DNA from: Sphingomonas sp.
Lineage (GTDB): Bacteria > Pseudomonadota > Alphaproteobacteria > Sphingomonadales > Sphingomonadaceae
Direction of reading: 5' to 3'
Assembly: GCF_019635515.1 (NCBI RefSeq)
Contig: NZ_JAHBZI010000001.1
Span: forward strand, 1,116,001 to 1,180,000
DNA length: 64,000 bases
The notes beneath the pieces are model-generated. The model was given only the letters and a program-made list of their open reading frames with translations, was not told the origin of the DNA and did not search any database. The first letter of the stretch is position 1; each line of letters begins with the position of its first letter. The position numbers were made by a program, and so were the translations under genes. Shown here piece by piece: positions 1 to 64,000 of the stretch.

Positions 1-588
1 TATGCCGCACGGGAAGTCACGTTTCAGCCGGTATACGGCCCCGAGGGCGGCTATCCCGGCATCCGCGCCCCCGCGCCGCTCGATTATGTCGAGGCAGTGG
101 TGCGTGGTGTCGATCCGCTGCTGCGTCAGGCGTTCGGGCTGGAACGGGCGCGCCTCGCCAATGCCGAGTGCAATTTCTCGCTCGTCACGCTCGCCCCTGA
201 AGCGCTGGCCGCGGCGCAGCGCATCCCGCATGTCGATACCACCTCCGGCCTGCAATTCGCTTTCCTCCACTATCTGTGCCGGCCAGATCAGGGGGGCACC
301 GCCTTTTATCGCCACCGCGCCACCGGCTTCGAAGCGCTGACGCCCGAGCGCGCCGCCGAATATGTCGCGGCGCGCGCGACGGAGGCGGGGCGGGAGACCA
401 CCGGCTACATCGCCGGTGACACGCCGCATTTCGAGCAGACCGGCGCGGTCGAGGCGGCATTCAACCGGCTGGTGATCTACCGCAGCCGTATCTTACATTC
501 GGGCCGGATCCCGCCCGGTGCCGCGCTCTCCGGCGATCCGCGCGAGGGCCGGCTGACCGCGAACATCTTCGTCACCTACCGCACCTGA
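1..588 (+). CDS. DUF6445-like protein, 3' part
   Basis: The frame is open from the left edge to the TGA at 586-588, so the start lies outside the window; 195 residues are visible. The fragment contains LQFAFLHYLCRPDQGGTAFYRHR and NRLVIYRSRILHSG-type segments, a compact pattern of histidines and arginines. I recognise it from memory as the DUF6445 type often found beside TonB receptors and tryptophan-halogenase genes in Caulobacter and Sphingomonas relatives. The fold may be 2-oxoglutarate-oxygenase-like, but no function is established. It converges on the TonB receptor gene. Confidence in the coding call is high; family assignment is moderate. Confidence 0.75.
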   Translation, partial: YAAREVTFQPVYGPEGGYPGIRAPAPLDYVEAVVRGVDPLLRQAFGLERARLANAECNFSLVTLAPEALAAAQRIPHVDTTSGLQFAFLHYLCRPDQGGTAFYRHRATGFEALTPERAAEYVAARATEAGRETTGYIAGDTPHFEQTGAVEAAFNRLVIYRSRILHSGRIPPGAALSGDPREGRLTANIFVTYRT

Positions 589-608
589 TTCGCTTCCCCA
601 CACCGCAA

Positions 609-642
609 ATAAAAAGCGCCGCCGGTACGAGACCGACGGCGC
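609..642 (-). terminator. Rho-independent terminator of the TonB receptor gene
   Basis: Stem arms at 616-626 and 632-642 (GCGCCGCCGGT against ACCGACGGCGC, one mismatch) enclose a 5-nt loop. Read on the minus strand the hairpin is followed by TTTTTAT, just beyond the receptor stop codon. Confidence 0.85.
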
Positions 643-664
643 CAGTGCAGGGTGATGACGAAAC

Positions 665-3600
665 CTAGAAGTTGAAGCGGGCGATCGCCGAGATACGGCG
701 GTCGTTCATGTACCAGCCGCGCGGCACTTCCTTGATCGTGTTCGGGCCGCCCGTGCCGGTGATCACCGCGTTGGTGCGGGTGATCTCGTTGGTCAGGTTC
801 GAGCCCTGGACGCCGACCTTGATCTGCGGAGTGATCGCGAAGAACACCGAAGCGTCAAGCTGGCCGGTCGCCTTGTTGATGATCGGATCGAACGGCGTGA
901 TCACGTCGCGGACGGTGAGCACGAAGTCCGAGCGCCACGAATAAGTGGCACGCATCGAGATCGGACCCCAATCGAAGAACGGAGTGACGTTGACCTGATG
1001 CTTCGACAGACCTTGGAGCGGCAGCAACGCGGTGTTGACCGTGGTCACGCGGCCGGCGGCCACGTCCGGATCGGTCGCCGACAGCGTCGACTGCGGCACA
1101 CCCGACGAGTCCACATAGGTGTAGTTCGCCTGGAGGCCGAGACCCTTGAGCGGACCCGGCAGGAAGTCGAAGGTCTGCTGGTAGCCGATTTCGAAGCCCT
1201 TGATCTTGCCGACCTTGGTCGCGTTGACCGGGGTGGTGACCAGCGCATCGAACGTCGCGCCATTATTGGTGAAGCTCTGGCGTACCGTGTCGTTGGTCAG
1301 AACCCCGTGAAGCTCCTTGTAGAAGCCCGAAAGGGTCAGCTGGCCGACGCTCGAGAAATACCATTCCGCCGTAAGGTCGAAGTTATCGGCCTCGGTGGGC
1401 TTCAGGTACGGATTGCCCGCGGTGAGCGATCCCTGCAGACGGAAGCTGTTGGGGATCAGGTTGCCGCTGGCGTCGACATTCTGCACCACGCCCAGATTGA
1501 CCGGGAAGTAGTTGCGGATAAAGCCGGTCTGCGGCGGCGAGACGCCCTTGAAGTACGCCGCGCGGAACTGCACCCCGCCGCCGACCTCGAACTTCACGTT
1601 CACGCTCGGCAGCCAGTAATCGTACCGCAGCTTCGCGGTCGATGCGACGGTCGCACCGTTGATGAAGTTGCGCGCCGCAGTGCGCGTGGCAGCGTTAAAC
1701 GAGCAGAACGGCTGCACCGTGTCAGGCGGCACCACCGGGGTGGCGCAGACGGTCTCGGTCGGAAACGCCGTGGTATTGACGAACGACTGGAAGCCGCTGG
1801 AGGTACGATCGGTGCGGCTGAAGCGCAGGCCGACATTACCGCTCAGGCGCAGGCCGCGACCGAACTCGGTATCGAACCGGGCCATGGCATAGGCGGCATA
1901 ATTCTGCTCGCGGATCGGGTTGATCTCGTCTTGCAGGAACGGCGTGCCGGCGACAACACCGCACCGGCTGGCAAGTCCATTCCAGCCGGTATTGACGGTG
2001 CGTCCGTCAGCGCAAGTCGTCGTGCCCTGCCATTCGCGAGCGATCAGACCCGCATAGTCGATCATCTGCTGATAGTTGGCGACGGTGTTGCCCGAGTAGA
2101 ACAGGCGTCCCGACCCCGCGAGCGGGTTGGTCACCTTGCCGCGGAAGAAGTTGTCGAACGAGAATGCCTCATAGCCGGTCGGCGCCGTACCCTGGGTGTG
2201 GCCGTTGGCATTGTTGCCATCGACCGGCGTATCGAACCAGACCGGGCCGTTATTGCCCCACTGCTCGGAAAGCACGCCCCAATTGTAGCGCGAGAAGCGC
2301 GAGACCTGATCGCGATCTGCATAGCGCACGCCGGCACGGATCGACTTCAGGAAGTTCGAGTCCGGGAACGAATATTCGAGGTCGAGACGGACGGCGTCGG
2401 AATTGCCGTCGCTCTTCTCGATGTGATCCATCGCGGCGCGATAGAAGCTGTTATACGGGTCGAGGAAGCTGGTGTGACCCGCGCCGTAATAACCCGGATT
2501 CTGCGGGCCACCGACAGCCTGCGCCGTATTGCAGTCATAGTCCGTACCCGGCGGGTTCTGCGAATTCGCCGCGGGACCGTTGCACACCTGCGGCGGCAGG
2601 AACGCAACCGTCGGGAACTTGTCGCCGTTCAGCGCGAGCGATGCGTTCTGGTAGGTCGAGCCCCAGACCGTGTTGTCGAGCAGATCGGTGGTCGAGTTGA
2701 CATGCTGATAATCGAACACCAGGCCGAGACGATCGCTGGCATTCCACTTGAAGTTGAAGCCGTAATCGTCGGTGACGAGCTTCTGCTCCTGATCGCGGCG
2801 GATGTTGTTCGATTGCAGGCCCAGCATCGGCACGCGCGCCGTGCCGCAACCGTCCGCGATGCAGTTCTGGTCACCGCGCCAACCGGTCGGTCCGGTGATG
2901 GTGCCGCTGGTGAACATGCCATCGCTGCCGAATGCCAGCGTCGTGCCGGGAACGCGGCGCGAGTCGCCGTTCGACGAGACGTTGTCGGTCGCGATTTCGA
3001 CGGTGTGCTCGGTCCAGGCCTGGCGCGCATCGGAGCGCAGGAACTGGAACACGGCTTCCATCGACCCGTCGTTGCTGCGCCACTGCGCGGCTGCCGCATA
3101 GCCATAGCGCTTGCGGTCGAACTCCTGGTTGCCGACCACGGCGCCGCGCGGGAAATAGACCTGGCCGGTCTGCGTCGTGCCGCCATTGTCCACCACGTCG
3201 CCGTCCGAATAGAGCGTGCGGATGCGGAAGCTCGACAGCTGGAAGCGGTCGGCGCGGGTCTTGAGCTGCGAATAGGAGACGTTGGCCAGCAAGCCGATCT
3301 CACCGATCCCGGTTTCCCAGCGGTTGCTTACGAGGAACGACGCGGTCGGCGCCCACTTCTTGACGAAGTCGCCATAGTTGGCCTCGATCGAGCCCGCGAC
3401 CACCAGACCCTTCGCATCGAACGGCTTGCGGGTGCGCAGGTTGACCACGCCGGCGATGCCGCCTTCGATGCGGTCCGCCGAGGGCGATTTGAACACGTCG
3501 ACGCCGCCCAGCATTTCCGACGGCACGTCGGAGAAGCTCAGCGAGCGGCCGTTATTGGCGGTGAATGCCTCGCGGCCGTTGAACTCCGAGCGGATATAGG

Positions 3601-3994
3601 TGAGGCCGCGAACCGTGACGCCCGAACCTTCCGCGGTGAAGTGGTCGGGATCGACGCCCGCCGCGAAGCGGTTGATCGACACGCCCGGGATGCGCTGCAG
3701 CGCTTCGGTCACCGAACGATCGGGAAGGGCGCTGATGTCCTCGGCGGTGACCGAGTCGACGATCACGTCCGAATTCTTCTTGAGCGCCTGTGCGCTCTGC
3801 AGCGACTGACGATAGCCCGAAACGACGATCTCGCCGTCGTCTTGCGCGGCTTCCTGACCGGCCGGAGCGTCCTGCGCCCAGGCCGGTGCGGCTACCGCGA
3901 AACATGCCAGGGCGACGGCGGAAACGCCGGCCCGCAGCACGGCGCGCGGCCTGCCAGCGTTGTCAGTTGACTGAATTACATTAAGCTTGCGCAT
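665..3994 (-). CDS. TonB-dependent outer-membrane receptor, glycan-uptake type
   Basis: A 1,109-residue outer-membrane receptor. ATG at 3994 is preferred over TTG at 3997 because GGGGAGGA lies upstream. A signal peptide ends near AWAQ (about residue 40). A TonB-box-like DDGEIVVSGYRQ follows, then a plug domain (about 60-190, with DVFKSPSADRIEGGIAGVVNLRTRKPF) and a long beta-barrel ending in aromatic ARFNF, typical of BamA substrates. The length and the plug match the Caulobacter/Sphingomonas family that imports plant oligosaccharides. An AGCGCT operator lies 23 bp upstream and the divergent operon carries glycoside hydrolases, so the ligand is probably a xylan- or glucan-derived oligosaccharide. 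The substrate is inferred, not shown. Confidence 0.93.
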   Translation of the reverse strand: MRKLNVIQSTDNAGRPRAVLRAGVSAVALACFAVAAPAWAQDAPAGQEAAQDDGEIVVSGYRQSLQSAQALKKNSDVIVDSVTAEDISALPDRSVTEALQRIPGVSINRFAAGVDPDHFTAEGSGVTVRGLTYIRSEFNGREAFTANNGRSLSFSDVPSEMLGGVDVFKSPSADRIEGGIAGVVNLRTRKPFDAKGLVVAGSIEANYGDFVKKWAPTASFLVSNRWETGIGEIGLLANVSYSQLKTRADRFQLSSFRIRTLYSDGDVVDNGGTTQTGQVYFPRGAVVGNQEFDRKRYGYAAAAQWRSNDGSMEAVFQFLRSDARQAWTEHTVEIATDNVSSNGDSRRVPGTTLAFGSDGMFTSGTITGPTGWRGDQNCIADGCGTARVPMLGLQSNNIRRDQEQKLVTDDYGFNFKWNASDRLGLVFDYQHVNSTTDLLDNTVWGSTYQNASLALNGDKFPTVAFLPPQVCNGPAANSQNPPGTDYDCNTAQAVGGPQNPGYYGAGHTSFLDPYNSFYRAAMDHIEKSDGNSDAVRLDLEYSFPDSNFLKSIRAGVRYADRDQVSRFSRYNWGVLSEQWGNNGPVWFDTPVDGNNANGHTQGTAPTGYEAFSFDNFFRGKVTNPLAGSGRLFYSGNTVANYQQMIDYAGLIAREWQGTTTCADGRTVNTGWNGLASRCGVVAGTPFLQDEINPIREQNYAAYAMARFDTEFGRGLRLSGNVGLRFSRTDRTSSGFQSFVNTTAFPTETVCATPVVPPDTVQPFCSFNAATRTAARNFINGATVASTAKLRYDYWLPSVNVKFEVGGGVQFRAAYFKGVSPPQTGFIRNYFPVNLGVVQNVDASGNLIPNSFRLQGSLTAGNPYLKPTEADNFDLTAEWYFSSVGQLTLSGFYKELHGVLTNDTVRQSFTNNGATFDALVTTPVNATKVGKIKGFEIGYQQTFDFLPGPLKGLGLQANYTYVDSSGVPQSTLSATDPDVAAGRVTTVNTALLPLQGLSKHQVNVTPFFDWGPISMRATYSWRSDFVLTVRDVITPFDPIINKATGQLDASVFFAITPQIKVGVQGSNLTNEITRTNAVITGTGGPNTIKEVPRGWYMNDRRISAIARFNF

Positions 3995-4016
3995 CAAGCT
4001 GTCCTCCCCTTAGAAA

Positions 4017-4030
4017 TGTTAGCGCTATCA
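4017..4030. promoter_or_regulatory. LacI-type operator 1, receptor promoter
   Basis: TGTTAGCGCTATCA, a near-perfect palindrome centred on AGCGCT, 23 bp upstream of the TonB receptor start. It matches four other sites in the window (consensus TGNTAGCGCTANCA). Confidence 0.8.
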
Positions 4031-4229
4031 CCGCGTAGCGTCGTTTTATGTGCATAGAGCTTAATTGAGGTTTCGGGCAAAGATCAAGCCGTGTCTGAAA
4101 CAATTCTGCAAAGGCCGCATTTTGTGGCGGAATTGCAACGGTTGTGGAGAGCCGAGCCGAGCCGGAAGGCGCAGTTTCGCGCCATTGACGGCCAAAAATG
4201 GGGCAGGCGTGCGATTGACCGTTTGGTTG

Positions 4230-4243
4230 GGGGAGCGCTAACA
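4230..4243. promoter_or_regulatory. LacI-type operator 2, halogenase-GH operon
   Basis: GGGGAGCGCTAACA. The right half (CGCTAACA) fits the consensus and the left half is degenerate. It lies 28 bp upstream of the chosen ATG of the first halogenase, a position suited to repression. Confidence 0.65.
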
Positions 4244-4271
4244 TTTGGACTTGGGAGAGGGGCATGACCCG

Positions 4272-5768
4272 ATGTTGGTGAAGCGCGTTCTGGTGGTCGG
4301 CGGGGGCACGGCCGGCTGGATGACGGCGGCCGCGCTGTCCAATAAATTCGGGAATTCACCGCTTGAGATTCGCCTGATCGAATCGGCGGAAATCGGAACC
4401 GTCGGGGTCGGCGAGGCGACCGTTCCCCATATCCATCATTACAATTCGACCCTCGGCTTCGACGAGGCCGATTTCATGGTCCGCACCAAGGCGACGTTCA
4501 AGCTCGGGGTCGAGTTCGTGAACTGGGGGCGAATCGGCAATTCCTACATTCATCCCTTCGGTGCTTATGGTGAGGATTTCGGTGGCGTGCCGTTCCATCA
4601 GCATTGGGTGCGGATGCGCGACCAGCCGGGTGTCGGCGATTTCGAGGCCTTCTCATTGCCGATCCACGCCGCGCGGATGGGTCGCTTCCAGCACCCTGAT
4701 CGCGATCCGTCGTCGCTGCTCAACACCTATAACTACGCCTATCAGTTCGACGCGAGCCTCTATGCTCGCTTCCTGCGCGAATATTCCGAGGCGCGGGGCG
4801 TCGTCCGACAGGAGGGCAAAGTCGTCGATGTCGCACTCAATGGCGAGACCGGTTTTGTCGAATCGGTGGCGCTCGACAGCGGCGAGCGAATCGAGGCGGA
4901 TCTGTTCGTCGATTGCTCGGGATTCCGCGGGCTGCTGATCGAGCAGACGCTGAAGACCGGATATGAGGAATGGACGCATTGGCTGCCTTGCGACCGCGCG
5001 ATCGCTATTCCCTGTCCCAATGATGGGCCGGTGATGCCGCTCACCCGCTCGACCGCACAGCAATCGGGTTGGGTGTGGAAGATTCCGCTCCAGCATCGCT
5101 GCGGCAACGGCCATGTCTATTCGAGCAGCTCCATTTCCGACGACGAAGCGCTGGAGGTGTTGCTGGGGGCGATCGGCGCGCCGCCGCTCGCCGATCCCAA
5201 CAAGCTCCGCTTCGTCACCGGCAAGCGCAAGAAGCAATGGGTCGGCAATGTCGTCGCGATCGGGCTGTCCTCGGGTTTCCTCGAGCCGCTCGAATCGACC
5301 AGCATCCATCTGATCCAGCTCGCGATTGGCCGGCTGCTCGATTTCTTCCCCACCGGCGAATGGGACCCGCTCGACGCCGAGGAATTCAACCGCGTGATGG
5401 TGCTCGAATATGAGCGTGTCCGCGACTTCCTGATCCTCCACTATAACGCCACCGAGCGCGATGATTCGGACTTCTGGAACTATTGCCGGACCATGGATCT
5501 GCCCGAGTCGCTCAAATACAAGATCGACCTGTTCCGCGAGCGCGGCGTGGTCGTGAATTACCGCGACGGCATGTTCCTGGAGCCTAGCTGGCTGGCGGTG
5601 TATCTCGGGCAGAACGTCATGCCCCGCGCTCACGACCCGCTTTCCGAACGGCTTTCCGATGCGGATCTGATCGCGGCGATGGCCGATCTGCGCGCGCGCT
5701 ATGCCGCCGCCGCGGTGGCGATGCCCACGCACGAGGCGCTGCTTGCCGGAATGGCGGCGGCCGCCTGA
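4272..5768 (+). CDS. Flavin-dependent tryptophan-halogenase family protein 1
   Basis: FAD-dependent halogenase-fold protein of 498 residues. It has the dinucleotide motif GGGTAGWM near the N terminus, GVGEATVP at 46-52, the catalytic-type lysine K77 (RTKATFKLG), the flavin-halogenase signature WVWKIP at 267-272, and E341-S342 in LEPLEST. These correspond to K79 and E346-S347 of PrnA as I recall them, so the halogenating site looks intact. ATG 4272 is preferred over TTG 4245 because GGGAGAGGGG precedes it and the operator then stays outside the gene. It is the first gene of an operon of four halogenases plus GH43 and GH9. The natural substrate is unknown, and no flavin reductase lies nearby. 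Confidence 0.92.
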   Translation: MLVKRVLVVGGGTAGWMTAAALSNKFGNSPLEIRLIESAEIGTVGVGEATVPHIHHYNSTLGFDEADFMVRTKATFKLGVEFVNWGRIGNSYIHPFGAYGEDFGGVPFHQHWVRMRDQPGVGDFEAFSLPIHAARMGRFQHPDRDPSSLLNTYNYAYQFDASLYARFLREYSEARGVVRQEGKVVDVALNGETGFVESVALDSGERIEADLFVDCSGFRGLLIEQTLKTGYEEWTHWLPCDRAIAIPCPNDGPVMPLTRSTAQQSGWVWKIPLQHRCGNGHVYSSSSISDDEALEVLLGAIGAPPLADPNKLRFVTGKRKKQWVGNVVAIGLSSGFLEPLESTSIHLIQLAIGRLLDFFPTGEWDPLDAEEFNRVMVLEYERVRDFLILHYNATERDDSDFWNYCRTMDLPESLKYKIDLFRERGVVVNYRDGMFLEPSWLAVYLGQNVMPRAHDPLSERLSDADLIAAMADLRARYAAAAVAMPTHEALLAGMAAAA

Positions 5769-7204
5769 TGGGATCGATCCGGCGCGTTGTGATCCTTGGC
5801 GGCGGCGTGGCCGGCTGGATGAGTGCGCTCGCGCTCAGCCGTGCATTGGAAGGTAGCGGCATCGCGCTCGACCTGGTCGAAATCGGTGGCCCCGATCATA
5901 GCATCGGTCCGTTCGGCCCCGGCGAAGCGACGCTGCCAGCATTCCACCTTTTCCTGGGCGATTATGGCATCGACGAGGATGCCTTGCTCCGCGCTGCGCG
6001 TGGCACCTTCGCCCTCGGCGCGGCCTTTTCAGGCTGGGGGGGGCAGCAATCGGCGTGGTTCCTGCCCTTTGGCGACATTGGCGCGGCGATGGGTCCGGTC
6101 GGGTTCCCGCCGCTCGTCGCTAAGCTCCGCGCCGCCGGGCACCCGGTGCGGCCCACGGATTTCTCGCTCGCCGCGGTCGCCGCCGCGGCGGGTCGCTTCA
6201 CGCGCCCCAGCGACGATCCGCGCTCGGTGCTGTCGAGCTACGGCTATGGCCTGCACCTCGACAAGGCGGCGCTGGCGGCGGTCTGTCGCGGGCTGGCTCA
6301 AGGTGTGACGGGCCATCCATCGCCATTCGTTCGGGCGATCCGTGCCGGGAACGGTCATGTCACGGCGCTGGAACTCGAAAGCGGCGCGCAGGTCGCGGGC
6401 GATCTCTTCCTCGATTGCTCCGGCCCCGCCGCCTTGCTCAGCCAGGATCATGGTTTCGACAGCTGGTCCGCATGGCTTGCCTGCGATCGCGTCATCGAAG
6501 GCGCTTCTGCGCAAGATGGGGTGCCGCCGCCCTATACTCACGCTGCCGCGCATCCGGCCGGCTGGCGGCGCAGCGTGCCGCTGCTCGGCGGCCCCAGCGA
6601 GGCGACGCTGTTCGCCTCCGCGCACCACACCGACAGCGCCGCCACAGCGATCCATCAGGGCCGCCGCGTGCGCGCCTGGCAGGGCAATGTCGTCGCCATC
6701 GGTGCCGCCGCGGCGCTGATCGAGCCGCTCTACGGCCACAACCTTCAACTCGCGCACCGCGCGATCCAGCGCTTGGTCGCCTTGTTCCCCAATCACGCCG
6801 AGGGGCCGGAGGCGGCCGAGTATAATCGTATCGCCGGCGAGGAAGCCGATCGCGTCCGCGACTTCGTCATCGCCCATTACAAGACCAACGGGCGCATTGG
6901 CGAACCCTTCTGGGACGCGGCGCGGGCGATGGCGGTGCCCGATACGCTGCAATACAAGCTCGATCTCTACGCCAGCCGCGGCCGCATGCCGATGTATGAC
7001 GAGGAATTGTTCGATCGCGGCGAATGGATCGCCGCGCTGGATGGCCAGGGAGTGCATCCGCGCCGCTATGATGCACTCGCCGATACCGTGCCCGAACCCG
7101 CTATAATCCAGCACGTCACCCGGCTGCGCGAACTGATCGTCGATGCGGCCAAGGCGATGCCCAATCACGGCGTGACGCTGGCGCAGATCGGAGGCGCGGT
7201 ATGA
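5768..7204 (+). CDS. Halogenase-fold protein 2, catalytic residues lost
   Basis: A 478-residue paralogue of its neighbours; its start overlaps the preceding stop by one base (TGATG). It keeps the FAD-binding GGGVAGWM and PGEATLP motifs. It differs at every halogenase-defining site: alanine (A82 in GTFALG) replaces the catalytic lysine, WRRSVP replaces WxWxIP, and IEPLYGH (Y322-G323) replaces LEPLEST, removing the Glu-Ser pair. It also lacks the QHR-GNG stretch of the others. It probably binds FAD but cannot halogenate by the known mechanism; a scaffold role or another flavin reaction are alternatives. The frame is intact, including an eight-G run near 6037, so it is not an obvious pseudogene. 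Confidence 0.88.
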   Translation: MGSIRRVVILGGGVAGWMSALALSRALEGSGIALDLVEIGGPDHSIGPFGPGEATLPAFHLFLGDYGIDEDALLRAARGTFALGAAFSGWGGQQSAWFLPFGDIGAAMGPVGFPPLVAKLRAAGHPVRPTDFSLAAVAAAAGRFTRPSDDPRSVLSSYGYGLHLDKAALAAVCRGLAQGVTGHPSPFVRAIRAGNGHVTALELESGAQVAGDLFLDCSGPAALLSQDHGFDSWSAWLACDRVIEGASAQDGVPPPYTHAAAHPAGWRRSVPLLGGPSEATLFASAHHTDSAATAIHQGRRVRAWQGNVVAIGAAAALIEPLYGHNLQLAHRAIQRLVALFPNHAEGPEAAEYNRIAGEEADRVRDFVIAHYKTNGRIGEPFWDAARAMAVPDTLQYKLDLYASRGRMPMYDEELFDRGEWIAALDGQGVHPRRYDALADTVPEPAIIQHVTRLRELIVDAAKAMPNHGVTLAQIGGAV

Positions 7205-8721
7205 CCGCGCTCCAGCCGATCCGCAGCATCGTCATCGTCGGCGGCGGCACCGCCGGCTGGATGGCGGCGGCCGCCTTTTCGCGCCTGACGCGCACTGGCG
7301 TGAAGGTCACCCTGGTTGAATCCGATGCGATCGCCACCGTCGGCGTCGGCGAGGCGACGATCCCGCCGATCCGCAATTTCAACGGCCTGCTCGGCCTCGA
7401 TGAGAACGACTTCCTCGCCAGGACGCAGGGCACGCTCAAGCTCGGCATCGATTTCGTCGGCTGGCGGTATGAGGGCGACCGCTATTTCCACCCCTTCGGC
7501 GAGTTCGGCTTCGATATAGAGGGCGTGAAGTTCCACCAATTCTGGCGCAAGCTCCACGAAAGCGGCCTGGCCTCGGGCATTGGCGACTATAATCTCTGCG
7601 CGCGCGCCATGGATCTTGGCCGCTATCAGCCGCCTTCGAGCGATCCCGCCTCGATCCTGTCGCGCATGGCCTATGCCTATCAGTTCGATGCTTCGCTCTA
7701 TGCGGGGTATCTGCGCGAATATGCCGAGAAGCGCGGTGTGGTCCGCCTCGAAGGCAAGGTCGTCGAGGTGCCGGTGCGCGGCGAGGACGGGCATATCGAG
7801 GCGGTAGTGCTGGAAGGGGATCGCCGGGTCGAAGGCGAGCTCTTCATCGACTGCACCGGTTTTCGTGCGCTGCTGATCGAACAGACGCTCGGCGCCGGCT
7901 GGGAAAGCTGGGCGCACTGGCTGCAATGCGACCGCGCCGTCGCGGTGCCCTGCGAATCCGCCCCCGATGGCACGATCACGCCGTATACCCGCTGCACCGC
8001 GCACAGCGCCGGATGGCAGTGGCGGGTCCCGCTCCAGCACCGGATCGGCAACGGTTACGTCTATTGCAGCGGCGACATTTCAGACGATGCCGCGCGGGAG
8101 ACTCTGCTCGCCAATCTCGATGGCGCAGCCTTGCGCGATCCCTTCATCCTGAAGTTCGAAGCCGGACGGCGGAAGAAGGCGTGGCACAAAAACTGCGTCG
8201 CATTGGGCTTGTCATCGGGCTTCCTCGAACCGCTCGAATCGACCAGCATCCATCTGATCCAGGCCGGAATCTCCAAACTTATGGCGCTGCTGCCCGATGT
8301 CGGCTTCAGTGCCATCGAGCGCGACGAATATAACCGCCTGACCGATATCCAGATGGAGCAGGTCCGCGACTTCATCATCCTCCACTATCACGCCAATGCG
8401 CGGAAGGATGGCGATCTCTGGCGCCGTGTCCGCGAGATGGAAATCCCCGGCACGCTGACCCGCAAGCTCGACCTGTTCCGGGGTCGTGGCCGCCTGTTCC
8501 GCTATGAGGATGAGCTCTTCGCCGAATCCTCCTGGATCGCGGTGATGTTGGGGCAGGGGATCTACCCCGCCGGCTGGGATCCGCTGGCTGACACGATTGA
8601 TCCCGTGCAAATCCGCAACACGCTCGACCGTATCAAGGCGCTGTTCGCCCAGACCGCCCAATCGATGCCGCGCCATGAGGAATGGCTCGCGCGCAACGCA
8701 CCCGCCCGGAGTTTCGCATGA
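7201..8721 (+). CDS. Flavin-dependent tryptophan-halogenase family protein 3
   Basis: A 506-residue halogenase whose ATG overlaps the preceding TGA (ATGA). It shows the FAD motif GGGTAGWM, GVGEATIP, lysine K80 (GTLKLGIDF), WQWRVP at 272-277 (Val for Ile in the signature) and LEPLE-ST with E346-S347. All residues needed for flavin-dependent halogenation are therefore present. It resembles proteins 1 and 4 more than protein 2, which suggests serial duplication with one copy diverging. It is translationally coupled within the operon. Oligosaccharide-linked aromatics or indoles are possible substrates, but this is speculation. Confidence 0.92.
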   Translation: MTALQPIRSIVIVGGGTAGWMAAAAFSRLTRTGVKVTLVESDAIATVGVGEATIPPIRNFNGLLGLDENDFLARTQGTLKLGIDFVGWRYEGDRYFHPFGEFGFDIEGVKFHQFWRKLHESGLASGIGDYNLCARAMDLGRYQPPSSDPASILSRMAYAYQFDASLYAGYLREYAEKRGVVRLEGKVVEVPVRGEDGHIEAVVLEGDRRVEGELFIDCTGFRALLIEQTLGAGWESWAHWLQCDRAVAVPCESAPDGTITPYTRCTAHSAGWQWRVPLQHRIGNGYVYCSGDISDDAARETLLANLDGAALRDPFILKFEAGRRKKAWHKNCVALGLSSGFLEPLESTSIHLIQAGISKLMALLPDVGFSAIERDEYNRLTDIQMEQVRDFIILHYHANARKDGDLWRRVREMEIPGTLTRKLDLFRGRGRLFRYEDELFAESSWIAVMLGQGIYPAGWDPLADTIDPVQIRNTLDRIKALFAQTAQSMPRHEEWLARNAPARSFA

Positions 8722-10220
8722 CCGACAATCGCATCCGCAGCATCGTCATCGTCGGCGGGGGCACCGCGGGCTGGATGGCGGCGGCGACGCTGTCGCGGAT
8801 CCTCACCACGGAATATGCCAGCATCACCCTGATCGAATCCGATGCGATCGGCACGATCGGCGTCGGCGAGGCGACGATCCCGCAGATGGCGACCTTCAAT
8901 CGCATGCTCGGGCTCGACGAAGACCAGTTCATGCGCGAGACCCAGGGCACCTTCAAGCTCGGTATCAAGTTCATCGATTGGGCACGCAAGGGGCATATCT
9001 ACTATCACCCATTTGGTAAATATGGCTTGGATATGAAGGGTGTGTCATTCCATGCCTATTTCATGCGCCTTCACCAGATGGGAGAAGCTCCGGATATCGA
9101 TCAATGGTCGCTCCAGGCGATGGCGAGCCGCGACAATCGTTTCATGCGCCCGATCGATGCGGGCAATTCGCCGCTCAGCGAAATCCCTTACGCCTTCCAT
9201 TTCGATGCCGGTCTCTACGCCAAGTTTCTGCGCAATTATTCGGAAGAACGGCGTGTTGTGCGCCGCGAAGGCATGATCAACGAGGTCAGACTGCGCGGCG
9301 AGGACGGCTTCGTTCAGTCGGTCGTCCTCCAGGACGGTAGCGAGATCGAAGGCGATCTGTTCATCGATTGCTCGGGCTTCCGCGGGCTGATCATCGAGCA
9401 GACGCTCAAGGCGGGCTATACCGACTGGTCGAAATACCTGCCGTGCAACCGCGCCATCGCGGTGCCATGCGAAAGCATCGACGAATGGACGCCCTATACC
9501 CAATCGACCGCGCACAGCGCCGGCTGGCAATGGCGCATCCCGCTCCAGCACCGCATCGGCAACGGCCACGTCTTCTGCTCCGAATTCATGAGCGATGACG
9601 AGGCGACCAGCATCCTGCTCGCCAATCTCGACGGCAAGCCGCTCGCCGATCCGCGCACCGTCCCGTTCATGACCGGCCACCGCAATAAATTATGGGTCAA
9701 GAACTGCGTCGCGCTCGGCCTGTCGGGCGGGTTCATCGAGCCGCTCGAATCCACCGCGATCTGGCTGGTCCAGTCTGGCCTGTCGCGCTTCCTGACGATG
9801 TTCCCGGATCGCAATTTCAATCAGGCCGACATCGATCGCTACAACCGGATCATGACCACTGATTATGAGGAAATCCGCGACTTCCTCGTCCTTCACTACA
9901 ACGCCACCGAGCGCGACGATTCGCCATTCTGGGACTATTGCCGCAATATGGAGATTCCGGAGCGTTTGGCGGAAAAGATGCGGGTGTTCCGCACGCATGG
10001 CCGCTGTTTTCGCGAGAATGAGGAATTGTTCAATGATACCAGTTGGTTCGCGGTCATGCACGGCCAGCTGATGACCTCGCAATCCTATGATCCCGTCGCC
10101 GACATCATGAGCCTGGAGGAGACCCGCTCGCGCCTCGACCACATCCGCGAAGCGATCGCCAATTCGGCCGATTACATGCCCAAGCACAAGGACTTTGTCC
10201 GCGAGCATTGCGCGGCATGA
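8718..10220 (+). CDS. Flavin-dependent tryptophan-halogenase family protein 4
   Basis: A 500-residue halogenase. ATG at 8718 is chosen for its ATGA overlap with the previous gene rather than the longer reading from 8682. It carries GGGTAGWM, GVGEATIP, K80 (GTFKLGIKF), WQWRIP at 270-275 (exact WxWxIP) and IEPLEST with E344-S345. The catalytic set is complete. It is the last halogenase of the operon, and its stop overlaps the start of the GH43 gene, tying halogenase and glycoside-hydrolase translation together. No signal peptide is visible, so the enzyme should be cytoplasmic whereas the hydrolases downstream are exported. Confidence 0.92.
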   Translation: MTDNRIRSIVIVGGGTAGWMAAATLSRILTTEYASITLIESDAIGTIGVGEATIPQMATFNRMLGLDEDQFMRETQGTFKLGIKFIDWARKGHIYYHPFGKYGLDMKGVSFHAYFMRLHQMGEAPDIDQWSLQAMASRDNRFMRPIDAGNSPLSEIPYAFHFDAGLYAKFLRNYSEERRVVRREGMINEVRLRGEDGFVQSVVLQDGSEIEGDLFIDCSGFRGLIIEQTLKAGYTDWSKYLPCNRAIAVPCESIDEWTPYTQSTAHSAGWQWRIPLQHRIGNGHVFCSEFMSDDEATSILLANLDGKPLADPRTVPFMTGHRNKLWVKNCVALGLSGGFIEPLESTAIWLVQSGLSRFLTMFPDRNFNQADIDRYNRIMTTDYEEIRDFLVLHYNATERDDSPFWDYCRNMEIPERLAEKMRVFRTHGRCFRENEELFNDTSWFAVMHGQLMTSQSYDPVADIMSLEETRSRLDHIREAIANSADYMPKHKDFVREHCAA

Positions 10221-11908
10221 AGGCGCTCCTCGCCTCGCTGGCGCTTTTGCTCGCCACGCCCGCCACGGCGCAGCCGGTCGCGCGCTTCGACTGGTTCCAT
10301 TATCAGGGTGCCGACGCGATCGACGCGCTGCCGCTCGCGCCGAACGAATACCGCAACCCGATCCTGCGCGGCTTCTATCCCGATCCCTCGGTCACGCGTG
10401 TCGGGGACGATTTCTACCTCGTCACCTCCACCTTCAGCTATTTCCCCGGCATCCCGGTCTTCCATTCGAAGAACCTCGTGGACTGGACCCAGATCGGCAA
10501 CGCCATCGACCGGACGGACATGCTCGATTTCAAGCAGCTCGGCCTGTCGCGCGGCGTGTTCGCGCCGACCATCCAAGCCAAGGATGGTGTCTTCTACATC
10601 CTCAACACCTGCGTCGATTGCGGCGACAATTTCGTGATCACCGCCAAGAACCCCGCCGGCCCCTGGTCCGATCCGATATGGCTGCCCGCGCTCAATGGCG
10701 GGATCGATCCGTCGCTGTTCTTCGACGAGGATGGCCGCACCTGGATTCTCAACAACGGCCCGCCCGAGGGCACGCCCGAATATCAGGGTCACCGCGCGAT
10801 CTGGATCCAGGAGTTCGATCTCAAGACGCTCAAGTCGTTCGGCCCGCGCACCGTGCTGGTCAATGGCGGTGTCGATTTCTCGAAGAAGCCGATCTGGATC
10901 GAAGGCCCGCATATCTTCCGCAAGGACGGCTGGTATTATCTCAGCTGCGCCGAGGGCGGCACCGCCGAGGGGCATAGCCAGGTCATCCTGCGCTCGAAAA
11001 ACGTCACCGGCCCGTTCCTGCCCAATCCGAACAATCCGGTGCTGACCCAGCGCGACCTGCCGATGGACCGCGATCACCGCATCACCTCCGCCGGCCACGC
11101 CCAGCTCGTCACCACGCCCGACGGCAAATGGTGGGCGACCTTCCTGGCGGTGCGTCCTTACGCCGGCGATTTCTACACCACCGGCCGCGAGACATTCCTG
11201 CTGCCGGTCGAATGGGAGAACGGCTGGCCGGTCATCACCCGCCCGGGCCAGGCGATCCCGCTCACCCATGCGCGTCCGGCGCTGCCGGCCGCCGCGGAGC
11301 CACCCGTGCCGCTGAACGGCGCCTTCACCTATACCGAGCGCTTCGGCGGCAAGCCGCTCGGCCCCGAATGGATGATGCTACGCAATCCGCGCGCGCCCTG
11401 GTACGAGGTCGACAAATACGGCCTGAACCTCACCGCGCGGCCGGTCGGTCTCGGCGACAATGGCAACCCGTCATTCCTTGTCCGCCGCCAGCAGCACACC
11501 AGCGCCAGCGCCACCACCGCGCTGCGTTTCACCCCGCAAAAAGACGGCGACCGCGCTGGTCTCGCGATATTCCAGAACGACGATTATTGGATGTCCGTCG
11601 GTTTGAAGCGGGCTGGTGGGCAGTTGCTTCTCACCGTCGATCGCCGCGACGGTCCGAACGATCCGAAGCTTGGCAAGACGGTCTTTCAGGTCGTCAATCC
11701 GCGCATCGGCGAGAATGCGCTGGAACTGAGGATCGCGGTCGAAAAGAACGTCTATCATTTCAGCTACAGCGTCGATCACGGTGCCGCCAACTATACCCCG
11801 AGGGTCTGGCGTCCGCTCGGCGCGATCGAGACCGACAGCCTTACCACCAGGACCGCTGGCGGGTTCGTCGGCTCGGTCTTCGGCCTCTTCGCTGCCACCG
11901 GAGAATAG
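10217..11908 (+). CDS. GH43 beta-xylosidase / alpha-L-arabinofuranosidase, exported
   Basis: A 563-residue glycoside hydrolase family 43 enzyme with a signal peptide ending at about TATAQ (19). The five-bladed propeller shows the three acidic residues of the family: base D56 in FYPDPSV, D164 in GGIDPSLFF, and acid E229 in IWIEGPHIF. A C-terminal jelly-roll domain (about 350-560) matches the beta-xylosidase C-terminal concanavalin-like domain, as in the XynB-like subfamily. It would release xylose or arabinose from xylo-oligosaccharides in the periplasm. ATG 10217 overlaps the preceding halogenase stop and is preferred over TTG 10208. Exact specificity cannot be read from sequence. Confidence 0.92.
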   Translation: MKALLASLALLLATPATAQPVARFDWFHYQGADAIDALPLAPNEYRNPILRGFYPDPSVTRVGDDFYLVTSTFSYFPGIPVFHSKNLVDWTQIGNAIDRTDMLDFKQLGLSRGVFAPTIQAKDGVFYILNTCVDCGDNFVITAKNPAGPWSDPIWLPALNGGIDPSLFFDEDGRTWILNNGPPEGTPEYQGHRAIWIQEFDLKTLKSFGPRTVLVNGGVDFSKKPIWIEGPHIFRKDGWYYLSCAEGGTAEGHSQVILRSKNVTGPFLPNPNNPVLTQRDLPMDRDHRITSAGHAQLVTTPDGKWWATFLAVRPYAGDFYTTGRETFLLPVEWENGWPVITRPGQAIPLTHARPALPAAAEPPVPLNGAFTYTERFGGKPLGPEWMMLRNPRAPWYEVDKYGLNLTARPVGLGDNGNPSFLVRRQQHTSASATTALRFTPQKDGDRAGLAIFQNDDYWMSVGLKRAGGQLLLTVDRRDGPNDPKLGKTVFQVVNPRIGENALELRIAVEKNVYHFSYSVDHGAANYTPRVWRPLGAIETDSLTTRTAGGFVGSVFGLFAATGE

Positions 11909-11911
11909 ACG

Positions 11912-13726
11912 ATGCGCCTGCTACTCCTCGCAGCCCCCTTGCTTGCCGGCGCGATGATTCCGCCGCCGCTGCCTATCCATCTCAACCGGCTCGGCTTCGA
12001 GCCCGGCGATGCCAAGATCGCGATCGTCCATGGCTGGGACGTGCCGTATGACTGGAAGCTGGTCGATGCTGCGGGCAAGACGCTGCTGAGCGGCAAGGCT
12101 GTGTTGTACGGCAAGGATGAAGCCTCCGGCGCGTCCAACCTCCAGCGCGTCGATTTCAGCGCCTATCGCGGTGAGGGCGAGGGCTATCGGCTGATCGTCG
12201 CGGGCGCGCCCAGCGAGCCGTTCGCGATCCGCCGCAATCTCTACGCTCCGCTCGCCAGGGACGCGCTCGCCTTCTTCTATCATCAGCGCGCCGGCGTGCC
12301 GATCGAAGCGCGCTTCGTCGGCCAGAAATGGGCGCGCCCCGCCGGGCATGCGCGCGAACTCGCCAAATGCTTCACCGGAAAGGATGAGCGTGGCACCGAA
12401 TGGCCCGCCTGCGGCTACGCGCGGGATGTGCGCGGCGGCTGGTACGACGCCGGCGACCACGGCAAATATGTCGTCAATGGCGGCATCTCGCTGTGGACGC
12501 TGCTCAACGCCTATGAGCGCCGCCCGAACGCCTTTCCGGACAAGTCGTTGAAGATTCCCGAAGCGGGCAATGGCGCCAGCGATCTGCTCGACGAAGCGCG
12601 CTACGAGATGGAATGGATGCTGCGGATGCAATTGCCCGAGGGGCAGCATGTCCGTGTCCCCGTCGGCCCGTTCAAGCCGCTCGCGCCCGGCCAGAATCCC
12701 TGGACCGCCGCGCCCGCGGATTTCGTCGAAATCGATGCCGGCGGCATGGCGCTCCAGAAGGTCGCAGACCGCAACTGGACCAAGCTGCCGATGCCGCCGC
12801 AGGACGACCCCGAGGAACGCCTGCTATACCCGCCCACCACTGCCGCGACGCTCAACCTCGCCGCCGTCGCCGCCCAATGCGCGCGGTTATGGAAGAATGT
12901 GGACGATGCTTTTGCTGCGCGCTGCCTGGGTGCAGCAAAAAGCGCCTGGGGTGCAGCAAAGCGCAATCCGGAGGTGCTGGCGACCAACAGCTTCACCGGC
13001 AGCGGCGGCTATGGCGACCGCGATGTCTCAGACGAATTCTACTGGGCTGCGGCGGAGCTTCTCGTCACCACCGGTGCGGATGAATTTGCGCAAGTGGTGC
13101 AGCATTCTCGGCATTTCCACGAGGATGTACGAGAGCCGTCATGGCCCGGCACTGCCGCGCTCGGCACGATGCTGCTGGCGACCCGCCCAGCCTCGCTTCC
13201 CGCAGCCGAGGTCAAGCGCCTCCAGTCCGCGGTTATCGCCGCCGCCGATCGCTTCCTCAACGACGCTGGCGGCAACGGTTATGCGATTCCCTACATCGCC
13301 AGGGACTATCCCTGGGGTTCCAATTCCAGCCTGCTCAACCGCGCGATGATCCTCGCCACCGCGCATGATCTGAGCGGCGACGCCAAATATCGTGCCGGCG
13401 TGATCGCGGCGCTCGATTACGTCCTGGGCCGCAACCCGATGAACGTGTCCTATGTCAGCGGCTACGGCGCCCGCTCGATGCAGAACCCGCACCACCGCTT
13501 CTGGGCGCATTCGCTCGACAAGAAACTGCCCGGGCCTCCCCCCGGTGTGCTCTCCGGCGGCCCCAACTCGACCAACATGTCGGACGATATCGCGAAGGCG
13601 ATGAAGGGCCGATGCGCGCCGCAGATGTGCTGGGCAGACGACATCCACGCCTTCGCGCTGAACGAGGTGGCGATCAACTGGAACGCGCCGCTGTTCTGGG
13701 TCGCGGCTTGGGCCGATAGCGACTGA
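11912..13726 (+). CDS. GH9 glycoside hydrolase with CelD N-terminal Ig domain
   Basis: A 604-residue family 9 enzyme, three bases after GH43 and preceded by GGAGAA. A short hydrophobic leader is followed by an Ig-like CelD_N domain (about 20-105, PIHLNRLGFEPGDAK) and an (alpha/alpha)6 catalytic domain. Catalytic features are WYDAGDHGKY with D179/D182 and the C-terminal proton donor E585 in LNEVAINWNAP. The NPMNVSYVSGYG and NPHHR motifs are also typical. GH9 members act on beta-1,4-glucans and some on xyloglucan or mixed-linkage glucan; here it sits with xylose genes, so a hemicellulose substrate is plausible. The product is likely periplasmic or secreted. Confidence 0.92.
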   Translation: MRLLLLAAPLLAGAMIPPPLPIHLNRLGFEPGDAKIAIVHGWDVPYDWKLVDAAGKTLLSGKAVLYGKDEASGASNLQRVDFSAYRGEGEGYRLIVAGAPSEPFAIRRNLYAPLARDALAFFYHQRAGVPIEARFVGQKWARPAGHARELAKCFTGKDERGTEWPACGYARDVRGGWYDAGDHGKYVVNGGISLWTLLNAYERRPNAFPDKSLKIPEAGNGASDLLDEARYEMEWMLRMQLPEGQHVRVPVGPFKPLAPGQNPWTAAPADFVEIDAGGMALQKVADRNWTKLPMPPQDDPEERLLYPPTTAATLNLAAVAAQCARLWKNVDDAFAARCLGAAKSAWGAAKRNPEVLATNSFTGSGGYGDRDVSDEFYWAAAELLVTTGADEFAQVVQHSRHFHEDVREPSWPGTAALGTMLLATRPASLPAAEVKRLQSAVIAAADRFLNDAGGNGYAIPYIARDYPWGSNSSLLNRAMILATAHDLSGDAKYRAGVIAALDYVLGRNPMNVSYVSGYGARSMQNPHHRFWAHSLDKKLPGPPPGVLSGGPNSTNMSDDIAKAMKGRCAPQMCWADDIHAFALNEVAINWNAPLFWVAAWADSD

Positions 13727-13752
13727 GCGGTACGAGCCAGCCTACTCTAGCC

Positions 13753-13859
13753 CGTCACCCCGGACTTGTTCCGGGGGCCACCGTGCCGAATGCGATGGTC
13801 TCTATGATCCAGCGCCGCGAAAGCCGCTTAGTGGACCCCGGAACAAGTCCGGGGTGACG
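13753..13859. repeat. Inverted repeat between convergent GH9 and GH3 genes
   Basis: Arms 13753-13776 and 13836-13859 are exact 24-nt reverse complements (core CCCCGGACTTGTTCCGGGG), separated by 59 bp. Each arm is itself partly palindromic. This looks like a sphingomonad intergenic palindromic element and may act as a bidirectional terminator. Confidence 0.85.
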
Positions 13860-13883
13860 GGGAGGGGATAGCTCCCAATCGTC

Positions 13884-16280
13884 TCACTTCACCGTAAGCG
13901 TCACGCTCTTCAGCTTCACCGAATCCGGCCCGGACGAGATCGTGAACGTCCCCGGCTCCACCACCCGCTTCATATCGACATTCCACAGCGACAGGTCGCG
14001 CGGGGTCAGCTCGAACTGGACGGTCTTCTTCTCGCCCGGCGCCAGCGTCACCCGCTCGAAGCGCTTCAGTTCCTTCACCGGCCGGGTCACGCTGGCCAGA
14101 TCGTCACGCACATAGAGCTGAACCACTTCGTCGCCCGCGCGCGTGCCGGTGTTGGTCACCTCGACACTCACCTTGACGTTGTTCAGCCGCCCGATCACCG
14201 GCGTCGCCAGCACGGGCGCGCCGATGTCGAAAGTCGTGTAGGAAAGCCCGTAGCCGAACGGATAGAGCGGGCTGGTCTCGGCGAAGAGATAGCCGCGCCG
14301 CGCGCTCGGCTTGTGGTTGTAGAACATCGGCAACTGGCCAACATCGCGGGCGATCGTCACCGGCAGCTTGCCGCCAGGATTGGCGCGGCCGAACACCACG
14401 TCCGCCACCGCGTTCCCGGTCTCCTGTCCGAGATACCAGCCCTCGATCAGTGCCGGCGCGTTCTCCGCCAGATATTTCACCGCCAGCGGCCGGCCGTTGA
14501 GGAGCAGCACCACCACCGGCTTGCCGAGCGCGAGCAGCTCCTTGGCGAGCTGATTCTGCGGCCCGATCAGCTCGAGCGAATTGCGGTCGCCCAGATGGTT
14601 GTCGGCCCATGCCTCGCGGCTCAATTGCTCGTTGTCGCCCAGCACCAGGAAGATCACATCGGCGTTCTTCGCCACGTCCACCGCCTCGGCGCGCAGCTTG
14701 TCGTTGGTGGCGTCATCGACCAGCTCGACCGCGTCCTCGGCCCAGACGCGGCTCTTGGTCAGCTTCACCCCCTCGGCGAAATCGACCTCGAACTTGCCCT
14801 TGCCCTCGGCCTTCAGCCCTTCGAGCACGCTGACCACATGGCGGGGAATGTCCGAATAGCCGCCGATTGGCGTGTCGTTGGCATGCGTGCCGATCACCGC
14901 CATCCGCTTGATCTTGCTTGCGTCGAGCGGGAGCAGCCCGCCGTCATTCTTGAGCAGCACCATCGCCTCGCGCGCGGCTTCGCGGGCGAGCGCGATCGCG
15001 TCGGGCGTCTCGGTCTTCTTCGCCGCCGCCTTGGCATCGACATAGGGATTTTCGAACAGCCCCGCGTTGAACTTGAGCTTGAGGATGCGGCGCACCGATT
15101 CATCGATCTGCGCCTCGCTCACCCGGCCTTCGCGGACGAGCTTGGGCAGCAGCGCATAGGCCTCGCCGTCCGGGGTCTCGAAATCGACCGTCGCGTCGAG
15201 CGCGCGCACGGCCGCGTCCTCGAGATTGTCGAACATCTTGTGGCGGGTCATCAGCTCGCGGATCGCGAAATAGTCGCTGAGCAGCACGCCCTTGAAGCCC
15301 CATTCCTGGCGCAGCACGTCGTGCAGCAGCCAGCGATTGGCGTGGCTGGGGATGCCGTCGATCTCGTTGTACGAGGGCATCACCGACATCACCGGCAATT
15401 CGGTCACCGCGCGTTCGAACGGCGGGAAGAAATTCTCGCGCAGGGTCCGCTCGGAGACGGTCGCCGGGCCGATGTTGGTGCCGCTCTCGGGCGCGCCGTG
15501 GCCGGTCATGTGCTTGAGCGTGACATAGACCTTGTCGGGCGCCAGCGGCAGCGTCGTGCCCTGGAAACCGCGGATCGCGGCCAGGCCCATCTCGCCGACC
15601 AGATACGGATCCTCGCCATAGGTCTCCTCGATCCGGCCCCAGCGCGGATCGCGGGCGATATCGACCACCGGCGCCAGCGCCAGATTGGCGCCGCGCGCGC
15701 GCATCTCGCGCGCTGCGACCGAGAAGATCTTCTCCTGCAGCTTGGGGTTCCAGGTAGAGGCGAGGGCGATCGCCTGCGGGAAGCTCGTCGCCCCCGGCGC
15801 GACATAGCCGTGCAGCGCTTCCTCATGCATGATCAGCGGAATGCCGAGCCGCGTCTTCTCCACCGCCCATTTCTGCGCGGCGTTGATGTAGCGCGCGGTA
15901 TCTTCCGGCCCGCGATTGACCGTGCCCGCCGCGGCGCCCGCGGCCGGCCCCTGGGTGATCGCGCGGCGGTCATAGGGGCGCGAGATCTGGCCGAGGCCGT
16001 TGGGGAAGTTCACGCTCGCCTTGGCCGCGTCGAATTCGCCCTCGGGGGTCTGGATCTTGTCCTTGGCCAGCCAGACCGCGACCATCTGCTGAACCTTTTC
16101 CTCCAGCGTCATCCGCTTGAGCAGATCCTCGACACGCGCATCGATCGGCTGCGAGGCATCCTTGTACAGCGGCTTCTCGGCCTTGCTCTGCGCGAAAGCG
16201 GGCGCCGCCGCGATGGGCGTGAGCGCGGTCGCGGCCAAAGCGGCGAGGGCGGTCACGGACAAGCGGTTGAAAAGACGCAT
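13884..16280 (-). CDS. GH3 beta-glucosidase / beta-xylosidase, periplasmic
   Basis: A 798-residue family 3 glycoside hydrolase. A signal peptide ends near PAFAQ (31). The N-terminal barrel carries K256-H257 (LKHMTGHG) and the nucleophile D336 in GVLLSDYFAI. The alpha/beta sandwich follows (VLLKNDGGLLPL, LGDNEQLSREAW), and a fibronectin III-like domain closes the protein (about 700-790). AGGAGAGAG precedes the ATG. It would remove glucose or xylose from non-reducing ends of oligosaccharides imported through the receptor. It is divergent from lacI and shares operator 3 with it. The substrate (glucoside or xyloside) cannot be decided from sequence. Confidence 0.93.
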   Translation of the reverse strand: MRLFNRLSVTALAALAATALTPIAAAPAFAQSKAEKPLYKDASQPIDARVEDLLKRMTLEEKVQQMVAVWLAKDKIQTPEGEFDAAKASVNFPNGLGQISRPYDRRAITQGPAAGAAAGTVNRGPEDTARYINAAQKWAVEKTRLGIPLIMHEEALHGYVAPGATSFPQAIALASTWNPKLQEKIFSVAAREMRARGANLALAPVVDIARDPRWGRIEETYGEDPYLVGEMGLAAIRGFQGTTLPLAPDKVYVTLKHMTGHGAPESGTNIGPATVSERTLRENFFPPFERAVTELPVMSVMPSYNEIDGIPSHANRWLLHDVLRQEWGFKGVLLSDYFAIRELMTRHKMFDNLEDAAVRALDATVDFETPDGEAYALLPKLVREGRVSEAQIDESVRRILKLKFNAGLFENPYVDAKAAAKKTETPDAIALAREAAREAMVLLKNDGGLLPLDASKIKRMAVIGTHANDTPIGGYSDIPRHVVSVLEGLKAEGKGKFEVDFAEGVKLTKSRVWAEDAVELVDDATNDKLRAEAVDVAKNADVIFLVLGDNEQLSREAWADNHLGDRNSLELIGPQNQLAKELLALGKPVVVLLLNGRPLAVKYLAENAPALIEGWYLGQETGNAVADVVFGRANPGGKLPVTIARDVGQLPMFYNHKPSARRGYLFAETSPLYPFGYGLSYTTFDIGAPVLATPVIGRLNNVKVSVEVTNTGTRAGDEVVQLYVRDDLASVTRPVKELKRFERVTLAPGEKKTVQFELTPRDLSLWNVDMKRVVEPGTFTISSGPDSVKLKSVTLTVK

Positions 16281-16324
16281 TTCTCTCTCCTGATGCGCAG
16301 CGCTGCGGCGCTGTCTTGCAATAT

Positions 16325-16338
16325 TGGTAGCGCTATCA
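16325..16338. promoter_or_regulatory. LacI-type operator 3, between GH3 and lacI
   Basis: TGGTAGCGCTATCA, 45 bp from the GH3 start and 87 bp from the regulator start. A single site could repress GH3 and autoregulate the regulator. Confidence 0.8.
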
Positions 16339-16381
16339 ACTATAGATGCGGACTCGTTACGGTCAACTGTGGACGGAGATT

Positions 16382-16403
16382 GTTACGGGATTGCATCCGT
16401 AAC
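16382..16403. promoter_or_regulatory. Dyad upstream of the LacI-type gene
   Basis: GTTACGG (16382-16388) and CCGTAAC (16397-16403) form a 7-bp inverted repeat 22 bp before the regulator ATG. Its role is unknown; it differs from the AGCGCT operators. Confidence 0.4.
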
Positions 16404-16425
16404 ATCGCGGGCCTATCCCTCCGCC

Positions 16426-17526
16426 ATGAGCAGACCCAGCCGCAGAAGCAGAGGCACGGTAACCGTGCAGGACGTCGCCCGGGCAGCAGGCGTATCGGCG
16501 ATGACGGTCTCCCGCGTCGTGAACGGCGGCGCCAATGTCCGCGAGACCACCCGCGTCGCAGTGCTCGAAGCGATCTCGAAGCTCAATTATTCGCCCAACA
16601 GCGCCGCGCGCAGCCTGGCCGCCGGTGAGGCGACCCAGATCGGGTTGCTCTATTCGAACCCGTCGGCCGCCTATCTTTCGCAATTCCTGATCGGTGCGCT
16701 CGCCGCCGCGCGCAAGGCCGGCTGCCACCTGGTCCTCGAATCCTGCGAAGGCGAACGTGCCGACGAACAGGCCGAAGCGACGCGCCAGTTCGTCGCCACC
16801 TCGGTCGAGGGCGTGATCCTGCCGCCGCCGCTGTCGGAGGCCGCGCCGGTTCGCGCCGAACTCGAAGCTGCCGGTATCCCCTGGGTGTCGGTGGCGATGG
16901 GACTCCCGCCCGCGCGCAGCCTCAACGTCCGCATCGACGATTTCGCCGCCGCCGCCGCGATGACCCGGCATCTCATCGATCTCGGCCACACCCGGATCGG
17001 CTTCATCCGTGGCAACCCCAACCAGACCTCGTCGGCCGAGCGCTATCGCGGCTTCGTCTCGGCGCTCGAAGACGCCGGGCTCGACGTTAAGGCGATGCCG
17101 GTCGAGCAGGGCTATTTCACCTTCCGCTCGGGCATCGTCGCTACCGAGCGGCTGCTTGACCGCGCCGATCCGCCGAGCGCGATCTTCGCCTCGAACGACG
17201 ATATGGCCGCGGCTGCGGTAGGGGTCGCGCATCGGCGCGGGCTGCATGTGCCGCAGGATCTCAGCATCGTTGGCTTTGACGATACTTCGCTCGCCACCAC
17301 CATCTGGCCCGAACTCACCACCGTGTCGCAGCCGATCGCGGCGATGGCCGAGTCCGCGCTCAATCTGTTGCTCGCCCGTCTGCGCGAACGGCGCGGCGCC
17401 GATAGCGGCAAGCTGGAAGAGCAGGTGCTCGATCACGAACTGATCGTCCGCGAATCTTCCGGCCCGCCGCGCGCCGTGGGAGGGTCGGCCAGGCCCGCCG
17501 CGAGCAAGGCGGCCAAGCGACGCTGA
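16426..17526 (+). CDS. LacI-family transcriptional regulator of the sugar locus
   Basis: A 366-residue LacI/GalR repressor. ATG 16426 (MSRPSRRSRG) is preferred over 16324 because the longer reading runs across the operator. The helix-turn-helix is TVQDVARAAGVSAMTVSRVVNG (about 12-33), with a hinge ending NYSPNSAARSLA. A periplasmic-binding-like sensor domain follows (GLLYSNPSAAYLSQ to VGFDDTSLATTIWPELTTV). The palindromic AGCGCT sites found at five local promoters fit the usual LacI-family central-CG operator, so this protein is the likely binder. The inducer could be xylose, xylonate or an oligosaccharide. The Lys/Arg-rich C-terminal tail (about 340-366) is unusual in length. Confidence 0.93.
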   Translation: MSRPSRRSRGTVTVQDVARAAGVSAMTVSRVVNGGANVRETTRVAVLEAISKLNYSPNSAARSLAAGEATQIGLLYSNPSAAYLSQFLIGALAAARKAGCHLVLESCEGERADEQAEATRQFVATSVEGVILPPPLSEAAPVRAELEAAGIPWVSVAMGLPPARSLNVRIDDFAAAAAMTRHLIDLGHTRIGFIRGNPNQTSSAERYRGFVSALEDAGLDVKAMPVEQGYFTFRSGIVATERLLDRADPPSAIFASNDDMAAAAVGVAHRRGLHVPQDLSIVGFDDTSLATTIWPELTTVSQPIAAMAESALNLLLARLRERRGADSGKLEEQVLDHELIVRESSGPPRAVGGSARPAASKAAKRR

Positions 17527-17558
17527 CAACGCTTGCTTTTCCTCCGCGTCCGGGCCAC

Positions 17559-17572
17559 CGTTACCGCTAACA
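17559..17572. promoter_or_regulatory. LacI-type operator 4, sugar porter-xylD unit
   Basis: CGTTACCGCTAACA, centred on ACCGCT instead of AGCGCT. The outer bases fit the consensus in the right half. It lies 37 bp before the porter start; it is the weakest of the set together with operator 2. Confidence 0.55.
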
Positions 17573-17609
17573 CGCCGCAAGAATCGCGGCGGCAAGGAGG
17601 GGAAGTTTG

Positions 17610-19025
17610 ATGAATCAATCGGCGGAGAGGACCAATCTGGGCCTCGTCTTCGCCATCGTCGCGGTGGCGACGATCGGCGGCTTGCTGTTCGGCTATGACA
17701 GCGGCGCGGTGAACGGCACCCAGCCGGGCCTCACCGCCGCGTTCGGCCTCGACGATGCCAGTCTCGGCTTCACCGTCGGCTCGCTGCTGATCGGCTGCGT
17801 AATCGGCGCCTCGCTCGCTGGCGTCCTCGCCGACGCGATCGGCCGCCGCGCGGTGATGCGCCTCGCCGCCTTGCTGTTCCTCGGCGGCGCGCTGGTTCAG
17901 GGTTTCGCGCACGATCACACCCTCTTCGTCATCGCCCGCATCATCGGCGGCATGGCGGTCGGCGCGGCATCGGTGCTGTCTCCGGCGTACATCTCCGAAG
18001 TCGCTCCCGCCAATATCCGCGGGCGAATGACGACGGTGCAGCAGGTGATGATCATCACCGGCCTCACCGCCGCGTTCCTCGCCAATTACTATGTCACTTC
18101 GATCGCTGGGGTTTCGACCAACAAGATCTGGGCCGATATCGAGGCATGGCGCTGGATGTACCTGCTGCAGGCGGTACCGGCGGCGGTGTTCCTGATCGCG
18201 CTGTTCTTCATTCCGGAAAGCCCGCGCTACCTGGTGTCGAAGGGCCGCAACGAGGAAGCCAACGCCGTCCTTACCAACCTGTTCGGAGCTGGCGCTGCCG
18301 CCGCCAAGGTCGCCGAGATCCAGGCGACCTTCGCCAACGATCACCGTCCGCGCCTCAGCGATGTGCTGACTCCCAAGGGCGGCGCCGGCTTCCTCGGCGT
18401 CCGCAAGATCGTCTGGGTCGGCATCATGCTGGCGGTGTTCCAGCAGCTCGTCGGCATCAATGTTATTTTCTATTATGGCGCCACGCTGTGGCAGGCTGCC
18501 GGCTTCAGCGAGCAGGATTCGCTGATGATCAACATCGTATCGGGCGCGGTCTCGATCGCCGCCTGCTTCGTGACGATCGCGGTGATCGATAGGATCGGCC
18601 GCAAACCGCTGCTGCTGATCGGTTCGGTCGGCATGGCCGCGTCGCTCTTCGCGATGGTCTATGCCTTCAGCCAGGGTGGCATCGTCGACGGCAAGCTCAT
18701 GCTTCCGGACGACGCTGGCAAGATCGCGGTATGGGCCGCCAACATCTATGTGATCTTCTTCAACGTCAGCTGGGGCCCGGTGATGTGGGTGATGCTCGGC
18801 GAGATGTTCCCGAACCAGATCCGCGGCTCCTCGCTGGCGGTCGCTGGCTTCTTCCAATGGGCCGCCAACTACGCGATCGCCCAGGCCTTCCCGATCATGC
18901 TCGCCAAGATCGGCTTGGCGTACAGCTACAGCTTCTACGCGGTGTGCGCGGTGATCAGCTTCTTCCTGGTCGCCAAGTTCGTTCACGAGACCAAGGGCAA
19001 GGAACTGGAGGCGATGGAGGGGTGA
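17610..19025 (+). CDS. MFS sugar porter, xylose/glucose-proton symporter type
   Basis: A 471-residue inner-membrane transporter of the sugar porter family. Twelve hydrophobic segments are visible. Signature motifs are GYDSGAVNG after helix 1, ADAIGRRAVMR between helices 2 and 3, PESPRYLVSKGR before the central loop, QQLVGINVIFYYG in helix 7, DRIGRKPLL, and C-terminal HETKGKELE. AAGGAGGGG precedes ATG 17610, so TTG 17607 is not needed. The family includes XylE and GalP; with xylD directly downstream and the Weimberg genes nearby, xylose is the likely substrate. Operator 4 precedes it. Transcription into xylD would cross a palindromic repeat. Confidence 0.92.
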   Translation: MNQSAERTNLGLVFAIVAVATIGGLLFGYDSGAVNGTQPGLTAAFGLDDASLGFTVGSLLIGCVIGASLAGVLADAIGRRAVMRLAALLFLGGALVQGFAHDHTLFVIARIIGGMAVGAASVLSPAYISEVAPANIRGRMTTVQQVMIITGLTAAFLANYYVTSIAGVSTNKIWADIEAWRWMYLLQAVPAAVFLIALFFIPESPRYLVSKGRNEEANAVLTNLFGAGAAAAKVAEIQATFANDHRPRLSDVLTPKGGAGFLGVRKIVWVGIMLAVFQQLVGINVIFYYGATLWQAAGFSEQDSLMINIVSGAVSIAACFVTIAVIDRIGRKPLLLIGSVGMAASLFAMVYAFSQGGIVDGKLMLPDDAGKIAVWAANIYVIFFNVSWGPVMWVMLGEMFPNQIRGSSLAVAGFFQWAANYAIAQAFPIMLAKIGLAYSYSFYAVCAVISFFLVAKFVHETKGKELEAMEG

Positions 19026-19031
19026 CAATTC

Positions 19032-19163
19032 GATCCTCCCCGGCACGGGGAGGGGGACCGCCCGCGCAGCGGGTGGTGGAGGGGGTTCTCCCAATCGAGT
19101 CGCTTGTGGCTGGCCCCCCTCCACCAGCCTGCGGCTGGTCACCCTCCCCGTGCCGGGGAGGAT
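19032..19163. repeat. Long palindromic repeat, copy A
   Basis: A 132-bp imperfect palindrome starting GATCCTCCCCGGCACGGGGA and ending in its mirror image. It fills the porter-xylD gap. The right arm supplies GGGGAGGA 10 bp before the xylD ATG. It closely matches copy B at 42429-42560. Confidence 0.92.
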
Positions 19164-19172
19164 TGAGGTTCA

Positions 19173-20948
19173 ATGACCCGCACGCCCGCACGCCCGTTTC
19201 GCTCGCGCGAATGGTTCGCCGCTCCCGGCCGCAGCGACATGGCGGCGCTCTATCTCGAGCGCTTCATGAATTACGGCATCACCCCGGACGAGCTGCAATC
19301 GGGCAAGCCGATCATCGGCATCGCGCAGTCGGGCAGCGACATCGCGCCGTGCAACCGTATCCACCTCGAAACCGTCAAGCGCGCCCGCGAGGGCATCCTC
19401 GCGGCAGGCGGCGTACCGATGGAATTCCCGCTCCATCCGATCTTCGAGAATTGCAGGCGTCCGACCGCCGCGCTCGACCGCAACCTCGCCTATCTCGGCC
19501 TGGTCGAGATCCTCAACGGCTATCCGATCGACGCGGTGATCCTCACCACCGGCTGCGATAAGACCACGCCTTCGTCGCTGATGGCGGCGTCCACCGTCGA
19601 TATCCCGGCCATCGTCCTGTCGGGCGGACCGATGCTCGACGGCTGGCACGAAGGCGAGCTGGTCGGCTCGGGCACCGTGATCTGGCGGTCGCGCCGCAAG
19701 ATGGCGGCGGGCGAGATCGACGAAGCCGAATTCCTCCGCCGCGCCACCGATAGCGCGCCCTCGGCCGGCCATTGCAACACGATGGGCACCGCCTCGACGA
19801 TGAACAGCTTGGCCGAGGGCCTCGGCATGTCGCTGCCCGGCTGCGCGATGATCCCCGCGCCGTACCGCGAGCGCGGCCAGATGGCCTATGAGACCGGCAA
19901 GCGCATCGTCGACATGGCCTATGAGGATCTCCGCCCCTCGAAGATCCTGACCCGCCAGTCCTTCCTAAACGCGATCAACCTGCTGACCGCGATCGGCGGC
20001 TCGACCAACGCCCAGCCGCACCTCATCGCCATGGCCGCGCATGCCGGCATCGAGATCACCCCCGCCGACTGGATGCAGGGCTATGACCTGCCGCTGGTGG
20101 TCAACATGCAGCCCGCCGGCAAATATCTCTCCGAGCGCTTCCACCGCGCGGGCGGCATCCCCGCCGTCCTTACCGAGATGATCGCCGCCGGCCATATCGA
20201 CGGCAGCGTGATGACCTGCACTGGCAAGACCCTTGCCGAGAACGTCGCCGGCCGCACCGCTACCGACCGCGAGGTCATCTATCCGTACGACGCGCCTTTG
20301 ATGGAAAAGGCCGGCTTCCTCGTCCTCTCGGGCAACCTGTTCGATCAGGCGATCATGAAGACCAGCGTGATCTCCCCCGATTTCCGCGCCCGCTATCTCT
20401 CTCGTCCCGGCCAGGAAAATGTCTTCGAAGGCCGCGCCATCGTCTTCGACGGCTCCGATGATTACCACCACCGCATCAACGATCCCGCGCTGGCGATCGA
20501 CGCCAATTGCATCCTCGTCATCCGCGGTTCGGGTCCGCTCGGCTGGCCCGGCTCGGCCGAAGTCGTCAACATGCAGCCGCCCGATCACCTGATCCAGGCA
20601 GGCATCCTGTCGCTCCCAACGCTCGGTGACGGCCGCCAGTCGGGCACGTCGGACAGCCCCTCGATCCTCAATGCCTCGCCCGAAAGCGCGGCGGGCGGTG
20701 GATTGGCCTGGTTGCGCACCGGTGACATCATTCGCATCGATCTCAACGCGGGCACCTGCAACGCGCTGGTCGAGCCCGACGAGATTCAGCGCCGCAGGGG
20801 CGAACCCGCCCCGCCGATCCCCGACAGCCAGACGCCGTGGGAAGAGCTGTTCCGCGAAAAGACCAACCAGCTCGGTGAGGGCGGGGTGCTGGAATTCGCG
20901 CTCAAATACCGCAAGACCAGCGAGAAAGTCGCCCGCCACAATCACTGA
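19173..20948 (+). CDS. xylD: D-xylonate dehydratase (IlvD/Edd family)
   Basis: A 591-residue iron-sulfur dehydratase converting D-xylonate to 2-keto-3-deoxy-D-xylonate. Cluster cysteines are C60 (APCNRIHL), C127 (TTGCDKTTPS) and C200 (GHCNTMGTAST), as expected for the [2Fe-2S] pentonate dehydratases. Long segments (RFMNYGITP, HPIFENCRRPTAALDRNL, PTLGDGRQSG) match my memory of Caulobacter crescentus XylD, including the length. L-arabonate is a possible alternative or additional substrate. The ribosome site GGGGAGGA comes from the right arm of the repeat. With xylB, xylC and xylX it gives the oxidative xylose pathway; xylA is not in the window. Confidence 0.9.
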   Translation: MTRTPARPFRSREWFAAPGRSDMAALYLERFMNYGITPDELQSGKPIIGIAQSGSDIAPCNRIHLETVKRAREGILAAGGVPMEFPLHPIFENCRRPTAALDRNLAYLGLVEILNGYPIDAVILTTGCDKTTPSSLMAASTVDIPAIVLSGGPMLDGWHEGELVGSGTVIWRSRRKMAAGEIDEAEFLRRATDSAPSAGHCNTMGTASTMNSLAEGLGMSLPGCAMIPAPYRERGQMAYETGKRIVDMAYEDLRPSKILTRQSFLNAINLLTAIGGSTNAQPHLIAMAAHAGIEITPADWMQGYDLPLVVNMQPAGKYLSERFHRAGGIPAVLTEMIAAGHIDGSVMTCTGKTLAENVAGRTATDREVIYPYDAPLMEKAGFLVLSGNLFDQAIMKTSVISPDFRARYLSRPGQENVFEGRAIVFDGSDDYHHRINDPALAIDANCILVIRGSGPLGWPGSAEVVNMQPPDHLIQAGILSLPTLGDGRQSGTSDSPSILNASPESAAGGGLAWLRTGDIIRIDLNAGTCNALVEPDEIQRRRGEPAPPIPDSQTPWEELFREKTNQLGEGGVLEFALKYRKTSEKVARHNH

Positions 20949-20950
20949 GC

Positions 20951-21781
20951 TCAATGCATCGGGCGCACCTCGCCGACATATTCCCAGTCCGGATTGTCGC
21001 GCAGCCCGACATAGAGTTCCTCGGGCGTGACCGTATTCTGTTCGGCGTCGAAATAGCGCCGGCATTTTACGGCGTCGCAGGCGCTGTTGAGGCTGAACGC
21101 GACGAATTCCGAGCAGAACATCGCCGCGCGCTCTTTGTTGGCGAGGGCGTTACGGTCCTTCGCGGTCGGATCCTTGCGGGTGATGCGGTTGATCATGCCG
21201 TTGATGCCGTCGCCGCCCAGCGCGCCGCCCCATAGCGCGCCACCCAGCGAATAATCGACCTTGCCGACCGTGGCGAGCGCCGTCTCCACCGCATGCTGGG
21301 CGATATCGGCACGCTTCGGCCGGATCACATACCAGGCGTAGCGCCGGTTGTGCGCGCCGCCGATCTCGGTCAGTTCGACGCCGTTGGAGATCGATTCCGC
21401 CATGTCGCCCTCGACGGTCTTGCCATCGGCCGGCGTCACTCTGCGCTTGCCGGTGAAGATCGCCGCATGACCCAGTAGATAGGCAAAGGCGTAACGGTGG
21501 CGGTGCCCGCCGAACACCGCCTGGCCGGCCATGATCCCATAGCTTTTGAGATCGTCCCATTCGCGCCATGCGCCCTGCTTCACCATCACGTCGCCGGGGC
21601 GCAGCATCGATGGTGCCAGCGTCTTGCCGACCCGCGAGATGTCATAGTTCATCTCGCCGGTGACGAGGTGCTTGATGTCGTAGCCGCGCGAAATCGTGAA
21701 GCGCCATCCCGCCGTCGCCGCGGTGGCGCCGATCTTGATCGCGCCAACCGCACTTTCCTTCAAACCGCTCCAAAAGCCCAT
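20951..21781 (-). CDS. Permuted papain-fold (NlpC/P60-like, YiiX-type) hydrolase
   Basis: A 276-residue protein starting at ATG 21781, which has GGGAGG 8 bp upstream; the longer 21859 start lacks such support. Features of circularly permuted NlpC/P60-type cysteine hydrolases are LRPGDVMVKQG, a conserved histidine in LLGHAAIFTG, and the catalytic-type cysteine in AAMFCSEFVAFSLN. A glycine/alanine-rich stretch (YSLGGALWGGALGGDG) lies between. Such proteins cleave peptides, amides or lipid acyl groups; the substrate here is unknown. There is no signal peptide. It converges on xylD with a 2-bp gap. Confidence 0.75.
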   Translation of the reverse strand: MGFWSGLKESAVGAIKIGATAATAGWRFTISRGYDIKHLVTGEMNYDISRVGKTLAPSMLRPGDVMVKQGAWREWDDLKSYGIMAGQAVFGGHRHRYAFAYLLGHAAIFTGKRRVTPADGKTVEGDMAESISNGVELTEIGGAHNRRYAWYVIRPKRADIAQHAVETALATVGKVDYSLGGALWGGALGGDGINGMINRITRKDPTAKDRNALANKERAAMFCSEFVAFSLNSACDAVKCRRYFDAEQNTVTPEELYVGLRDNPDWEYVGEVRPMH

Positions 21782-22068
21782 AATGCCCTCCCGAAATCCG
21801 ATGATCGATGGACGCGACACGGAGGAGCACGCATGCGCGCTGCCGGGCGATGCTTTCACGAACGCCTACGGGAATGGAAAGCCAGCCATGGCCGAGATCG
21901 TGCCCCGGGCCCGATTCGTCCCCATGCGGAGGCTAACAAAGGCGAATCGGACACAGCAATAGATGCGCACGGACGCAAGTATCTGAGATTTAAGGGTGCA
22001 TCCACATCGGTTGATTCCGTGGTGGCCGCGGTCGGGCGGGGCAGGGCGGCGCGCTTCCTCGCGCCGGC
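21782..22068. other. Intergenic stretch, no gene recognised
   Basis: This 287-bp stretch lies between the papain-fold gene start and the MarR stop. It should hold the promoter of the former. I see no convincing ORF, RNA gene or repeat in it. Confidence 0.6.
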
Positions 22069-22518
22069 CTAGCCTTCGGCGTCGCGGCGCATGTCGATCA
22101 ACGCCGCCAGCGCTTCGCGGGCATGCTGCACCTTGTCGGCGCCGATCCGCGCGGTCAGTTCCGCGTCGATCGCTTCGCGCGCCGCGGCCTGCGTTTCGGC
22201 TGCGGCGCGGCCCCGCTCGGTGAGCGTCACGGTCAGCCGGCGGCGGTCCTCGGGATCGACCTCGCGTACCAGATAGCCGCGCAGCACCAGCGCATCGACC
22301 AATTGCCCCGCCGCCTGCTTGGTCACCCGCAGCTCGCGGACGATCTGCGAAAGCGGCGTCTCGCCCCAGGCAAGCGCGCCGATCACGTACAGCCCGTTGC
22401 CGGGGATGTCGTCATAACCACCCTCCGCCAGCGCCTTGCGCATCGCCACGCCATAGGTGGTGCGGGCGTGGCGCAGCAGCGCGGGCAGGGCGACTTCGTC
22501 AAGGCGGGTATCGGTCAT
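22069..22518 (-). CDS. MarR-family transcriptional regulator
   Basis: A 149-residue winged-helix regulator. The recognition region is PLSQIVRELRVTKQAAGQLVDALVLRGYLVREVDPEDRRRLTVTLTERG, with the DxRRR wing typical of MarR. N- and C-terminal helices should form the dimer interface. Its promoter (22525-22552) overlaps a TTGAC-T-GTCAA palindrome, which suggests autoregulation. No obvious cognate target lies beside it, so the ligand and regulon are unknown. It sits between the papain-fold hydrolase and xylC. Confidence 0.9.
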   Translation of the reverse strand: MTDTRLDEVALPALLRHARTTYGVAMRKALAEGGYDDIPGNGLYVIGALAWGETPLSQIVRELRVTKQAAGQLVDALVLRGYLVREVDPEDRRRLTVTLTERGRAAAETQAAAREAIDAELTARIGADKVQHAREALAALIDMRRDAEG

Positions 22519-22524
22519 GCGGGT

Positions 22525-22552
22525 AAATTAGCGTTACGAAATTGACTGTCAA
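22525..22552 (-). promoter_or_regulatory. Sigma-70 promoter with palindromic operator for marR
   Basis: On the minus strand TTGACA (22552-22547), a 16-bp spacer and TAATTT (22530-22525) form a sigma-70-like promoter. The palindrome TTGACTGTCAA (22542-22552) covers the -35 box, and a second GTTGAC lies at 22558-22563. Confidence 0.55.
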
Positions 22553-22640
22553 GTAAGTTGACTATTGATGGGCATGAACCAGCGGCCGCTTCCATCGGCG
22601 TCTAGCTAAACGGAGAAGGGGATTGAAACCGCGTCCGTGC

Positions 22641-23528
22641 CTAGAGGCCTTCGCGCACCAGCACGCCCGCTTGGCCGGGAACGCTTACCTCGAAGCGGAA
22701 CAGATCGCCCGCGCCCGGCATCGCGGCACGTTCCTCCGCCGACAGATGCTTCGCCGCCGTGGTCGCATACACCGTCTTCAGCTCAGGCCCGCCAAACGCG
22801 ATCTTGGTGATCGCGTCGACGGGGAAGTGGACGGTTTCGAGCAGCTCGCCGCCTGGCGAATAGCGCCGCACCGCCGAGCCCTTGTAGAGTCCCACCCACA
22901 CACAGCCTTCGCTGTCCACGGTCGGGCCGTCGGGATAACCCTCGCGGTTCGGAATGCGCGCGAACTCGCGGCGGTTGGTCAGGTTGCCTTCGGCGTCGAG
23001 ATCGCAGGCGAAGATCACGCCGCCCAGCGTATTGATATGGTAGAGCGTGCACCCGTCAGGACTTACCGCCGGGCCGTTGGTGATCGATACCAGAGGACTG
23101 GAGGCGACGCAGCTCCCATCCGCCGCCAGCCGGTAGATCGCGCCGCTATCCGCCACCTCGGCATCGTCCATCGTCCCGAACCATAGCCGCCCGGACGGAT
23201 CCACGGTCGCATCGTTCAAGCGATTGCCCGGCAATTGCGGCTCGGGATCGATCATCGGCGTGAAGCTGCCATCCGCAGGATCGAACCGCGCCAGCCCGGT
23301 CTTCAGGCCCGCGACAAACCCGCCGCCCGCGATCGGCGCGACGAACCCGACCTGATCGGGCGCATCCCAGCTGCGCTTCGCGCCGCTGGCGGGATCGTAG
23401 CGATGGACCTTGCGCCCCTTGATATCGACGAACCACAACGCCGCGTCGCGCTCGACCCAGACCGGCCCTTCGAGCAATGGCGCCCCGAGCTGCCAGACGC
23501 TGACCGGCTCGCCAAGCGCGACGGTCAT
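22641..23528 (-). CDS. xylC: SMP-30/gluconolactonase family xylonolactonase
   Basis: A 295-residue six-bladed beta-propeller lactonase. The metal-binding residues of the SMP-30 family are recognisable in LLEGPVW (Glu), GNRLNDATVD (Asn) and ITNGPAVSPDG (Asn/Asp). It would hydrolyse D-xylono-lactone to D-xylonate, the step between xylB and xylD. Its ATG overlaps the xylB stop (ATGA on the minus strand), giving the order xylX-xylB-xylC. Gluconolactone or arabinonolactone could also be substrates; context favours xylonolactone. Confidence 0.87.
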   Translation of the reverse strand: MTVALGEPVSVWQLGAPLLEGPVWVERDAALWFVDIKGRKVHRYDPASGAKRSWDAPDQVGFVAPIAGGGFVAGLKTGLARFDPADGSFTPMIDPEPQLPGNRLNDATVDPSGRLWFGTMDDAEVADSGAIYRLAADGSCVASSPLVSITNGPAVSPDGCTLYHINTLGGVIFACDLDAEGNLTNRREFARIPNREGYPDGPTVDSEGCVWVGLYKGSAVRRYSPGGELLETVHFPVDAITKIAFGGPELKTVYATTAAKHLSAEERAAMPGAGDLFRFEVSVPGQAGVLVREGL

Positions 23529-24313
23529 CAGCGCCAGCCCGCGTCCACGAAGAACTCATGACCGGTGATCAGCCGCGCATCGTCGCTGGCCAGGAACAGC
23601 GCCATCGCCGCGATATCGTCCGGCACCAGCCGCCCCTTCAGGCATTGCGCCTTGACGATCTCGGCCTCACCCTCGGGCGTGTACCATTGGAGCTGGCGTG
23701 GGGTGCGGACATTGCCCGGCACGATGCACACCGAACGGATGCCATCCGGCCCCAGCTCGCGCGCGAAGCTGCGCGTCAGCCCTTCGATTGCCGCCTTGCT
23801 CGTCTGATAGAGCGTCAACCCCTCGAGGGCGAGATGCCAACTGATCGAGCCGAGATTGACGATCACGCCCGCGCCCCTGGCCTTCATCCCCGGGATCACC
23901 GCCTGCGCCACGAAGAACAGATGCTTGAGGTTGGTATTGATCCTATTGTCCCAATATTCCTCGGTCACCTGCTCGATGGTGTGGCGATCGTCGTTCGCGG
24001 CGTTGTTGATCAGCACGTCGAATGCGCCATTTTCGTCGATCAGCTTCGCGATCTGCGCCTGCACCGTCTTGATGTCGGTCAGGTCACAATGCTTGAAGGT
24101 CACAGCCCCGCCGCTCAGGTTGGAGACCAGCGCCTCCGAATCCTCCCGGGCGATGTCGAAGAAGGTGACGTCGGCGCCTTGGCGCACAAATCCCTCGACC
24201 ATCCCGGCGCCGATCCCGGAACCGCCTCCGGTGATCAGCACGCGCTTGCCCTTCAGGCTCGGATAGATCGCCCTCTGGTCGCGGGTCTTGGTCGTGGGGT
24301 CGGCTTCAGACAT
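23528..24313 (-). CDS. xylB: NAD-dependent D-xylose 1-dehydrogenase (SDR)
   Basis: A 261-residue short-chain dehydrogenase. The Rossmann glycine motif is TGGGSGIGAG, followed by NNAAND (NNAG variant), active-site Ser in LGSISWHL, and YQTSK (YxxxK). C-terminal GHEFFVDAGWR closes the fold. The segments AIYPSLKGKRV, WYTPEGEAEIV and AQCLKGR match my memory of Caulobacter XylB, which oxidises D-xylose to xylonolactone with NAD. It lies between xylX and xylC on one transcript, 39 bp after the xylX stop. Confidence 0.9.
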   Translation of the reverse strand: MSEADPTTKTRDQRAIYPSLKGKRVLITGGGSGIGAGMVEGFVRQGADVTFFDIAREDSEALVSNLSGGAVTFKHCDLTDIKTVQAQIAKLIDENGAFDVLINNAANDDRHTIEQVTEEYWDNRINTNLKHLFFVAQAVIPGMKARGAGVIVNLGSISWHLALEGLTLYQTSKAAIEGLTRSFARELGPDGIRSVCIVPGNVRTPRQLQWYTPEGEAEIVKAQCLKGRLVPDDIAAMALFLASDDARLITGHEFFVDAGWR

Positions 24314-24352
24314 GGAAAGGAGTTACCTTGGAAAAAGGGAGCACCGGCGCGG

Positions 24353-25474
24353 TCACAGCAGGCCGCGCCCGGAAAGGTTGCGCATCAGATCGCGGATGCC
24401 GAACTCCCAGGGGGGAGCGGCCTTGGAGGTCGTTACACGGTTGGTCAGGCTGCCGAGCTTCGGCGTGGAGATGGTGACGCGGTCACCCTCCTTATGCGTG
24501 AAGCCGCGGCCGGGATGGTCGCGGTCCTGGATCGGCGCGAACAGCGTGCCGCAGAACAGCGCGAAACCGTCGGGATATTGATGCTCGCTCATCGTCTGGC
24601 GCACGAGATCGGCGGGATCGCGGCTGATCTCGCTCATCTTGTTGGTGCCTTCGAGGCGATAATTGTCCGTGCCCTCGATCACCAGGTCGATGGTCGCGGC
24701 GCGGACATCGTCGAGCGTGAAATGCTCGTCGAACAGCCGGATGAACGGCCCCAGCGCGGTCGATGCGTTATTGTCCTTGGCCTTGCCGAGCAGCAGCGCC
24801 GAGCGGCCCTCGATATCGCGCAGATTGACGTCGTTGCCGAGCGTCGCGCCGACGATCTCGCCGGCCCGCGTCACGATCAGCACCACTTCGGGTTCGGGAT
24901 TGTTCCAGTCGCTGTTGGTGCGAACGCCGACATCGGCGCCCCAGCCGACCGCGGACAGCACCGGACCCTTGGTGAACACTTCGGCATCCGGACCGATCGC
25001 CACTTCCAGATATTGCGACCACATGCCGGCATCGATCAGCGCCGCCTTGAGCGTCGCCGCCTCTTCGCTGCCGGGCACGACCGAGCGGATCGAGCCGACC
25101 TTGGCCTCCAGTTCGCCGCGAATTTCGTTGGCCCGCGCGGAATCGCCACGCGCGCGCTCCTCGATCACGCGCTCGATCGCCGAGACCGCGAAAGTGACTC
25201 CGCACGCCTTGATACACTGGAGATCGACCGGCGCGAGCAGCCTCGGGCCGTCCTCGCCACCGATCGCCTCCACGCCGCAGATGCGCTCACCGGCGATCGT
25301 CGCCGCGTCGCCGCGCTCGAGCAGGTCGGCAACCGTTGGGGCGGAGCGCGAGACATCGAACAGATCGCCGCCGCGCAGCACGACGGGGCTGGGCCCGGCA
25401 TCCGTCTGGATGCGGCCTATCAGAATTGCCTGCGAATGATCCGCAGGCAGAATATCCGCCGGAGACGCCTTCAA
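24353..25474 (-). CDS. xylX: 2-keto-3-deoxy-D-xylonate dehydratase (FAH family)
   Basis: A 373-residue fumarylacetoacetate-hydrolase-fold enzyme. Metal-binding acids lie in WNNPEPEVVLIV, followed by GNDVNLRDIEGRSALLLGKAKDNN and a C-terminal PWEFGIRDLMRNLSGRGLL. In Caulobacter the corresponding XylX dehydrates 2-keto-3-deoxyxylonate to 2-oxoglutarate semialdehyde. The start is TTG at 25474, since no in-frame ATG fits; AGAGGAAG lies just upstream. It leads the xylX-xylB-xylC operon, with operator 5 at 23 bp. The enzyme for the last step (xylA, semialdehyde dehydrogenase) is not in the window. Confidence 0.87.
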   Translation of the reverse strand: MKASPADILPADHSQAILIGRIQTDAGPSPVVLRGGDLFDVSRSAPTVADLLERGDAATIAGERICGVEAIGGEDGPRLLAPVDLQCIKACGVTFAVSAIERVIEERARGDSARANEIRGELEAKVGSIRSVVPGSEEAATLKAALIDAGMWSQYLEVAIGPDAEVFTKGPVLSAVGWGADVGVRTNSDWNNPEPEVVLIVTRAGEIVGATLGNDVNLRDIEGRSALLLGKAKDNNASTALGPFIRLFDEHFTLDDVRAATIDLVIEGTDNYRLEGTNKMSEISRDPADLVRQTMSEHQYPDGFALFCGTLFAPIQDRDHPGRGFTHKEGDRVTISTPKLGSLTNRVTTSKAAPPWEFGIRDLMRNLSGRGLL

Positions 25475-25496
25475 CTTCCTCTGCCCACCCGTTCTT

Positions 25497-25510
25497 TGAT
25501 AGCGCTACCA
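25497..25510. promoter_or_regulatory. LacI-type operator 5, xylXBC
   Basis: TGATAGCGCTACCA, palindromic around AGCGCT, 23 bp upstream of the xylX start; the same distance as operator 1 from its gene. Confidence 0.8.
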
Positions 25511-25558
25511 TGTGCTTTGGCACCGCGCTTCTGTCAAGCGTCGTGAGGGCTCGCAGAC

Positions 25559-26227
25559 TTAGCGAATTGCGCCGATATGCGCGATGATTTCGCCGACGAT
25601 CGCGTCGCGGGGGCGCATCGCGCCGTCCTCGCTGGCGCGGATGATCTGCCAGGGGCCTAGCAGATCGGCGGCGACGATCGCTTCGTAATTGCCGCGCACG
25701 CGCTGCTGGAGCGCGACATCGGCCTCATATTCGTCATAGCTTTTGGCGGTGTAGCTGCGCTCGGCCTTTTGCAGGATCATCGCCTTGGCGAGATCCCATG
25801 GCGTATCGAGATAGATAGACAGCGCCGGCCGGGGCAGGGCGAACTGTCCGGTCTCTAGCGCCAGGATCCATTCCATCAGCGCCCGCGATTCTTCGGGCGG
25901 CACGCGCGCGCCCTGATAGGCCATGTTCGACGCGACATAGCGGTCGAAGATCACCACGTCGTTCGCCGCCACCGCGTCCAGGATCGCGCCGCGCCATTCG
26001 AACCGGTCGAGCGCGTAAAGCGTCGCGGCGGCGTGCGGCGTCACCGGCACGCTCATGTCCCCGGCCATGTAGCGGCCGATCGTCACTCCCGCGACGGTCT
26101 CGCCATAGCGGGGAAAGCCGATCACCTCCGCCCTGCGCCCCGCCGCGTTGAGCGCTTCGCGCAAGCCGTTGGCAGCGGTGTTCTTGCCGACGCCGTCGGC
26201 GCCTTCGATCGCGACGATTATCCCCAT
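25559..26227 (-). CDS. Thymidylate kinase-like P-loop kinase
   Basis: A 222-residue nucleotide kinase. The P-loop is GADGVGKNT (the usual Ser or Arg before Thr is Asn), followed by a lid region and DRYVASNMAYQGA, the dTMP-kinase nucleoside-binding motif. FPRYGET also fits the family. It phosphorylates dTMP or a related nucleotide. It lies outside the holB context usual for the housekeeping gene, so it may be a second copy or a variant with altered specificity. It is divergent from a small unknown gene with overlapping starts. Confidence 0.8.
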   Translation of the reverse strand: MGIIVAIEGADGVGKNTAANGLREALNAAGRRAEVIGFPRYGETVAGVTIGRYMAGDMSVPVTPHAAATLYALDRFEWRGAILDAVAANDVVIFDRYVASNMAYQGARVPPEESRALMEWILALETGQFALPRPALSIYLDTPWDLAKAMILQKAERSYTAKSYDEYEADVALQQRVRGNYEAIVAADLLGPWQIIRASEDGAMRPRDAIVGEIIAHIGAIR

Positions 26228-26723
26228 GCCGCGAGCCTTAGCAGACCCGCTTCACAAGTCACGGGAGTCCCTCGCCGAGACGTCTGTTCCGGAGAACCCC
26301 GTAGAGGCATTTCCGCCCGGTTCGGTCTATTTATTGCGCATACCCGCAGAAATCGGATGCCTCGTGGTCTCGGAAACACTCCTTCTGGTGCTGATTCTTC
26401 GGGAGGCCGGCCTGCGAAGCACGCTGGTCGCGCGCGTGTCGATGGCGGGTGCCGATGTGTTGACCGCTGACGATTTCAACGATCCGCGCCTCGCGCGTCA
26501 CAAGAAGCGGCCGCTCGTGTTGATCGCCGACGAGGCGGCGATCGACGCGCATGCCGGGGGGTATGAGGGATTGTTGGCCGATCCGCGCTGGCGTCGCGTG
26601 GTGGTGGTGTCGCCCGGTATGTGCCCGGAGAGCGACGATCCGCGCCTGATCCGCATCGAGCGCGCGCACGCCGCCAGGAAGATCGCACACCTGCTTCCCG
26701 AATGGCAGGCGCCGCAAGCCTAG
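26226..26723 (+). CDS. Conserved hypothetical protein next to FixJ-like regulator
   Basis: An ORF of 165 residues at most; the start is uncertain because ATG 26226 overlaps the divergent kinase start. Codon use is typical of the surrounding genes over residues 40-165. The middle has alternating beta/alpha features (RPLVLIADEAAIDAH, RRVVVVSPGMC) reminiscent of a receiver-like or Rossmann fold, but no phosphoacceptor motif is clear. The stop overlaps that of the convergent fixJ-like gene by 4 bp. I do not recognise a family. Confidence 0.6.
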   Translation: MPRALADPLHKSRESLAETSVPENPVEAFPPGSVYLLRIPAEIGCLVVSETLLLVLILREAGLRSTLVARVSMAGADVLTADDFNDPRLARHKKRPLVLIADEAAIDAHAGGYEGLLADPRWRRVVVVSPGMCPESDDPRLIRIERAHAARKIAHLLPEWQAPQA

Positions 26724-27334
26724 GCGTGCGGCACCATGCCTGCGGCAAAGGCAATGCGGAGTGCTTCCGAAAGGCTGCGCACCTCCAGCTTCTCCATCAA
26801 ATTCGCGCGATAGATCTCCACGGTGCGCGGGCTGATATCGAGCTCATAGGCGATGATCTTGTTCGATCGCCCTTCGATCAGCCCCTTTAGCGTGTCGGTT
26901 TCGCGCGGTGAGAGCAGGCCGATCTTGGCCTTGGCGTTCTGCACCCGCGCTTCCGCCTCGCCGCCTTGTTCAAGCTGCGCGAAGGCATGGGCGATCACGT
27001 CCATCAACGTGCGCGCGTCATAGGGCTTTTCGATGAAATCGAGCGCGCCGGCCTTCATCGCCTGCACCGCCAGGCCGACATTGCCCTGGCCGGTCAGGAT
27101 GATCGGCACGAACCTGACGTTACGGTTCAGCGTGCCGAGCACGTCCAGCCCGCTCGATCCGGGCATGTGGAAATCGAGCAGCACCACGCCTGGGTCGAGC
27201 TCGCCGACCTCTTCGAGAAAGGCGTCGCCGGATCGATAGCCGCGCACGATCAGATCGGGTTGCACGGAAAGAAGGCTATGCAGCGAGGCCCGGACGGCGT
27301 CGTCGTCATCGACGATATAGATGGTCTTGGTCAT
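26720..27334 (-). CDS. FixJ/NarL-type response regulator
   Basis: A 204-residue two-component regulator. The receiver domain has the acidic pocket VDDDD (8-12), phosphoacceptor D54 (VVLLDFHMPG), the conserved Thr of ILTGQG and the Lys of EKPYD. A LuxR-type helix-turn-helix follows (LSPRETDTLKGLIEGRSNKIIAYELDISPRTVEIYRANLMEKL). It is translationally coupled (ATGA) to the upstream sensor kinase. Targets are not identifiable here. FixJ relatives control oxygen or nitrogen responses, but this pair lies apart from any fix genes. Confidence 0.92.
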   Translation of the reverse strand: MTKTIYIVDDDDAVRASLHSLLSVQPDLIVRGYRSGDAFLEEVGELDPGVVLLDFHMPGSSGLDVLGTLNRNVRFVPIILTGQGNVGLAVQAMKAGALDFIEKPYDARTLMDVIAHAFAQLEQGGEAEARVQNAKAKIGLLSPRETDTLKGLIEGRSNKIIAYELDISPRTVEIYRANLMEKLEVRSLSEALRIAFAAGMVPHA

Positions 27335-29712
27335 GCCTCCATCTCCTCCGCTGCCGCGACCGTGAACCGGAATGACGCGCCGCCTTCCGCACGATTCCCC
27401 GCTGTCAATTCGCCGCCATGGGCTTCGATGATACGCTTGCTTATCGAAAGTCCAATACCCATTCCGCCTCTTTCCCCCTTGGTCGTCGTAAATCGAGAAA
27501 AGAGCTGCTCGAGAACAGAGTCCGGAAGACCCGGCCCAGTGTCCGCGATTTCTATCTCTATCATGTTTTCAACGAATTTTCGAGATCGTAGAGTTATCTG
27601 GCGGGAAGCTGTTTGTGCATTACGCAGCGCATCTACAGAATTGCGCAAAAGATTGACGAGTACTTGCTGGATCTGGATTCTGTCCGCCAGCATGCACTCC
27701 GCTGCGGGATCGAAATCATAATCGACGCGGATGTGGAACTGGCCGGTGCCCACCAACACCAGCTCGACGGCGTCGCGTACCGTCTGCTCCACCGATTCCG
27801 GGCGGATTTCGACTTCCCCGCGTGCCATGAACGCGCGCAGCCGGCGGATGATCTCGCCCGCGCGCAGCGTCTGGTCATTGGCCATGCCGATCAATTCGCC
27901 GATCCGGTCGATGTCTTCGCCGCGTTCGATCAGCATGTCGGCGGCGGCGAGGAAATTGGCGGCGGCGCTCAGCGGCTGGTTGAGTTCATGGGCGAGGTCG
28001 GCGGCCAGTTCGCTCATCGCGCTCAGGCGAGAGACATGGGCCAGTTCCGAGCTCAGCCCGCTCAGCCGCTCCTCGTCCGCGAGCCGCTCGGTCATGTCGC
28101 GCGCGAACATCGTCAGCAGCAATTTGCCATCGACTCGCGCCAGTCCGACGCGCAGTTCCAGGGGAAAGCGCCGACCATCCTTGGCTTCGCCCATGGCGGG
28201 GATCGTCTCGCCGGCGAGACCGCGTTCATTCTCGATATATTCGGCTAGCCTGGCGGTATTCTGCTCGAACTGGTCCCTGGGCGAGAGGAGGCGGTAATCC
28301 TGCCCGATCATCTCCTCCGGCGGGTAGCCCCATAGCGCCTCGGCGGCCGCGCTGAACTGGAGGATCACGCCTTCTTCGTCGATCACCACCATCGCATCGG
28401 GCACGGTGTCGAGGATCGAGCGCAATTGCGCCTCGCGCCCGCGCAGCGCTGCCTCGCGCTCCTCCTGTTCGGTGACGTTGATCAGCACGCCCACCGTGCG
28501 CTGCAAATCGCCAGCGTCATTGTAGAAAGCGCGCGACGATCCCTCGACAACGCGGACCTGGCCGTTGGGCCGGCGGAAGCGATAGCGATAGCTGAAGCGC
28601 TCGTCCTGCCGGCTCACGCATCGCTCGACATGCTGCATCGTCGCGGCAAGGTCGGCGGGCTCGATCAGCCCGGCCCAGGCGTCGAAGTCGGGCATCGATC
28701 CCGGCTCCAGTCCCATCCGCGCCTCGGTTCCCTCGGACCAGGCGAACTTGCCGGTCGCGACATCCCATTCGAACACGCCCAGTTCGGCGGCTGCGGTCGC
28801 GGTCGAGAGCCGCGTCTCGCTCGCGCGTAGCGCCTCGATCGATTCGAGCAGCGCCGCCTGATCGAGCGCGACGCGGTGCACGGCCCAATAGGCGATCAGG
28901 CCGACCAGCGCGATATTGGCGATCAGCACCACCAGCTTGACGCCCAGCGGCGACAGCACGCCTCCGGCCTCGAACGCCAGTCCCAGCAGCGACGGCGCCA
29001 GCGGCAACAGCAAGGCCGCCGGAATCACCGTCTGCATCAGCCGCGATTCCGGCCGGCTCGATCCCAGCAGCTTCACCCAGCCAAAGCCGCTCTGCCAGAG
29101 CGTGAACGATGCGACCAGCGACAATGCCATCACCGCGGTCGGCACCGACACGCGGTATAGCTGCGAAAGCGGATCGTCGGGTGACGAGAACAGCACCAGG
29201 ATCGCCGACGCCGATGCCAGCCCGATCACGCCGCTGGAGATCAGGCTCGCGGCATCGTCTCGTCGCGAGCGGCTGCTCACCGAGAAATAGGCGGCGCCCG
29301 CCAGCAGCAGGAAAATGGTGATGGGCGTCGCGCCCGGCCGGCCGGGATGCGGGAAGCCATATTCCCCGATCGCATCGCCGAACAGCAACGTGTCGATGCC
29401 GAAATCGGCATGCAGGATGTTTTGCGTCAGCGCGAGCAGCGCCACGACGATCGGCACGGCCCATAATATCCGCGCGCGTCTGGTATTCCCGCCGATCGCC
29501 GCGACAAAGCCCAGCGAGAGGGCGAAATAGCCGAGCGACGTGATCGGCCAGATCGGCAGGCTCTCGATCCCGAACCCGCGCAGCGTTGGTGACCGGAAAA
29601 CCCAACCCGAAAAAGCGATCAGGCTGCACACGCATGCCAGCGCGGCGAAACCCACCGCCGCCTTCCGGTTCACCGGCCACTCAGGCGCATTCGTCCCGAC
29701 CAACAGTTTCAC
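27331..29712 (-). CDS. FixL-like membrane sensor histidine kinase with PAS domains
   Basis: A 793-residue kinase that starts with GTG at 29712 behind GGAG. An integral membrane region with about eight hydrophobic segments (20-300) is followed by a PAS/PAC unit (about 310-420), a FixL-like PAS (RSILDTVPDAMVVIDEEG to FARDMTERL), HisKA (ADLAHELNQPLSAAANFL) and HATPase_c (LVNLLRNSVDAL, ADTGPGLPD, GMGIGLSIS). In the FixL PAS the haem-ligand histidine appears replaced (SPRDQFEQNTARLAEYI has no His), so oxygen sensing through haem is unlikely. It phosphorylates the coupled FixJ-like regulator; the signal may be membrane-derived. Confidence 0.9.
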   Translation of the reverse strand: MKLLVGTNAPEWPVNRKAAVGFAALACVCSLIAFSGWVFRSPTLRGFGIESLPIWPITSLGYFALSLGFVAAIGGNTRRARILWAVPIVVALLALTQNILHADFGIDTLLFGDAIGEYGFPHPGRPGATPITIFLLLAGAAYFSVSSRSRRDDAASLISSGVIGLASASAILVLFSSPDDPLSQLYRVSVPTAVMALSLVASFTLWQSGFGWVKLLGSSRPESRLMQTVIPAALLLPLAPSLLGLAFEAGGVLSPLGVKLVVLIANIALVGLIAYWAVHRVALDQAALLESIEALRASETRLSTATAAAELGVFEWDVATGKFAWSEGTEARMGLEPGSMPDFDAWAGLIEPADLAATMQHVERCVSRQDERFSYRYRFRRPNGQVRVVEGSSRAFYNDAGDLQRTVGVLINVTEQEEREAALRGREAQLRSILDTVPDAMVVIDEEGVILQFSAAAEALWGYPPEEMIGQDYRLLSPRDQFEQNTARLAEYIENERGLAGETIPAMGEAKDGRRFPLELRVGLARVDGKLLLTMFARDMTERLADEERLSGLSSELAHVSRLSAMSELAADLAHELNQPLSAAANFLAAADMLIERGEDIDRIGELIGMANDQTLRAGEIIRRLRAFMARGEVEIRPESVEQTVRDAVELVLVGTGQFHIRVDYDFDPAAECMLADRIQIQQVLVNLLRNSVDALRNAQTASRQITLRSRKFVENMIEIEIADTGPGLPDSVLEQLFSRFTTTKGERGGMGIGLSISKRIIEAHGGELTAGNRAEGGASFRFTVAAAEEMEA

Positions 29713-29882
29713 CTACTCCATCGGGTTCAAGCTAATACTCAGAATGAGAAAGTCTACATATACGACCGATGCGGGTGAAATGGCTTGTGCCGATACGCTC
29801 GCATCTTGCCAAAGCGCTTCGCGGGGCCGATCAATCCGTTGCGGCGCCGGTACGAGCGCCGATGCCAGGGAAGGAGCCCCGC

Positions 29883-31304
29883 GTGATTCGAACGACCTTT
29901 CTGTTAGGAGCCGCGCTCGGGCTCTCCGCCTGCGCCACCACCGGCGGCAAGGCGCAGACCGCATCTTCCGATCCGGCGCCCGCCGCCGGTCCTGGCAAGG
30001 GGAAGGGCTATAGCCACGATCCATATCCGTCCACCTATCACGCCTATCCCGGCGCCCCGACTCTGGTCACGCATGTCACCATTTTCGACGGCGAGGGCGG
30101 CCGGATCGATGACGGCGCGGTATTGTTTCGCGACGGCAAGATCGTCGCGCTCGGGCAGAACCTTGCCGCGGAAGCCGGCGTCACCGTGATCGACGGCACC
30201 GGCAAATATCTCACCCCCGGCGTGATCGACATCCACAGCCATCTCGGCGACTATCCTTCACCCGGCGTGCAGGCCAATTCGGACGGCAACGAAGCCACCG
30301 GCCCGGTCACCGCCGAAGTCTGGGCCGAGCATAGCGTCTGGCCCCAGGATCCCGGCTTTGGCCGTGCGCTTGCTAATGGCGGTGTCACCACGCTCCAGAT
30401 CCTGCCCGGCTCGGCGAACCTGTTCGGCGGGCGCTCCGTGGTGGTGAAGAACGTCTACGCCCGCACCATGCAGGGGATGAAGTTCCCCGGCGCGCCCTAT
30501 GGCCTCAAGATGGCCTGCGGCGAGAATCCCAAGCGCGTCTATGGCAGCAAGGGCCGCATGCCCTCCACCCGGATGGGCAATATCGCCGTCGATCGCCAGA
30601 CCTGGGCGCGGGCGCAGGAATATAAGCGCCGCTGGGACAAATATGAGGAGAAGGGCGGCGAGCCTCCGTCGCGCGACCTCGCCATGGACACGCTGCGCGG
30701 CGTGCTCGACGGCGAGATTCGCGTTCAGAATCATTGCTACCGCGCCGACGAAATGGCCATCGTCATGGATATGGCCAAGGAGTTCGGCTACAAGGTCACG
30801 GCCTTCCACCACGCGGTCGAGGCCTACAAGATCGCCGATCTGCTCAAGGCCAACAACACCTGTGCCGCGGTCTGGGCCGATTGGTACGGCTTCAAGATGG
30901 AAGCCTATGACGCGGTCCCCGAAAACCTCGCCATCCTCGAAAAGGAGGGCGCCTGCGCGATGATCCATTCGGACGACGAGAACGGCATCCAGCGTCTCAA
31001 CCAGGAAGTGGCCAAGGCCCGCGCCTCGGGGATCAAGGCCGGCTTCACCGTCTCCGAGGAAGCCGCATGGAAGTGGCTGGCGATCAACCCGGCCAAGGCG
31101 CTCGGCATCGACGACAAGACCGGCAGCCTCAAGGCGGGCAAGATGGCGGACGTGGTGCTGTGGAACGGCAATCCGTTCAGCGTCTACACCCGCCCGCAAA
31201 TGGTCTGGGTCGACGGCGCCTTGCTCTACGACGCCAACGATCCGAAACGCAGGCCCGTATCCGATTTCGAGCTCGGCCAACCCGGCGAAGGAGACACGAA
31301 GTGA
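29883..31304 (+). CDS. Lipoprotein amidohydrolase, metal-dependent
   Basis: A 473-residue amidohydrolase starting at GTG 29883 after GGAAGGAG. A lipobox LGLSACATTG (about 10-19) predicts a membrane-anchored periplasmic lipoprotein. The TIM-barrel metal motif DIHSHLG is present, with later histidines in FHHAVEAYK and IHSDDENG. C-terminal GIDDKTGSLKAGKMADVVLWNGNPF is the usual composite beta-sandwich closing segment. Substrates of this group include dipeptides and imidazolone compounds; none can be chosen. Its stop overlaps the start of a second amidohydrolase (GTGA), so the two are probably produced together. Confidence 0.9.
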   Translation: MIRTTFLLGAALGLSACATTGGKAQTASSDPAPAAGPGKGKGYSHDPYPSTYHAYPGAPTLVTHVTIFDGEGGRIDDGAVLFRDGKIVALGQNLAAEAGVTVIDGTGKYLTPGVIDIHSHLGDYPSPGVQANSDGNEATGPVTAEVWAEHSVWPQDPGFGRALANGGVTTLQILPGSANLFGGRSVVVKNVYARTMQGMKFPGAPYGLKMACGENPKRVYGSKGRMPSTRMGNIAVDRQTWARAQEYKRRWDKYEEKGGEPPSRDLAMDTLRGVLDGEIRVQNHCYRADEMAIVMDMAKEFGYKVTAFHHAVEAYKIADLLKANNTCAAVWADWYGFKMEAYDAVPENLAILEKEGACAMIHSDDENGIQRLNQEVAKARASGIKAGFTVSEEAAWKWLAINPAKALGIDDKTGSLKAGKMADVVLWNGNPFSVYTRPQMVWVDGALLYDANDPKRRPVSDFELGQPGEGDTK

Positions 31305-32608
31305 TCCGGCATCTCCTCCTCGCCAGCGCAGCGCTCGCGTTCGCGGCACCCGCGGCCGCGCAGACCGTGGCGATCACCAACGCCAAGCTCGTCATTGGTG
31401 ATGGCTCGCAGCCCGTGGACGGCGGCACCGTCGTCATCCGCGACGGACGGGTGATCGCGGCTGGACCCGGCGTCGCGGTGCCTGCGGGCATGCGCGTGGT
31501 CGATGCCGGCGGCAAATGGGTCTCGCCCGGCATCTTCGCCGGTTTCACCCGCATGGGCATCGTCGAAGTCGATGCGGTCAACACCACCAACGATGCGTCG
31601 GCGGGCAGTTCACCCTTCCACGCCGCGCTCGACGTAGCCCCCGCGGTCAATCCGCGCAGTTCGCCGATCGCGATCAACCGCGCCGAGGGCGTCACCCGCG
31701 CCGTCGTCGCGCCGGAGACCAGCACCGGCTCGATCTTCGCGGGGCAGGGGGCGATCATCGATCTCGGCACCGGCGGCAACGGCGTCTCGCGCCCGCGCGC
31801 CTTCCAGTATATGGAATATGGCGAGGATGGCGGCCAGGCTGCGGGCGGCAGCCGCCCGGCGGCGATCGCGACGTTCCGCAACGCCCTGTTCGAGGTCGCC
31901 GCCTATCAGCGTGCGCCCGCCAGCTTCCTCGATCGCGGCAAGGACGCGCTGCTCACCCGCGCCGATGCCGAGGCGCTGGTGCCGGTCCTGCGCGGTACCG
32001 TCCCGCTCCTCGTCCATGTCGAGCGCGCGTCGGACATCCTCGTCGTGCTCGGGCTCAAGCGCGAATTCCCGACGCTCAGGCTGGTGCTGGTCGGCGCGGC
32101 CGAAGGCTGGATGGTCGCGAGCGATATCGCCGCCGCCGGCGTGCCGGTGATGGCCAACGCGCTCAGCGACTTGCCCGCATCCTTCGAGAAGCTCGCCGCC
32201 ACCCAGTCGAACATCGGCCGGATGAAGGCGGCCGGCGTGCTCGTCGGCATCGGCACGCTGGGGCAGGATGAGGCGCGTCAGGCGCGCTGGGTCAAGCAAT
32301 ATGCCGGCAATCTCGTCGCGCTCGGCCGTATCCCCGGCGCGGCCGGCCTGGATTGGGGCGCGGCCTTCGCGACGATCAGCTCGAAGCCCGCCGAGGTGAT
32401 GGGGATGGGGGCCGATTATGGCTCGCTCCGTGCCGGCCGCCGCGGCGATGTGGTGATCTGGGATGGCGATCCGCTTGAGATCGGCAGCAGCGCGCTCAAC
32501 GTCTTCATCGATGGCGTGGAGCAGCCGCTCGCCAGCCGCCAGTCGCGCCTCAAGGAGCGCTATTGGGAGCCGAAGGAAGGCGCGTTGCCCAAGGCGTATC
32601 AGCACTAA
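31301..32608 (+). CDS. Exported amidohydrolase-fold protein lacking the HxH motif
   Basis: A 435-residue protein starting at GTG 31301. A signal peptide ends at about PAAAQ (22). It has the amidohydrolase N-terminal beta-sandwich (ITNAKLVIGDG, DGRVIAAGPGV) and C-terminal GSLRAGRRGDVVIWDGDPLE. The canonical D-x-H-x-H after SPG is replaced by SPGIFAGFTRMG, and the barrel has very few histidines. It is therefore likely to be metal-poor or non-catalytic, possibly a partner of the active upstream amidohydrolase. Translational coupling supports a complex or shared pathway. Function is unknown. Confidence 0.85.
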   Translation: MIRHLLLASAALAFAAPAAAQTVAITNAKLVIGDGSQPVDGGTVVIRDGRVIAAGPGVAVPAGMRVVDAGGKWVSPGIFAGFTRMGIVEVDAVNTTNDASAGSSPFHAALDVAPAVNPRSSPIAINRAEGVTRAVVAPETSTGSIFAGQGAIIDLGTGGNGVSRPRAFQYMEYGEDGGQAAGGSRPAAIATFRNALFEVAAYQRAPASFLDRGKDALLTRADAEALVPVLRGTVPLLVHVERASDILVVLGLKREFPTLRLVLVGAAEGWMVASDIAAAGVPVMANALSDLPASFEKLAATQSNIGRMKAAGVLVGIGTLGQDEARQARWVKQYAGNLVALGRIPGAAGLDWGAAFATISSKPAEVMGMGADYGSLRAGRRGDVVIWDGDPLEIGSSALNVFIDGVEQPLASRQSRLKERYWEPKEGALPKAYQH

Positions 32609-32655
32609 GGAACCAATCGTTCCGCAACCGCATTGAGCCGGTAGAGGAGAGACGC

Positions 32656-33048
32656 ATGCGTGCATTGATGATCGCCCCCGCATTGGCGCTGCTGCTTGCC
32701 GGCTGCGGCGGCCGTGCCCCCGAAGCCGAACGGAATGTCACCACCGTCAACAGCGATGAACCGGCCAATGCTGGCGAGGTCGAGGCCAATGCGGTCGGCA
32801 ACCAGCTCGAGTCCGAAAATGCGCTCGCCACGGTGCTCGGCATGAACGATCGCCAGCGCAACGTCGTCTTCGTCCGCGCGCTGATGGACGCCGGCATCGA
32901 TTGCGACGGCGTCGCCAGTTCGGATCGCCTCGACGATGTCGATGGCAAGCCGATGTGGCGTGCCAATTGCCGTCCCCCCGGCGGCAGCCACATGATCACC
33001 ATCACGCCAGACGGCACCGCCCAGATCGTCAGCCGGTCCGATCGCTGA
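32656..33048 (+). CDS. Small lipoprotein, unknown function
   Basis: A 130-residue protein with lipobox ALLLAGCGG near residue 14-20, preceded by GAGGAGAG. The mature part starts with an acidic, Asn/Glu-rich linker (about 20-55) followed by a compact domain with two cysteines (GIDCDGV, WRANCRP) that may form a disulphide. No family is recognised. It follows the amidohydrolases after 47 bp and may share their transcript. Confidence 0.75.
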   Translation: MRALMIAPALALLLAGCGGRAPEAERNVTTVNSDEPANAGEVEANAVGNQLESENALATVLGMNDRQRNVVFVRALMDAGIDCDGVASSDRLDDVDGKPMWRANCRPPGGSHMITITPDGTAQIVSRSDR

Positions 33049-33088
33049 CCACTTTCGTTCGGCGCTTATCCCGATCGAACATGTGCGG

Positions 33089-33190
33089 TTCCCCGGCGAA
33101 GGCCGAAGCCCAGTTGGTGGACGGATATTGACGGGCGCAGCGCTTCGTTACGGCGACCTCTCCACCTGGGCCCCGGCCTTCGCCGGGGAA
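33089..33190. repeat. Imperfect inverted repeat upstream of the secretion module
   Basis: Arms 33089-33117 and 33162-33190 share TTCCCCGGCGAAGGCC against its mirror GGCCTTCGCCGGGGAA. A further fragment at 33226-33246 (GGAACAGGTCCGGGATGACAG) resembles a decayed arm of the 13753 element. These look like sphingomonad palindromic elements in a 238-bp gene-free stretch. Confidence 0.75.
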
Positions 33191-33286
33191 TCACAGGGAG
33201 ACACATGCTCGAATGGGATAAGTACGGAACAGGTCCGGGATGACAGATGGGTTTTCGCCGAAACAATCAACGCGTAAGCCCGGCAC

Positions 33287-33784
33287 ATGCAGCCCGGCCC
33301 GCCCGATCGCGAACCGCTCGCCACGCGCTTCACCGCCGCGCTTCGCGGCCCCGCGCAAGCTTGGGAAGCCGCCGCCGCGATCGCGGTGCTTATCGCCCTC
33401 GCGCCGCTCCTCACCATCGCCGGTGCCAAGCTTCTCATCCGCCACGAACGCAGCGCGATCGTCCGCCTGAACGATGATCTCGCCCCGCGCCTCGCCGTCG
33501 AGCAGGCCGCCCAAACCGCCCGCACCGAAATCGCCGCGGTGGTAAACCGCCCGCCGATGGGCGCCACTCTCGAAACGCTGGCCCGCGCGCTTCCCGCCGA
33601 CACCATGCTGGCCCGCGCCGAGCGCACCGCGCAGGGCGGGCTCGATCTCGAAGTCACGACCGTCGATCCCGACAAGCTCCGCGCCGCGATCCGCCGCGCA
33701 CCCGAACTCGCCGGCCTGCGCGACAGCGGCCAGCGCCAGGGCGACGGGCTGATGCTCGTCTCGCTGCATCAGGACGCGCAGTGA
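33287..33784 (+). CDS. PilN/GspL-C-like inner-membrane protein of a secretion module
   Basis: A 165-residue protein with one hydrophobic segment (about 27-48, AAIAVLIALAPLLTIAGAKLL) and a periplasmic alpha/beta domain (ARTEIAAVVNRPPMGATLETLARALP, LDLEVTTVDPDKLRAAIR). This pattern fits the ferredoxin-like PilN or GspL C-terminal fold. It is coupled by GTGA to a GspM-like gene and precedes the gsp cluster. The Xanthomonas Xps L-M-N set is the closest model I recall. Identification is by architecture only. Confidence 0.65.
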   Translation: MQPGPPDREPLATRFTAALRGPAQAWEAAAAIAVLIALAPLLTIAGAKLLIRHERSAIVRLNDDLAPRLAVEQAAQTARTEIAAVVNRPPMGATLETLARALPADTMLARAERTAQGGLDLEVTTVDPDKLRAAIRRAPELAGLRDSGQRQGDGLMLVSLHQDAQ

Positions 33785-34245
33785 AGCCGCCGCCGCTCGC
33801 CATCGGGACCGGTGCCGGGTTGCTCGTCGCCCTTCTGCTCGCGCCCGCCACCGGCGACGTGCTCGGCAAGCTCGCCACCGTCCGCGCCGAGCATGCCCGC
33901 CTCGCCGCGCTCGCCGCCAGCCCCGCCGCCACCCAGCCGGTGCTGGCCCCCGGCCTCGAAATCCACGCGCCAGACATCGCCGCCGCGCGCGGCGCGATGA
34001 TGAACCGCGTCCAGACGCTCGCCAAAGCCGGCGGCGTCCTCGTCGAGGAGACCAGCGCCGCCACCGCCGCGCCCGGCCTCGCCGCGCTGCGCATCCGTGT
34101 CTCGGGCGCGGAAAAGGCCGTGGTCGCGCTCGCCGATGCGCTCGAACGCGCCGGGCCGCTGACGCGCCTGCGCCGCTGGCGTCTCGACCCCGTTCCCGGT
34201 GGCGGCGTGCGTCTCACCGCCGATATGGTCGCGGCATGGCGATGA
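33781..34245 (+). CDS. GspM/PilO-like secretion protein (T2SSM_b type)
   Basis: A 154-residue protein starting at GTG 33781 (GTGA overlap). A short N-terminal membrane segment (AGLLVALLLAPATG) is followed by a coiled helix and a ferredoxin-like domain (AMMNRVQTLAKAGGVLVEETSA, LRIRVSGAEKAVVALADALERAG). It resembles the GspM-b/PilO type more than the gspM at 40449. It forms the centre of the three-gene module, which would duplicate part of the inner-membrane platform. Confidence 0.65.
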   Translation: MKPPPLAIGTGAGLLVALLLAPATGDVLGKLATVRAEHARLAALAASPAATQPVLAPGLEIHAPDIAAARGAMMNRVQTLAKAGGVLVEETSAATAAPGLAALRIRVSGAEKAVVALADALERAGPLTRLRRWRLDPVPGGGVRLTADMVAAWR

Positions 34246-34655
34246 CCGCGCGCTCGGCCAGCATCGCGCTTGCGCTAGCCGGTGCGGCGGCGGTCGCGAC
34301 TCCGCTCGCGCTGCTGCTGCCGGGCAGGGCCGTGAAGCCGCCCGCACCGGCGCCCGCTCCGCTTCCGATCGCGGCCGCCGCCCCAGCGCCGCTGGCCGCT
34401 GTCTATGCGCGTAACCTGTTCGGTGCCGTCGCCCAGACCGGTAACGACGCTCCCGCCGACGCGCCCGCGCTGATCGGCATCGTCGGCCGCCTCGGCGAAG
34501 ATGCGGTCGCTCTGGTCAGGACCGCCGACGGTACCACCCGCGCGCTCAAGATCGGCGACAGCGTCGATGGCTGGAACCTCGCCAGCCTCGCCATCGACGC
34601 GGCTTTCTTCACCCGTGGCAGCGAGCGGGTAAGGGTGCCGCTGCCTGCGGGTTAG
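34242..34655 (+). CDS. GspC-N/PilP-like secretion protein
   Basis: A 137-residue protein; ATG 34242 (ATGA overlap) is chosen, with 34236 possible. A membrane anchor (about 5-30) and a proline/alanine-rich linker precede a small beta domain (PALIGIVGRLGEDAVALVR, TRALKIGDSVDGWNLASLAID) like the homology region of GspC, PilP or Xanthomonas XpsN. It has no PDZ domain. It ends the three-gene module, and gspD runs convergently from the other side after a small membrane gene. Confidence 0.65.
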   Translation: MTARSASIALALAGAAAVATPLALLLPGRAVKPPAPAPAPLPIAAAAPAPLAAVYARNLFGAVAQTGNDAPADAPALIGIVGRLGEDAVALVRTADGTTRALKIGDSVDGWNLASLAIDAAFFTRGSERVRVPLPAG

Positions 34656-34662
34656 GGTCCGA

Positions 34663-34941
34663 TCACGAAAAATTCGGCAGAGCGCCCGAAAAGCACCAAA
34701 TCGCTGCGGCGATGTGCAAAGCGCCGACCAGCGCGATCACACCATATTTCTTTCGCGCTACGCTCCAGCCAGATAATGCGCCGTAAAGCGGGAACTGCAA
34801 CAGCGCCGTACAGATCGCGAAGGCGCCGATCGAACCTTCAAGGGGCGTCAGCAGCATGGGCCCGGGAAATAGCATCCGCGCGGCGGCGTAATTGCCATGT
34901 CCCGCGCCGCCGGAAACAATCGCGGCGATAAGGGCCGGCAA
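34663..34941 (-). CDS. Small membrane protein after gspD, start uncertain
   Basis: A 92-residue hydrophobic protein with two or three membrane segments. TTG 34941 is the only start in reach. The same frame stays hydrophobic upstream (AGGAFGALTALPALIAA) towards the gspD stop, so the true start may be an unusual codon nearer 34966, or the gene may be decayed. No family is recognised. Confidence 0.4.
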   Translation of the reverse strand: MPALIAAIVSGGAGHGNYAAARMLFPGPMLLTPLEGSIGAFAICTALLQFPLYGALSGWSVARKKYGVIALVGALHIAAAIWCFSGALPNFS

Positions 34942-35002
34942 CGCGGTTAGCGCACCAAAGGCACCTCCGGCGAGTGCCCCTCGACGGTTATGCGTAAGCG
35001 TC

Positions 35003-37039
35003 TCAATAAATCCCGTCGATCTCGACCGTCAGCCGCGGTGTCGGCGGGGCCAGCAACAGGCTCTTGCGCTTGTTGTTGGCGATCTCGTCCGCGCGCAGCC
35101 GGGCATATCTGTCCTTCGCCGCCGCCGCCGCGTCCTTGCCGTCGCGGAGGATCGTCGGCTTGAGGAAGATGAACAGCGTCCGCTTCTGCCGGCTCTCGCG
35201 GCGGCTCTTGAACAATTCGCCGACGATCGGGATGTCGCCAAGGATCGGCACCTGGCGGCGCACGTCCATATAGTCGTCGCTGATCAGCCCGCCGAGCACG
35301 ATCGTCTCGCCATTGTCGGCCAGCACCGTGGTGTTGATCGCGCGGCGGTTGGTGATCAGGTCGGCGGCCCCGCTCACATTGGCGGTGGCGATCGACGACG
35401 CCTCCTGATTGACCTGCAGCCGGATCGTGTCGCCGGCATTGACGCGCGGCAGGATGCGCAGCGTGATGCCGACATCCTTGCGCTCGATGGTAGTGTAGGG
35501 CGTCGCGGTGCCGGTGTTGGTCAGGATCGATCCGGTGACGAACGGCACGTTCTGTCCGACGACGATCTCGCCGACGACATTGTCGAGCGTGGTGATCTGC
35601 GGCGTCGAAAGCAGGTTGGCCTTGCTCGATACGCCCAGCGCCTGGACCAGGATCGAGAAATCGTCGCCGATCGCGACATTGCCGGTAAAGCCTTCGCCAA
35701 GGATCGCCGCCGCCGGCACGCCCAGCGCGCCGAGGATCGTGCCGAGCGAGGGCACGCCGGTCTGGGTAGTGAACGATGTGCCCGCGCCCTCGACCTGGTT
35801 CAGCACCGCGCCGCTGGTGCCGAGCTGCACCGCCAGCGCCTCGGCATCGTCGCCGGTGATCTCGGCGATCGCCGCCTCGATCAGCACCTGCGGGCGGCGC
35901 ACGTCGAGATCGGTGATGAGCTGCTCGATCGACTGGATCGCCTGCGGCTTGCCGCGCACCACCACGGCGTTGAGCTCGGGAGCGGCCTGCACGGTCAGCT
36001 CCGGCGTCGTGAAGCCCTGCGGCATCTCGCTGCTGCCAGACATCGTCGCCATCGCCGGATTGGCGTTGCCGGCCGTGGTGCCGGTCGCGCCGCTGGTCAG
36101 CCCGGATAGCGCCTGCGAAGCGCTGGTGCGGCCAGGCGAACCGGCGGTGCCGGTCGAGGACAGGCTGCGCGCGATCGGATTATCGGCGCTTTCGCCCTGA
36201 CCCAGAATGCCGCGCAATATGTTGGTCACCGATTCGGCATCGGCGTAGTTCAATCGGAACATCCGCGTGATCGGCGTCGCCCCGCCCGGCGCATCGAGCG
36301 ACAGCGCCATCTTGCGCGCCTCGTTCACCGCGGCGGGTGTACCGCGCACGATGATCGTGTTGCTCCGTGCGTCCGCCGCCACCTTGGCGCCGCCATCGCC
36401 AAGCACGCCGCGCAGCGATTCCGCCACCGCCGCCGCGTCGCCATTCCTGAGCGCGATCGTCGCGAAGGTCGCACCGCTGCCGCCGTCGAGCTGGCGGGCG
36501 ATGCCCTCGACCCGCCTGACATTGTCGGCATAGTCGGTGATCACCACCGCGTTGGGGCTGCTGAGCGGCTCGACGCTGCCGAAGGTCGCGACCAGCGGCC
36601 GCACCACCCGCGCGACATCGGCGGCGGGCACGTTCTGCAGCCGCACCATCCGCGTCACCAGCGCCTGTCCGCCCACGCCGCGCCCGGGGACGCCGCCGTC
36701 GCGCACGGCATTGGCCGCCGGCACGATCCGCCACGCCCGGCCCGAGCGCACCGATGCGAAGCCATTGGCGCGCAGCACCGACTGGAACAGCTCCCACACG
36801 CCGGCGGGCGACAGCGGCGTCGCGGAAGTGACCGTCACCACCCCCTTCACCGCCGGATCGAGGATCAGCGTCCGTCCGGTGATCCGCGAGATCTGGTCGG
36901 CGACGTCCGAAATCTCGACGCCGCGCATATTGACGACGACATCGGCGGGTGCGGCGTCCTGCGCGGTCTGGGCCATCGCCATGCTGTCGAGCAGGGTTAA
37001 GGCGAGCGCGAGAGCGGCGAGGGCGGTGCGAATCTTCAC
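35003..37039 (-). CDS. gspD: Type II secretion outer-membrane secretin GspD
   Basis: A 678-residue secretin. GTG 37039 (VKIRTALAALALALTLL) is chosen because the longer frame overlaps gspC and has no export signal. A signal peptide ends near AMAQ. N0 (VVVNMRGVEISDVADQISRITGRTLI) and N1-N3 domains (RMFRLNYADAESVTNILRGILG, AVVVRGKPQAIQSIEQLITDLD) precede the secretin domain (NAGDTIRLQVNQEASSI, NTTVLADNGETIVLGGLI, PILGDIPIVGELFKSR). It forms the outer-membrane channel of the type II system. It is the last gsp gene of the minus-strand operon, 10 bp after gspC. Confidence 0.93.
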   Translation of the reverse strand: MKIRTALAALALALTLLDSMAMAQTAQDAAPADVVVNMRGVEISDVADQISRITGRTLILDPAVKGVVTVTSATPLSPAGVWELFQSVLRANGFASVRSGRAWRIVPAANAVRDGGVPGRGVGGQALVTRMVRLQNVPAADVARVVRPLVATFGSVEPLSSPNAVVITDYADNVRRVEGIARQLDGGSGATFATIALRNGDAAAVAESLRGVLGDGGAKVAADARSNTIIVRGTPAAVNEARKMALSLDAPGGATPITRMFRLNYADAESVTNILRGILGQGESADNPIARSLSSTGTAGSPGRTSASQALSGLTSGATGTTAGNANPAMATMSGSSEMPQGFTTPELTVQAAPELNAVVVRGKPQAIQSIEQLITDLDVRRPQVLIEAAIAEITGDDAEALAVQLGTSGAVLNQVEGAGTSFTTQTGVPSLGTILGALGVPAAAILGEGFTGNVAIGDDFSILVQALGVSSKANLLSTPQITTLDNVVGEIVVGQNVPFVTGSILTNTGTATPYTTIERKDVGITLRILPRVNAGDTIRLQVNQEASSIATANVSGAADLITNRRAINTTVLADNGETIVLGGLISDDYMDVRRQVPILGDIPIVGELFKSRRESRQKRTLFIFLKPTILRDGKDAAAAAKDRYARLRADEIANNKRKSLLLAPPTPRLTVEIDGIY

Positions 37040-37049
37040 GAAGGGCCTT

Positions 37050-37853
37050 TTAGCGCAGCGGAACGGTAAGCGTGAGCGGCTTGCCGTTGCGGAGGATCTG
37101 GATCTGGGCGGAGCCGCTCGCCTGCGCCGCGGCGAAGGCACCCTGGGCGGCGCTCGGATCGCTGAGCGCGGTGCCGTTGACCGACTGGATGACGTCGCCC
37201 GATTGCATCCCTGGCGGGCCATTGGCGCCGACGCGGTAGCCGCCGCTGACCGGCGTCGCGTCGAGGCGCTGGAGCACATCGACCGGGTTCGGCGCGGCCG
37301 CGACCGGCGGCGCGATGCCTTGCGCGGGGGCGACACCCGGCACCAGCGGCGGTTGCGCCGGTCCCTTGGCGGCGGCAGCGGAGCGCTGCTCGGGCGAGAG
37401 CGTCGGATCGGGGAAGGCGAGGAACTCGCTGCGCCCGCCGTTCGACAGGATCACCCGGTCGCGCAGGATCGCGGTGACGGTCCCTCCGCCGGCCTTCTCT
37501 CCGACGCGGAAGGCGGTCGCGGGCGCGCCGCTCACCGAGATATACGCGACCGACAATTCCGCCGGCCGGGCCGCGAATACGCCTTTCAGTTCCAGCGGCA
37601 GCGCCGTCGCCATCCCGGCATCGCTCGCCACGGCCTTGCCGAAGGGGGCTAGCGCCAGGGCAGGGGCGATGTCGGGCGTGACAGCGGGCCCGCTGGCGCC
37701 GGAGGGCACGGTCACCGCGCCGGTTCCGGCATGCCCGGCGATTCGCCAGGTCAGTCCGGCCAGCGCCACCGCGACCGAGACCACGACCAGTCCGGTCACC
37801 AGGTCGAGCCCGGTGCGTGCCTGCCGCGGCGTAAGTGTGAAGCCCCCGATCAT
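37050..37853 (-). CDS. gspC: Type II secretion protein GspC with PDZ domain
   Basis: A 267-residue inner-membrane protein. One membrane segment (about 18-38) precedes the homology region (LKGVFAARPAELSVAYISVSG to GGGTVTAILRDRVILSNGGRSEFLAF). A proline/alanine linker and a PDZ domain follow (LDATPVSGGYRVGANGPPGMQSGDVIQSVNG). GspC links the inner-membrane platform to GspD and helps choose substrates. Its start overlaps the gspI stop (ATGA). Unlike the small gene at 34242, it carries a full PDZ domain. Confidence 0.92.
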   Translation of the reverse strand: MIGGFTLTPRQARTGLDLVTGLVVVSVAVALAGLTWRIAGHAGTGAVTVPSGASGPAVTPDIAPALALAPFGKAVASDAGMATALPLELKGVFAARPAELSVAYISVSGAPATAFRVGEKAGGGTVTAILRDRVILSNGGRSEFLAFPDPTLSPEQRSAAAAKGPAQPPLVPGVAPAQGIAPPVAAAPNPVDVLQRLDATPVSGGYRVGANGPPGMQSGDVIQSVNGTALSDPSAAQGAFAAAQASGSAQIQILRNGKPLTLTVPLR

Positions 37854-38302
37854 CGTTTCCGTCCGTCCACGAAGCCGTCGAGCGATGCAAGCGCCGCGTT
37901 ATCCCGCAACGCGGTGACCGCGATGCGAACGCGAGTGATTTCGGGGTCGCTGGTGTTCTGGCGGTCCACCGCGATGCGCCATGGCTCGCCCAGCATCTCC
38001 TGCCTGTCCGCGCCCGGAATGCCCGCCTCGAGCTCCGCCAGCCGGTTCTCCGCCACCCACATCGCCGCCGCCCGCCGCTCCAGCCCGCGCGTCGAATCGA
38101 TATGCGATTCCACCGCGCGCATCAGCCCGACGGTGGCGATCGCCAACACCGCCAGCGCGACCAGCGCCTCGATCAGCGAGAAGCCGCTATCGCCTCGCCC
38201 GGCGATGGTGCTCCTGCGAAAGCACGAGCCCGGGGCTGCCAGCGTGTCGCCAGTAACCCTGGGCTCCCGCTTTCGCAGGAGAACGAGACGAAAAATCCTC
38301 AT
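37850..38302 (-). CDS. gspI: Minor pseudopilin GspI with repeat-encoded leader
   Basis: A 150-residue pseudopilin with the prepilin motif RGDSG/FSLIEALVALAVLAIATVG; the peptidase should cut after G40, leaving E5 in the mature chain. The leader is 40 residues against about 6-25 usually, because an imperfect palindrome (38211-38281) encodes residues 8-31. ATG 38302 overlaps the gspH stop, and no other start lies between it and the cleavage site. GspI forms the pseudopilus tip with GspJ, GspK and GspH. Confidence 0.9.
   Translation of the reverse strand: MRIFRLVLLRKREPRVTGDTLAAPGSCFRRSTIAGRGDSGFSLIEALVALAVLAIATVGLMRAVESHIDSTRGLERRAAAMWVAENRLAELEAGIPGADRQEMLGEPWRIAVDRQNTSDPEITRVRIAVTALRDNAALASLDGFVDGRKR
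38211..38281. repeat. Palindromic element inside the gspI leader
   Basis: Arms CTCCTGCGAAAGC.CGAGCCC (38211-38235) and the mirror GGGCT.CCGCTTTCGCAGGAG (38257-38281) match at 22 of 25 positions. It is in frame with gspI. Confidence 0.85.
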
Positions 38303-38838
38303 GCCGCCGGTGCTGGTGCCGGTGCCGGTGCCGGTGCCGGTGCCGGCAGCGCATGCGCGGTCAGCCCGTCAAAGGTCACCACCCAGCGCTGGTTGCCGCT
38401 CTCCACCGTCGCCGCCATCGGCTGGCTGGCGCCATCGATGCCGAGCACCACCGGCGGCCGCACGCTCAGCGTCACGACGATCCCGGAGGGCAGCTGATGA
38501 AAACCCAGCGCATCGTCGGTGCGCGGGACCAGCTTCCCGTCCGCGGCGAAGGTCGCGAAGCCATAGCCATGTTCTTCGGTGGTGAAGGCGATCAGCCGGT
38601 CGCCGAGCATCGCGTCGTCGGATGCGGCCTGCAGCCGCGTCGCCAGCCGCCGCGCTTCGGTCTCGACGCTCGGGGCACGGGTGACACTGCCGATGCCGAG
38701 CGTCACCGCGCCCGCGGCGATGCCGATAATGACGAGGACGATCAGCACCTCGATCAGCGTGAAACCACCTTCGGCCGAAGCGCCAAAGATGTCCTCGCGC
38801 CGACAGGGTCTCCGCGACCGAGGGGTGCCCCCGCGCAT
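38299..38838 (-). CDS. gspH: Minor pseudopilin GspH with Ala-Pro tail
   Basis: A 179-residue pseudopilin. The prepilin site is SAEGG/FTLIEVLIVLVIIGIAAG after a 25-residue leader, with E5 retained. The globular part shows RLATRLQAASDDAMLGDRLIAF, LPSGIVVTLSVRPP and RWVVTFDGL, as expected for GspH. The C terminus is a run of Ala-Pro dipeptides encoded by a tandem hexanucleotide repeat (38307-38346). The gspG stop is 3 bp upstream. GspH belongs to the pseudopilus tip. Confidence 0.9.
   Translation of the reverse strand: MRGGTPRSRRPCRREDIFGASAEGGFTLIEVLIVLVIIGIAAGAVTLGIGSVTRAPSVETEARRLATRLQAASDDAMLGDRLIAFTTEEHGYGFATFAADGKLVPRTDDALGFHQLPSGIVVTLSVRPPVVLGIDGASQPMAATVESGNQRWVVTFDGLTAHALPAPAPAPAPAPAPAA
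38307..38346. repeat. Tandem hexanucleotide repeat in gspH 3' end
   Basis: About six and a half units of CCGGTG (one unit CTGGTG). It encodes the Ala-Pro tail of GspH, ending five bases before the stop codon on the minus strand. Confidence 0.9.
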
Positions 38839-38841
38839 CGT

Positions 38842-39312
38842 TCAGCCCTTGCCGTCGATGTCCGCGTCGATTCCTTCGCCGCCGATCTTGGCATCCTTGC
38901 CCAGCGAGCGGATCGTGAAGCTGTTGCCGTCGGACACATATTCATACGGCTTGCCCCAGCCGTCGGTGGCCGGTGCGGAGAGGTAGCCGCCCGGCGCGAA
39001 GGTGGCCGGAAGCGGCGGCGTCGTCGTCTTCTCGACCAAAGCCTTCAGCCCCTGTTCGGTGGTCGGGTAGCTGCCATTGTCGAGGCGATACAGCTTGAGC
39101 GCGCCGGCGATCGTCGAGATGTTGGTCCTGGTCGCGGTGGCCTTGGCCTCGTCGGGCCGGCCCATCACGTTGACCGCGACCAGCCCCGCCAGGATCGCGA
39201 CGATGATCAGCACGATCATCACTTCCAGAAGGGTGAAGCCCGCTTCCCCGTTCGGAACATTGCGGCGGCGGCGCGCCACGCGGTCATTGATTTGTTTCAA
39301 AACTATGCGCAT
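38842..39312 (-). CDS. gspG: Major pseudopilin GspG
   Basis: A 156-residue major pseudopilin. ATG 39312 is chosen, as AGGCGGGG lies close upstream; the frame remains open much further but reads antisense to gspL there. The prepilin motif is NGEAG/FTLLEVMIVLIIVAILAGLVAVNVMG. The signature YRLDNGSYPTTEQGLKALV and calcium-loop region LSAPATDGWGKPYEYVSDG are typical. It builds the pseudopilus shaft and heads the gspG-H-I-C-D operon. Its start is about 55 bp from the divergent gspL start. Confidence 0.94.
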   Translation of the reverse strand: MRIVLKQINDRVARRRRNVPNGEAGFTLLEVMIVLIIVAILAGLVAVNVMGRPDEAKATATRTNISTIAGALKLYRLDNGSYPTTEQGLKALVEKTTTPPLPATFAPGGYLSAPATDGWGKPYEYVSDGNSFTIRSLGKDAKIGGEGIDADIDGKG

Positions 39313-39366
39313 CCCCGCCTCATGCGTCCTGCCCATGAAACCTCTGTGACTGCCGGATCGAGCGCG

Positions 39367-40452
39367 ATGGGTGCGCCGGACCTCGAAGCGCCGCGCGCCG
39401 CGGGTGTATGGACGCTGGCGGGCGACCGCCTGATCATAGTCGACGCCAGCGGCCCTGCAACCATTCTCGTCCCGACCGAGCAGGTGCGGTTGTTCGAAGT
39501 CGATCTGCCTTTGCCGAGCCGGGCGAAGCGCATGGCCGCGCTGCCGTTCGCGATCGAGGACCGGATCGCCGAGCCGGTGGAGAGCGTCCATATCGCACTG
39601 GGTGCGGAGGTCGGGCCGAAGCGCTACATGGTCGGGGTGGCCGGCCACGATGCGATGGCGCGGTGGGTCGCGATCGCCGATTCGGCGGGTCTCGGCCATG
39701 CCGCCATCGTTCCCGACGCGCTGACGCTGCCGGCGGTCGTCGAGGAATGGTGGGTCGATATCCGCGGCGACCGGGCGCTGGTGCGGGGCGACGATGGCGC
39801 CTTCGCCTGTCCCGTCGCCATGCTGCCCGCCGCCTGGCAGGCGGCCGGCAAGCCGGACTTCGTCCATTCGGGGGATACGCCGCCCGTCGGCATGGCCAGC
39901 GCCGCGAAAGGAGATCTGGCCCCGGAAGGAGTCGCCGAGCGGCTCGCCAGGCCGGTCCTCGATCTCCGCCAGGGCCTCTATGCGCGCCGTTACGCGGCTT
40001 ATTCGAGCATCTGGCGCCGTCTCGGCTGGATCGTCGCCTTGGGCGCCGCCGCGCATATCGTCATCGCCACGGCCGATACGCTGATGCTGCGCTCGATCGC
40101 CAACCGCCGCGCCGCCGATACCCGCGCGCTGGTCGCGACCGCCGCGCCGGGAATCACCATTGGCGAGGATCTGGTCGGCGATGTCACCAACCTGCTGCCC
40201 ACCGCCACCAGCGGCCGCCCCGACAGCTTCATCCCGCTGGTAACGCGCGTGTCGGGCGCCCTGGCGCCGCTGGCGGGCTCGCTCACCATGCGCGCGATGA
40301 CCTTCCAGGCGAATACGCTGACCATGGATGTCGAAAGCGGCGATCCCGGTCTCGCCGCGCGGATCGACGCCGCGCTCAAGGCCGCCCGCGTCACCGCCAC
40401 CGTCACCGCCGCCAGCGACGGCAGTGTCCGCGTCACGGCGAGCGGCGCATGA
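39367..40452 (+). CDS. gspL: Type II secretion inner-membrane protein GspL
   Basis: A 361-residue bitopic protein. Starts at 39322, 39346 (GTG) and 39367 (ATG) are possible; 39367 leaves room for promoters between it and gspG. The cytoplasmic actin-like part (LIIVDASGPATILVPTEQVRLFEVDLPLPSRAKRMAALPFAIEDRI) recruits GspE. One membrane helix (about 230-250, LGWIVALGAAAHIVIATADTLML) is followed by a periplasmic ferredoxin-like domain. It is coupled to gspM by ATGA. Confidence 0.9.
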   Translation: MGAPDLEAPRAAGVWTLAGDRLIIVDASGPATILVPTEQVRLFEVDLPLPSRAKRMAALPFAIEDRIAEPVESVHIALGAEVGPKRYMVGVAGHDAMARWVAIADSAGLGHAAIVPDALTLPAVVEEWWVDIRGDRALVRGDDGAFACPVAMLPAAWQAAGKPDFVHSGDTPPVGMASAAKGDLAPEGVAERLARPVLDLRQGLYARRYAAYSSIWRRLGWIVALGAAAHIVIATADTLMLRSIANRRAADTRALVATAAPGITIGEDLVGDVTNLLPTATSGRPDSFIPLVTRVSGALAPLAGSLTMRAMTFQANTLTMDVESGDPGLAARIDAALKAARVTATVTAASDGSVRVTASGA

Positions 40453-40946
40453 AAGTGATCCTCGCCCGCATGCCCGCGCTGGACGCGGCCCTGATCCGCT
40501 TCGATACGTGGTGGAGCGGTCTGTCGCGCCGCGAACGCATCCTCGTCGGTTCGCTCGGCACCCTGCTCGCGGTGCTGGTCCTGACCTACGGCGTGATCAA
40601 ACCCCTCCAGTCCGCCCGCGCCGATGCCCTCGCCGATATCCGAACCTATGAGACGCTCAACGCCCGTACCCTTGCCGCCGGCACGTTGAGCCGCGCCCCC
40701 ACGCCGCGCCGCCAGGGCGCGCCGCTCGAGATCGCCAGCACCTCCGCCGCCGCGCTCGGACTCGCCGCCACCCCCGAAGCGACCTCGGGCGGCGTCCGCG
40801 TCACCGTGGCCGACGCCAATTACGATAATCTGATGGCCTGGCTCGCCGATCTCGTCGCGACCAGCGATCTGCGCGCCACCCGCGTCGCGATCCAGCGCGG
40901 CAAGGCGCCGGGCCGCGTCTCGGCGGTGGTGGATCTGGCGCCATGA
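40449..40946 (+). CDS. gspM: Type II secretion inner-membrane protein GspM
   Basis: A 165-residue protein with one membrane segment (about 32-50, ILVGSLGTLLAVLVLTYGVI), preceded by WWSGLSRRER, the usual GspM entry. A coiled stretch and a small ferredoxin-like periplasmic domain follow (VRVTVADANYDNLMAWLADLVATSDLRATRVAIQRG). It binds GspL and GspC in the inner-membrane platform. Start and stop overlap gspL and gspE (ATGA at both ends). Confidence 0.9.
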   Translation: MKVILARMPALDAALIRFDTWWSGLSRRERILVGSLGTLLAVLVLTYGVIKPLQSARADALADIRTYETLNARTLAAGTLSRAPTPRRQGAPLEIASTSAAALGLAATPEATSGGVRVTVADANYDNLMAWLADLVATSDLRATRVAIQRGKAPGRVSAVVDLAP

Positions 40947-42430
40947 ACGAGACGCTGGCTCTCATCCCCGATACGCCTCCGGTTTTGCCATATAGCTTCG
41001 CGCGCCGAAACGGCGTGCTGCTCCGCGTCGGCGCCCATGGTCTCGAATGCGTCCACCGCGAAGCCGCCGCGCTCGATGCCTTGCTCGAAGTCCAGCGGAT
41101 CGCTCCCGCGGCGGCGTTCGTCGCCGTCGCCGATCCCGCCTTCGATGCGGCGCTCGGCGCGGCCTACGGCGGCGCCGGCACGGCGGCCGACATCGACATC
41201 GGCGACATCGATCTCGCCGCGTTGGCAGACAGCGCCGCCGCGGTCGATGACTTGCTCGACACGCGCGACGACGCCCCCGTCATCCGCCTGATCAACGCGC
41301 TTTTGCTGGAGGCGGTGAAAGAGGGCGCGTCCGACGTTCATATCGAGACGCAGGAAAAGCGCCTCGTCGTGCGCTTCCGCATCGATGGCGTGCTGCGTGA
41401 CCGCATCGAGCCGCCGCGCGCTTTGGCGCCGTTGCTGGTCAGCCGCATCAAGGTGATGGCCAAGCTCGACATCGCCGAGCGCCGCGTGCCACAGGATGGC
41501 CGCGTCACGCTGCGCATCGGCGGCCATGACGTCGATGCCCGCGTCTCGACGATTCCGACCCAGCATGGCGAGCGGGTGGTGATGCGCCTGCTCGAAAAAG
41601 GCTCGCTCCGCCTCGATCTCGAAGCGCTCGGCATGAGCGCCCGCGACCGCGACGTGTTCAACAAATTGCTCGAGCGCCCGCACGGGATGCTGCTGGTGAC
41701 CGGCCCGACCGGATCGGGCAAGACGACCACGCTATATGCGGCGCTCAACACGCTGAATGACCGTAAACGCAATATCATGACGGTCGAAGATCCCATCGAA
41801 TATGAACTTGCCGGGATCGGCCAGACCCAGGTCAATCCGCGTACCGACCTGACCTTCGCGCGTGGCCTGCGCGCGATCCTGCGCCAGGATCCGGACGTGA
41901 TCATGGTCGGCGAGATCCGCGATCAGGAGACCGCGCAGGTCGCGGTCCGCTCGTCGATGACCGGCCATTTCGTGCTCTCGACCCTGCACACCAACAGCGC
42001 CGTCGGCTCGGTAACCCGGCTGATCGACATGGGCGTCGAGCGCTATCTGCTCGCGCCGATGGTGGTCGGCCTCGCCGCCCAGCGTCTCGTCCGCAAGCTG
42101 TGTCCCAATTGCCGCCGCGAGGATGCCGCGACCGATGCCGATGCGCTGCTGCTCGGCGGCGCGATCCGGGCCGGCGAAAAGGTCTGGCGCGCCGAGGGCT
42201 GCGGCGAATGCCACCAGGACGGCTATCGCGGCCGCGCCGGGCTCTATGAGGTTGTCGCGGTCGACGAGAAGTTCCAGAAACTGGTCCATGACGGCGCCAG
42301 CGAGGCCGAGCTTGAAAAGCGCGCGCGCAAGAGCAGCCCCAGCCTGCTCGATGACGGCATCGACAAGATCCGCGCTGGTCTCACCACGGTCGAGGAAGTC
42401 GCGCGCGTCGTGCGGGACGAGGCACTATGA
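40943..42430 (+). CDS. gspE: Type II secretion ATPase GspE
   Basis: A 495-residue secretion ATPase. A shortened N1E-like region (1-100) precedes the ASDVHIE motif and the RecA-like domain: Walker A GPTGSGKT (254-261), Asp box and Walker B ILRQDPDVIMVGEIRDQET, His box HTNSA. The tetracysteine zinc domain CPNC ... CGECHQDGYRGRAGLYEV is present. It powers pseudopilus growth. Its stop lies at the border of the long palindromic repeat that separates it from gspF. Confidence 0.94.
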   Translation: MNETLALIPDTPPVLPYSFARRNGVLLRVGAHGLECVHREAAALDALLEVQRIAPAAAFVAVADPAFDAALGAAYGGAGTAADIDIGDIDLAALADSAAAVDDLLDTRDDAPVIRLINALLLEAVKEGASDVHIETQEKRLVVRFRIDGVLRDRIEPPRALAPLLVSRIKVMAKLDIAERRVPQDGRVTLRIGGHDVDARVSTIPTQHGERVVMRLLEKGSLRLDLEALGMSARDRDVFNKLLERPHGMLLVTGPTGSGKTTTLYAALNTLNDRKRNIMTVEDPIEYELAGIGQTQVNPRTDLTFARGLRAILRQDPDVIMVGEIRDQETAQVAVRSSMTGHFVLSTLHTNSAVGSVTRLIDMGVERYLLAPMVVGLAAQRLVRKLCPNCRREDAATDADALLLGGAIRAGEKVWRAEGCGECHQDGYRGRAGLYEVVAVDEKFQKLVHDGASEAELEKRARKSSPSLLDDGIDKIRAGLTTVEEVARVVRDEAL

Positions 42431-42560
42431 TCCTCCCCGGCACGGGGAGGGGGACCGCCGCGAAGCGGTGGTGGAGGGGGAGCGCCACGAAGCGCACCGC
42501 CTGCTGCACGCCCCCTCCACCAGTCTGCGGCTGGTCCCCCTCCCCGTGCCGGGGAGGATC
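42429..42560. repeat. Long palindromic repeat, copy B
   Basis: A 132-bp element closely similar to copy A, same orientation, between gspE and gspF. It begins inside the gspE stop codon, and its right arm supplies GGGGAGGA for gspF. The sequence just before it (ACTATGA) is the ATGA pattern seen at other gsp junctions. Confidence 0.92.
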
Positions 42561-42563
42561 ATA

Positions 42564-43781
42564 ATGCCAGCCTTTGCATACAGGGCAGCCGATCGCGCCG
42601 GTGTCGCCCGCAAGGGCGTGATCGAAGCCGCTACGCCGGCCGCCGCCCGCGCAATGCTGCGCGAGCAGGCGCTGCTGCCGCTGTCGGTGGAAGTCGCGGG
42701 CGAGCGCCGTAAGGGTCTATCGCTTCCCGATTTCCGCCGCGGCGCGCTCTCGCCCAAGGCACTCGCCACGATCACCCGCCAGATCGCCACGCTGGTCGGC
42801 TCGGATATCGCGATCGAGGAATCGCTTCGCCTCGTCGCCTCGCAGTCCGAGCAGCCAAAGGTCAGCGCATTGCTGCTCGAAGTGCGCGCGAGCATCCTTG
42901 ATGGCCGCAGCTTCGCCGCCGCGCTGGCCGCCCGGCCCAAGGTGTTCCCGGAATTCTATCGCGCCTCGGTCGCCGCCGGCGAAGCGTCGGGCAGGCTGCC
43001 CGATGTCCTCAACCATCTCGCCGAATTCGTCGAGAACCGGCAGGCGAACGGCCAGAAGCTCCAGCTCGCTCTGCTCTATCCGGCGCTGCTCGCAATCGTT
43101 TCGTTCGGAATGATGGCGATGCTGATGGTCTATGTCGTCCCTGACATCGTCCGTGTCTTCATCTCGCGCGGCGCCGATCTGCCGCTGCTCACCCGGATGC
43201 TGATCGCGATCAGCTGGTTCGTCCAGAAATTCGGGCTCTATGCGTTGCTCCTGCTGGCTGTTCTCGCATTGTGGTTCGCGCGTTGGGCACGGGTGCCTGC
43301 CAACCGGTTGCGGATGGACCGTTTCTTCTCCGAACGCCGCCCGTTCCGCCGCTTCAGCCGCCAGCTCAGCGCCGCCCGCTTCGCCGGCAGCCTCGCCACG
43401 CTCGTCGGCAGCGCCGTGCCCCTGGTCGAGGCGCTGCATGCCGCCGCTGCGGTCACCCCCAATCGCTGGGTCCGCGAGAAGGCGCTCGGGGTCGCCGCCC
43501 GCGTCCGCGAAGGCATCAGCCTGCGCGCGGCGATGCAGGAGGCGGGGGTGTTCCCGACGATGCTCGTTGCCATCGTCGCCTCGGGCGAATCGTCGGGCAA
43601 GCTCGCCCCGGCGCTCAGCCGCGCCTCGACCGAGCTCGAGCGCGAGCTCGATGCCCTGGTTTCCGCCTTGGTCGCGCTCGCCGAGCCGCTGGTGCTGCTG
43701 GTGATGGGCGGGCTGGTGCTGATGATGGTGCTGGCGATCCTGCTGCCGATCATCAACCTCAACAATCTGGTGACGCTCTAA
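42564..43781 (+). CDS. gspF: Type II secretion inner-membrane platform protein GspF
   Basis: A 405-residue polytopic protein with the two repeated GspF cytoplasmic domains (about 65-170, LSPKALATITRQIATLVGSDIAIEESL; and about 265-375, FAGSLATLVGSAVPLVEALHAAA), each followed by membrane helices. It has the family signature VASGESSGKLAPALSRAS. ATG 42564 is preceded by the repeat-derived GGGGAGGA. It anchors the ATPase complex and the pseudopilus base. It converges on gspN with a 4-bp gap. Confidence 0.93.
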   Translation: MPAFAYRAADRAGVARKGVIEAATPAAARAMLREQALLPLSVEVAGERRKGLSLPDFRRGALSPKALATITRQIATLVGSDIAIEESLRLVASQSEQPKVSALLLEVRASILDGRSFAAALAARPKVFPEFYRASVAAGEASGRLPDVLNHLAEFVENRQANGQKLQLALLYPALLAIVSFGMMAMLMVYVVPDIVRVFISRGADLPLLTRMLIAISWFVQKFGLYALLLLAVLALWFARWARVPANRLRMDRFFSERRPFRRFSRQLSAARFAGSLATLVGSAVPLVEALHAAAAVTPNRWVREKALGVAARVREGISLRAAMQEAGVFPTMLVAIVASGESSGKLAPALSRASTELERELDALVSALVALAEPLVLLVMGGLVLMMVLAILLPIINLNNLVTL

Positions 43782-43785
43782 AGTG

Positions 43786-44478
43786 TCACATCTGCGCCTT
43801 GACGCGCAGCCCGGCGGGCAGGCCGATGAACGGCAGCAGCGCCGCGCCGTCGGGTGTCAGTCCGATATCCAGCGTGCCGTCCTCGGCCAGCGTCGCATCG
43901 AGCAGCACCTTGCGCCGCTGGCTCATCGGCGCCAGCCGGATCCGCGTCGTCGTGCCGATATGCTCGGCGGTCAGGATCAGCTCCGGCACCGCACTCGCCA
44001 CGCCGCCACTGCTGGCGCGGCAAGTGCCGGGATCGGTGGTCAGCGTCCCGTCCATCATCCGGTTGCCGCCATTGATCGCGATGCGCTTCATCTCGATCTG
44101 CATCGGCATATCGCAGGTGAAGGGCAGATTGGGCTGGAGCGCCTGAAGCAGGCTGGAATGCGCGGCGCCGCTGACATTGTCGAGCACGGTTCGTCCGCCG
44201 GGATGCATCAGCATCCGTCCGCCGAGATCGGTGTCCGGTCCGGTCGCCTTGAAATCGGCGGCGAAGGCGAGACTGGTCAGCGAGCGCAGCGGCGCCATCT
44301 GCCATTCGAGCTTGGATCCGCCCGCCACGCCGACTTCGCCATGCCAAACCGTGCCGGCCACGCCGGTTCGCCACGGCTGGTTCTTGACGATGATGCTCGC
44401 CGGGATCGTCGCCAGCATCGCCAGCGCGTAAGCCGCTATGCCGAGCACCACGAAGAGGATAATACGGCGCCGTGCCAC
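43786..44478 (-). CDS. gspN: Type II secretion protein GspN
   Basis: A 230-residue inner-membrane protein. GTG 44478 (VARRRIILFVVLG) with GGAG upstream is preferred over the longer 44544 frame. The single membrane helix (about 5-25) precedes a beta-rich domain (LTSLAFAADFKATGPDTDLGGRML, DGTLTTDPGTC, GLTPDGAALLPFIGLPAGLRVKA), as in GspN. It is present in only some type II systems; its exact role is unclear. The start overlaps that of the divergent gene at 44472 by seven bases. Confidence 0.85.
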   Translation of the reverse strand: MARRRIILFVVLGIAAYALAMLATIPASIIVKNQPWRTGVAGTVWHGEVGVAGGSKLEWQMAPLRSLTSLAFAADFKATGPDTDLGGRMLMHPGGRTVLDNVSGAAHSSLLQALQPNLPFTCDMPMQIEMKRIAINGGNRMMDGTLTTDPGTCRASSGGVASAVPELILTAEHIGTTTRIRLAPMSQRRKVLLDATLAEDGTLDIGLTPDGAALLPFIGLPAGLRVKAQM

Positions 44479-45515
44479 ATACTCCGCTGAACTCGCTGGA
44501 TCGCCGGGAATTGCTGCGCTGGCTGCAATCGGGGCTGGCTGCATCGGTTGCGCTTCCTTCGTTCGCGTTCGCCGCAGAGAGGAAGGACAAGCGTCCGATC
44601 GCCCTGCTGGTGCCGCTCAGCGGACCGCGAGCGCGGCTTGGCTCTAGCATGCGCCAGGCCGCGTTGCTCGCGGAAAACGGTCAGTTCGTGCAGAGCTTCG
44701 ATACCGGCGGCACCGCTGCCGGCGCGGCTGCGGCGGCGGCGAAGGCGCTCAAGATCAAGCCGGCTTTGATCCTCGGGCCGCTTACCGCCGAGGAAGTGCC
44801 CGCTGTCTCCTCGACGATCGCTGGCCGTGTGCCGGTCATCGCCTTCAGCAACGATTCGGTGCTGCGCGCGCCCGGCACCTGGATTTTCGGGATCACAGCC
44901 GGGCAGGTGACTTCCGCGATCCTGCGCTACGCCCGTACCCGCGGTGTCAAATCGGTCGCGGTGATCGATGACGGCACGCCGTGGAGCGCCGCCGCCACGC
45001 TCGCTGCCGGGCGGATGGAGGGCGAGCTTGGCCTCACCGTGTCGCTGCTCAAGGTCGATCAACCCCTGCCCGAAGCTGCGCCCGATGCCGTGCTGTTCCC
45101 CGGCAATGGCGAGGCGATGCTCGCCGCCGCGCGGCGATTCAAGGACAGCGGCGTGCAGATGCTGGGCACGCTACAGGGCCTCGATCATCGCCCACAGGCG
45201 CTGGAGGCGCTCGACGGCGCCTGGATCGCCAGCCCGGACCCGGTCGCCTTTGGAACCTTCGCCGCCGAGTTCGAGGCGCGCAATGGCGGCGGGGCGGGTA
45301 CGATCACCGCCCTTGCCTATGACGCCGCCGGCATCGCCAACGCGCTGCGCAAGGCCGGGACACTGGGCGGCGAGGGACTGCTCGACAGCAAGGGCTTCAA
45401 CTGCGTCACCGGCCCGGTCCGCTTCCGCACCGACGGTTCGGTGGCGCGCGATTTCGCGATCCTGGTGGCGCGCGCGCAAGGTTACGAGCCGGTGGCGGTG
45501 AGCTCGGGATCGTGA
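44472..45515 (+). CDS. LpoA-like periplasmic binding protein in the gsp locus
   Basis: A 347-residue protein starting at GTG 44472. The N terminus DRRELLRWLQSGLAASVALPSFAFA resembles a twin-arginine (Tat) signal peptide. The remainder is a type 1 periplasmic-binding fold (KRPIALLVPLSGPRARLGSSMRQAALL, PALILGPLTAEEVPAVSS, RVPVIAFSNDSVL), matching the penicillin-binding-protein-activator group. In the gsp operon it may help the secretin pass the cell wall or act in peptidoglycan synthesis. Its stop overlaps gspJ (GTGA). Confidence 0.82.
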   Translation: MPHTPLNSLDRRELLRWLQSGLAASVALPSFAFAAERKDKRPIALLVPLSGPRARLGSSMRQAALLAENGQFVQSFDTGGTAAGAAAAAAKALKIKPALILGPLTAEEVPAVSSTIAGRVPVIAFSNDSVLRAPGTWIFGITAGQVTSAILRYARTRGVKSVAVIDDGTPWSAAATLAAGRMEGELGLTVSLLKVDQPLPEAAPDAVLFPGNGEAMLAAARRFKDSGVQMLGTLQGLDHRPQALEALDGAWIASPDPVAFGTFAAEFEARNGGGAGTITALAYDAAGIANALRKAGTLGGEGLLDSKGFNCVTGPVRFRTDGSVARDFAILVARAQGYEPVAVSSGS

Positions 45516-46054
45516 ACGATCGCCAAGGGGAAGCGGGCTTCACGCTTCTCGAACTGATGATCTCGCTGGGCCTGTTCGCGCTGATCGCGGTCGCCGGTCT
45601 CGCGCTCGTCGATGGCATCATCAAGGTCCAGGACCGGACCGAAGGCCGCTCGGACCGTCTCGCCGATCTCCAGCGCGCGATGTTCGTCGTCTCCAGCGAC
45701 CTCGACCAGATCGCGCGCGGCACCATCGATGGCGGCGCGGCCAACCTCTCGTTCAGCCGTGCGGCCCCCGCGGTCGGCGGGGCGGCGGTGCCGGTGCGCT
45801 ACTCGATCGCCAATGGCAATCTCGTCCGCCAGATCGGGCCGATGCCGCAGGAACTGCTGCGCGGGATCGCCAGCCTGCGCTGGCGCTTTTGGAATGGCGC
45901 CTGGGTCAACAAGTGGCCCATCGACGACAAGAACCGCGAACGCTGGCCGAGGGCCGTCGAGGTCGAGATGCAGGTCGCCGGCCCTGGCGGCGTGCCCGGC
46001 ACGCTGCGCCGCGTCGTCACCTTGCCCGACCGTGCCAGGGAGGACGCCAAGTGA
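45512..46054 (+). CDS. gspJ: Minor pseudopilin GspJ
   Basis: A 180-residue pseudopilin starting at GTG 45512. A short leader ends EAG/FTLLELMISLGLFALIAVAGLAL, with E5 in the mature chain. Later motifs (LQRAMFVVSSDLDQIARG, ELLRGIASLRWRFWNGAWVNKWP) fit GspJ. It forms the tip complex with GspI and GspK, and its stop overlaps the gspK start (GTGA). Confidence 0.92.
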   Translation: MNDRQGEAGFTLLELMISLGLFALIAVAGLALVDGIIKVQDRTEGRSDRLADLQRAMFVVSSDLDQIARGTIDGGAANLSFSRAAPAVGGAAVPVRYSIANGNLVRQIGPMPQELLRGIASLRWRFWNGAWVNKWPIDDKNRERWPRAVEVEMQVAGPGGVPGTLRRVVTLPDRAREDAK

Positions 46055-46917
46055 CGTGGCGCGCGGGCGAGGAGGGGATGATCCTCGTCAATGTGCTGAT
46101 GTTCGTCGCGATCGCCAGCGGGCTGGTGCTGCTGATGATCAACCGTGAGGAACTGGCGCTCAATCAGGGGCTTCGCGCTCGCGAGGCGGCGCGGGCGCTG
46201 GCGGTGGTGCGTGGTGGCGAGCTTTCGGCGCTGGTCGCGCTGCGCCGCGATGCCGAGACCGCCGCCGATGCCGATCATGCCGCGGAGCCATGGGGCAAGC
46301 TGTCCGAGCGTGCCGCGCCGATCGACGGCGGCAGCTTCACGCTGGCGATTGCCGATGCCGAGGGGCGCTTCAACGTCAATTCGCTGCGGTCGGGCGAAGC
46401 GGCGGCGGTGGTGCTGTTCCAGCGCATCGCCGAACAGGTCGGCCTGCCCCCCGAACAGGCGCTCGCCGCCGCCGAATATATTCGCCGCGAGGGGCCGATC
46501 ACCGATCTGCGCCCGCTGCGGCTGGCCGGGATCGATCCCAAGGTCGCCGACCGGCTCGAGCGGCTGGTGACAGCCCTGCCGGGCACCACCGCGCTCAACC
46601 TCAACGCCGCCGATCCGGAGATGCTGGGTATCCTGTTCAACGATCCGGTGGTCGCCGCCCGCCTGGCCGAAGTGCGTGGCCGGCAGGGCTTCCTGACGCT
46701 CAAGGATTTGTCCGATCAGCACGTGACGATGCCGTGGGGAACCTCGTTCCGCTCGAACACCTTCTGGGTGCGGACCCGCGCGACGATTGGCGGCACCAGC
46801 CAGCAGGGCGCGACCCTGATCCAGCGTCGCCGCGACGCGGACGGAAAGCTCAAAGTGGTGCCGGTCGAGCGCTGGCGCGGCGCGGCGGTGCCGCCCGGGG
46901 CGCCGCCATTGCCCTAG
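46051..46917 (+). CDS. gspK: Minor pseudopilin GspK
   Basis: A 288-residue pseudopilin starting at GTG 46051. The prepilin site is GEEG/MILVNVLMFVAIASG; there is no glutamate at position 5 (Asn), as is usual for GspK, which caps the fibre. The large alpha domain has FNVNSLR, EYIRREGPITDLRPLRLAG and LNLNAADPEMLGILF, the family signature. Its stop overlaps that of the convergent histidine kinase by 4 bp. Confidence 0.92.
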   Translation: MTWRAGEEGMILVNVLMFVAIASGLVLLMINREELALNQGLRAREAARALAVVRGGELSALVALRRDAETAADADHAAEPWGKLSERAAPIDGGSFTLAIADAEGRFNVNSLRSGEAAAVVLFQRIAEQVGLPPEQALAAAEYIRREGPITDLRPLRLAGIDPKVADRLERLVTALPGTTALNLNAADPEMLGILFNDPVVAARLAEVRGRQGFLTLKDLSDQHVTMPWGTSFRSNTFWVRTRATIGGTSQQGATLIQRRRDADGKLKVVPVERWRGAAVPPGAPPLP

Positions 46918-48236
46918 AGCACGATCCGGAACAGTGCCCCGCCGCCGGGCGCGTCGGTCACGTTGATCGCCCCGCCATGCGCAACGACGATCTGGCGGGC
47001 GAGATTGAGACCCACGCCGGTACCGGTGGCGCGGGTGGTGAAGAAGGGAAGGAACACATCCTGGCGCAGCTGTTCGGGCACGCCCGGTCCATTGTCCTCG
47101 ACTTCGATCGCGATGCCCTCGGGTGTGGTCAGCAATCGCAGGGCAAGGCGAGGACCATCGATCGCGGCCATCGCCTGCGCGGCATTGTGCATCAGGTTGA
47201 TCAGCACCTGCGCGAGCAGATCGGGATCGGCATCAAGCGCCAGCCCGGCAGGCCGCACCTCCAGCGCGAGCGGGATCTGAGGGGCTTCCGCGGCGAAGAT
47301 GCGAGCAAGTTCATCAGCCCAGGGCCCAGCCGCGAAGCGCTGACGCTTGATCTCGGGCGTGCGCGCCACTTCGCGGTACGCTTCGATGAAATTGCCCAGC
47401 CCCTGCGCGCGCCGCGCCAGCGTCGTTACCGCCGCCCGGGCGTCGCCGATGCGCGGATCGGCGACGAGATCGGGATCGGCGAGAAGATCGGCGGCGGTCG
47501 CCGCCAGCGAGGTGACCGGGGTCAGCGAATTGAGGATTTCGTGCGTCAGCACGCGGACCAGATCGGTTTGCGCCGCCATCTCCGCGGCGTCGAGCGTGCC
47601 CTGGATCGGCTGGAGCCCCAATGCGCGGGTACGCTGGCCGAGCCGGTCGAGCGTCGCGGTGCTGACGAGTACGCGCTGCGAACGTCCACCGAGATTGAGC
47701 AGCAACAATTCCTCGCCTGGCGCGCTATCCGCCAGCCGCCGCGCGAACGTCGCGCCATAATGCGCGAAATCGCCGGGGCGGGTGCCCTGTTCGCCCTTGA
47801 ACAGGCGACGGGCAGCCTTGTTCGCGAAAGCGACCTGATCGTCGGCGCTCACCGTCAGCACAGCGACCGGGATGTCGTCGACGAGTGCGTCGAGATAGCG
47901 AAGCTCGCCGGCGGCACGGTCCTGATCGGCGCGGAACCGGCCCAGCACCTCGTTGAGCGATTCGGCGAGATCGCCGAACCCGGCGCCGCCATGTCCGTCG
48001 AAGCGCACCGCCGTATCGCCGAACTTCACTGCCTCCAGGAAACGAGCGAGGGTGCGGTTGGTGCGGGTGACGTGCCGCCACAGCCCGGCGAACATGCCAG
48101 CGGCAAAAGCGAGCGCGACCAGCCGCGCCGCGCCCAACCCCGGCGTGGCGAATGACTCAAAGCACGCCAGCATCGCCACGCCCAGCAATGCGATCCAGGC
48201 GAGCAGCCCGATCGTGAAGCGCTGGTCAAAGCCCAT
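46914..48236 (-). CDS. NtrY-like sensor histidine kinase
   Basis: A 440-residue kinase starting at ATG 48236. Two membrane segments (about 8-50) are followed by a HAMP-like linker, a PAS domain (LDALVDDIPVAVLTVSADDQVAFANKAARRLF), HisKA with VLTHEILNSLTP and HATPase_c (LINLMHNAAQAM, VEDNGPGVPE, TGVGLNLARQI). The periplasmic loop is very short, so it may sense within the membrane. Its start overlaps the end of the NtrC-type regulator by 11 bp, so the pair is co-expressed. It probably controls the transport operon on the far side. Confidence 0.9.
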   Translation of the reverse strand: MGFDQRFTIGLLAWIALLGVAMLACFESFATPGLGAARLVALAFAAGMFAGLWRHVTRTNRTLARFLEAVKFGDTAVRFDGHGGAGFGDLAESLNEVLGRFRADQDRAAGELRYLDALVDDIPVAVLTVSADDQVAFANKAARRLFKGEQGTRPGDFAHYGATFARRLADSAPGEELLLLNLGGRSQRVLVSTATLDRLGQRTRALGLQPIQGTLDAAEMAAQTDLVRVLTHEILNSLTPVTSLAATAADLLADPDLVADPRIGDARAAVTTLARRAQGLGNFIEAYREVARTPEIKRQRFAAGPWADELARIFAAEAPQIPLALEVRPAGLALDADPDLLAQVLINLMHNAAQAMAAIDGPRLALRLLTTPEGIAIEVEDNGPGVPEQLRQDVFLPFFTTRATGTGVGLNLARQIVVAHGGAINVTDAPGGGALFRIVL

Positions 48237-49608
48237 GCTTCTCCATTCGGCGATAAAGCGCCGCGCGCGACAGCCCCAGCTCGTTCGCGGCCAGCGAGAT
48301 ATTATAGCCGTGCTTCTTGAGCGCCTCTTCGACAAGACGCCGCTCGACGCGCTCGAGGTTGAGGTCGTCGTCGGGGCGGGGCGCCACGACTGCGGAAGGC
48401 GCTATCCGCTGCGCACCTGAAACCAGCGCGAAGTCTTCCGGCTGGAGTGCTCCATCGCGTGCGAGGATCACCGCACGCTCCAGCGCGTGGCGCAGCGCGC
48501 GGACATTGCCGGCCCAATCATGACGGAGCAGCGCGGTGCGCGCGGCGACGCTCAGCTCGGGCAGTTCGCGGCCATAGCGGCGCGAATAATGGCCAAGATA
48601 ATGGTCGATCAGCTCAGGCAGGTCTTCGGGGCGCTCGCGCAGGGGCGGCAAGTCGATCTCAACGGTGTTGAGGCGAAACAACAGATCCTGGCGGAAGTGG
48701 TTTTCGTCGCGGAGCTTCTCGTGCGGGAGGTTGGTGGCGGCGATCACCCGGATATTGATCGGTATCGGCTTGTTCGCGCCGACCGGAGTGACCTGCCGTT
48801 GCTCCAGCGCGGTCAGCAATTTGGGTTGCAAGCGCAGGGGAAGATTGCCGATTTCGTCGAGAAACAGCGTTCCGCCATCGGCTGCCTGCAGCCGCCCGAC
48901 GCGATCGCTGCGGGCATCGGTGAAAGCGCCCTTCACATGACCGAACAACTCGCTGTCGATCAGATCCTCGGACACGGCGCCGAGATCGACGGTGAGCATC
49001 ACTTCATTTGCGCGCAGCGATTTGCGGTGCAGCTCGCGCGCGACCAGCTCCTTGCCCGTACCGTTCTCGCCGAGGACGAGCACGTTCGCGTCGGTAGGCC
49101 CGGCCCGCGAGATCAGCGAATGCACGCGCGCCATCGCCGGCGACTGGCCGAGCAGGGGCGATCCGTCAGCGGCAGCCGCGCTGGGTGCGGGGGCGATCAT
49201 CGCCCGGCGCGAACGACGCAGCGAGGCGGCGGTGCGAACCGTGGCGAGCAGCCGGTCGTTCGACCATGGCTTGGAGACGAAATCCGTCGCGCCGCGCTTC
49301 ATCGCCGCGACCGCGATTTGAACGCCGGCGTGCGCGGTGATCATCACCACCACCATCTCGGGATCGATCGCGAGGAGCTTGTCGAGCCACGCCAGACCTT
49401 CCGATGCATCGGTGGCGCCGCGGGCGAAATTGGCGTCGAGCAGGACGACATCGGGCTGCCGCGCCGAGATCGCCGGCAATGCTTCCTCGGGCGTGTTGGC
49501 AATGGCGACGTCCTTGAACAGGCGGCGCAGCAACAGCCGCGACGCCATCAGAATGTCGTCGTCGTCATCGATGATGACGCAAAAATCGAACTCGGGCCCG
49601 CTACCCAT
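48226..49608 (-). CDS. NtrC-type sigma-54 response regulator with GAFTDA loop
   Basis: A 460-residue enhancer-binding protein; ATG 49608 is chosen as GGGATGGGGAT precedes it. The receiver has phosphoacceptor D58 (VVLLDANFARG) and the SKPW lysine. The AAA+ domain shows Walker A GENGTGKE (180-187), the loop GAFTDA at 227-232 (Asp for the second Gly of GAFTGA) and Walker B GGTLFLDEIG. A Fis-type helix-turn-helix ends the protein (GYNISLAANELGLSRAALYRRMEKHGL). It should drive sigma-54 promoters at 49718 and 50019 from nearby upstream sites. Confidence 0.92.
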   Translation of the reverse strand: MGSGPEFDFCVIIDDDDDILMASRLLLRRLFKDVAIANTPEEALPAISARQPDVVLLDANFARGATDASEGLAWLDKLLAIDPEMVVVMITAHAGVQIAVAAMKRGATDFVSKPWSNDRLLATVRTAASLRRSRRAMIAPAPSAAAADGSPLLGQSPAMARVHSLISRAGPTDANVLVLGENGTGKELVARELHRKSLRANEVMLTVDLGAVSEDLIDSELFGHVKGAFTDARSDRVGRLQAADGGTLFLDEIGNLPLRLQPKLLTALEQRQVTPVGANKPIPINIRVIAATNLPHEKLRDENHFRQDLLFRLNTVEIDLPPLRERPEDLPELIDHYLGHYSRRYGRELPELSVAARTALLRHDWAGNVRALRHALERAVILARDGALQPEDFALVSGAQRIAPSAVVAPRPDDDLNLERVERRLVEEALKKHGYNISLAANELGLSRAALYRRMEKHGL

Positions 49609-49629
49609 ATCCCCATCCCGTACAGCGAC

Positions 49630-49645
49630 TGTGCGAAACCGGACA
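49630..49645. promoter_or_regulatory. Predicted enhancer site UAS1
   Basis: TGTGCGAAACCGGACA fits TGTnCG-N4-CGnACA. It lies 83 bp before the GG of promoter 49718 and 22 bp from the regulator start codon. Confidence 0.55.
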
Positions 49646-49717
49646 ATCAATTTGCGTGCCAATGTGAAGGGTAGCTGAATTATTCCTGCGTAGCGCTGGC
49701 GGAGAGCCGAGAGGCAA

Positions 49718-49734
49718 TTGGCACGGCTCCTGCT
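49718..49734 (+). promoter_or_regulatory. Sigma-54 promoter 1
   Basis: TTGGCACGGCTCCTGCT. GG and GC are separated by 10 bp; only one base differs from the YTGGCACGRNNNTTGCW consensus. Transcription should start near 49745. Confidence 0.75.
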
Positions 49735-49771
49735 TTTGTCTCGGCAGGTGTCTCGGCAGGGAGATTCGCTG

Positions 49772-49987
49772 GTGCCTATGCCAAAGAACAAAATGCCTGT
49801 GTTGGTGCCGCTCGCCGTGGCGTTTGCCTTGGCGGCGGCCGCGCCGCGGCCGCAGTTCGATATGGCGTTCGTCAGGGGGCAGGGCGGCCACGCGGTGATC
49901 AGCCTGGGCTTCGCATCGATAAAACTGGCGTTCGATTCCGGACACAAGTGTTCGAATTCGAACGGTTGTGAAGCTGTGATGTCGTGA
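49772..49987 (+). CDS. Small possibly exported protein downstream of sigma-54 promoter
   Basis: A 71-residue ORF from GTG 49772, with GGGAGA seven bases upstream; the longer 49718 frame starts inside the promoter. A basic start (PKNK) and hydrophobic stretch (PVLVPLAVAFALAAAAP) resemble a signal peptide. The mature part ends in a short Cys-x5-Cys loop (HKCSNSNGC). The last third overlaps two enhancer-like sites. It may be a real small secreted protein or only the transcribed leader. No family is recognised. Confidence 0.45.
   Translation: MPMPKNKMPVLVPLAVAFALAAAAPRPQFDMAFVRGQGGHAVISLGFASIKLAFDSGHKCSNSNGCEAVMS
49929..49944. promoter_or_regulatory. Predicted enhancer site UAS2
   Basis: CGTTCGATTCCGGACA fits TGTnCG-N4-CGnACA with one mismatch. 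Its centre is 20 bp from UAS3, about two helical turns. Confidence 0.5.
49949..49964. promoter_or_regulatory. Predicted enhancer site UAS3
   Basis: TGTTCGAATTCGAACG fits the motif with one mismatch and contains the perfect palindrome TTCGAATTCGAA. The dyad extends imperfectly from 49943 to 49970. It lies about 65 bp before the GG of promoter 50019. Confidence 0.6.
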
Positions 49988-50018
49988 TCGGTCTGGTGGG
50001 GGCACTGCCGCGCCATGC

Positions 50019-50035
50019 TTGGCACGGCGGTTGCT
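50019..50035 (+). promoter_or_regulatory. Sigma-54 promoter 2, transport operon
   Basis: TTGGCACGGCGGTTGCT, an exact match to YTGGCACGRNNNTTGCW with GG-N10-GC spacing. Transcription should start near 50046, which excludes the longer start of the adaptor gene. Confidence 0.88.
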
Positions 50036-50104
50036 AGGTCAATGAACATGGGTGTCGTTCGGATGCAGAAAAATATGGGGGACCGTCCGGTTACCGGGAG
50101 CGGA

Positions 50105-51355
50105 ATGGATCAGGTCGTCGAAACGCGGAAGCTCTCGATGCGGACCAAGGCGATCCTCGGCGGCGTGGCGGTGCTGATCGCGGCATTGGCCTTCTGGTGG
50201 TTCGCGCCATCGGGATCGAGCCAGACGGTCGAGACCGACCACGTCACGGTATCCAATGTGACGAGAGGCACGTTCGACGATTTCATTCCGCTGCGTGCGC
50301 GTGTCACGCCGTTGCTGACCGTCTATATCGACGCGGTCGAAGGCGGGCGCGTCGAGAAGATGCTGGTCGAGGACGGCGCCAATGTCGCCGCCGGCCAGCC
50401 GATAGCCGTGCTGTCGAACGCCGAACTCCAGCTCTCGACGCTGGCGCGCCAGACCGAGGTCGAGCAGCAGATCAACAATATGCGCAGCCAGGAGCTGGCG
50501 CTGGCGCAGACCCGCTTGGCCAATGAGCGCGCGGTGCTCGAAGCGGGACTGGCGGTCGATAAGGCCCGCCGCCAGTACGAGCGCGAGCGGCCACTGGCCG
50601 AGAAGGGCTTCGTACCCGCCAAGCAGTTCGCCGATACCCGCGATCAATACGACTATGAGCGCAAGCGCTACGAGGTGCTCAAGCGCAGCCAGGCGACGGA
50701 TGCGCGGCTCCAGGGCAGCCAGCTTTCGCAGACCCAGGCTGCGGCCAAGTCGATGCAATCCGGCCTGGGTATCGCCCGCGCCAATCTCGACGCGCTGCAG
50801 CTGCGTGCGCCGGTCGCGGGACAGCTTTCGGGCTTTTCGGTGCAGGTCGGCCAGTCGCTCCAGCGCGGCGAGCGCGTGGGCCAGATCGACAGCCCCGGCC
50901 GCAACAAGCTGATCGCCGGGGTCGACGAATTCTATCTCGGCCGCGTCCAGCTCCAGCAAAAGGCCAGCCTCGATTTCGGCGGCAAGCGCTATGAGGCGAA
51001 GGTCACCAAAATCTATCCGCAGGTCCAGAACGGCCAGTTTCAGGTCGATCTCCAGTTCGTCGGCGAGGAGCCCAAGAACATCCAGCGCGGCCAGACGATG
51101 CAGGCGCGCCTGACGCTGGGCGACCCGACCCCGGCACTGCTGATTCCCAATGGTGCCTTCTACAACGAGACCGGCGGCAACTGGATCTTCGTGGTCACCC
51201 CGGACGGCCGCAGCGCGGTCAAGCGCAGCGTTCGCCTGGGCCGCCGCAATGCCGAGTTCGTCGAAGTGCTCGAAGGGCTGGAGCCCGGCGAGAAGGTGCT
51301 CACCTCACCCTATACCGGATTTACCGACAAAGACCGTCTGGATTTGACCAAATGA
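50105..51355 (+). CDS. HlyD/MacA-like periplasmic adaptor protein
   Basis: A 416-residue membrane-fusion protein. ATG 50105 is chosen because GGGAG lies 4 bases upstream and longer readings would begin at or before the sigma-54 start site. One membrane helix (about 15-37) precedes a barrel-sandwich domain (EGGRVEKMLVEDGANVAAGQPIAVL), a coiled-coil hairpin (about 95-220), lipoyl-like (LQLRAPVAGQLSGFSVQVGQSL) and beta-barrel domains. It links the inner-membrane permeases to an outer-membrane TolC-type channel, which is not in the window. It is coupled to the ATPase gene. Confidence 0.9.
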   Translation: MDQVVETRKLSMRTKAILGGVAVLIAALAFWWFAPSGSSQTVETDHVTVSNVTRGTFDDFIPLRARVTPLLTVYIDAVEGGRVEKMLVEDGANVAAGQPIAVLSNAELQLSTLARQTEVEQQINNMRSQELALAQTRLANERAVLEAGLAVDKARRQYERERPLAEKGFVPAKQFADTRDQYDYERKRYEVLKRSQATDARLQGSQLSQTQAAAKSMQSGLGIARANLDALQLRAPVAGQLSGFSVQVGQSLQRGERVGQIDSPGRNKLIAGVDEFYLGRVQLQQKASLDFGGKRYEAKVTKIYPQVQNGQFQVDLQFVGEEPKNIQRGQTMQARLTLGDPTPALLIPNGAFYNETGGNWIFVVTPDGRSAVKRSVRLGRRNAEFVEVLEGLEPGEKVLTSPYTGFTDKDRLDLTK

Positions 51356-51375
51356 CCGAAAAGAAAGGGAATTCC

Positions 51376-52056
51376 ATGCTGACCATGCGCGAGCTTTCCA
51401 AGGTCTACCGCACCGACACGGTGCAGACGACCGCGCTGGACGCGATCGACCTCGACATCGCCGATGGCGAGTTCGTCGCGATCATGGGGCCTTCGGGCTG
51501 CGGCAAATCGACGCTGCTGAACATGATCGGTATGCTCGATAGCCCGTCGAGCGGCTCCTATGTGTTCAACGGCCAGGAAGTCGCCGGGCTGAGCGAGAGC
51601 AAGCTCGCCGACGTTCGTAAGGAGAATATCGGCTTCATCTTCCAGAGCTTCAATCTGGTCGACGAGCTGAGCGTCCGCGACAATGTCGAGCTCGCCTTGC
51701 TCTATCACAATGTCCCGGCCGCCGAGCGCAAGCGCCGCACCGATGAGGTGATGGACAAGGTCGGCATCGCCCACCGCGCCAAGCATCGCCCCAGCCAGCT
51801 CTCGGGCGGTCAGCAGCAGCGCGTCGCCGTCGCCCGCGCGCTCGTCGCCAGCCCCAAGCTGATCCTCGCCGACGAACCGACCGGCAACCTCGACACGCAT
51901 CATGGCGAGGAAGTGATGAAGATGCTCCAGCAGCTCAACGCCGAGGGCTCGACCATCGTGATGGTCACCCACTCGCCGGCGCACGCCGATTATGCCGGCC
52001 GGATCGTCAACATGCTCGACGGCCGCATCCTGCAGGAACGCCGCCGCGCCGCTTGA
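51376..52056 (+). CDS. MacB/LolD-type ABC transporter ATPase
   Basis: A 226-residue ATPase. ATG 51376 has AAAGGGAA upstream; ATG 51352, overlapping the previous stop, would add eight residues. It has Walker A GPSGCGKST, Q-loop FQSFNLV, ABC signature LSGGQQQRV, Walker B LILADEPTGNLD and the switch His in VTHSP. This is the MacB/LolD/FtsE subfamily that works with FtsX-type permeases. It is the only ATPase for the three permeases encoded downstream, so it is likely shared. Confidence 0.93.
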   Translation: MLTMRELSKVYRTDTVQTTALDAIDLDIADGEFVAIMGPSGCGKSTLLNMIGMLDSPSSGSYVFNGQEVAGLSESKLADVRKENIGFIFQSFNLVDELSVRDNVELALLYHNVPAAERKRRTDEVMDKVGIAHRAKHRPSQLSGGQQQRVAVARALVASPKLILADEPTGNLDTHHGEEVMKMLQQLNAEGSTIVMVTHSPAHADYAGRIVNMLDGRILQERRRAA

Positions 52057-52083
52057 TCTGACGTTATTGGGAGGAACCACGCC

Positions 52084-52785
52084 ATGAGGCCGCTCTTTCT
52101 GCTTGCCGCGATGCCGATGCTTGTCGCGCCCGCTTCCGCGCAGTCCGATTCATCGCGGCGCGATCACGGCGTTACCGTCCAGATCGACGGCCAGCCGATC
52201 AAGCAAGGGTCCGGGCGACATGTCCGGCAATCCCGGCCGGCGGGCGCCTTTCATACGATCGAATTGAAGGGGGCCGCCAATCTGGAGGTCGTGACGGGAG
52301 ATCCGTCGATCGAAATCGAAGCCGACGACAATCTTCTCGATAATATCACTACGCGGATCGAAGGCGGCACCCTGATCGTGGCGACCACGGGATCCTACAG
52401 CACGAAGCGCGCACCGGTGGTGCGCGTGTCGCTCGACGAATTGCGTGCGATCGAAGCGAGCGGAAGCGGCGATGTCCAGATCCATGCGCTGCGCGGTGGC
52501 GATCTCAGCCTGACCGGCATGGGATCGGGCGATTTCCGCGCGGACGGCACCGTTGCTTCGCTGCGGCTCAAGCTCCAGGGATCGGGCAATGCGGAATTTT
52601 CCCGCCTGAAAGCGGAAAATGCCGTCGTTACCGTAAACGGCTCGGGCTACGCGAGAATCCACGCCGAGCATTCGCTCGACGCGAGCGCCAACGGTTCCGG
52701 CGACATCGTCTATGACGGCCCCGCCGAAAAGATACGCCTGTCCGTCAACGGCTCAGCCCAGATCAGAAAATTCGATACGCCCTGA
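52084..52785 (+). CDS. DUF2807 (head GIN domain) exported protein
   Basis: A 233-residue protein with a signal peptide ending near ASAQ (20). The rest shows the repeated strand-turn pattern of DUF2807 (IELKGAANLEVVTG, IEASGSGDVQIHAL, LTGMGSGDFRADG, LQGSGNAEFSRL, VNGSGYARIHA, ANGSGDIVYDG), probably a right-handed beta-solenoid. It is periplasmic or surface-located. It lies within the transport operon between the ATPase and the first permease. Function of the family is not established. Confidence 0.88.
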   Translation: MRPLFLLAAMPMLVAPASAQSDSSRRDHGVTVQIDGQPIKQGSGRHVRQSRPAGAFHTIELKGAANLEVVTGDPSIEIEADDNLLDNITTRIEGGTLIVATTGSYSTKRAPVVRVSLDELRAIEASGSGDVQIHALRGGDLSLTGMGSGDFRADGTVASLRLKLQGSGNAEFSRLKAENAVVTVNGSGYARIHAEHSLDASANGSGDIVYDGPAEKIRLSVNGSAQIRKFDTP

Positions 52786-52831
52786 TACCCGGAGCATCCT
52801 TGCGTTCCACGCCATGTCGAAAGGGGATCGT

Positions 52832-55297
52832 ATGTTGCGTCACTATCTCAAAGTCAGCTTTCGCGTCTTCGCACGCAACAAGCTGTTCACGGCGGTGAAC
52901 GTAGCCGGTCTGTCGATCGGGCTGGCGGGCTGCATCCTGATCCTTCTGTTCGTTCGCCACCAGCTTTCCTACGACAAGTGGCTGCCGGGCGCCGAGCGCA
53001 TCTACGCGGTGCAATCCACCATGGCCGGCGTCGGCGAGGCGCCGCTGCGTTCGGCCCGCAGTCCGCGCGTCACGTCGCAGATGCTTGCGCGTCAGATTCC
53101 GCAGCTCGAGGAAACCCTGGCGCTGACTCCCGAGCGGTCGGTGGTCAATGTGAACGGCCAGCCCCGCTTCGTCGACCTCACCTTCGCCGATTCTAATTTC
53201 TTCCGCGTTTTCGACCTGCCGTTCGCGCGCGGTGATGCCAAGAGCGCGCTCGCCAGACCGGGCAATCTCGTGCTCACCGAAACGGAGGCGCACAAGCTGT
53301 TCGGTTCGGCCGATCCCATGGGAAAGACGGTGACATTGTCGTATCGCGGCGATCCGTACGACTTGGTCGTGAGCGGCGTGATCCGCGATTTGCCGGACAA
53401 CAGCCATCTCAAGGTCGGCCTCGTCACGCCCTATGCCAACTCGCTTTTCGGAGTGAGCGAAGGAGAGGCGGAAAGCTGGTCCCAGTTCGAAAGCTTCGTC
53501 TATGTGAAGCTGCGGCCGGGCCAGTCGGTGCAACCGATTGCGACGGCGATGCCCGACATCGTCCGCCGCAACATTCCGAACGATGCGGAGGCGCATCCCG
53601 CCGAGCTTCGGCTGGCGGCCGTGCCCGACATCCATCTCGATCACTCCCACGAAGGAAGCATGAAGCCCGGCGGCGATCGAGTCGCGATCCTGGCCTTCTC
53701 GCTCATCGCGCTGCTGATCCTCACCATTGCCTGCATCAATTTCGCCAACCTGGCCACGGCGCAGGCGAGTATGCGGGCGCGCGAGGTTGCGCTGCGCAAG
53801 GTTCTCGGCGCGCATCGCGGACAACTCATCGTCCAGTTCCTGGGCGAGGCGATGCTCCTGACGACGATCAGCGCGGTGCTGGCGCTGGCGGTCGTCGAGA
53901 TGATTCTGCCCACCTTCTCGTGGCTGGTCGGTGCGGACCTGCGGCTGGACTATTTCGGCAGCGACGGGCTTGCGGTTCCGCTCTGCCTGCTCGTCGGCAC
54001 GGTGGGCCTGATCTGCGGCTTCTATCCGGCATTCGTCCTTTCCCGTTGCTATCCGGGCGCGATGCTGCGGTCCTACCATGCGGGTACCGAAGGATCGGTT
54101 CGCCTGCGCAACCTTCTCGTCGTCAGCCAGTTCGCGATCTCGATCGGCCTTATCATCTGTACTGCGGTCATCTACGCCCAGACCCGCTACGCGCAACGCG
54201 CCGACCCCGGCTATCGCGCCGAAGGGCTGCTGGTGGTGGAAAATATCGAGCGTGCCGATGTCGATACCCGGCGAAGCTTTCACGAGCAGGTCCAAAAGTT
54301 GCCCGGGATCCTGTCCGTCACGCGCGCGAATGTCGCGCCGGCCGACGACGAGGAGAATAGTGGGCGCTTCCAGCTTCCCGGGCGGCCGCAGCCGGTCTCG
54401 CTGAACTACAACAGCGTCGACTGGGATTTCCAGAATACGCTGAAGCTGCCGCTGATCGCCGGCCGCTTCCTCGACGAACGGCACCCCGGCGACGATGCGT
54501 CCGTCGGTTACAGTCCCTATGCCGCGGATGCCGAGGCGCTGCTTCAGCATGGCACCAACGTGGTCCTGAGCGCCAGCGCGGCGCGGCGGCTCGGCTTCGG
54601 CTCGGCGCAGCAGGCGATCGGCCGGCAAATCCGTTCGCCGTTCCTGTTCCGCCCGGAACTCGTGCCCTCCACCATCGTTGGTGTCGTCGGCGATGCGCAT
54701 TATCGCTCGGTTCGCGATCAGGTTCGCCCCACGGTCTACCATCTCAACGCGCGGCGCTACACCTATCTGATCGCGCGCTACGATCCCGACGAATCCCCCG
54801 CGGCCGTGCGCGCGCGAGTCGAGACCTTGTGGCGCCGATATTATCCGGAAGTTCCCTTCGTGGCCGACTTTGCGAGCGCCAGGGTGGCCCGGCTCTATTC
54901 CGGGGAGGCGATGCGCGGGCAGGTTTTCGCCAGCGCGGCTCTGCTCGCCCTGATCGTCGCTTGTCTCGGACTATTCGGCCTGACGACCTTCGCGGTCGCA
55001 CGGCGACGGAAGGAAATCGGCCTGCGCAAGCTTTTCGGCGCGAGCTACGGTCAGATCACCCGCCTGCTGATCTGGCAATTGTGCCAGCCGGTGCTGCTTG
55101 CCAATCTGATTGCCTGGTCGGCCGCATGGTGGGTGATGCGCGACTGGCTCAACGGCTTCGACACGCGGATCGCTCTGACGCCGGTGCCGTTCCTGGTCGC
55201 GGGGCTGCTCGCGGTGGCCATCGCGGTCGCCACGGTCGCCAGCCAGTCGCTGCGGGTCGCCCGCACCAATCCCATCCACGCACTGCGCTACGAATAG
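52832..55297 (+). CDS. Double-FtsX ABC permease 1
   Basis: An 821-residue permease starting at ATG 52832 after AAAGGGGA. The order is TM1 (FTAVNVAGLSIGLAGCILILLFV), a periplasmic MacB-PCD domain (about 50-270), FtsX helices (about 285-400, with FANLATAQASMRAREVALRKVLG), TM5 (LLVVSQFAISIGLIICTAVIYAQ), a second PCD, and a second FtsX set (LFGLTTFAVARRRKEIGLRKLFGA) ending HALRYE. Two FtsX units in one chain suggest that the protein can provide both half-transporters. It differs more from permeases 2 and 3 than they do from each other. Confidence 0.9.
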   Translation: MLRHYLKVSFRVFARNKLFTAVNVAGLSIGLAGCILILLFVRHQLSYDKWLPGAERIYAVQSTMAGVGEAPLRSARSPRVTSQMLARQIPQLEETLALTPERSVVNVNGQPRFVDLTFADSNFFRVFDLPFARGDAKSALARPGNLVLTETEAHKLFGSADPMGKTVTLSYRGDPYDLVVSGVIRDLPDNSHLKVGLVTPYANSLFGVSEGEAESWSQFESFVYVKLRPGQSVQPIATAMPDIVRRNIPNDAEAHPAELRLAAVPDIHLDHSHEGSMKPGGDRVAILAFSLIALLILTIACINFANLATAQASMRAREVALRKVLGAHRGQLIVQFLGEAMLLTTISAVLALAVVEMILPTFSWLVGADLRLDYFGSDGLAVPLCLLVGTVGLICGFYPAFVLSRCYPGAMLRSYHAGTEGSVRLRNLLVVSQFAISIGLIICTAVIYAQTRYAQRADPGYRAEGLLVVENIERADVDTRRSFHEQVQKLPGILSVTRANVAPADDEENSGRFQLPGRPQPVSLNYNSVDWDFQNTLKLPLIAGRFLDERHPGDDASVGYSPYAADAEALLQHGTNVVLSASAARRLGFGSAQQAIGRQIRSPFLFRPELVPSTIVGVVGDAHYRSVRDQVRPTVYHLNARRYTYLIARYDPDESPAAVRARVETLWRRYYPEVPFVADFASARVARLYSGEAMRGQVFASAALLALIVACLGLFGLTTFAVARRRKEIGLRKLFGASYGQITRLLIWQLCQPVLLANLIAWSAAWWVMRDWLNGFDTRIALTPVPFLVAGLLAVAIAVATVASQSLRVARTNPIHALRYE

Positions 55298-55307
55298 GAT
55301 CACGCCG

Positions 55308-57806
55308 ATGTTGCGGAACTATCTGATTGTCGGCCTCCGGGCGCTGGCCAAAAACCGCGTCTACGCCTTCATCAACATCTTCGGGCTCGCGCTGGGGATC
55401 GCCGCGTGCCTGCTGATCCTCAGCTATGTGCGCTACGAGTTCAGCTACGATGCGTGGCGGACCGATGCCGATCGCACCTATCAGTTCCAGACCAACTTCT
55501 TGGGCAATGCCGCGGGCCAGCCTTCGATGCTGTCGCAGACCACCGCCTATGTCGCGGTGGCGGCGCTCAAGAAGGACTTCCCGCAGATCGAGAAGGTCGT
55601 TTACGCCAGTAACCAGAACCTGATCTATCTGAAGGACGGCCAGCCGATCAACGCGACGCGCGGCATGATCACGGATGGCGCGCTGTTCGACGTGGTGCAG
55701 GTGCCGTTCTTGCTGGGCGACCGCGTCCATGCGCTCGACGATCCGGCATCGGTGGTGCTGAGTCAGGAGGAAGCGACCAAGCTCTACGGCGCGGCGAATC
55801 CAATCGGCAAGACGCTGACCGTGGTGAGTGGCGACAGCAATGTCGACTACCGCGTCACCGGCGTGTTCCAGGACATTCCCAGGAACAGCACGCTACGCCC
55901 GACGATGGTGATCCGCATCGACGCCCCGGTCTATTTCCGCAATACGCCCGGCGCCTATAATTCGTGGCGCTGGCAGAACGGGCAGGTCTACGCGAAGCTC
56001 AAGCCCGGCGCCGATGTCGCTGCGATCAATGCGCAGATGCCGCAATGGGAAAAGCGCAACATTCCGGACGATCTGGGCAGCGGGCCCAAGTCCAATCCCG
56101 GTGATGACGAAGACTTTGTCCTCACCAACATTCAGGACATTCATATCGGCAAGAGCCGGGGCCCGGCGGTCACGACCGAGCGCGGCACGGTGCTGACCTT
56201 TGCGGTGGTCGCGCTTTTGATCCTCGCCATGGCCTGCATGAACTTCACCAATCTCGCCACCGCGCGCGCTTCGCAGCGCGCCCGCGAAGTGGCGCTGCGC
56301 AAGGTGCTTGGGGCGACGCGCAAGCAATTGATCGCGCAGTTCATCGGGGAATCGGTGCTGGTGGCGGCGATCGCCACGCTGATCGCGCTGGCGATCACCG
56401 AAGTGACGCTGCCGCTGCTCAACGCCTTCCTCGACGCCGAGATCGCGGTTCACTATCTGGGCAGCGACGGCATCCTGCTGCCGGTGATCGTGCTGGCGCT
56501 GGCGGTTGGTCTGGCTGGCGGACTCTACCCGGCCTTCTACCTGTCACGCTTCGAGCCGGCGCGGATTCTCAAGGCCAACAAGTCAGCCGCCGATGCCGAG
56601 GGCACCGGCCGCCTGCGCAGCCTGCTCGTGATCACCCAGTTTGCGGTGTCGATCGGGCTGATCATCTGCACTGCCATCGTCTACGGCCAGACCGCCTATT
56701 CGCGGAATGTTGCCGCAGGCTATCAGCGCGACGGGCTGCTCCAGATCAACGGCGTTGCCCGCCCGCAGGTCGAGACCGTATCCAAATCCCTGCTCGAGGA
56801 AATCCGCAAGGTTCCCGGCGTGGTCGATGCCGCGCGCACCAATATCGGTATCGCCACCGGCAACAACTCCTCGACCATGGTGCATCTGCCGGGTCAACAG
56901 ACCGGGCCGGAACTGGGTATCTACGCGATCGACGATCGCCTGATCGCCACGCTCGACATGAAGCTGATCGCCGGGCGCAATTTCTCACAGGCGATCGCCA
57001 CCGACGATTCGACCACGCCGAGCGTGCCCGATCTCGAGATCGAGAAAGCGCTGCTGGCGCGCGGGGTCAATGCGATCCTGTCCGAAAGCGCGACCGAGCG
57101 GCTCGGTTTCACATCGCCGCAAGCGGCGATCGGCAAGCATGTTCAGGTCGGCATCGTCAGCCCCGAATTGGGCGAGGCGACGGTAACGATCGTCGGGGTC
57201 GTCGCCGATGTGCGCTATCGCACCGCGCGAGATCCGGTGCAGCCGATCATCTATTTCTATCAGACCGGTGGCTTCGGCAGCCTGCTGGTCCGCGTCTCGG
57301 GCGATCGCGCCGCGATTTCCGAGCGGATCGGCGCGGTTTGGAAGCGGCTCGTGCCGGATATTCCCTATACCGCCCGCTACGTCACCGACATCGTCAACGA
57401 CCTCTACAAGGCCGACGAGAAGCGCGCGCAGTTGTTCGGGATATTCGCGATCCTCGCGGTGGTGATCGGCTGTCTCGGGCTGTTCGGGCTCGCCGCCTTC
57501 ACCGCCGAACAGCGGACCAAGGAGATCGGCATCCGCAAGGTGCTCGGCGCGCGGACGCTGGATATCGCCCGGCTGCTGGTGTGGCAGTTCAGCCGGCCGG
57601 TGCTGATCGCCAATCTGATCGCCTGGCCAATCGCCTGGTGGGTGATGCGTGGCTGGCTGAATCAGTTCGATGTGCGCATGTCGCTGACGCCGGTCCCGTT
57701 CGTCGAGGCGGGGGCCGTGGCGCTGCTGATCGCGGTGCTGACGATCGGCGCGCATGCGATGCGGGTCGCGCGCACCAAGCCTATTCACGCCCTTCGCTAC
57801 GAATAG
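55308..57806 (+). CDS. Double-FtsX ABC permease 2
   Basis: An 832-residue permease, 10 bp after permease 1. The same double layout is seen: TM1 (NRVYAFINIFGLALGIAACLLIL), PCD, FtsX helices (MNFTNLATARASQRAREVALRKVLGATRKQLIAQF), TM5, second PCD and terminal helices (GLFGLAAFTAEQRTKEIGIRKVLGART). Large parts are almost identical to permease 3, so the two are recent tandem duplicates. The exported substrate is unknown; MacB-type relatives move peptides, lipoproteins or toxins, and some transmit mechanical signals. Confidence 0.9.
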   Translation: MLRNYLIVGLRALAKNRVYAFINIFGLALGIAACLLILSYVRYEFSYDAWRTDADRTYQFQTNFLGNAAGQPSMLSQTTAYVAVAALKKDFPQIEKVVYASNQNLIYLKDGQPINATRGMITDGALFDVVQVPFLLGDRVHALDDPASVVLSQEEATKLYGAANPIGKTLTVVSGDSNVDYRVTGVFQDIPRNSTLRPTMVIRIDAPVYFRNTPGAYNSWRWQNGQVYAKLKPGADVAAINAQMPQWEKRNIPDDLGSGPKSNPGDDEDFVLTNIQDIHIGKSRGPAVTTERGTVLTFAVVALLILAMACMNFTNLATARASQRAREVALRKVLGATRKQLIAQFIGESVLVAAIATLIALAITEVTLPLLNAFLDAEIAVHYLGSDGILLPVIVLALAVGLAGGLYPAFYLSRFEPARILKANKSAADAEGTGRLRSLLVITQFAVSIGLIICTAIVYGQTAYSRNVAAGYQRDGLLQINGVARPQVETVSKSLLEEIRKVPGVVDAARTNIGIATGNNSSTMVHLPGQQTGPELGIYAIDDRLIATLDMKLIAGRNFSQAIATDDSTTPSVPDLEIEKALLARGVNAILSESATERLGFTSPQAAIGKHVQVGIVSPELGEATVTIVGVVADVRYRTARDPVQPIIYFYQTGGFGSLLVRVSGDRAAISERIGAVWKRLVPDIPYTARYVTDIVNDLYKADEKRAQLFGIFAILAVVIGCLGLFGLAAFTAEQRTKEIGIRKVLGARTLDIARLLVWQFSRPVLIANLIAWPIAWWVMRGWLNQFDVRMSLTPVPFVEAGAVALLIAVLTIGAHAMRVARTKPIHALRYE

Positions 57807-57818
57807 GAGGCGGTCCCC

Positions 57819-60326
57819 ATGTGGCGCAACTATCTGACGGTCGGACTGCGGTCGCTGGCGAAGAATCGCGTCTATGCGTTCATCAACATTTTCGGGCTGT
57901 CGCTCGGCATCGCCGCGTGCCTTCTGATCCTGCTCTACGTCCAATATGAGCGCAGCTACGACGCGTGGATGGCGGATGCCGATCGTGTGTATCAGCTGCA
58001 GGTCACCTATCAGAGCAAGACGACCTCGGACCATTTCGAGAATCAGGGCGCGCAATACGTCACCAAGCCCGCACTGCTGAAGGACTTCCCGCAGATCGAG
58101 AGTGCGACTTATTTCGGCGGCGGCACGCGGATCACGGTGCTGCGGGAGGGTCGCGCTTATACGCCCGACAATGCGGCGCTGACCGACAGCAGCTTCTTCG
58201 AAACGGTGCCGCTGCCGCTGGTTGCCGGCGATGCCAAGGCGCTGGCGCAGCCGGGCACCGCGGTGCTCAGCGAACGCCAGGCGAAGAGCCTGTTCGGCAG
58301 CACCGATATCGTCGGCCAGACACTGACCGTGCTGACGATGGGGGTGAAGGCCGATTACCGGATCACCGGGGTGATGAAGGACACGCCCAAGAATTCGCAC
58401 ATGGACATCGACCTGCTGGTCCGCGCCGATTTCCCCAGCCTCTATGCTCAGGGCCATCTCGAACAGTTCCTCACCGCCTGGGGTTGGACCGGCGGCTGGG
58501 TCTATGTGAAGCTGAAGCCGGGCGTGGACGTGGCGACGATCAATTCGCAATTCGCGGCCTGGGAAAAGCGCAATATCCCCAACGAAACCGATAACGGCCG
58601 CACGACCAATGCGGGCGACGAGCGGGATTTTCGCCTGGTCAATGTCCGCGACGTGCATCTGGGCAAGGCGCAGGGATCGGCGATGACGGCGGGCAATGAC
58701 GCCACATCGATCGCGACCTTCGCCATCGTCGCGCTGCTGATCCTCGGCATGGCGTGCGTGAACTTCACCAATCTGGCGACGGCGCGTGCCAGCCAGCGGG
58801 CGCGCGAAGTGGCGCTGCGCAAGGTGCTGGGCGCGACGCGCAAGCAGCTGATCGTGCAGTTCCTGGGCGAATCGCTGTTGCTGGCGGCGATATCGACCTT
58901 GGTGGCGCTGGCTTTGACCGAAATCGCCCTGCCATGGTTCAGCCAGTTCCTCGATGCCGATCTCGATCTGGATTATTTCGGAGCGCATGGCGTGATCCTG
59001 CCGGTGCTGGCGCTGGTCGTGCTGGTGGGGGCAGCGGGGGGCGTCTATCCGGCGCTCTACCTCTCCCGCTTTGAGCCGGCCCGCGTGCTGAAAGCCAATA
59101 AATCGGCTGCGGATGCGGAAGGCAGCGGCCGGCTGCGCAGCGGGCTGGTGGTGATCCAGTTCGCGGTTTCGATCGGGCTGATGGCATGCACCGCGATCGT
59201 CTATGGCCAGACGATCTACGCGCGCACGCTCGATCCCGGCTATCAGCGTGACGGCCTGATCCAGGTAAGCGGTGTCGGCTCGGCATCCTTTTACGGCCGC
59301 GAAGACGCACTGCTGCGCCAGCTGCTACAGGTGCCAGGCGTCGAGAGCGTCGGCCGCACCGGCATCGGCGTCAATACCGGCAACAACTCTTCCACGACGG
59401 TTACCGTGTCCGGGCGCAGCGAGCCGACCGATATCGGCTATTATGCCGTGGATCCCGGCTATTTCCCGACCATGGGTATCCGCACCGTTGCGGGCCGCGT
59501 GTTCGACCGCAACCGCCCCGGCGACGATACGACGACGCCGCAGCCGGAAAATGCCGCCGCGGAGGCGGCGCTGGCACAGCGCGGCGCCAATGTCGTGATC
59601 AACGAAGCAGGCGTGAAGCGGCTGGGCTTCGCCAGCGCGCAGGACGCGATCGGCAAGACGATGCGCTTTGGCATCGACGAGAAATATGGGGGCGCAATGA
59701 CGCTTACCGTCATCGGCGTGGTCGCGGATTCGCGGTTCCGCACTGTCAATACGCCGATCGAGCCGATCATCTTCGCCTGGAACGGCAATGGCGTGTATTG
59801 GCTGATGGCGCGGTTCAAGGGCGATGGCGCGGCGGTTCGCTCCGGCATCGAGAATGTGTGGCGCAGCTTCGCACCCGATGTCGCGTTCGACGGGCAGTTC
59901 AGCGACGCGATCATGGAGCGGAGCTATCGCCGGATGGATGCGCGGGCCCAGATGTTCGGCCTGTTCGCGATCCTTGCGGTCGTGGTCGGTTGCCTCGGGT
60001 TGTTCGGCCTTGCGGCATTTACCGCCGAGCGGCGGACCAAGGAGATTGGCATCCGCAAGGTGCTCGGCGCCCGCACGCGCGACATCGTGCGGTTGCTGAT
60101 CTGGCAGTTCGCGCGGCCGGTGGTGATCGCCAATGTCATCGCCTGGCCGGTCGCGTGGTGGGTGATGCGCGACTGGCTCAACCAATATGATGCGCGGATG
60201 ACGCTGACGCCGATACCGTTCGCGCTTGCCGGGCTACTGGCGCTGGTGATCGCCGTCGTCACTATCGGCGCCCACGCCTTCCGCGTGGCGCGCACCAATC
60301 CGGTATATGCCTTGCGCTACGAGTAG
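57819..60326 (+). CDS. Double-FtsX ABC permease 3
   Basis: An 835-residue permease, preceded by AGGAGG, 12 bp after permease 2. TM1 (NRVYAFINIFGLSLGIAACLLIL), the FtsX core (FTNLATARASQRAREVALRKVLGATRKQLIVQF) and the final block (FGLAAFTAERRTKEIGIRKVLGART) nearly repeat permease 2, while the periplasmic domains differ more. This is what a duplicated permease with new substrate contacts would look like. It is the last gene of the operon; a strong terminator follows 25 bp later. Confidence 0.9.
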   Translation: MWRNYLTVGLRSLAKNRVYAFINIFGLSLGIAACLLILLYVQYERSYDAWMADADRVYQLQVTYQSKTTSDHFENQGAQYVTKPALLKDFPQIESATYFGGGTRITVLREGRAYTPDNAALTDSSFFETVPLPLVAGDAKALAQPGTAVLSERQAKSLFGSTDIVGQTLTVLTMGVKADYRITGVMKDTPKNSHMDIDLLVRADFPSLYAQGHLEQFLTAWGWTGGWVYVKLKPGVDVATINSQFAAWEKRNIPNETDNGRTTNAGDERDFRLVNVRDVHLGKAQGSAMTAGNDATSIATFAIVALLILGMACVNFTNLATARASQRAREVALRKVLGATRKQLIVQFLGESLLLAAISTLVALALTEIALPWFSQFLDADLDLDYFGAHGVILPVLALVVLVGAAGGVYPALYLSRFEPARVLKANKSAADAEGSGRLRSGLVVIQFAVSIGLMACTAIVYGQTIYARTLDPGYQRDGLIQVSGVGSASFYGREDALLRQLLQVPGVESVGRTGIGVNTGNNSSTTVTVSGRSEPTDIGYYAVDPGYFPTMGIRTVAGRVFDRNRPGDDTTTPQPENAAAEAALAQRGANVVINEAGVKRLGFASAQDAIGKTMRFGIDEKYGGAMTLTVIGVVADSRFRTVNTPIEPIIFAWNGNGVYWLMARFKGDGAAVRSGIENVWRSFAPDVAFDGQFSDAIMERSYRRMDARAQMFGLFAILAVVVGCLGLFGLAAFTAERRTKEIGIRKVLGARTRDIVRLLIWQFARPVVIANVIAWPVAWWVMRDWLNQYDARMTLTPIPFALAGLLALVIAVVTIGAHAFRVARTNPVYALRYE

Positions 60327-60351
60327 GCGCGTCGCGTGCGGGCATAGCCGG

Positions 60352-60383
60352 GCGGGCGGGGAGGCGACTCCCCGTCCGCTTTT
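60352..60383 (+). terminator. Rho-independent terminator of the transport operon
   Basis: Stem GCGGGCGGGGAG (60352-60363), loop GCGA, arm CTCCCCGTCCGC (60368-60379) with one G-T pair, then TTTT. Confidence 0.88.
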
Positions 60384-60551
60384 CCGTGATTCCAGCATGA
60401 TTATTCAAAATGGGTAGGGTTCGGCTTGGCTGCATGGAATCGTAAATGCAGACTGGCTGACAATGCCGGTTGTAATAAAAATTCTTGAATCGCAAGCCGA
60501 TACGAAATTTTCTTGCCGAACCGCTGATCGTCGGGGGTATGTTCCCGCGGT

Positions 60552-61502
60552 GTGGGCGATCGCCTAATGGGCCAGAGCTCGTCCCGCCCGCCGATCCGTA
60601 TCCTCACCCGGCTTCTCGCCGAGATGCAGACGACGATCGCGGCCGCAGGCATCCGGGCGTTCGACGGCAATCTCGACCGCTTCACGATCTATACGCTGAT
60701 TGTCCGCCAAGGCGCGCTGCGCCAGCTCGACGCGGGCGTAGAGGCCATAGGAAGCGACGAAGGCGGCGCAATCTCCGTCTCCTCGCTGTCGGATTCACTG
60801 TCCAAGCCGTTCGAAACCGTACGCCGCCACGTCAATGCGATGATCGCCGCTGGCGTCTGCGCGCGCAGCCCCAAGGGTGTCTACGCCTCACCTGAAGCGT
60901 TGCGTGGTCCGGTGCTCGCGAACGTGATGCAGACCGCCCATGACGGCTTTGTTCGGCTGGTCGAGGATCTCGCTGCATTCGGCTTCGAGATGCCCTTGCC
61001 GCGCCGCGAACCCGCCTATCATCCCAGTGTTGGCGTGCGCGCTGCCGCAGACATGATGCTGACGGTGCTGGACGCCAATATGGGCCTGCACCGCGAATGG
61101 GTGAATCTGGTGCTGTTCTCCACCGTGCTCTGCGCCAATGCCCGGCGCTACACGCACGATCCGGAACTCGCGCGACGCTATGCCGACCAGAACGATGTGG
61201 TGCCCGAGCGGCTGCGCGAGCCAATCCGCCCGGCGGTGATCGCGCGGACTCTGGGCCTCGCGCCGGCCACGGTGCAGCGCCGGCTGCAACCGCTGATCCA
61301 GGATGGGCGCCTGATCCGCGCGCAGCGCGGCCTGCTGGTTTCCGAGGCCTGGCTCAATACGCCGCTTGCGGTCGCGACCAGCACGGCCAGCTATCACAAT
61401 GTCCGCCGGATTCTAGGCTGGGTCGCGGCGGCGGGCTTCCCGTTCGACGATCCGGCAAGCGTCTACCTGCACGCGCGCCCCGCGCCGGCGGCGTTCGAAT
61501 AG
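60552..61502 (+). CDS. Probable DNA-binding protein with two winged-helix segments
   Basis: A 316-residue protein; GTG 60552 or ATG 60567 may start it. Two helix-turn-helix-like stretches are visible: [36 protein letters not shown] (about 75-110) and [35 protein letters not shown] (about 230-265). A helical middle part contains [22 protein letters not shown]. No membrane segment is seen. I recognise no named family. It follows the transport operon but is separated by a terminator and 168 bp, so a link is uncertain. Confidence 0.7.
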
Positions 61503-61524
61503 ACTTTTCGCGAATTTGAAGAAA

Positions 61525-61601
61525 TGGTCGGGAAGAGAGGATTCGAACCTCCGGCCCCTGCCTCCCGAAGACAGTGCTCTACCAGGCTGAGCTACTCCCC
61601 G
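61525..61601 (-). tRNA. tRNA-Pro (anticodon CGG)
   Basis: A 77-nt cloverleaf on the minus strand. Acceptor arms CGGGGAG and CTTCCCG pair, followed by A and an encoded CCA. The anticodon stem CTGTC/GGCAG holds loop TTCGGGA, giving anticodon CGG. The T-loop GGTTCGAATCC is standard. Confidence 0.95.
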
Positions 61602-61690
61602 ACGGAGTATCGGCAGCGCCTTCAGGGCGTCTGGCCGATGCTGGAGGCGGCCCTATAGCCAGCCCAAATGCGTCGCGCAAGCCGCTGCGA

Positions 61691-62986
61691 TCACGGAATC
61701 CGCGCGCCGAGCATCGCATCGACATGCACGAACTTTTCGCGAGGGCTACCGGCACGCGCGGCGGCGATCTCGGCGGTGTCGATCTGCTGCCAGTCGCGGA
61801 AGGTCACCACCTCCACGCCGCGCGATGCCAGCAAGGTGTCGAGGCCGGGGCGCCCGGCCTTGCCGCTACCCGCGCCGATATCCTCGGCAATCTTCTCGGC
61901 GATGGCGAAGCCGTCAGGGCGGTTGGTACCGATCGTGCCGGTGGGACCGCGCCGCGCCCAGCCGACCGCGTAGAGCCCGGGCATGATGCGGCCCTCTTCA
62001 TTGGCAAAACGTCCGGCCTTGTCATCGTAGGGGATGCCGGGGATGGGCGGCGTGCGATAGCCGATACAGCTCACCACCAGGCTGGCGGGGATCGCATAGG
62101 TCTCGCCGGTGCCGTGTGCCGAACCATCGGGCCCGAGCGCGGTGCGCTCGACGACGACGCGCTCGACCTTGCCGTCCCCTTCGATTCTGACCGGCATGGC
62201 GAAGAAGTCGAAGACGATGCGGATCGGCTTGTCACCGGGGTTGGCGGCGAAATTGCGGAGATGCGTGACCGATTTACGCTGGCCGGGGTCGAGTGTGGCG
62301 TCGTCGTCGACCGAGGGCAGGTCTGCGGCGTCCACCACCGGCGTCGCCCGTTCAAGTTCGCCCAACTCGCCCAGTTCCTTGGGGGTCATCGCGATCTGGT
62401 GCGGTCCGCGGCGGCCGAGAATGGTGATCGCGGGCACCGTCGCTCCGCGCAACGCGTCGAGCGCGTGGTTGACGATGTCCGAGCCCTGGAATTCCGCCTC
62501 GGTCTTGGCGAGCACGCGCGCCACATCGAGCGCGACGTTGCCGTTGCCGATGACGACCGCTCCGCCGGTCAGCGCCGGGGCGAGCGCGGCGTGATCGGGA
62601 TGGCCGTTATACCAGCCGACGAACGCGGCCGAGCCGGTGACGCCGGGCAGGTCCGCGCCGGGGATTTCCAGCGGGCGATCGTTGGGGGCGCCGGTCGCCA
62701 GCACCACCGCGTCGTACAGGCCGAGCAGTTCCTCGATCGAGGCGTCCTTGCCGAGCGTGACATTGCCGACGAAGCGGACATTGTCGGTGAGCGCGGTCGT
62801 CTCATAGCGGCGCGAAACGCCCTTGATCGACTGGTGATCGGGCGCGACGCCGGTGCGGATCAGCCCGAAGGGGACGGGGAGGCGATCGATGATGTCGATC
62901 CGCACCTCGTCGCCGAACTGCTTCTGGCATGCCTCGGCGGTGTAATAGCCCGCCGGCCCCGAGCCGATGATCGCGATATGGCGCAT
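61691..62986 (-). CDS. Ferredoxin-NADP reductase, FprA/adrenodoxin-reductase type
   Basis: A 431-residue flavoprotein starting at ATG 62986. FAD binding is shown by IAIIGSGPAGYYTAEA, NADP binding by VVIGNGNVALDVARVLAK, and the family motifs FGLIRTGVAPDHQSIKGV, RRGPHQIAMTPKELGEL and GWARRGPTGTIGTNRPDGF are present. It passes electrons between NADPH and ferredoxin, serving cytochromes P450 or Fe-S assembly. It follows the beta-propeller gene by 10 bp. There is no evidence that it supplies the distant halogenases, which need reduced FAD. Confidence 0.92.
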   Translation of the reverse strand: MRHIAIIGSGPAGYYTAEACQKQFGDEVRIDIIDRLPVPFGLIRTGVAPDHQSIKGVSRRYETTALTDNVRFVGNVTLGKDASIEELLGLYDAVVLATGAPNDRPLEIPGADLPGVTGSAAFVGWYNGHPDHAALAPALTGGAVVIGNGNVALDVARVLAKTEAEFQGSDIVNHALDALRGATVPAITILGRRGPHQIAMTPKELGELGELERATPVVDAADLPSVDDDATLDPGQRKSVTHLRNFAANPGDKPIRIVFDFFAMPVRIEGDGKVERVVVERTALGPDGSAHGTGETYAIPASLVVSCIGYRTPPIPGIPYDDKAGRFANEEGRIMPGLYAVGWARRGPTGTIGTNRPDGFAIAEKIAEDIGAGSGKAGRPGLDTLLASRGVEVVTFRDWQQIDTAEIAAARAGSPREKFVHVDAMLGARIP

Positions 62987-62996
62987 GCTAGTCCCT

Positions 62997-63974
62997 TCAG
63001 CGTGCGAGAGCGGGCGCGAGCGCCAGCCCGTCGCCATTCTTGCCCGCGTCGAGCCGGCGCAGCACCGTGCCCGAAGCGACATCGATCTCGGCGACCTTGT
63101 CGTGGCCGGTCTCGGCCGCATAAAGCCGCTTGCCGTCCGCCGAGAAGAGCAGGGTAACCTGTCCCGCCTCGCCGGTGCCCGAGACGCTGATCGTACGGCT
63201 CAGCTTGCGCGTCGCGACATCGATGAAACTGATCGTGCCCGAGCCGACATTGGAGGTGGCCACCGTCTTGCCATCGGGGCTGGTCGCGACGCGGATCGCG
63301 ACCGGATCGATCGCGATCTCGGTGAGCTTGGCGCCGGTGGCGGTGTCATAGGCCTGGAGCCGGGGCGCGGACAGATCGCCGACCCACAATTCCTCGCCGT
63401 CGCGCGCGAGCGCGATCCCCTCGGGCTTGCCGCCCACCGCAATGTCACGCAGCCGCGTGCCGGTGTGGAGATCGAGCACGCCGACGGTGCCCGACAGGAT
63501 ATTGGCGACGAAGGCGGTGCGCTGATCGGGAGCGATGGCGATCATGTGCGATCCCATCGCCTCGGTCGGGATCGCGCGGATGCCGCCGTCGGGGGCGATC
63601 ACCACCACGGTCTTGCTGGCCTCGGCGGTGGCGACCAGCCGTCCGTCGCTGAGCCAGACCAATCCGTGCGGGCGCATGTTGGGGGCGAGTTCGATCGTCT
63701 TCAGCTTGGTGCGGGTGGCGAGATCGAACACGTCGATCGTGGAACCTCCATAGGCGACCGCCGCCGCCTGCTTGCCATCGGGCGAGACGGCGATCTCGTG
63801 CGGCATTTGGCCCGTGGGCAGCCGGGCGATCTCCGCTCCGCTCTTGAGGTCGATCAGGCTGAGCGTGTTTTCGCCCTTGTTGCCCACCAGCAGCGTGCCC
63901 GCCGGCGGATCGGCCAGCGCAGGGGAGGAGCATGCAGCGGCAAGCGCCGCGGCGAGAGTCAGAATTGCGCGCAT
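62997..63974 (-). CDS. YVTN-type beta-propeller protein, exported
   Basis: A 325-residue protein with a signal peptide, either lipoprotein-like (AALAAACSS) or cut near ALAD. AGGAGAGG precedes the ATG. About seven repeats of the YVTN kind are visible (GNKGENTLSLIDLKSGAEIARLPTG, VAYGGSTIDVFDLATR, VANILSGTVGVLDLHTG, GSGTISFIDVATR, AAETGHDKVAEIDVASG). Such propellers bind ligands or act with redox proteins in the periplasm. It is in one transcription unit with the reductase. The function is unknown. Confidence 0.88.
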   Translation of the reverse strand: MRAILTLAAALAAACSSPALADPPAGTLLVGNKGENTLSLIDLKSGAEIARLPTGQMPHEIAVSPDGKQAAAVAYGGSTIDVFDLATRTKLKTIELAPNMRPHGLVWLSDGRLVATAEASKTVVVIAPDGGIRAIPTEAMGSHMIAIAPDQRTAFVANILSGTVGVLDLHTGTRLRDIAVGGKPEGIALARDGEELWVGDLSAPRLQAYDTATGAKLTEIAIDPVAIRVATSPDGKTVATSNVGSGTISFIDVATRKLSRTISVSGTGEAGQVTLLFSADGKRLYAAETGHDKVAEIDVASGTVLRRLDAGKNGDGLALAPALAR

Positions 63975-64000
63975 GGGCCTCTCCTCGCTGAATATGCGGA

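Follow-up and report, generated by a model that had tools for sequence, protein, structure and literature searches.

Loci that combine a TonB-dependent receptor with carbohydrate genes, and regulons for xylose use, are known in Xanthomonas, Caulobacter and sphingomonads. Flavin-dependent halogenases encoded beside TonB receptors are also widespread in Proteobacteria, and show weak bromination of indole in vitro. We know of no natural substrate for any of these TonB-linked enzymes.

BrvH, one of the closest described members, forms dimers, and its authors liken its open active site to that of the peptide halogenase MibH. Its gene adjoins a second halogenase gene, and the enzyme is inactive when its catalytic Lys is mutated to Ala (PMC5945002). 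For BrvH, Xcc4156 and the halogenase of structure 9LUQ, no dead partner is described in the literature of this type consulted for comparison. Outside this family, the deoxyhypusine synthase of trypanosomatids offers a precedent in which a dead paralogue within a hetero-oligomer raises activity about 3000-fold (PMC3663545).

The window analysed here, a stretch of 64,000 nucleotides from a Sphingomonas sp., carries a locus with the following features:

1-588, + strand: DUF6445 gene, beginning left of the window
665-3994, - strand: TonB-dependent receptor (TIGR01782, TonB-Xanth-Caul; 697 bits, over the cut-off), divergent to the operon
4017-4030, + strand: putative LacI-type operator TGTTAGCGCTATCA, between the TonB receptor and H1
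4234-4243, + strand: second putative operator half-site AGCGCTAACA, adjoining H1
4272-5768, + strand: H1, PF04820 flavin-dependent halogenase of the H1 clade, with Lys, WxWxIP and Glu intact
5768-7204, + strand: H2, PF04820 paralogue directly behind H1, catalytically dead by sequence
7201-8721, + strand: H3, PF04820 halogenase, catalytic residues intact
8718-10220, + strand: H4, PF04820 halogenase, catalytic residues intact
10217-11908, + strand: GH43 of beta-xylosidase type with GH43_C2 (Pfam), signal-peptide-like N-terminus
11912-13726, + strand: GH9 with CelD_N domain (Pfam), signal-peptide-like N-terminus
13884-16280, - strand: GH3, whose best NCBIfam matches are beta-xylosidase models, below their cut-offs; N-terminus also signal-peptide-like
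16324-17526, + strand: LacI-family regulator, probable XylR-like repressor (profile match)
17607-19025, + strand: XylE-like sugar/H+ symporter (profile match)
19173-20948, + strand: IlvD/Edd-type dehydratase, probable xylonate dehydratase (PRK13017, over the cut-off)
22641-23528, - strand: SMP-30 lactonase, probable xylonolactonase
23528-24313, - strand: D-xylose 1-dehydrogenase XylB (NF053674, over the cut-off)
24353-25474, - strand: FAA-hydrolase-family protein (XylX-like)

Like the known TonB-receptor and xylose loci, this one brings together a receptor, a LacI-type operator, xylan hydrolases, XylE, XylB and xylonate dehydratase. Unlike them, it contains a halogenase quartet, a second member that appears dead, and direct overlaps with glycoside hydrolase genes. 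We regard it as a xylan/xylose regulon in which a four-gene halogenase module is coupled to exported hydrolases, with H1 and H2 forming a hetero-oligomer, H1 acting as the catalytic subunit and the target lying in the cytosol, a reading whose chances we put slightly above even.

H1, H2, H3, H4, GH43 and GH9 are six open reading frames that all run in one direction on the + strand. H1 and H2 meet at TGATG with a 1-bp overlap, ATGA gives a 4-bp overlap at each of H2/H3, H3/H4 and H4/GH43, and a gap of 3 bp separates GH43 from GH9. The initial annotation had described such a run of overlapping or 3-bp-spaced genes, and this was borne out for all six frames and their junctions. Its word "fused" was inexact, as the reading frames overlap and the proteins are separate, and its count of four halogenases does not translate into four working enzymes by sequence, H2 being without the catalytic residues. 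The most likely start of H1 is ATG 4272, an alternative TTG at 4245 abutting the operator half-site; that of H4 was corrected to ATG 8718 (not 8682), and GH43 starts at ATG 10217. H1-H4 have no signal peptide, their N-termini beginning at the flavin-binding Rossmann strand.

By family and catalytic residues, H1, H3 and H4 are predicted flavin-dependent halogenases. They match PF04820 over its full length (633, 625 and 648 bits, respectively, against a cut-off of 21) and keep GxGxxG, the catalytic Lys (K79 in PrnA, K83 in BrvH), WxWxIP and the Glu corresponding to E346 of PrnA; in H3 the WxWxIP motif reads WQWRVP. All three match BrvH (6FRL), Xcc4156 (6Y1W) and 9LUQ over their full length (471-515 bits) and share with them the Lys, WxWxIP and Glu. 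In a tree, however, these three structures fall outside the H1-H4 clades, within which there is no solved structure. The same genome has a second halogenase locus (L058:5872-10667, at about 2.243-2.248 Mb of G000:C1), where two intact PF04820 genes stand with SapC, Cupin_8, LacI and TonB receptor genes; one of these halogenases groups with Xcc4156.

H2 is the weakest of the four PF04820 proteins, at 352 bits against 625-648 for the others. Its catalytic Lys is replaced by Ala (A82, FALG in place of FKLG), GWRRSVP stands where GWxWxIP is expected, the catalytic Glu has become Tyr (EPLYGH in place of EPLEST), and about 19 residues are deleted relative to H1, H3 and H4. Orthologues at 82% (G206), 60% (G195) and 46% identity (G011, from another genus) show the same losses, except that the G011 protein has Glu at the aligned position. 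Lacking both catalytic residues and WxWxIP, H2 is predicted not to be a working halogenase. It nonetheless belongs to the PF04820 fold family and, judging from its AF2 model (pLDDT 94.3; closest PDB match BrvH, TM 0.93), would keep the halogenase fold. Its dN/dS against G206 (0.115) lies beside those of H1 (0.107), H3 (0.118) and H4 (0.134), which points to purifying selection rather than decay. A sequencing error or a decaying pseudogene was rejected, as 52 genomes have the frame uninterrupted and selection on it is purifying.

The loss extends to all 52 H2 proteins: four keep the Lys, four keep the Glu and none keeps both, whereas both are present in 54/54 H1 and 158/159 other halogenases. 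Even strongly degenerate H2s exceed the Pfam cut-off for PF04820. In four loci (L065, L067 and L069 of Caulobacter, and L098 of Oceanicaulis) the H2 protein has kept the Lys and lost WxWxIP and the Glu, an intermediate state.

H2 could alternatively have become another kind of enzyme, an oxygenase or oxidase that depends on flavin, uses the halogenase fold without a halide site and works in series with H1. The retained fold, the purifying selection and the first glycine of the flavin motif, present in 52/52 H2, would all fit, and the PF04820-like QhpG and the maturases LodB and GoxB (weak profile matches) provide examples of non-halogenating chemistry. However, only 20/52 H2 have the complete GxGxxG (54/54 in H1), about 6/52 have the GEAT glutamate, and the lost Lys and Glu are replaced by many different residues with no consistent polar substitute. 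Because residue loss is so variable, a non-catalytic role fits better, and we consider an oxygenase or oxidase unlikely.

The reading of H2 as a partner of H1 draws on the distribution of the two genes. When an H1-type alignment was run against 84,980 species genomes, 80 loci emerged, which together with 20 family-survey regions yielded a tree of 268 PF04820 proteins. It contains 54 H1-clade genes, counting the window and after removal of one duplicate contig, from six or more proteobacterial orders (Sphingomonadales, Caulobacterales, Rhodospirillales, Parvularculales, Maricaulales, Hyphomonadales and Steroidobacterales). Support is about 93-95 for the H1 clade and 93 for the H2 clade. A degenerate PF04820 gene lies directly 3' of H1 on the same strand in 52/54 cases, compared with 0/158 behind other intact halogenases, which were gathered with the same H1 query and are not a random sample. 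Every degenerate gene with upstream sequence stands behind an H1, and the junction is -4 bp in 19 of the 44 measurable cases. This distribution indicates that the H1-H2 pair is an ancient, obligate unit.

Both exceptions are neighbouring H1-clade genes in one locus, L081. There, the position-2 gene (L081:11455-13053) has Lys, WxWxIP and Glu all in place and branches as the sister of all H2s with support of 99, so H2 would descend from an enzyme in the same gene order. This paralogue is likely a relic of the ancestral active state and well suited as an enzyme for comparison. A search with an H2 profile, whose scores separate H2 from intact paralogues at the top of the list only, added two clear H2-type cases (G382 and G477), each located about 12-15 bp behind another halogenase. 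Literature searches for tryptophan halogenases linked to TonB, xylan, carbohydrate utilization or SapC returned no relevant full text, subscription journals being mostly outside the search. The conserved, apparently dead halogenase partner is the main new result, although an earlier description may exist elsewhere.

These patterns bear on an account along the lines of the initial annotation, in which the locus encodes four ordinary, independent halogenases acting on small cytosolic aromatics and H2 is a relaxed duplicate kept by operon position only. All catalytic residues are kept in H1, H3 and H4, and in vitro indole is a substrate of their relatives, both BrvH and the Xanthomonas enzymes (PMC5945002, PMC7336383). 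The indole activity of BrvH is low, however, and the authors question whether indole is its substrate in nature (PMC5945002). A relaxed duplicate would often be lost, whereas selection on H2 is purifying and 52/54 loci from several orders retain it; moreover, the locus showed no gene for aromatic import or for a feruloyl esterase. This makes the account quite unlikely. Tandem co-inheritance alone could keep H1 and H2 together, but leaves unexplained why a dead copy accompanies the H1 clade only.

The setting of the paired halogenases is a predicted complete glucuronoxylan/xylose system, which continues to the left of the window (locus L140) with Cupin_8, GH67, an MR/MLE enolase-type dehydratase and GH10. 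The Cupin_8 gene (JmjC-like, PF13621) occupies L140:6792-8589; Cupin_8, and in some loci DUF6445, also accompany the receptor-halogenase module in L041, L042, L060, L065, L084 and L108. Within the window, a 276-aa ORF beside the xylonate-type dehydratase (20951-21781) has no Pfam or NCBIfam match, and three tandem MacB/FtsX-type permease paralogues (821-835 aa) lie on one strand at 52832-60326.

Putative LacI-type operators connect these genes. Upstream of H1, AGCGCTAACATTT at 4234-4246 matches 4014-4026 exactly in inverted orientation, and the two form a perfect 13-nt inverted repeat with its arms 207 nt apart. The exact operator form TGNTAGCGCTANCA occurs six times in the 3.54-Mb genome, with four copies within 29 kb at the locus, at the promoters of GH67, receptor/H1, GH3/LacI and the FAA-hydrolase/XylB operon. 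The copy at 16325 overlaps the start of the LacI-family gene, and that at 25497-25510 precedes the FAA-hydrolase-family gene. The two-site arrangement is kept in the orthologous intergenic regions of five loci (L041, L042, L060, L062 and L064) and is therefore not due to chance, while variants of TGTTAGCGCTATCA occur in L040, L063 and L066. A regulon drawn from one-mismatch matches was dropped, as a reversed control pattern had more of them (54 vs 17 per strand); the regulon call therefore rests on exact sites only.

Hydrolase, transporter and catabolic promoters thus have putative operators in common, as expected for membership in a LacI-repressed xylan/xylose locus. The LacI-type operator that the initial annotation had placed ahead of the halogenase operon is present as an exact site kept in relatives. 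Its interpretation is supported in part: at the sequence level, the halogenases would share an operon and a LacI regulon with the xylan/xylose pathway, in line with its proposal that they belong to the same response as glycan uptake.

Neighbouring genes were identified by direct profile searches, as six-frame BLAST pooling was swamped by antisense shadow ORFs. GH43 and/or GH9 follow the quartet directly in seven loci (L040, L041, L042, L047, L056, L060 and L062), all from Sphingomonadaceae, and in L129 a Cupin_8 gene lies between quartet and hydrolase. In Caulobacter, Niveispirillum and others, the quartet adjoins the receptor with no GH following. The halogenase-hydrolase junction, for which a search in other genomes had been suggested, was thus recovered in part of one family and not in these other genera, indicating that direct coupling is a Sphingomonadaceae add-on. 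It had been taken as the key feature of the locus; the stable companions are instead the TonB receptor, found near 44/49 H1 loci, and the H1-H2 pair.

Compared with 39 loci that have other halogenases only, the 49 H1 loci more often contain GH10 (16/49 vs 0/39, p=3e-5, although related loci within one family are not independent and such p-values overstate the evidence), the XylE-like transporter (10/49 vs 0/39), GH43 (11/49 vs 1/39) and Cupin_8 (24/49 vs 6/39). Among the H1 loci, L087, L091 and L106 are without xylan genes, so many H1 loci have a xylan setting, but not all.

The recurrence of receptor and Cupin_8 genes would also suit a module that targets Trp or Tyr in one of the exported proteins of the locus, for example the TonB receptor or a GH, ahead of export; the hydroxylase-like Cupin_8 protein would belong to the same pathway. 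The open, peptide-halogenase-like active site of BrvH fits this. In the H1-linked receptors, Trp occupies 5 of the 48 columns whose conservation is subfamily-specific, compared with 1 of the 73 that are conserved generally, the controls being four unlinked receptors from the window's own genome. With only these four controls, and with sugar stacking an equally good reason for conserved Trp in a glycan receptor, this is a lead rather than evidence; to our knowledge no halogenated or oxidised receptor residue has been found. Modification of an exported protein is hence improbable.

In the hetero-oligomer reading that we favour, the two operators that separate the TonB receptor from H1 would be occupied by a LacI-type repressor, presumably the one encoded at the locus. 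Xylose or a xylo-oligosaccharide would be the signal that relieves repression, and the receptor and six-gene operon would be made together. The coupled cistrons would then supply H1 and H2 in a 1:1 ratio, and the two would assemble into a hetero-oligomer that replaces the homodimer known for BrvH. H1 would be the sole catalyst of the pair, carrying out the flavin chemistry, while H2 may position, activate or recruit the substrate; H3 and H4 would be two further intact enzymes travelling with them.

Since H1-H4 are without signal peptides and glycan breakdown is exported, the substrate must be sought in the cytosol, and this location argues against direct action on the imported glycan. The annotated genes of the locus included no feruloyl esterase, and the initial suggestion that ferulate-like or indolic groups come in with the glycan is unsupported. 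As the target we weakly favour an aromatic side chain that is peptide- or protein-bound: an open BrvH-type active site, by analogy, and Cupin_8 make a protein target thinkable. The more specific proposal that H1 and H2 form an obligate active/dead heterocomplex in several orders, modifying a glycan-uptake protein or peptide rather than a small metabolite, is doubtful.

The deoxyhypusine synthase resembles this proposal in how it works, with an active subunit and a dead paralogue (PMC3663545), although its fold and reaction are unrelated and the H1-H2 complex is itself predicted. The tandem tryptophan halogenases KtzQ and KtzR resemble H1-H2 as two PF04820 enzymes in one pathway (cited in PMC8269204), but both are active and belong to an antibiotic cluster, whereas one member of H1-H2 appears dead.

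That a dead paralogue is kept beside one halogenase clade suggests that the real enzyme may have escaped assays of one protein at a time. If co-expression of H1 and H2 works, the role of a large orphan enzyme class would become experimentally accessible. If true, the H1-H2 pair would tie this orphan halogenase class to growth on plant xylan.

Follow-up and report, generated by a model that had tools for sequence, protein, structure and literature searches.

The described systems closest to the feature analysed here are the REP, BIME and REPIN repeats with their RAYT (the GTAG superfamily), the CGTC-tagged palindromic repeats of Alphaproteobacteria, the MITEs and the CIR elements of Caulobacter. 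A further point of reference is given by Vsr-like (EDxHD) homing endonucleases such as I-Bth0305I, in which a Vsr-related nuclease fold is tied to element mobility and which sit with introns or inteins. The CGTC palindromic repeats are described, in the part of the source available to us, as having no dedicated transposase (PMC3733652). Here we describe a palindromic element that lies between gspE and gspF in a Sphingomonas sp. genome. The window, that is, the whole stretch of DNA that was analysed, is 64,000 bp long, and coordinates are window positions unless a locus is named.

The element and its junction between gspE and gspF

The junction holds an element of 136 bp (42427-42562) whose first and last 30 bases form perfect terminal inverted repeats; none of 2000 shuffles gave 10 bp or more. 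The first-pass annotation had described a second copy, and the element is indeed a second copy of the repeat at 19032-19163. It is built of two locally palindromic units rather than being one simple insert. The features of the region are:

42427..42562, no strand assigned: element, 136 bp; a pair of palindromic units in inverted order with inner arms, the centre being variable
42427..42456, + strand: left terminal inverted repeat, 30 bp, perfect; the stop of gspE lies in it, as does a local palindrome (42432-42450)
42533..42562, + strand: perfect 30-bp terminal inverted repeat on the right; CCTCCCC..GGGGAGG at 42539-42557 is a local palindrome
42553..42557, + strand: GGAGG in the right tip; 6 nt from the gspF ATG and a candidate Shine-Dalgarno site for that gene
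40943..42430, + strand: gspE (type II secretion ATPase); stop TGA at 42428-42430, inside the left inverted repeat
42564..43781, + strand: gspF; start ATG at 42564-42566, backed by relatives' matches from residue 1
19032..19163, + strand: first copy of the same element; ATG downstream at 19173, upstream stop at 19023-19025

Each end of the element is itself palindromic (CCTCCCC..GGGGAGG), and further in come another small hairpin and a run rich in G. The element is one of dozens of copies in the genome (82 BLAST matches, both strands counted), in which the exact tip occurs 65 times and a reversed control pattern not once. The centre differs between copies and, because the full-length ones are at most 87% identical to that between gspE and gspF, the latter has no recent twin. 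A search for target-site duplications among 109 copies found direct flanking repeats in excess at no offset (cut-off: reached by at most 2 of 200 shuffles), and the copies may be old. The stretch 42400-42600 folds far better than its shuffles (z -12). We favour reading the feature, with a probability of about 0.6, as a gene-less member of a family of palindromic and probably mobile elements in sphingomonads.

An identity among the Rfam families was considered and rejected, since the ten matches, mostly to plant microRNA precursor models, are all under the gathering scores. These matches are due to the element's long hairpin (42420-42573), which reaches E values down to 6e-9 at scores far below gathering and is thus a trap for automatic annotation. 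Elsewhere in the window, three direct repeats about 2.5 kb apart and 66-80% alike (53692-60241) are probably three tandem related genes, and at 4278-9962 there are four tandem related genes, each starting with a GGGTAGWM-type motif (by eye), which we take to be like flavin-dependent tryptophan halogenases.

The comparison with relatives covers 81 named or own gspF loci, 74 of them with gspE upstream (the others are L082, L091, L092, L093, L095, L108 and L120). The junction is empty, with a gap of less than 10 bp, in 28 of the 74. Stop and start overlap by one base in 20 of these 28 (18 TGATG and 2 TAGTG), and of the remaining eight, one distant row has a longer overlap and the others are separated by 3-8 bp. 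Empty, overlapping junctions are found in S. soli, several other Sphingomonas, Stakelama marina, Rhizorhabdus and Brevundimonas, the form TGATG being that of S. soli, L060, L068, L070, L090, L096, Rhizorhabdus and Brevundimonas. The proposal that the element had been inserted at a former ATGA junction therefore stands as regards a former overlap and the presence of empty sites in close relatives, but the overlap in these relatives is the one-base TGATG, and the ATGA is the element's own tip. We regard insertion at a former gspE-gspF overlap as well supported.

The filled junctions are of several kinds. The window's repeat family occupies 20 of the 74, as assigned by elimination (an insert of 60-300 bp with no other family's motif) plus a check by eye, the member in L107 being degenerate. 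The TTCGAG family occupies 13, CCGGCGAAAG-like repeats three and the GCAAGCGGGAGGGG family one, five have a short insert (four single palindromes and one of 15 bases, by eye) and four hold a gene. Gene-like inserts of 589-702 bp lie between gspE and gspF in L061, L094, L069 and L075, so the junction accepts many kinds of insert. In a tree of GspE plus GspF with 69 rows (tree, folding and site count do without five distant rows, L130 and L133-L136, and the folding also without the four gene rows), the presence of the window's family at the junction changes 9 times, at least 7 of them forced by starred branches, and empty versus filled also changes 9 times. The window's genome falls in a clade with S. 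soli (empty, TGATG) and the MAG PMG_139 (15 bases), so that the simplest reading of the tree is a gain of the element in the lineage of the window's genome. The locus is a natural experiment on how an operon survives after an element splits overlapping genes, and relatives show it empty, with a single palindrome, full or replaced. One locus of this set (L112, RPSH01000045.1), titled Bacillus sp. 2B10, has a Sphingomonas-like gspE-gspF that groups with S. hankookensis KCTC 22579 and is probably mislabelled or contaminated.

The glyQ-glyS junction, for which 30 loci were compared, shows a similar picture, with an ATGA or GTGA overlap in some species and an insert from one of several repeat families in others; in L347, L350, L355, L372, L373 and L374 the end of glyQ is probably in another frame, judging from odd C-termini, and these rows were not counted as empty. 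In the own genome's glyS (L141, about 3095-3150), an in-frame stretch, GAPAKAGAQDSPSPDGFG, resembles a palindromic repeat translated inside GlyS.

The right tip and the translation of gspF

The ATG of gspF begins one base past the end of the right inverted repeat. The tip had been seen in the first-pass annotation as a ready-made ribosome site, and for gspF this is likely, with GGAGG 6 nt from the ATG and with a 5-nt Shine-Dalgarno match at 5-9 nt in 18 of the 20 rows of the window's family, the other two having decayed tips. Such a 5-nt site is found in 2 of 13 rows of the TTCGAG family and in 0 of 23 empty junctions, 19 of which have a 4-nt match. In S. azotifigens (L077) another family fills the junction and GCAGGGGAGGATCTG still adjoins the ATG; the relatives L128 and L074 have it in the same place, as part of full elements. 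The copy at 19032-19163, which had been counted as an independent case of the same kind, is a different one: its GGAGG is 11 nt from the ATG, and a second GAGG is nearer, at 4 nt.

We measured the distance to the neighbouring gene for 305 tips in three genomes, of which 87 face a start, 183 a stop and 35 neither. Start spacings were 0-3 nt for 9 tips, 4-9 for 26, 10-17 for 4, 18-40 for 10 and beyond for 38, and stop spacings 0-3 nt for 17, 4-9 for 57, 10-17 for 46, 18-40 for 37 and beyond for 26. Among the 36 tips that lie 4-27 nt before a start in the three genomes, 26 fall at 4-9 nt (binomial test versus a uniform spread, 3.6e-9), and the counts at 4-9 versus 10-17 nt are 26/4 for starts and 57/46 for stops (Fisher p 0.0023; p 0.0056 with the first ATG replacing the first start codon). 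Taken genome by genome, the contrast gives 0.023 in G091, 0.23 in G000 and 0.27 in G120, only the first being below 0.05; of the 24 start-facing tips of G120, just 3 have a spacing of 4-9 nt, or 5 when the first ATG is used. Gene starts were called with a simple codon-usage method for which the window was the training set, and those most trusted are of proteins whose N-termini are well known (we take them to be GspF, AcpS, GlyS, ArgF, HisA and HisF). The same placement of a tip before a start is also found upstream of genes that we take to be acpS and glyS (two genomes each) and hisA and hisF (one genome).

The stop-facing tips lend themselves to another explanation, in which the element is an ordinary REP pair (BIME-like) that lies behind stop codons and has its effect on the gene upstream. 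A hairpin near the gspE stop would then stall the terminating ribosome and protect or trim the mRNA, and nearness to the gspF start would be a by-product of short intergenic gaps. Stops are faced by 183 of the 270 gene-adjacent tips of the three genomes, 157 of the 183 being within 40 nt of the stop, and in convergent gene pairs (L005, L009) both tips hug the stops; in E. coli, translation is reduced by REPs that lie no more than 15 nt from a stop, according to the portion of PMC12306157 that reports Liang 2015. We hold this explanation to be possible at clearly less than even odds, given that the spacing differs between starts and stops (p 0.0023) and that the tip was retained at gspF after the rest of the element had been replaced (L077).

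We prefer the reading in which the right tip serves gspF. Tips are placed as a ribosome site often, not always, and behind a stop codon is their commoner seat. Families without Shine-Dalgarno-like tips occupy the same gspE-gspF and glyQ-glyS junctions, and a tip-borne ribosome site is therefore not required. Together with the 183 of 270 tips that face stops and the low count in G120, this leaves unsupported, as a general rule, the earlier suggestion that the element is tolerated because it brings its own translation signal; the copy between gspE and gspF itself likely brings its own predicted ribosome site. On the reading that we prefer, insertions in tight junctions would survive if the upstream stop is kept and the downstream gene is left a usable start, and in the window's family it would be the G-rich tip that supplies the ribosome site.

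In the predicted fold of the mRNA, the gspF site is paired with the left repeat. Opening the site costs 38.5 kcal/mol, or 8.4 kcal/mol with a ribosome on the gspE stop, in an equilibrium model (local hairpins may form first); the model's median cost at empty junctions, without a ribosome, is 8.5 kcal/mol. The insertion had been thought to have broken translational coupling. These values make that doubtful, and the coupling of gspE to gspF may have been tightened instead. With less assurance, we suggest that the 30-bp inverted repeat would pair in the mRNA and hide the gspF site, and that it would be opened by a ribosome terminating at the stem's foot, where the gspE stop lies, which would leave gspF translation still dependent on that of gspE. 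In the other filled rows, where the stop is further from the repeat, the modelled relief from a gspE ribosome is mostly little (family median, from 24.2 to 20.6 kcal/mol), so the switch is proposed just for the window's copy and for L059, L066 and L107. Stem-coupled switching by the family as a whole was rejected, relief being largely confined to cases in which stop and repeat abut.

A DUF559 nuclease between the palindromes

An associated RAYT gene had been named as something to look for. Palindromic, paired, intergenic units are what a RAYT-driven REP or REPIN would show, and the own genome does contain one Y1_Tnp fragment, a PF01797 match in a truncated 100-aa frame. A profile search of the own genome and 120 others of the genus, however, found PF01797 in just 13 of 121: the 108 genomes without a match include the ten richest in tips, and in the 13 with a match the number of tips ranges from 0 to 93 (median 8). 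The element is also without a GTAG tag, both GTAG and CTAC being absent from its 136 bp as read by eye. A RAYT was thus rejected as partner, and a RAYT-driven origin of the element is very improbable.

Some longer copies of the family carry a gene of another kind. Between glyQ and glyS of the own genome (L141), the same tips enclose an open frame of up to 163 aa, its start uncertain, with a DUF559 domain, and the one long copy examined in each of G091 and G120 (L411 and L412) has DUF559 between the same kind of tips. The PF04480 matches have E values of 2.9e-31 (L141), 6.8e-26 (L411) and 3.4e-25 (L412), and the DUF559 protein matches the endonuclease-like protein 3hrl (E 5.3e-17). The three nucleases, which come from different species and share the window's repeat type, form a clade (support 98/88). 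DUF559 is absent from two middle-sized own copies (L153, L154).

Among the matches listed, DUF559 is present in 113 of the 121 genus genomes. The eight without a match are all among the 15 without tips (hypergeometric 7e-9, a figure that ignores descent and may reflect few clades), and seven genomes with DUF559 are also tipless. Inverted repeats within 200 bp flank 23 of the 30 best-scoring DUF559 loci, versus 1 of 148 random windows and 0 of 30 glyS loci. With 43 more loci and a limit of 250 bp, 58 of 73 DUF559 genes, the best or hand-picked of a longer match list, lie between inverted repeats; elsewhere in the class this is so for 12 of 22 testable loci (L466, L471, L479, L480, L482 and L483, whose flanks are short, and L470, of the same genus, were not counted). 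Many of the loci are common by descent, and the 73 rows reduce to 17 locus clusters. In a nuclease tree of 77 rows, the repeat types (A-E and W, labels given by our own regular expressions) need 15 changes, versus 49.3 when shuffled. With one row per locus cluster, leaving out rows of unclear or mixed repeat type (16 rows, five types), 4 changes are needed, the minimum possible, while 300 shuffles gave a mean of 8.9 and a least value of 6; one cluster of 26 mixes two repeat types, and type A therefore has no row in this distinct-locus test.

Related arrangements occur at other places. Behind gspF, relatives of S. azotifigens have DUF559-like elements in L072, L077 and L128 (the domain was checked for the genome of L077 and seen by eye in L072 and L128) and a lone similar palindrome in L074, L076, L080 and L081. 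Other DUF559 genes lie between inverted repeats of other types, of 25, 40 and 47 bp, in L407 (1501-1812), L409 (1501-1809) and L408 (own genome); a G-rich tip closes the element in L407 and L409, a few bases short of a start codon, the downstream genes being read by eye as aroC and dnaG. We found no report of a link between DUF559 and palindromic repeats in the open-licence literature.

DUF559 genes might instead be passengers or have a role in repair; they would land again and again in intergenic spots rich in palindromes, or be tolerated next to them, and something else would move the repeats. The DUF559 protein of Caulobacter (VsrA) is described, in the part of PMC12907096 that we draw on, as a putative Vsr-like mismatch-repair enzyme. 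The loci recur at few places (17 clusters for the 73 best or hand-picked rows), tips far outnumber DUF559 genes in repeat-rich genomes, and the failure to find another transposase carries little weight, PF01797 being the sole transposase profile searched. We consider this explanation doubtful, since the repeats stand on both sides of the gene in inverted order and the nuclease clade matches the repeat type at distinct loci.

The DUF559 nuclease thus appears to be a better candidate partner than a RAYT. That it moves the repeat is suggested by the linkage and the matching trees: it would act in trans on the palindromic ends and copy the element to new sites, perhaps by a homing-like cut-and-repair. 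For the joint explanation (gene-less family copy, nuclease in trans, ribosome site in the tip and coupling by the stem) we give the same probability of about 0.6. A nuclease gene inside cognate palindromes, with matching family trees, is a concrete candidate mover for repeats related to the CGTC kind and, if this is true, gives a function to a domain whose Pfam name still says 'unknown'. A broader view, which we hold tentatively and at slightly under even odds, is that Alphaproteobacteria harbour a large class of nuclease-driven palindromic elements, in which DUF559 genes between cognate palindromes are the autonomous members and gene-less copies, including that at gspE-gspF, their dependants. 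The tips would have evolved a Shine-Dalgarno look and stop codons, so that copies could wedge into overlapping operon genes and silence neither, sometimes turning a stop-start overlap into a hairpin switch opened by the ribosome.

Comparison with known systems

The element shares with REP, BIME and REPIN repeats its short paired palindromes, many copies, intergenic sites and gene-less copies beside rare gene-carrying ones; unlike them, it has no GTAG tag or Y1 transposase partner, and its gene-carrying copies encode a DUF559 nuclease. The CGTC-tagged REPs, as far as their description in PMC3733652 is available to us, are also alphaproteobacterial, form head-to-head palindromic pairs and have no dedicated transposase known. 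A CGTC-like repeat (CACCCCGGCGAAAGCCGGGG; the label is ours) fills gspE-gspF in L073, with a close form in L084, and CTCCGTCA, which contains CGTC, is present in some sister copies of the window's element, those with the other inner arm. The copy between gspE and gspF differs in that the CGTC motif (unpaired, at the palindrome end) is absent from it by eye, and its outer tips, CCTCCCC..GGGGAGGAT, do not occur in the motif as that part of PMC3733652 gives it.

MITEs such as ERIC, Correia/NEMIS and RUP are, in the parts of PMC2229807 and PMC10969869 used here, non-autonomous, gene-less elements with terminal inverted repeats whose longer, gene-bearing copies share the same ends. The element matches this as a short (136 bp), gene-less sequence with 30-bp perfect terminal inverted repeats, the same ends of which flank DUF559, a putative mobility gene, in L141, L411 and L412. 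Unlike MITEs, it has no target duplication that we could find, and the gene of its longer copies is a PD-(D/E)XK nuclease, not a known transposase. The Caulobacter CIR elements, in the part of PMC2229807 available, are likewise alphaproteobacterial intergenic repeats of similar size with two inverted-repeat arms; they bear GANTC methylation sites, whereas the window's element, read by eye over its 136 bp, has none.

The long copies L141, L411 and L412 encode a DUF559/Vsr-like domain, for which a nicking activity is putative. They thereby resemble the Vsr-like homing endonucleases of the I-Bth0305I type in having a Vsr-related nuclease, and differ from them in that the DUF559 gene lies between palindromic repeats in gene junctions.
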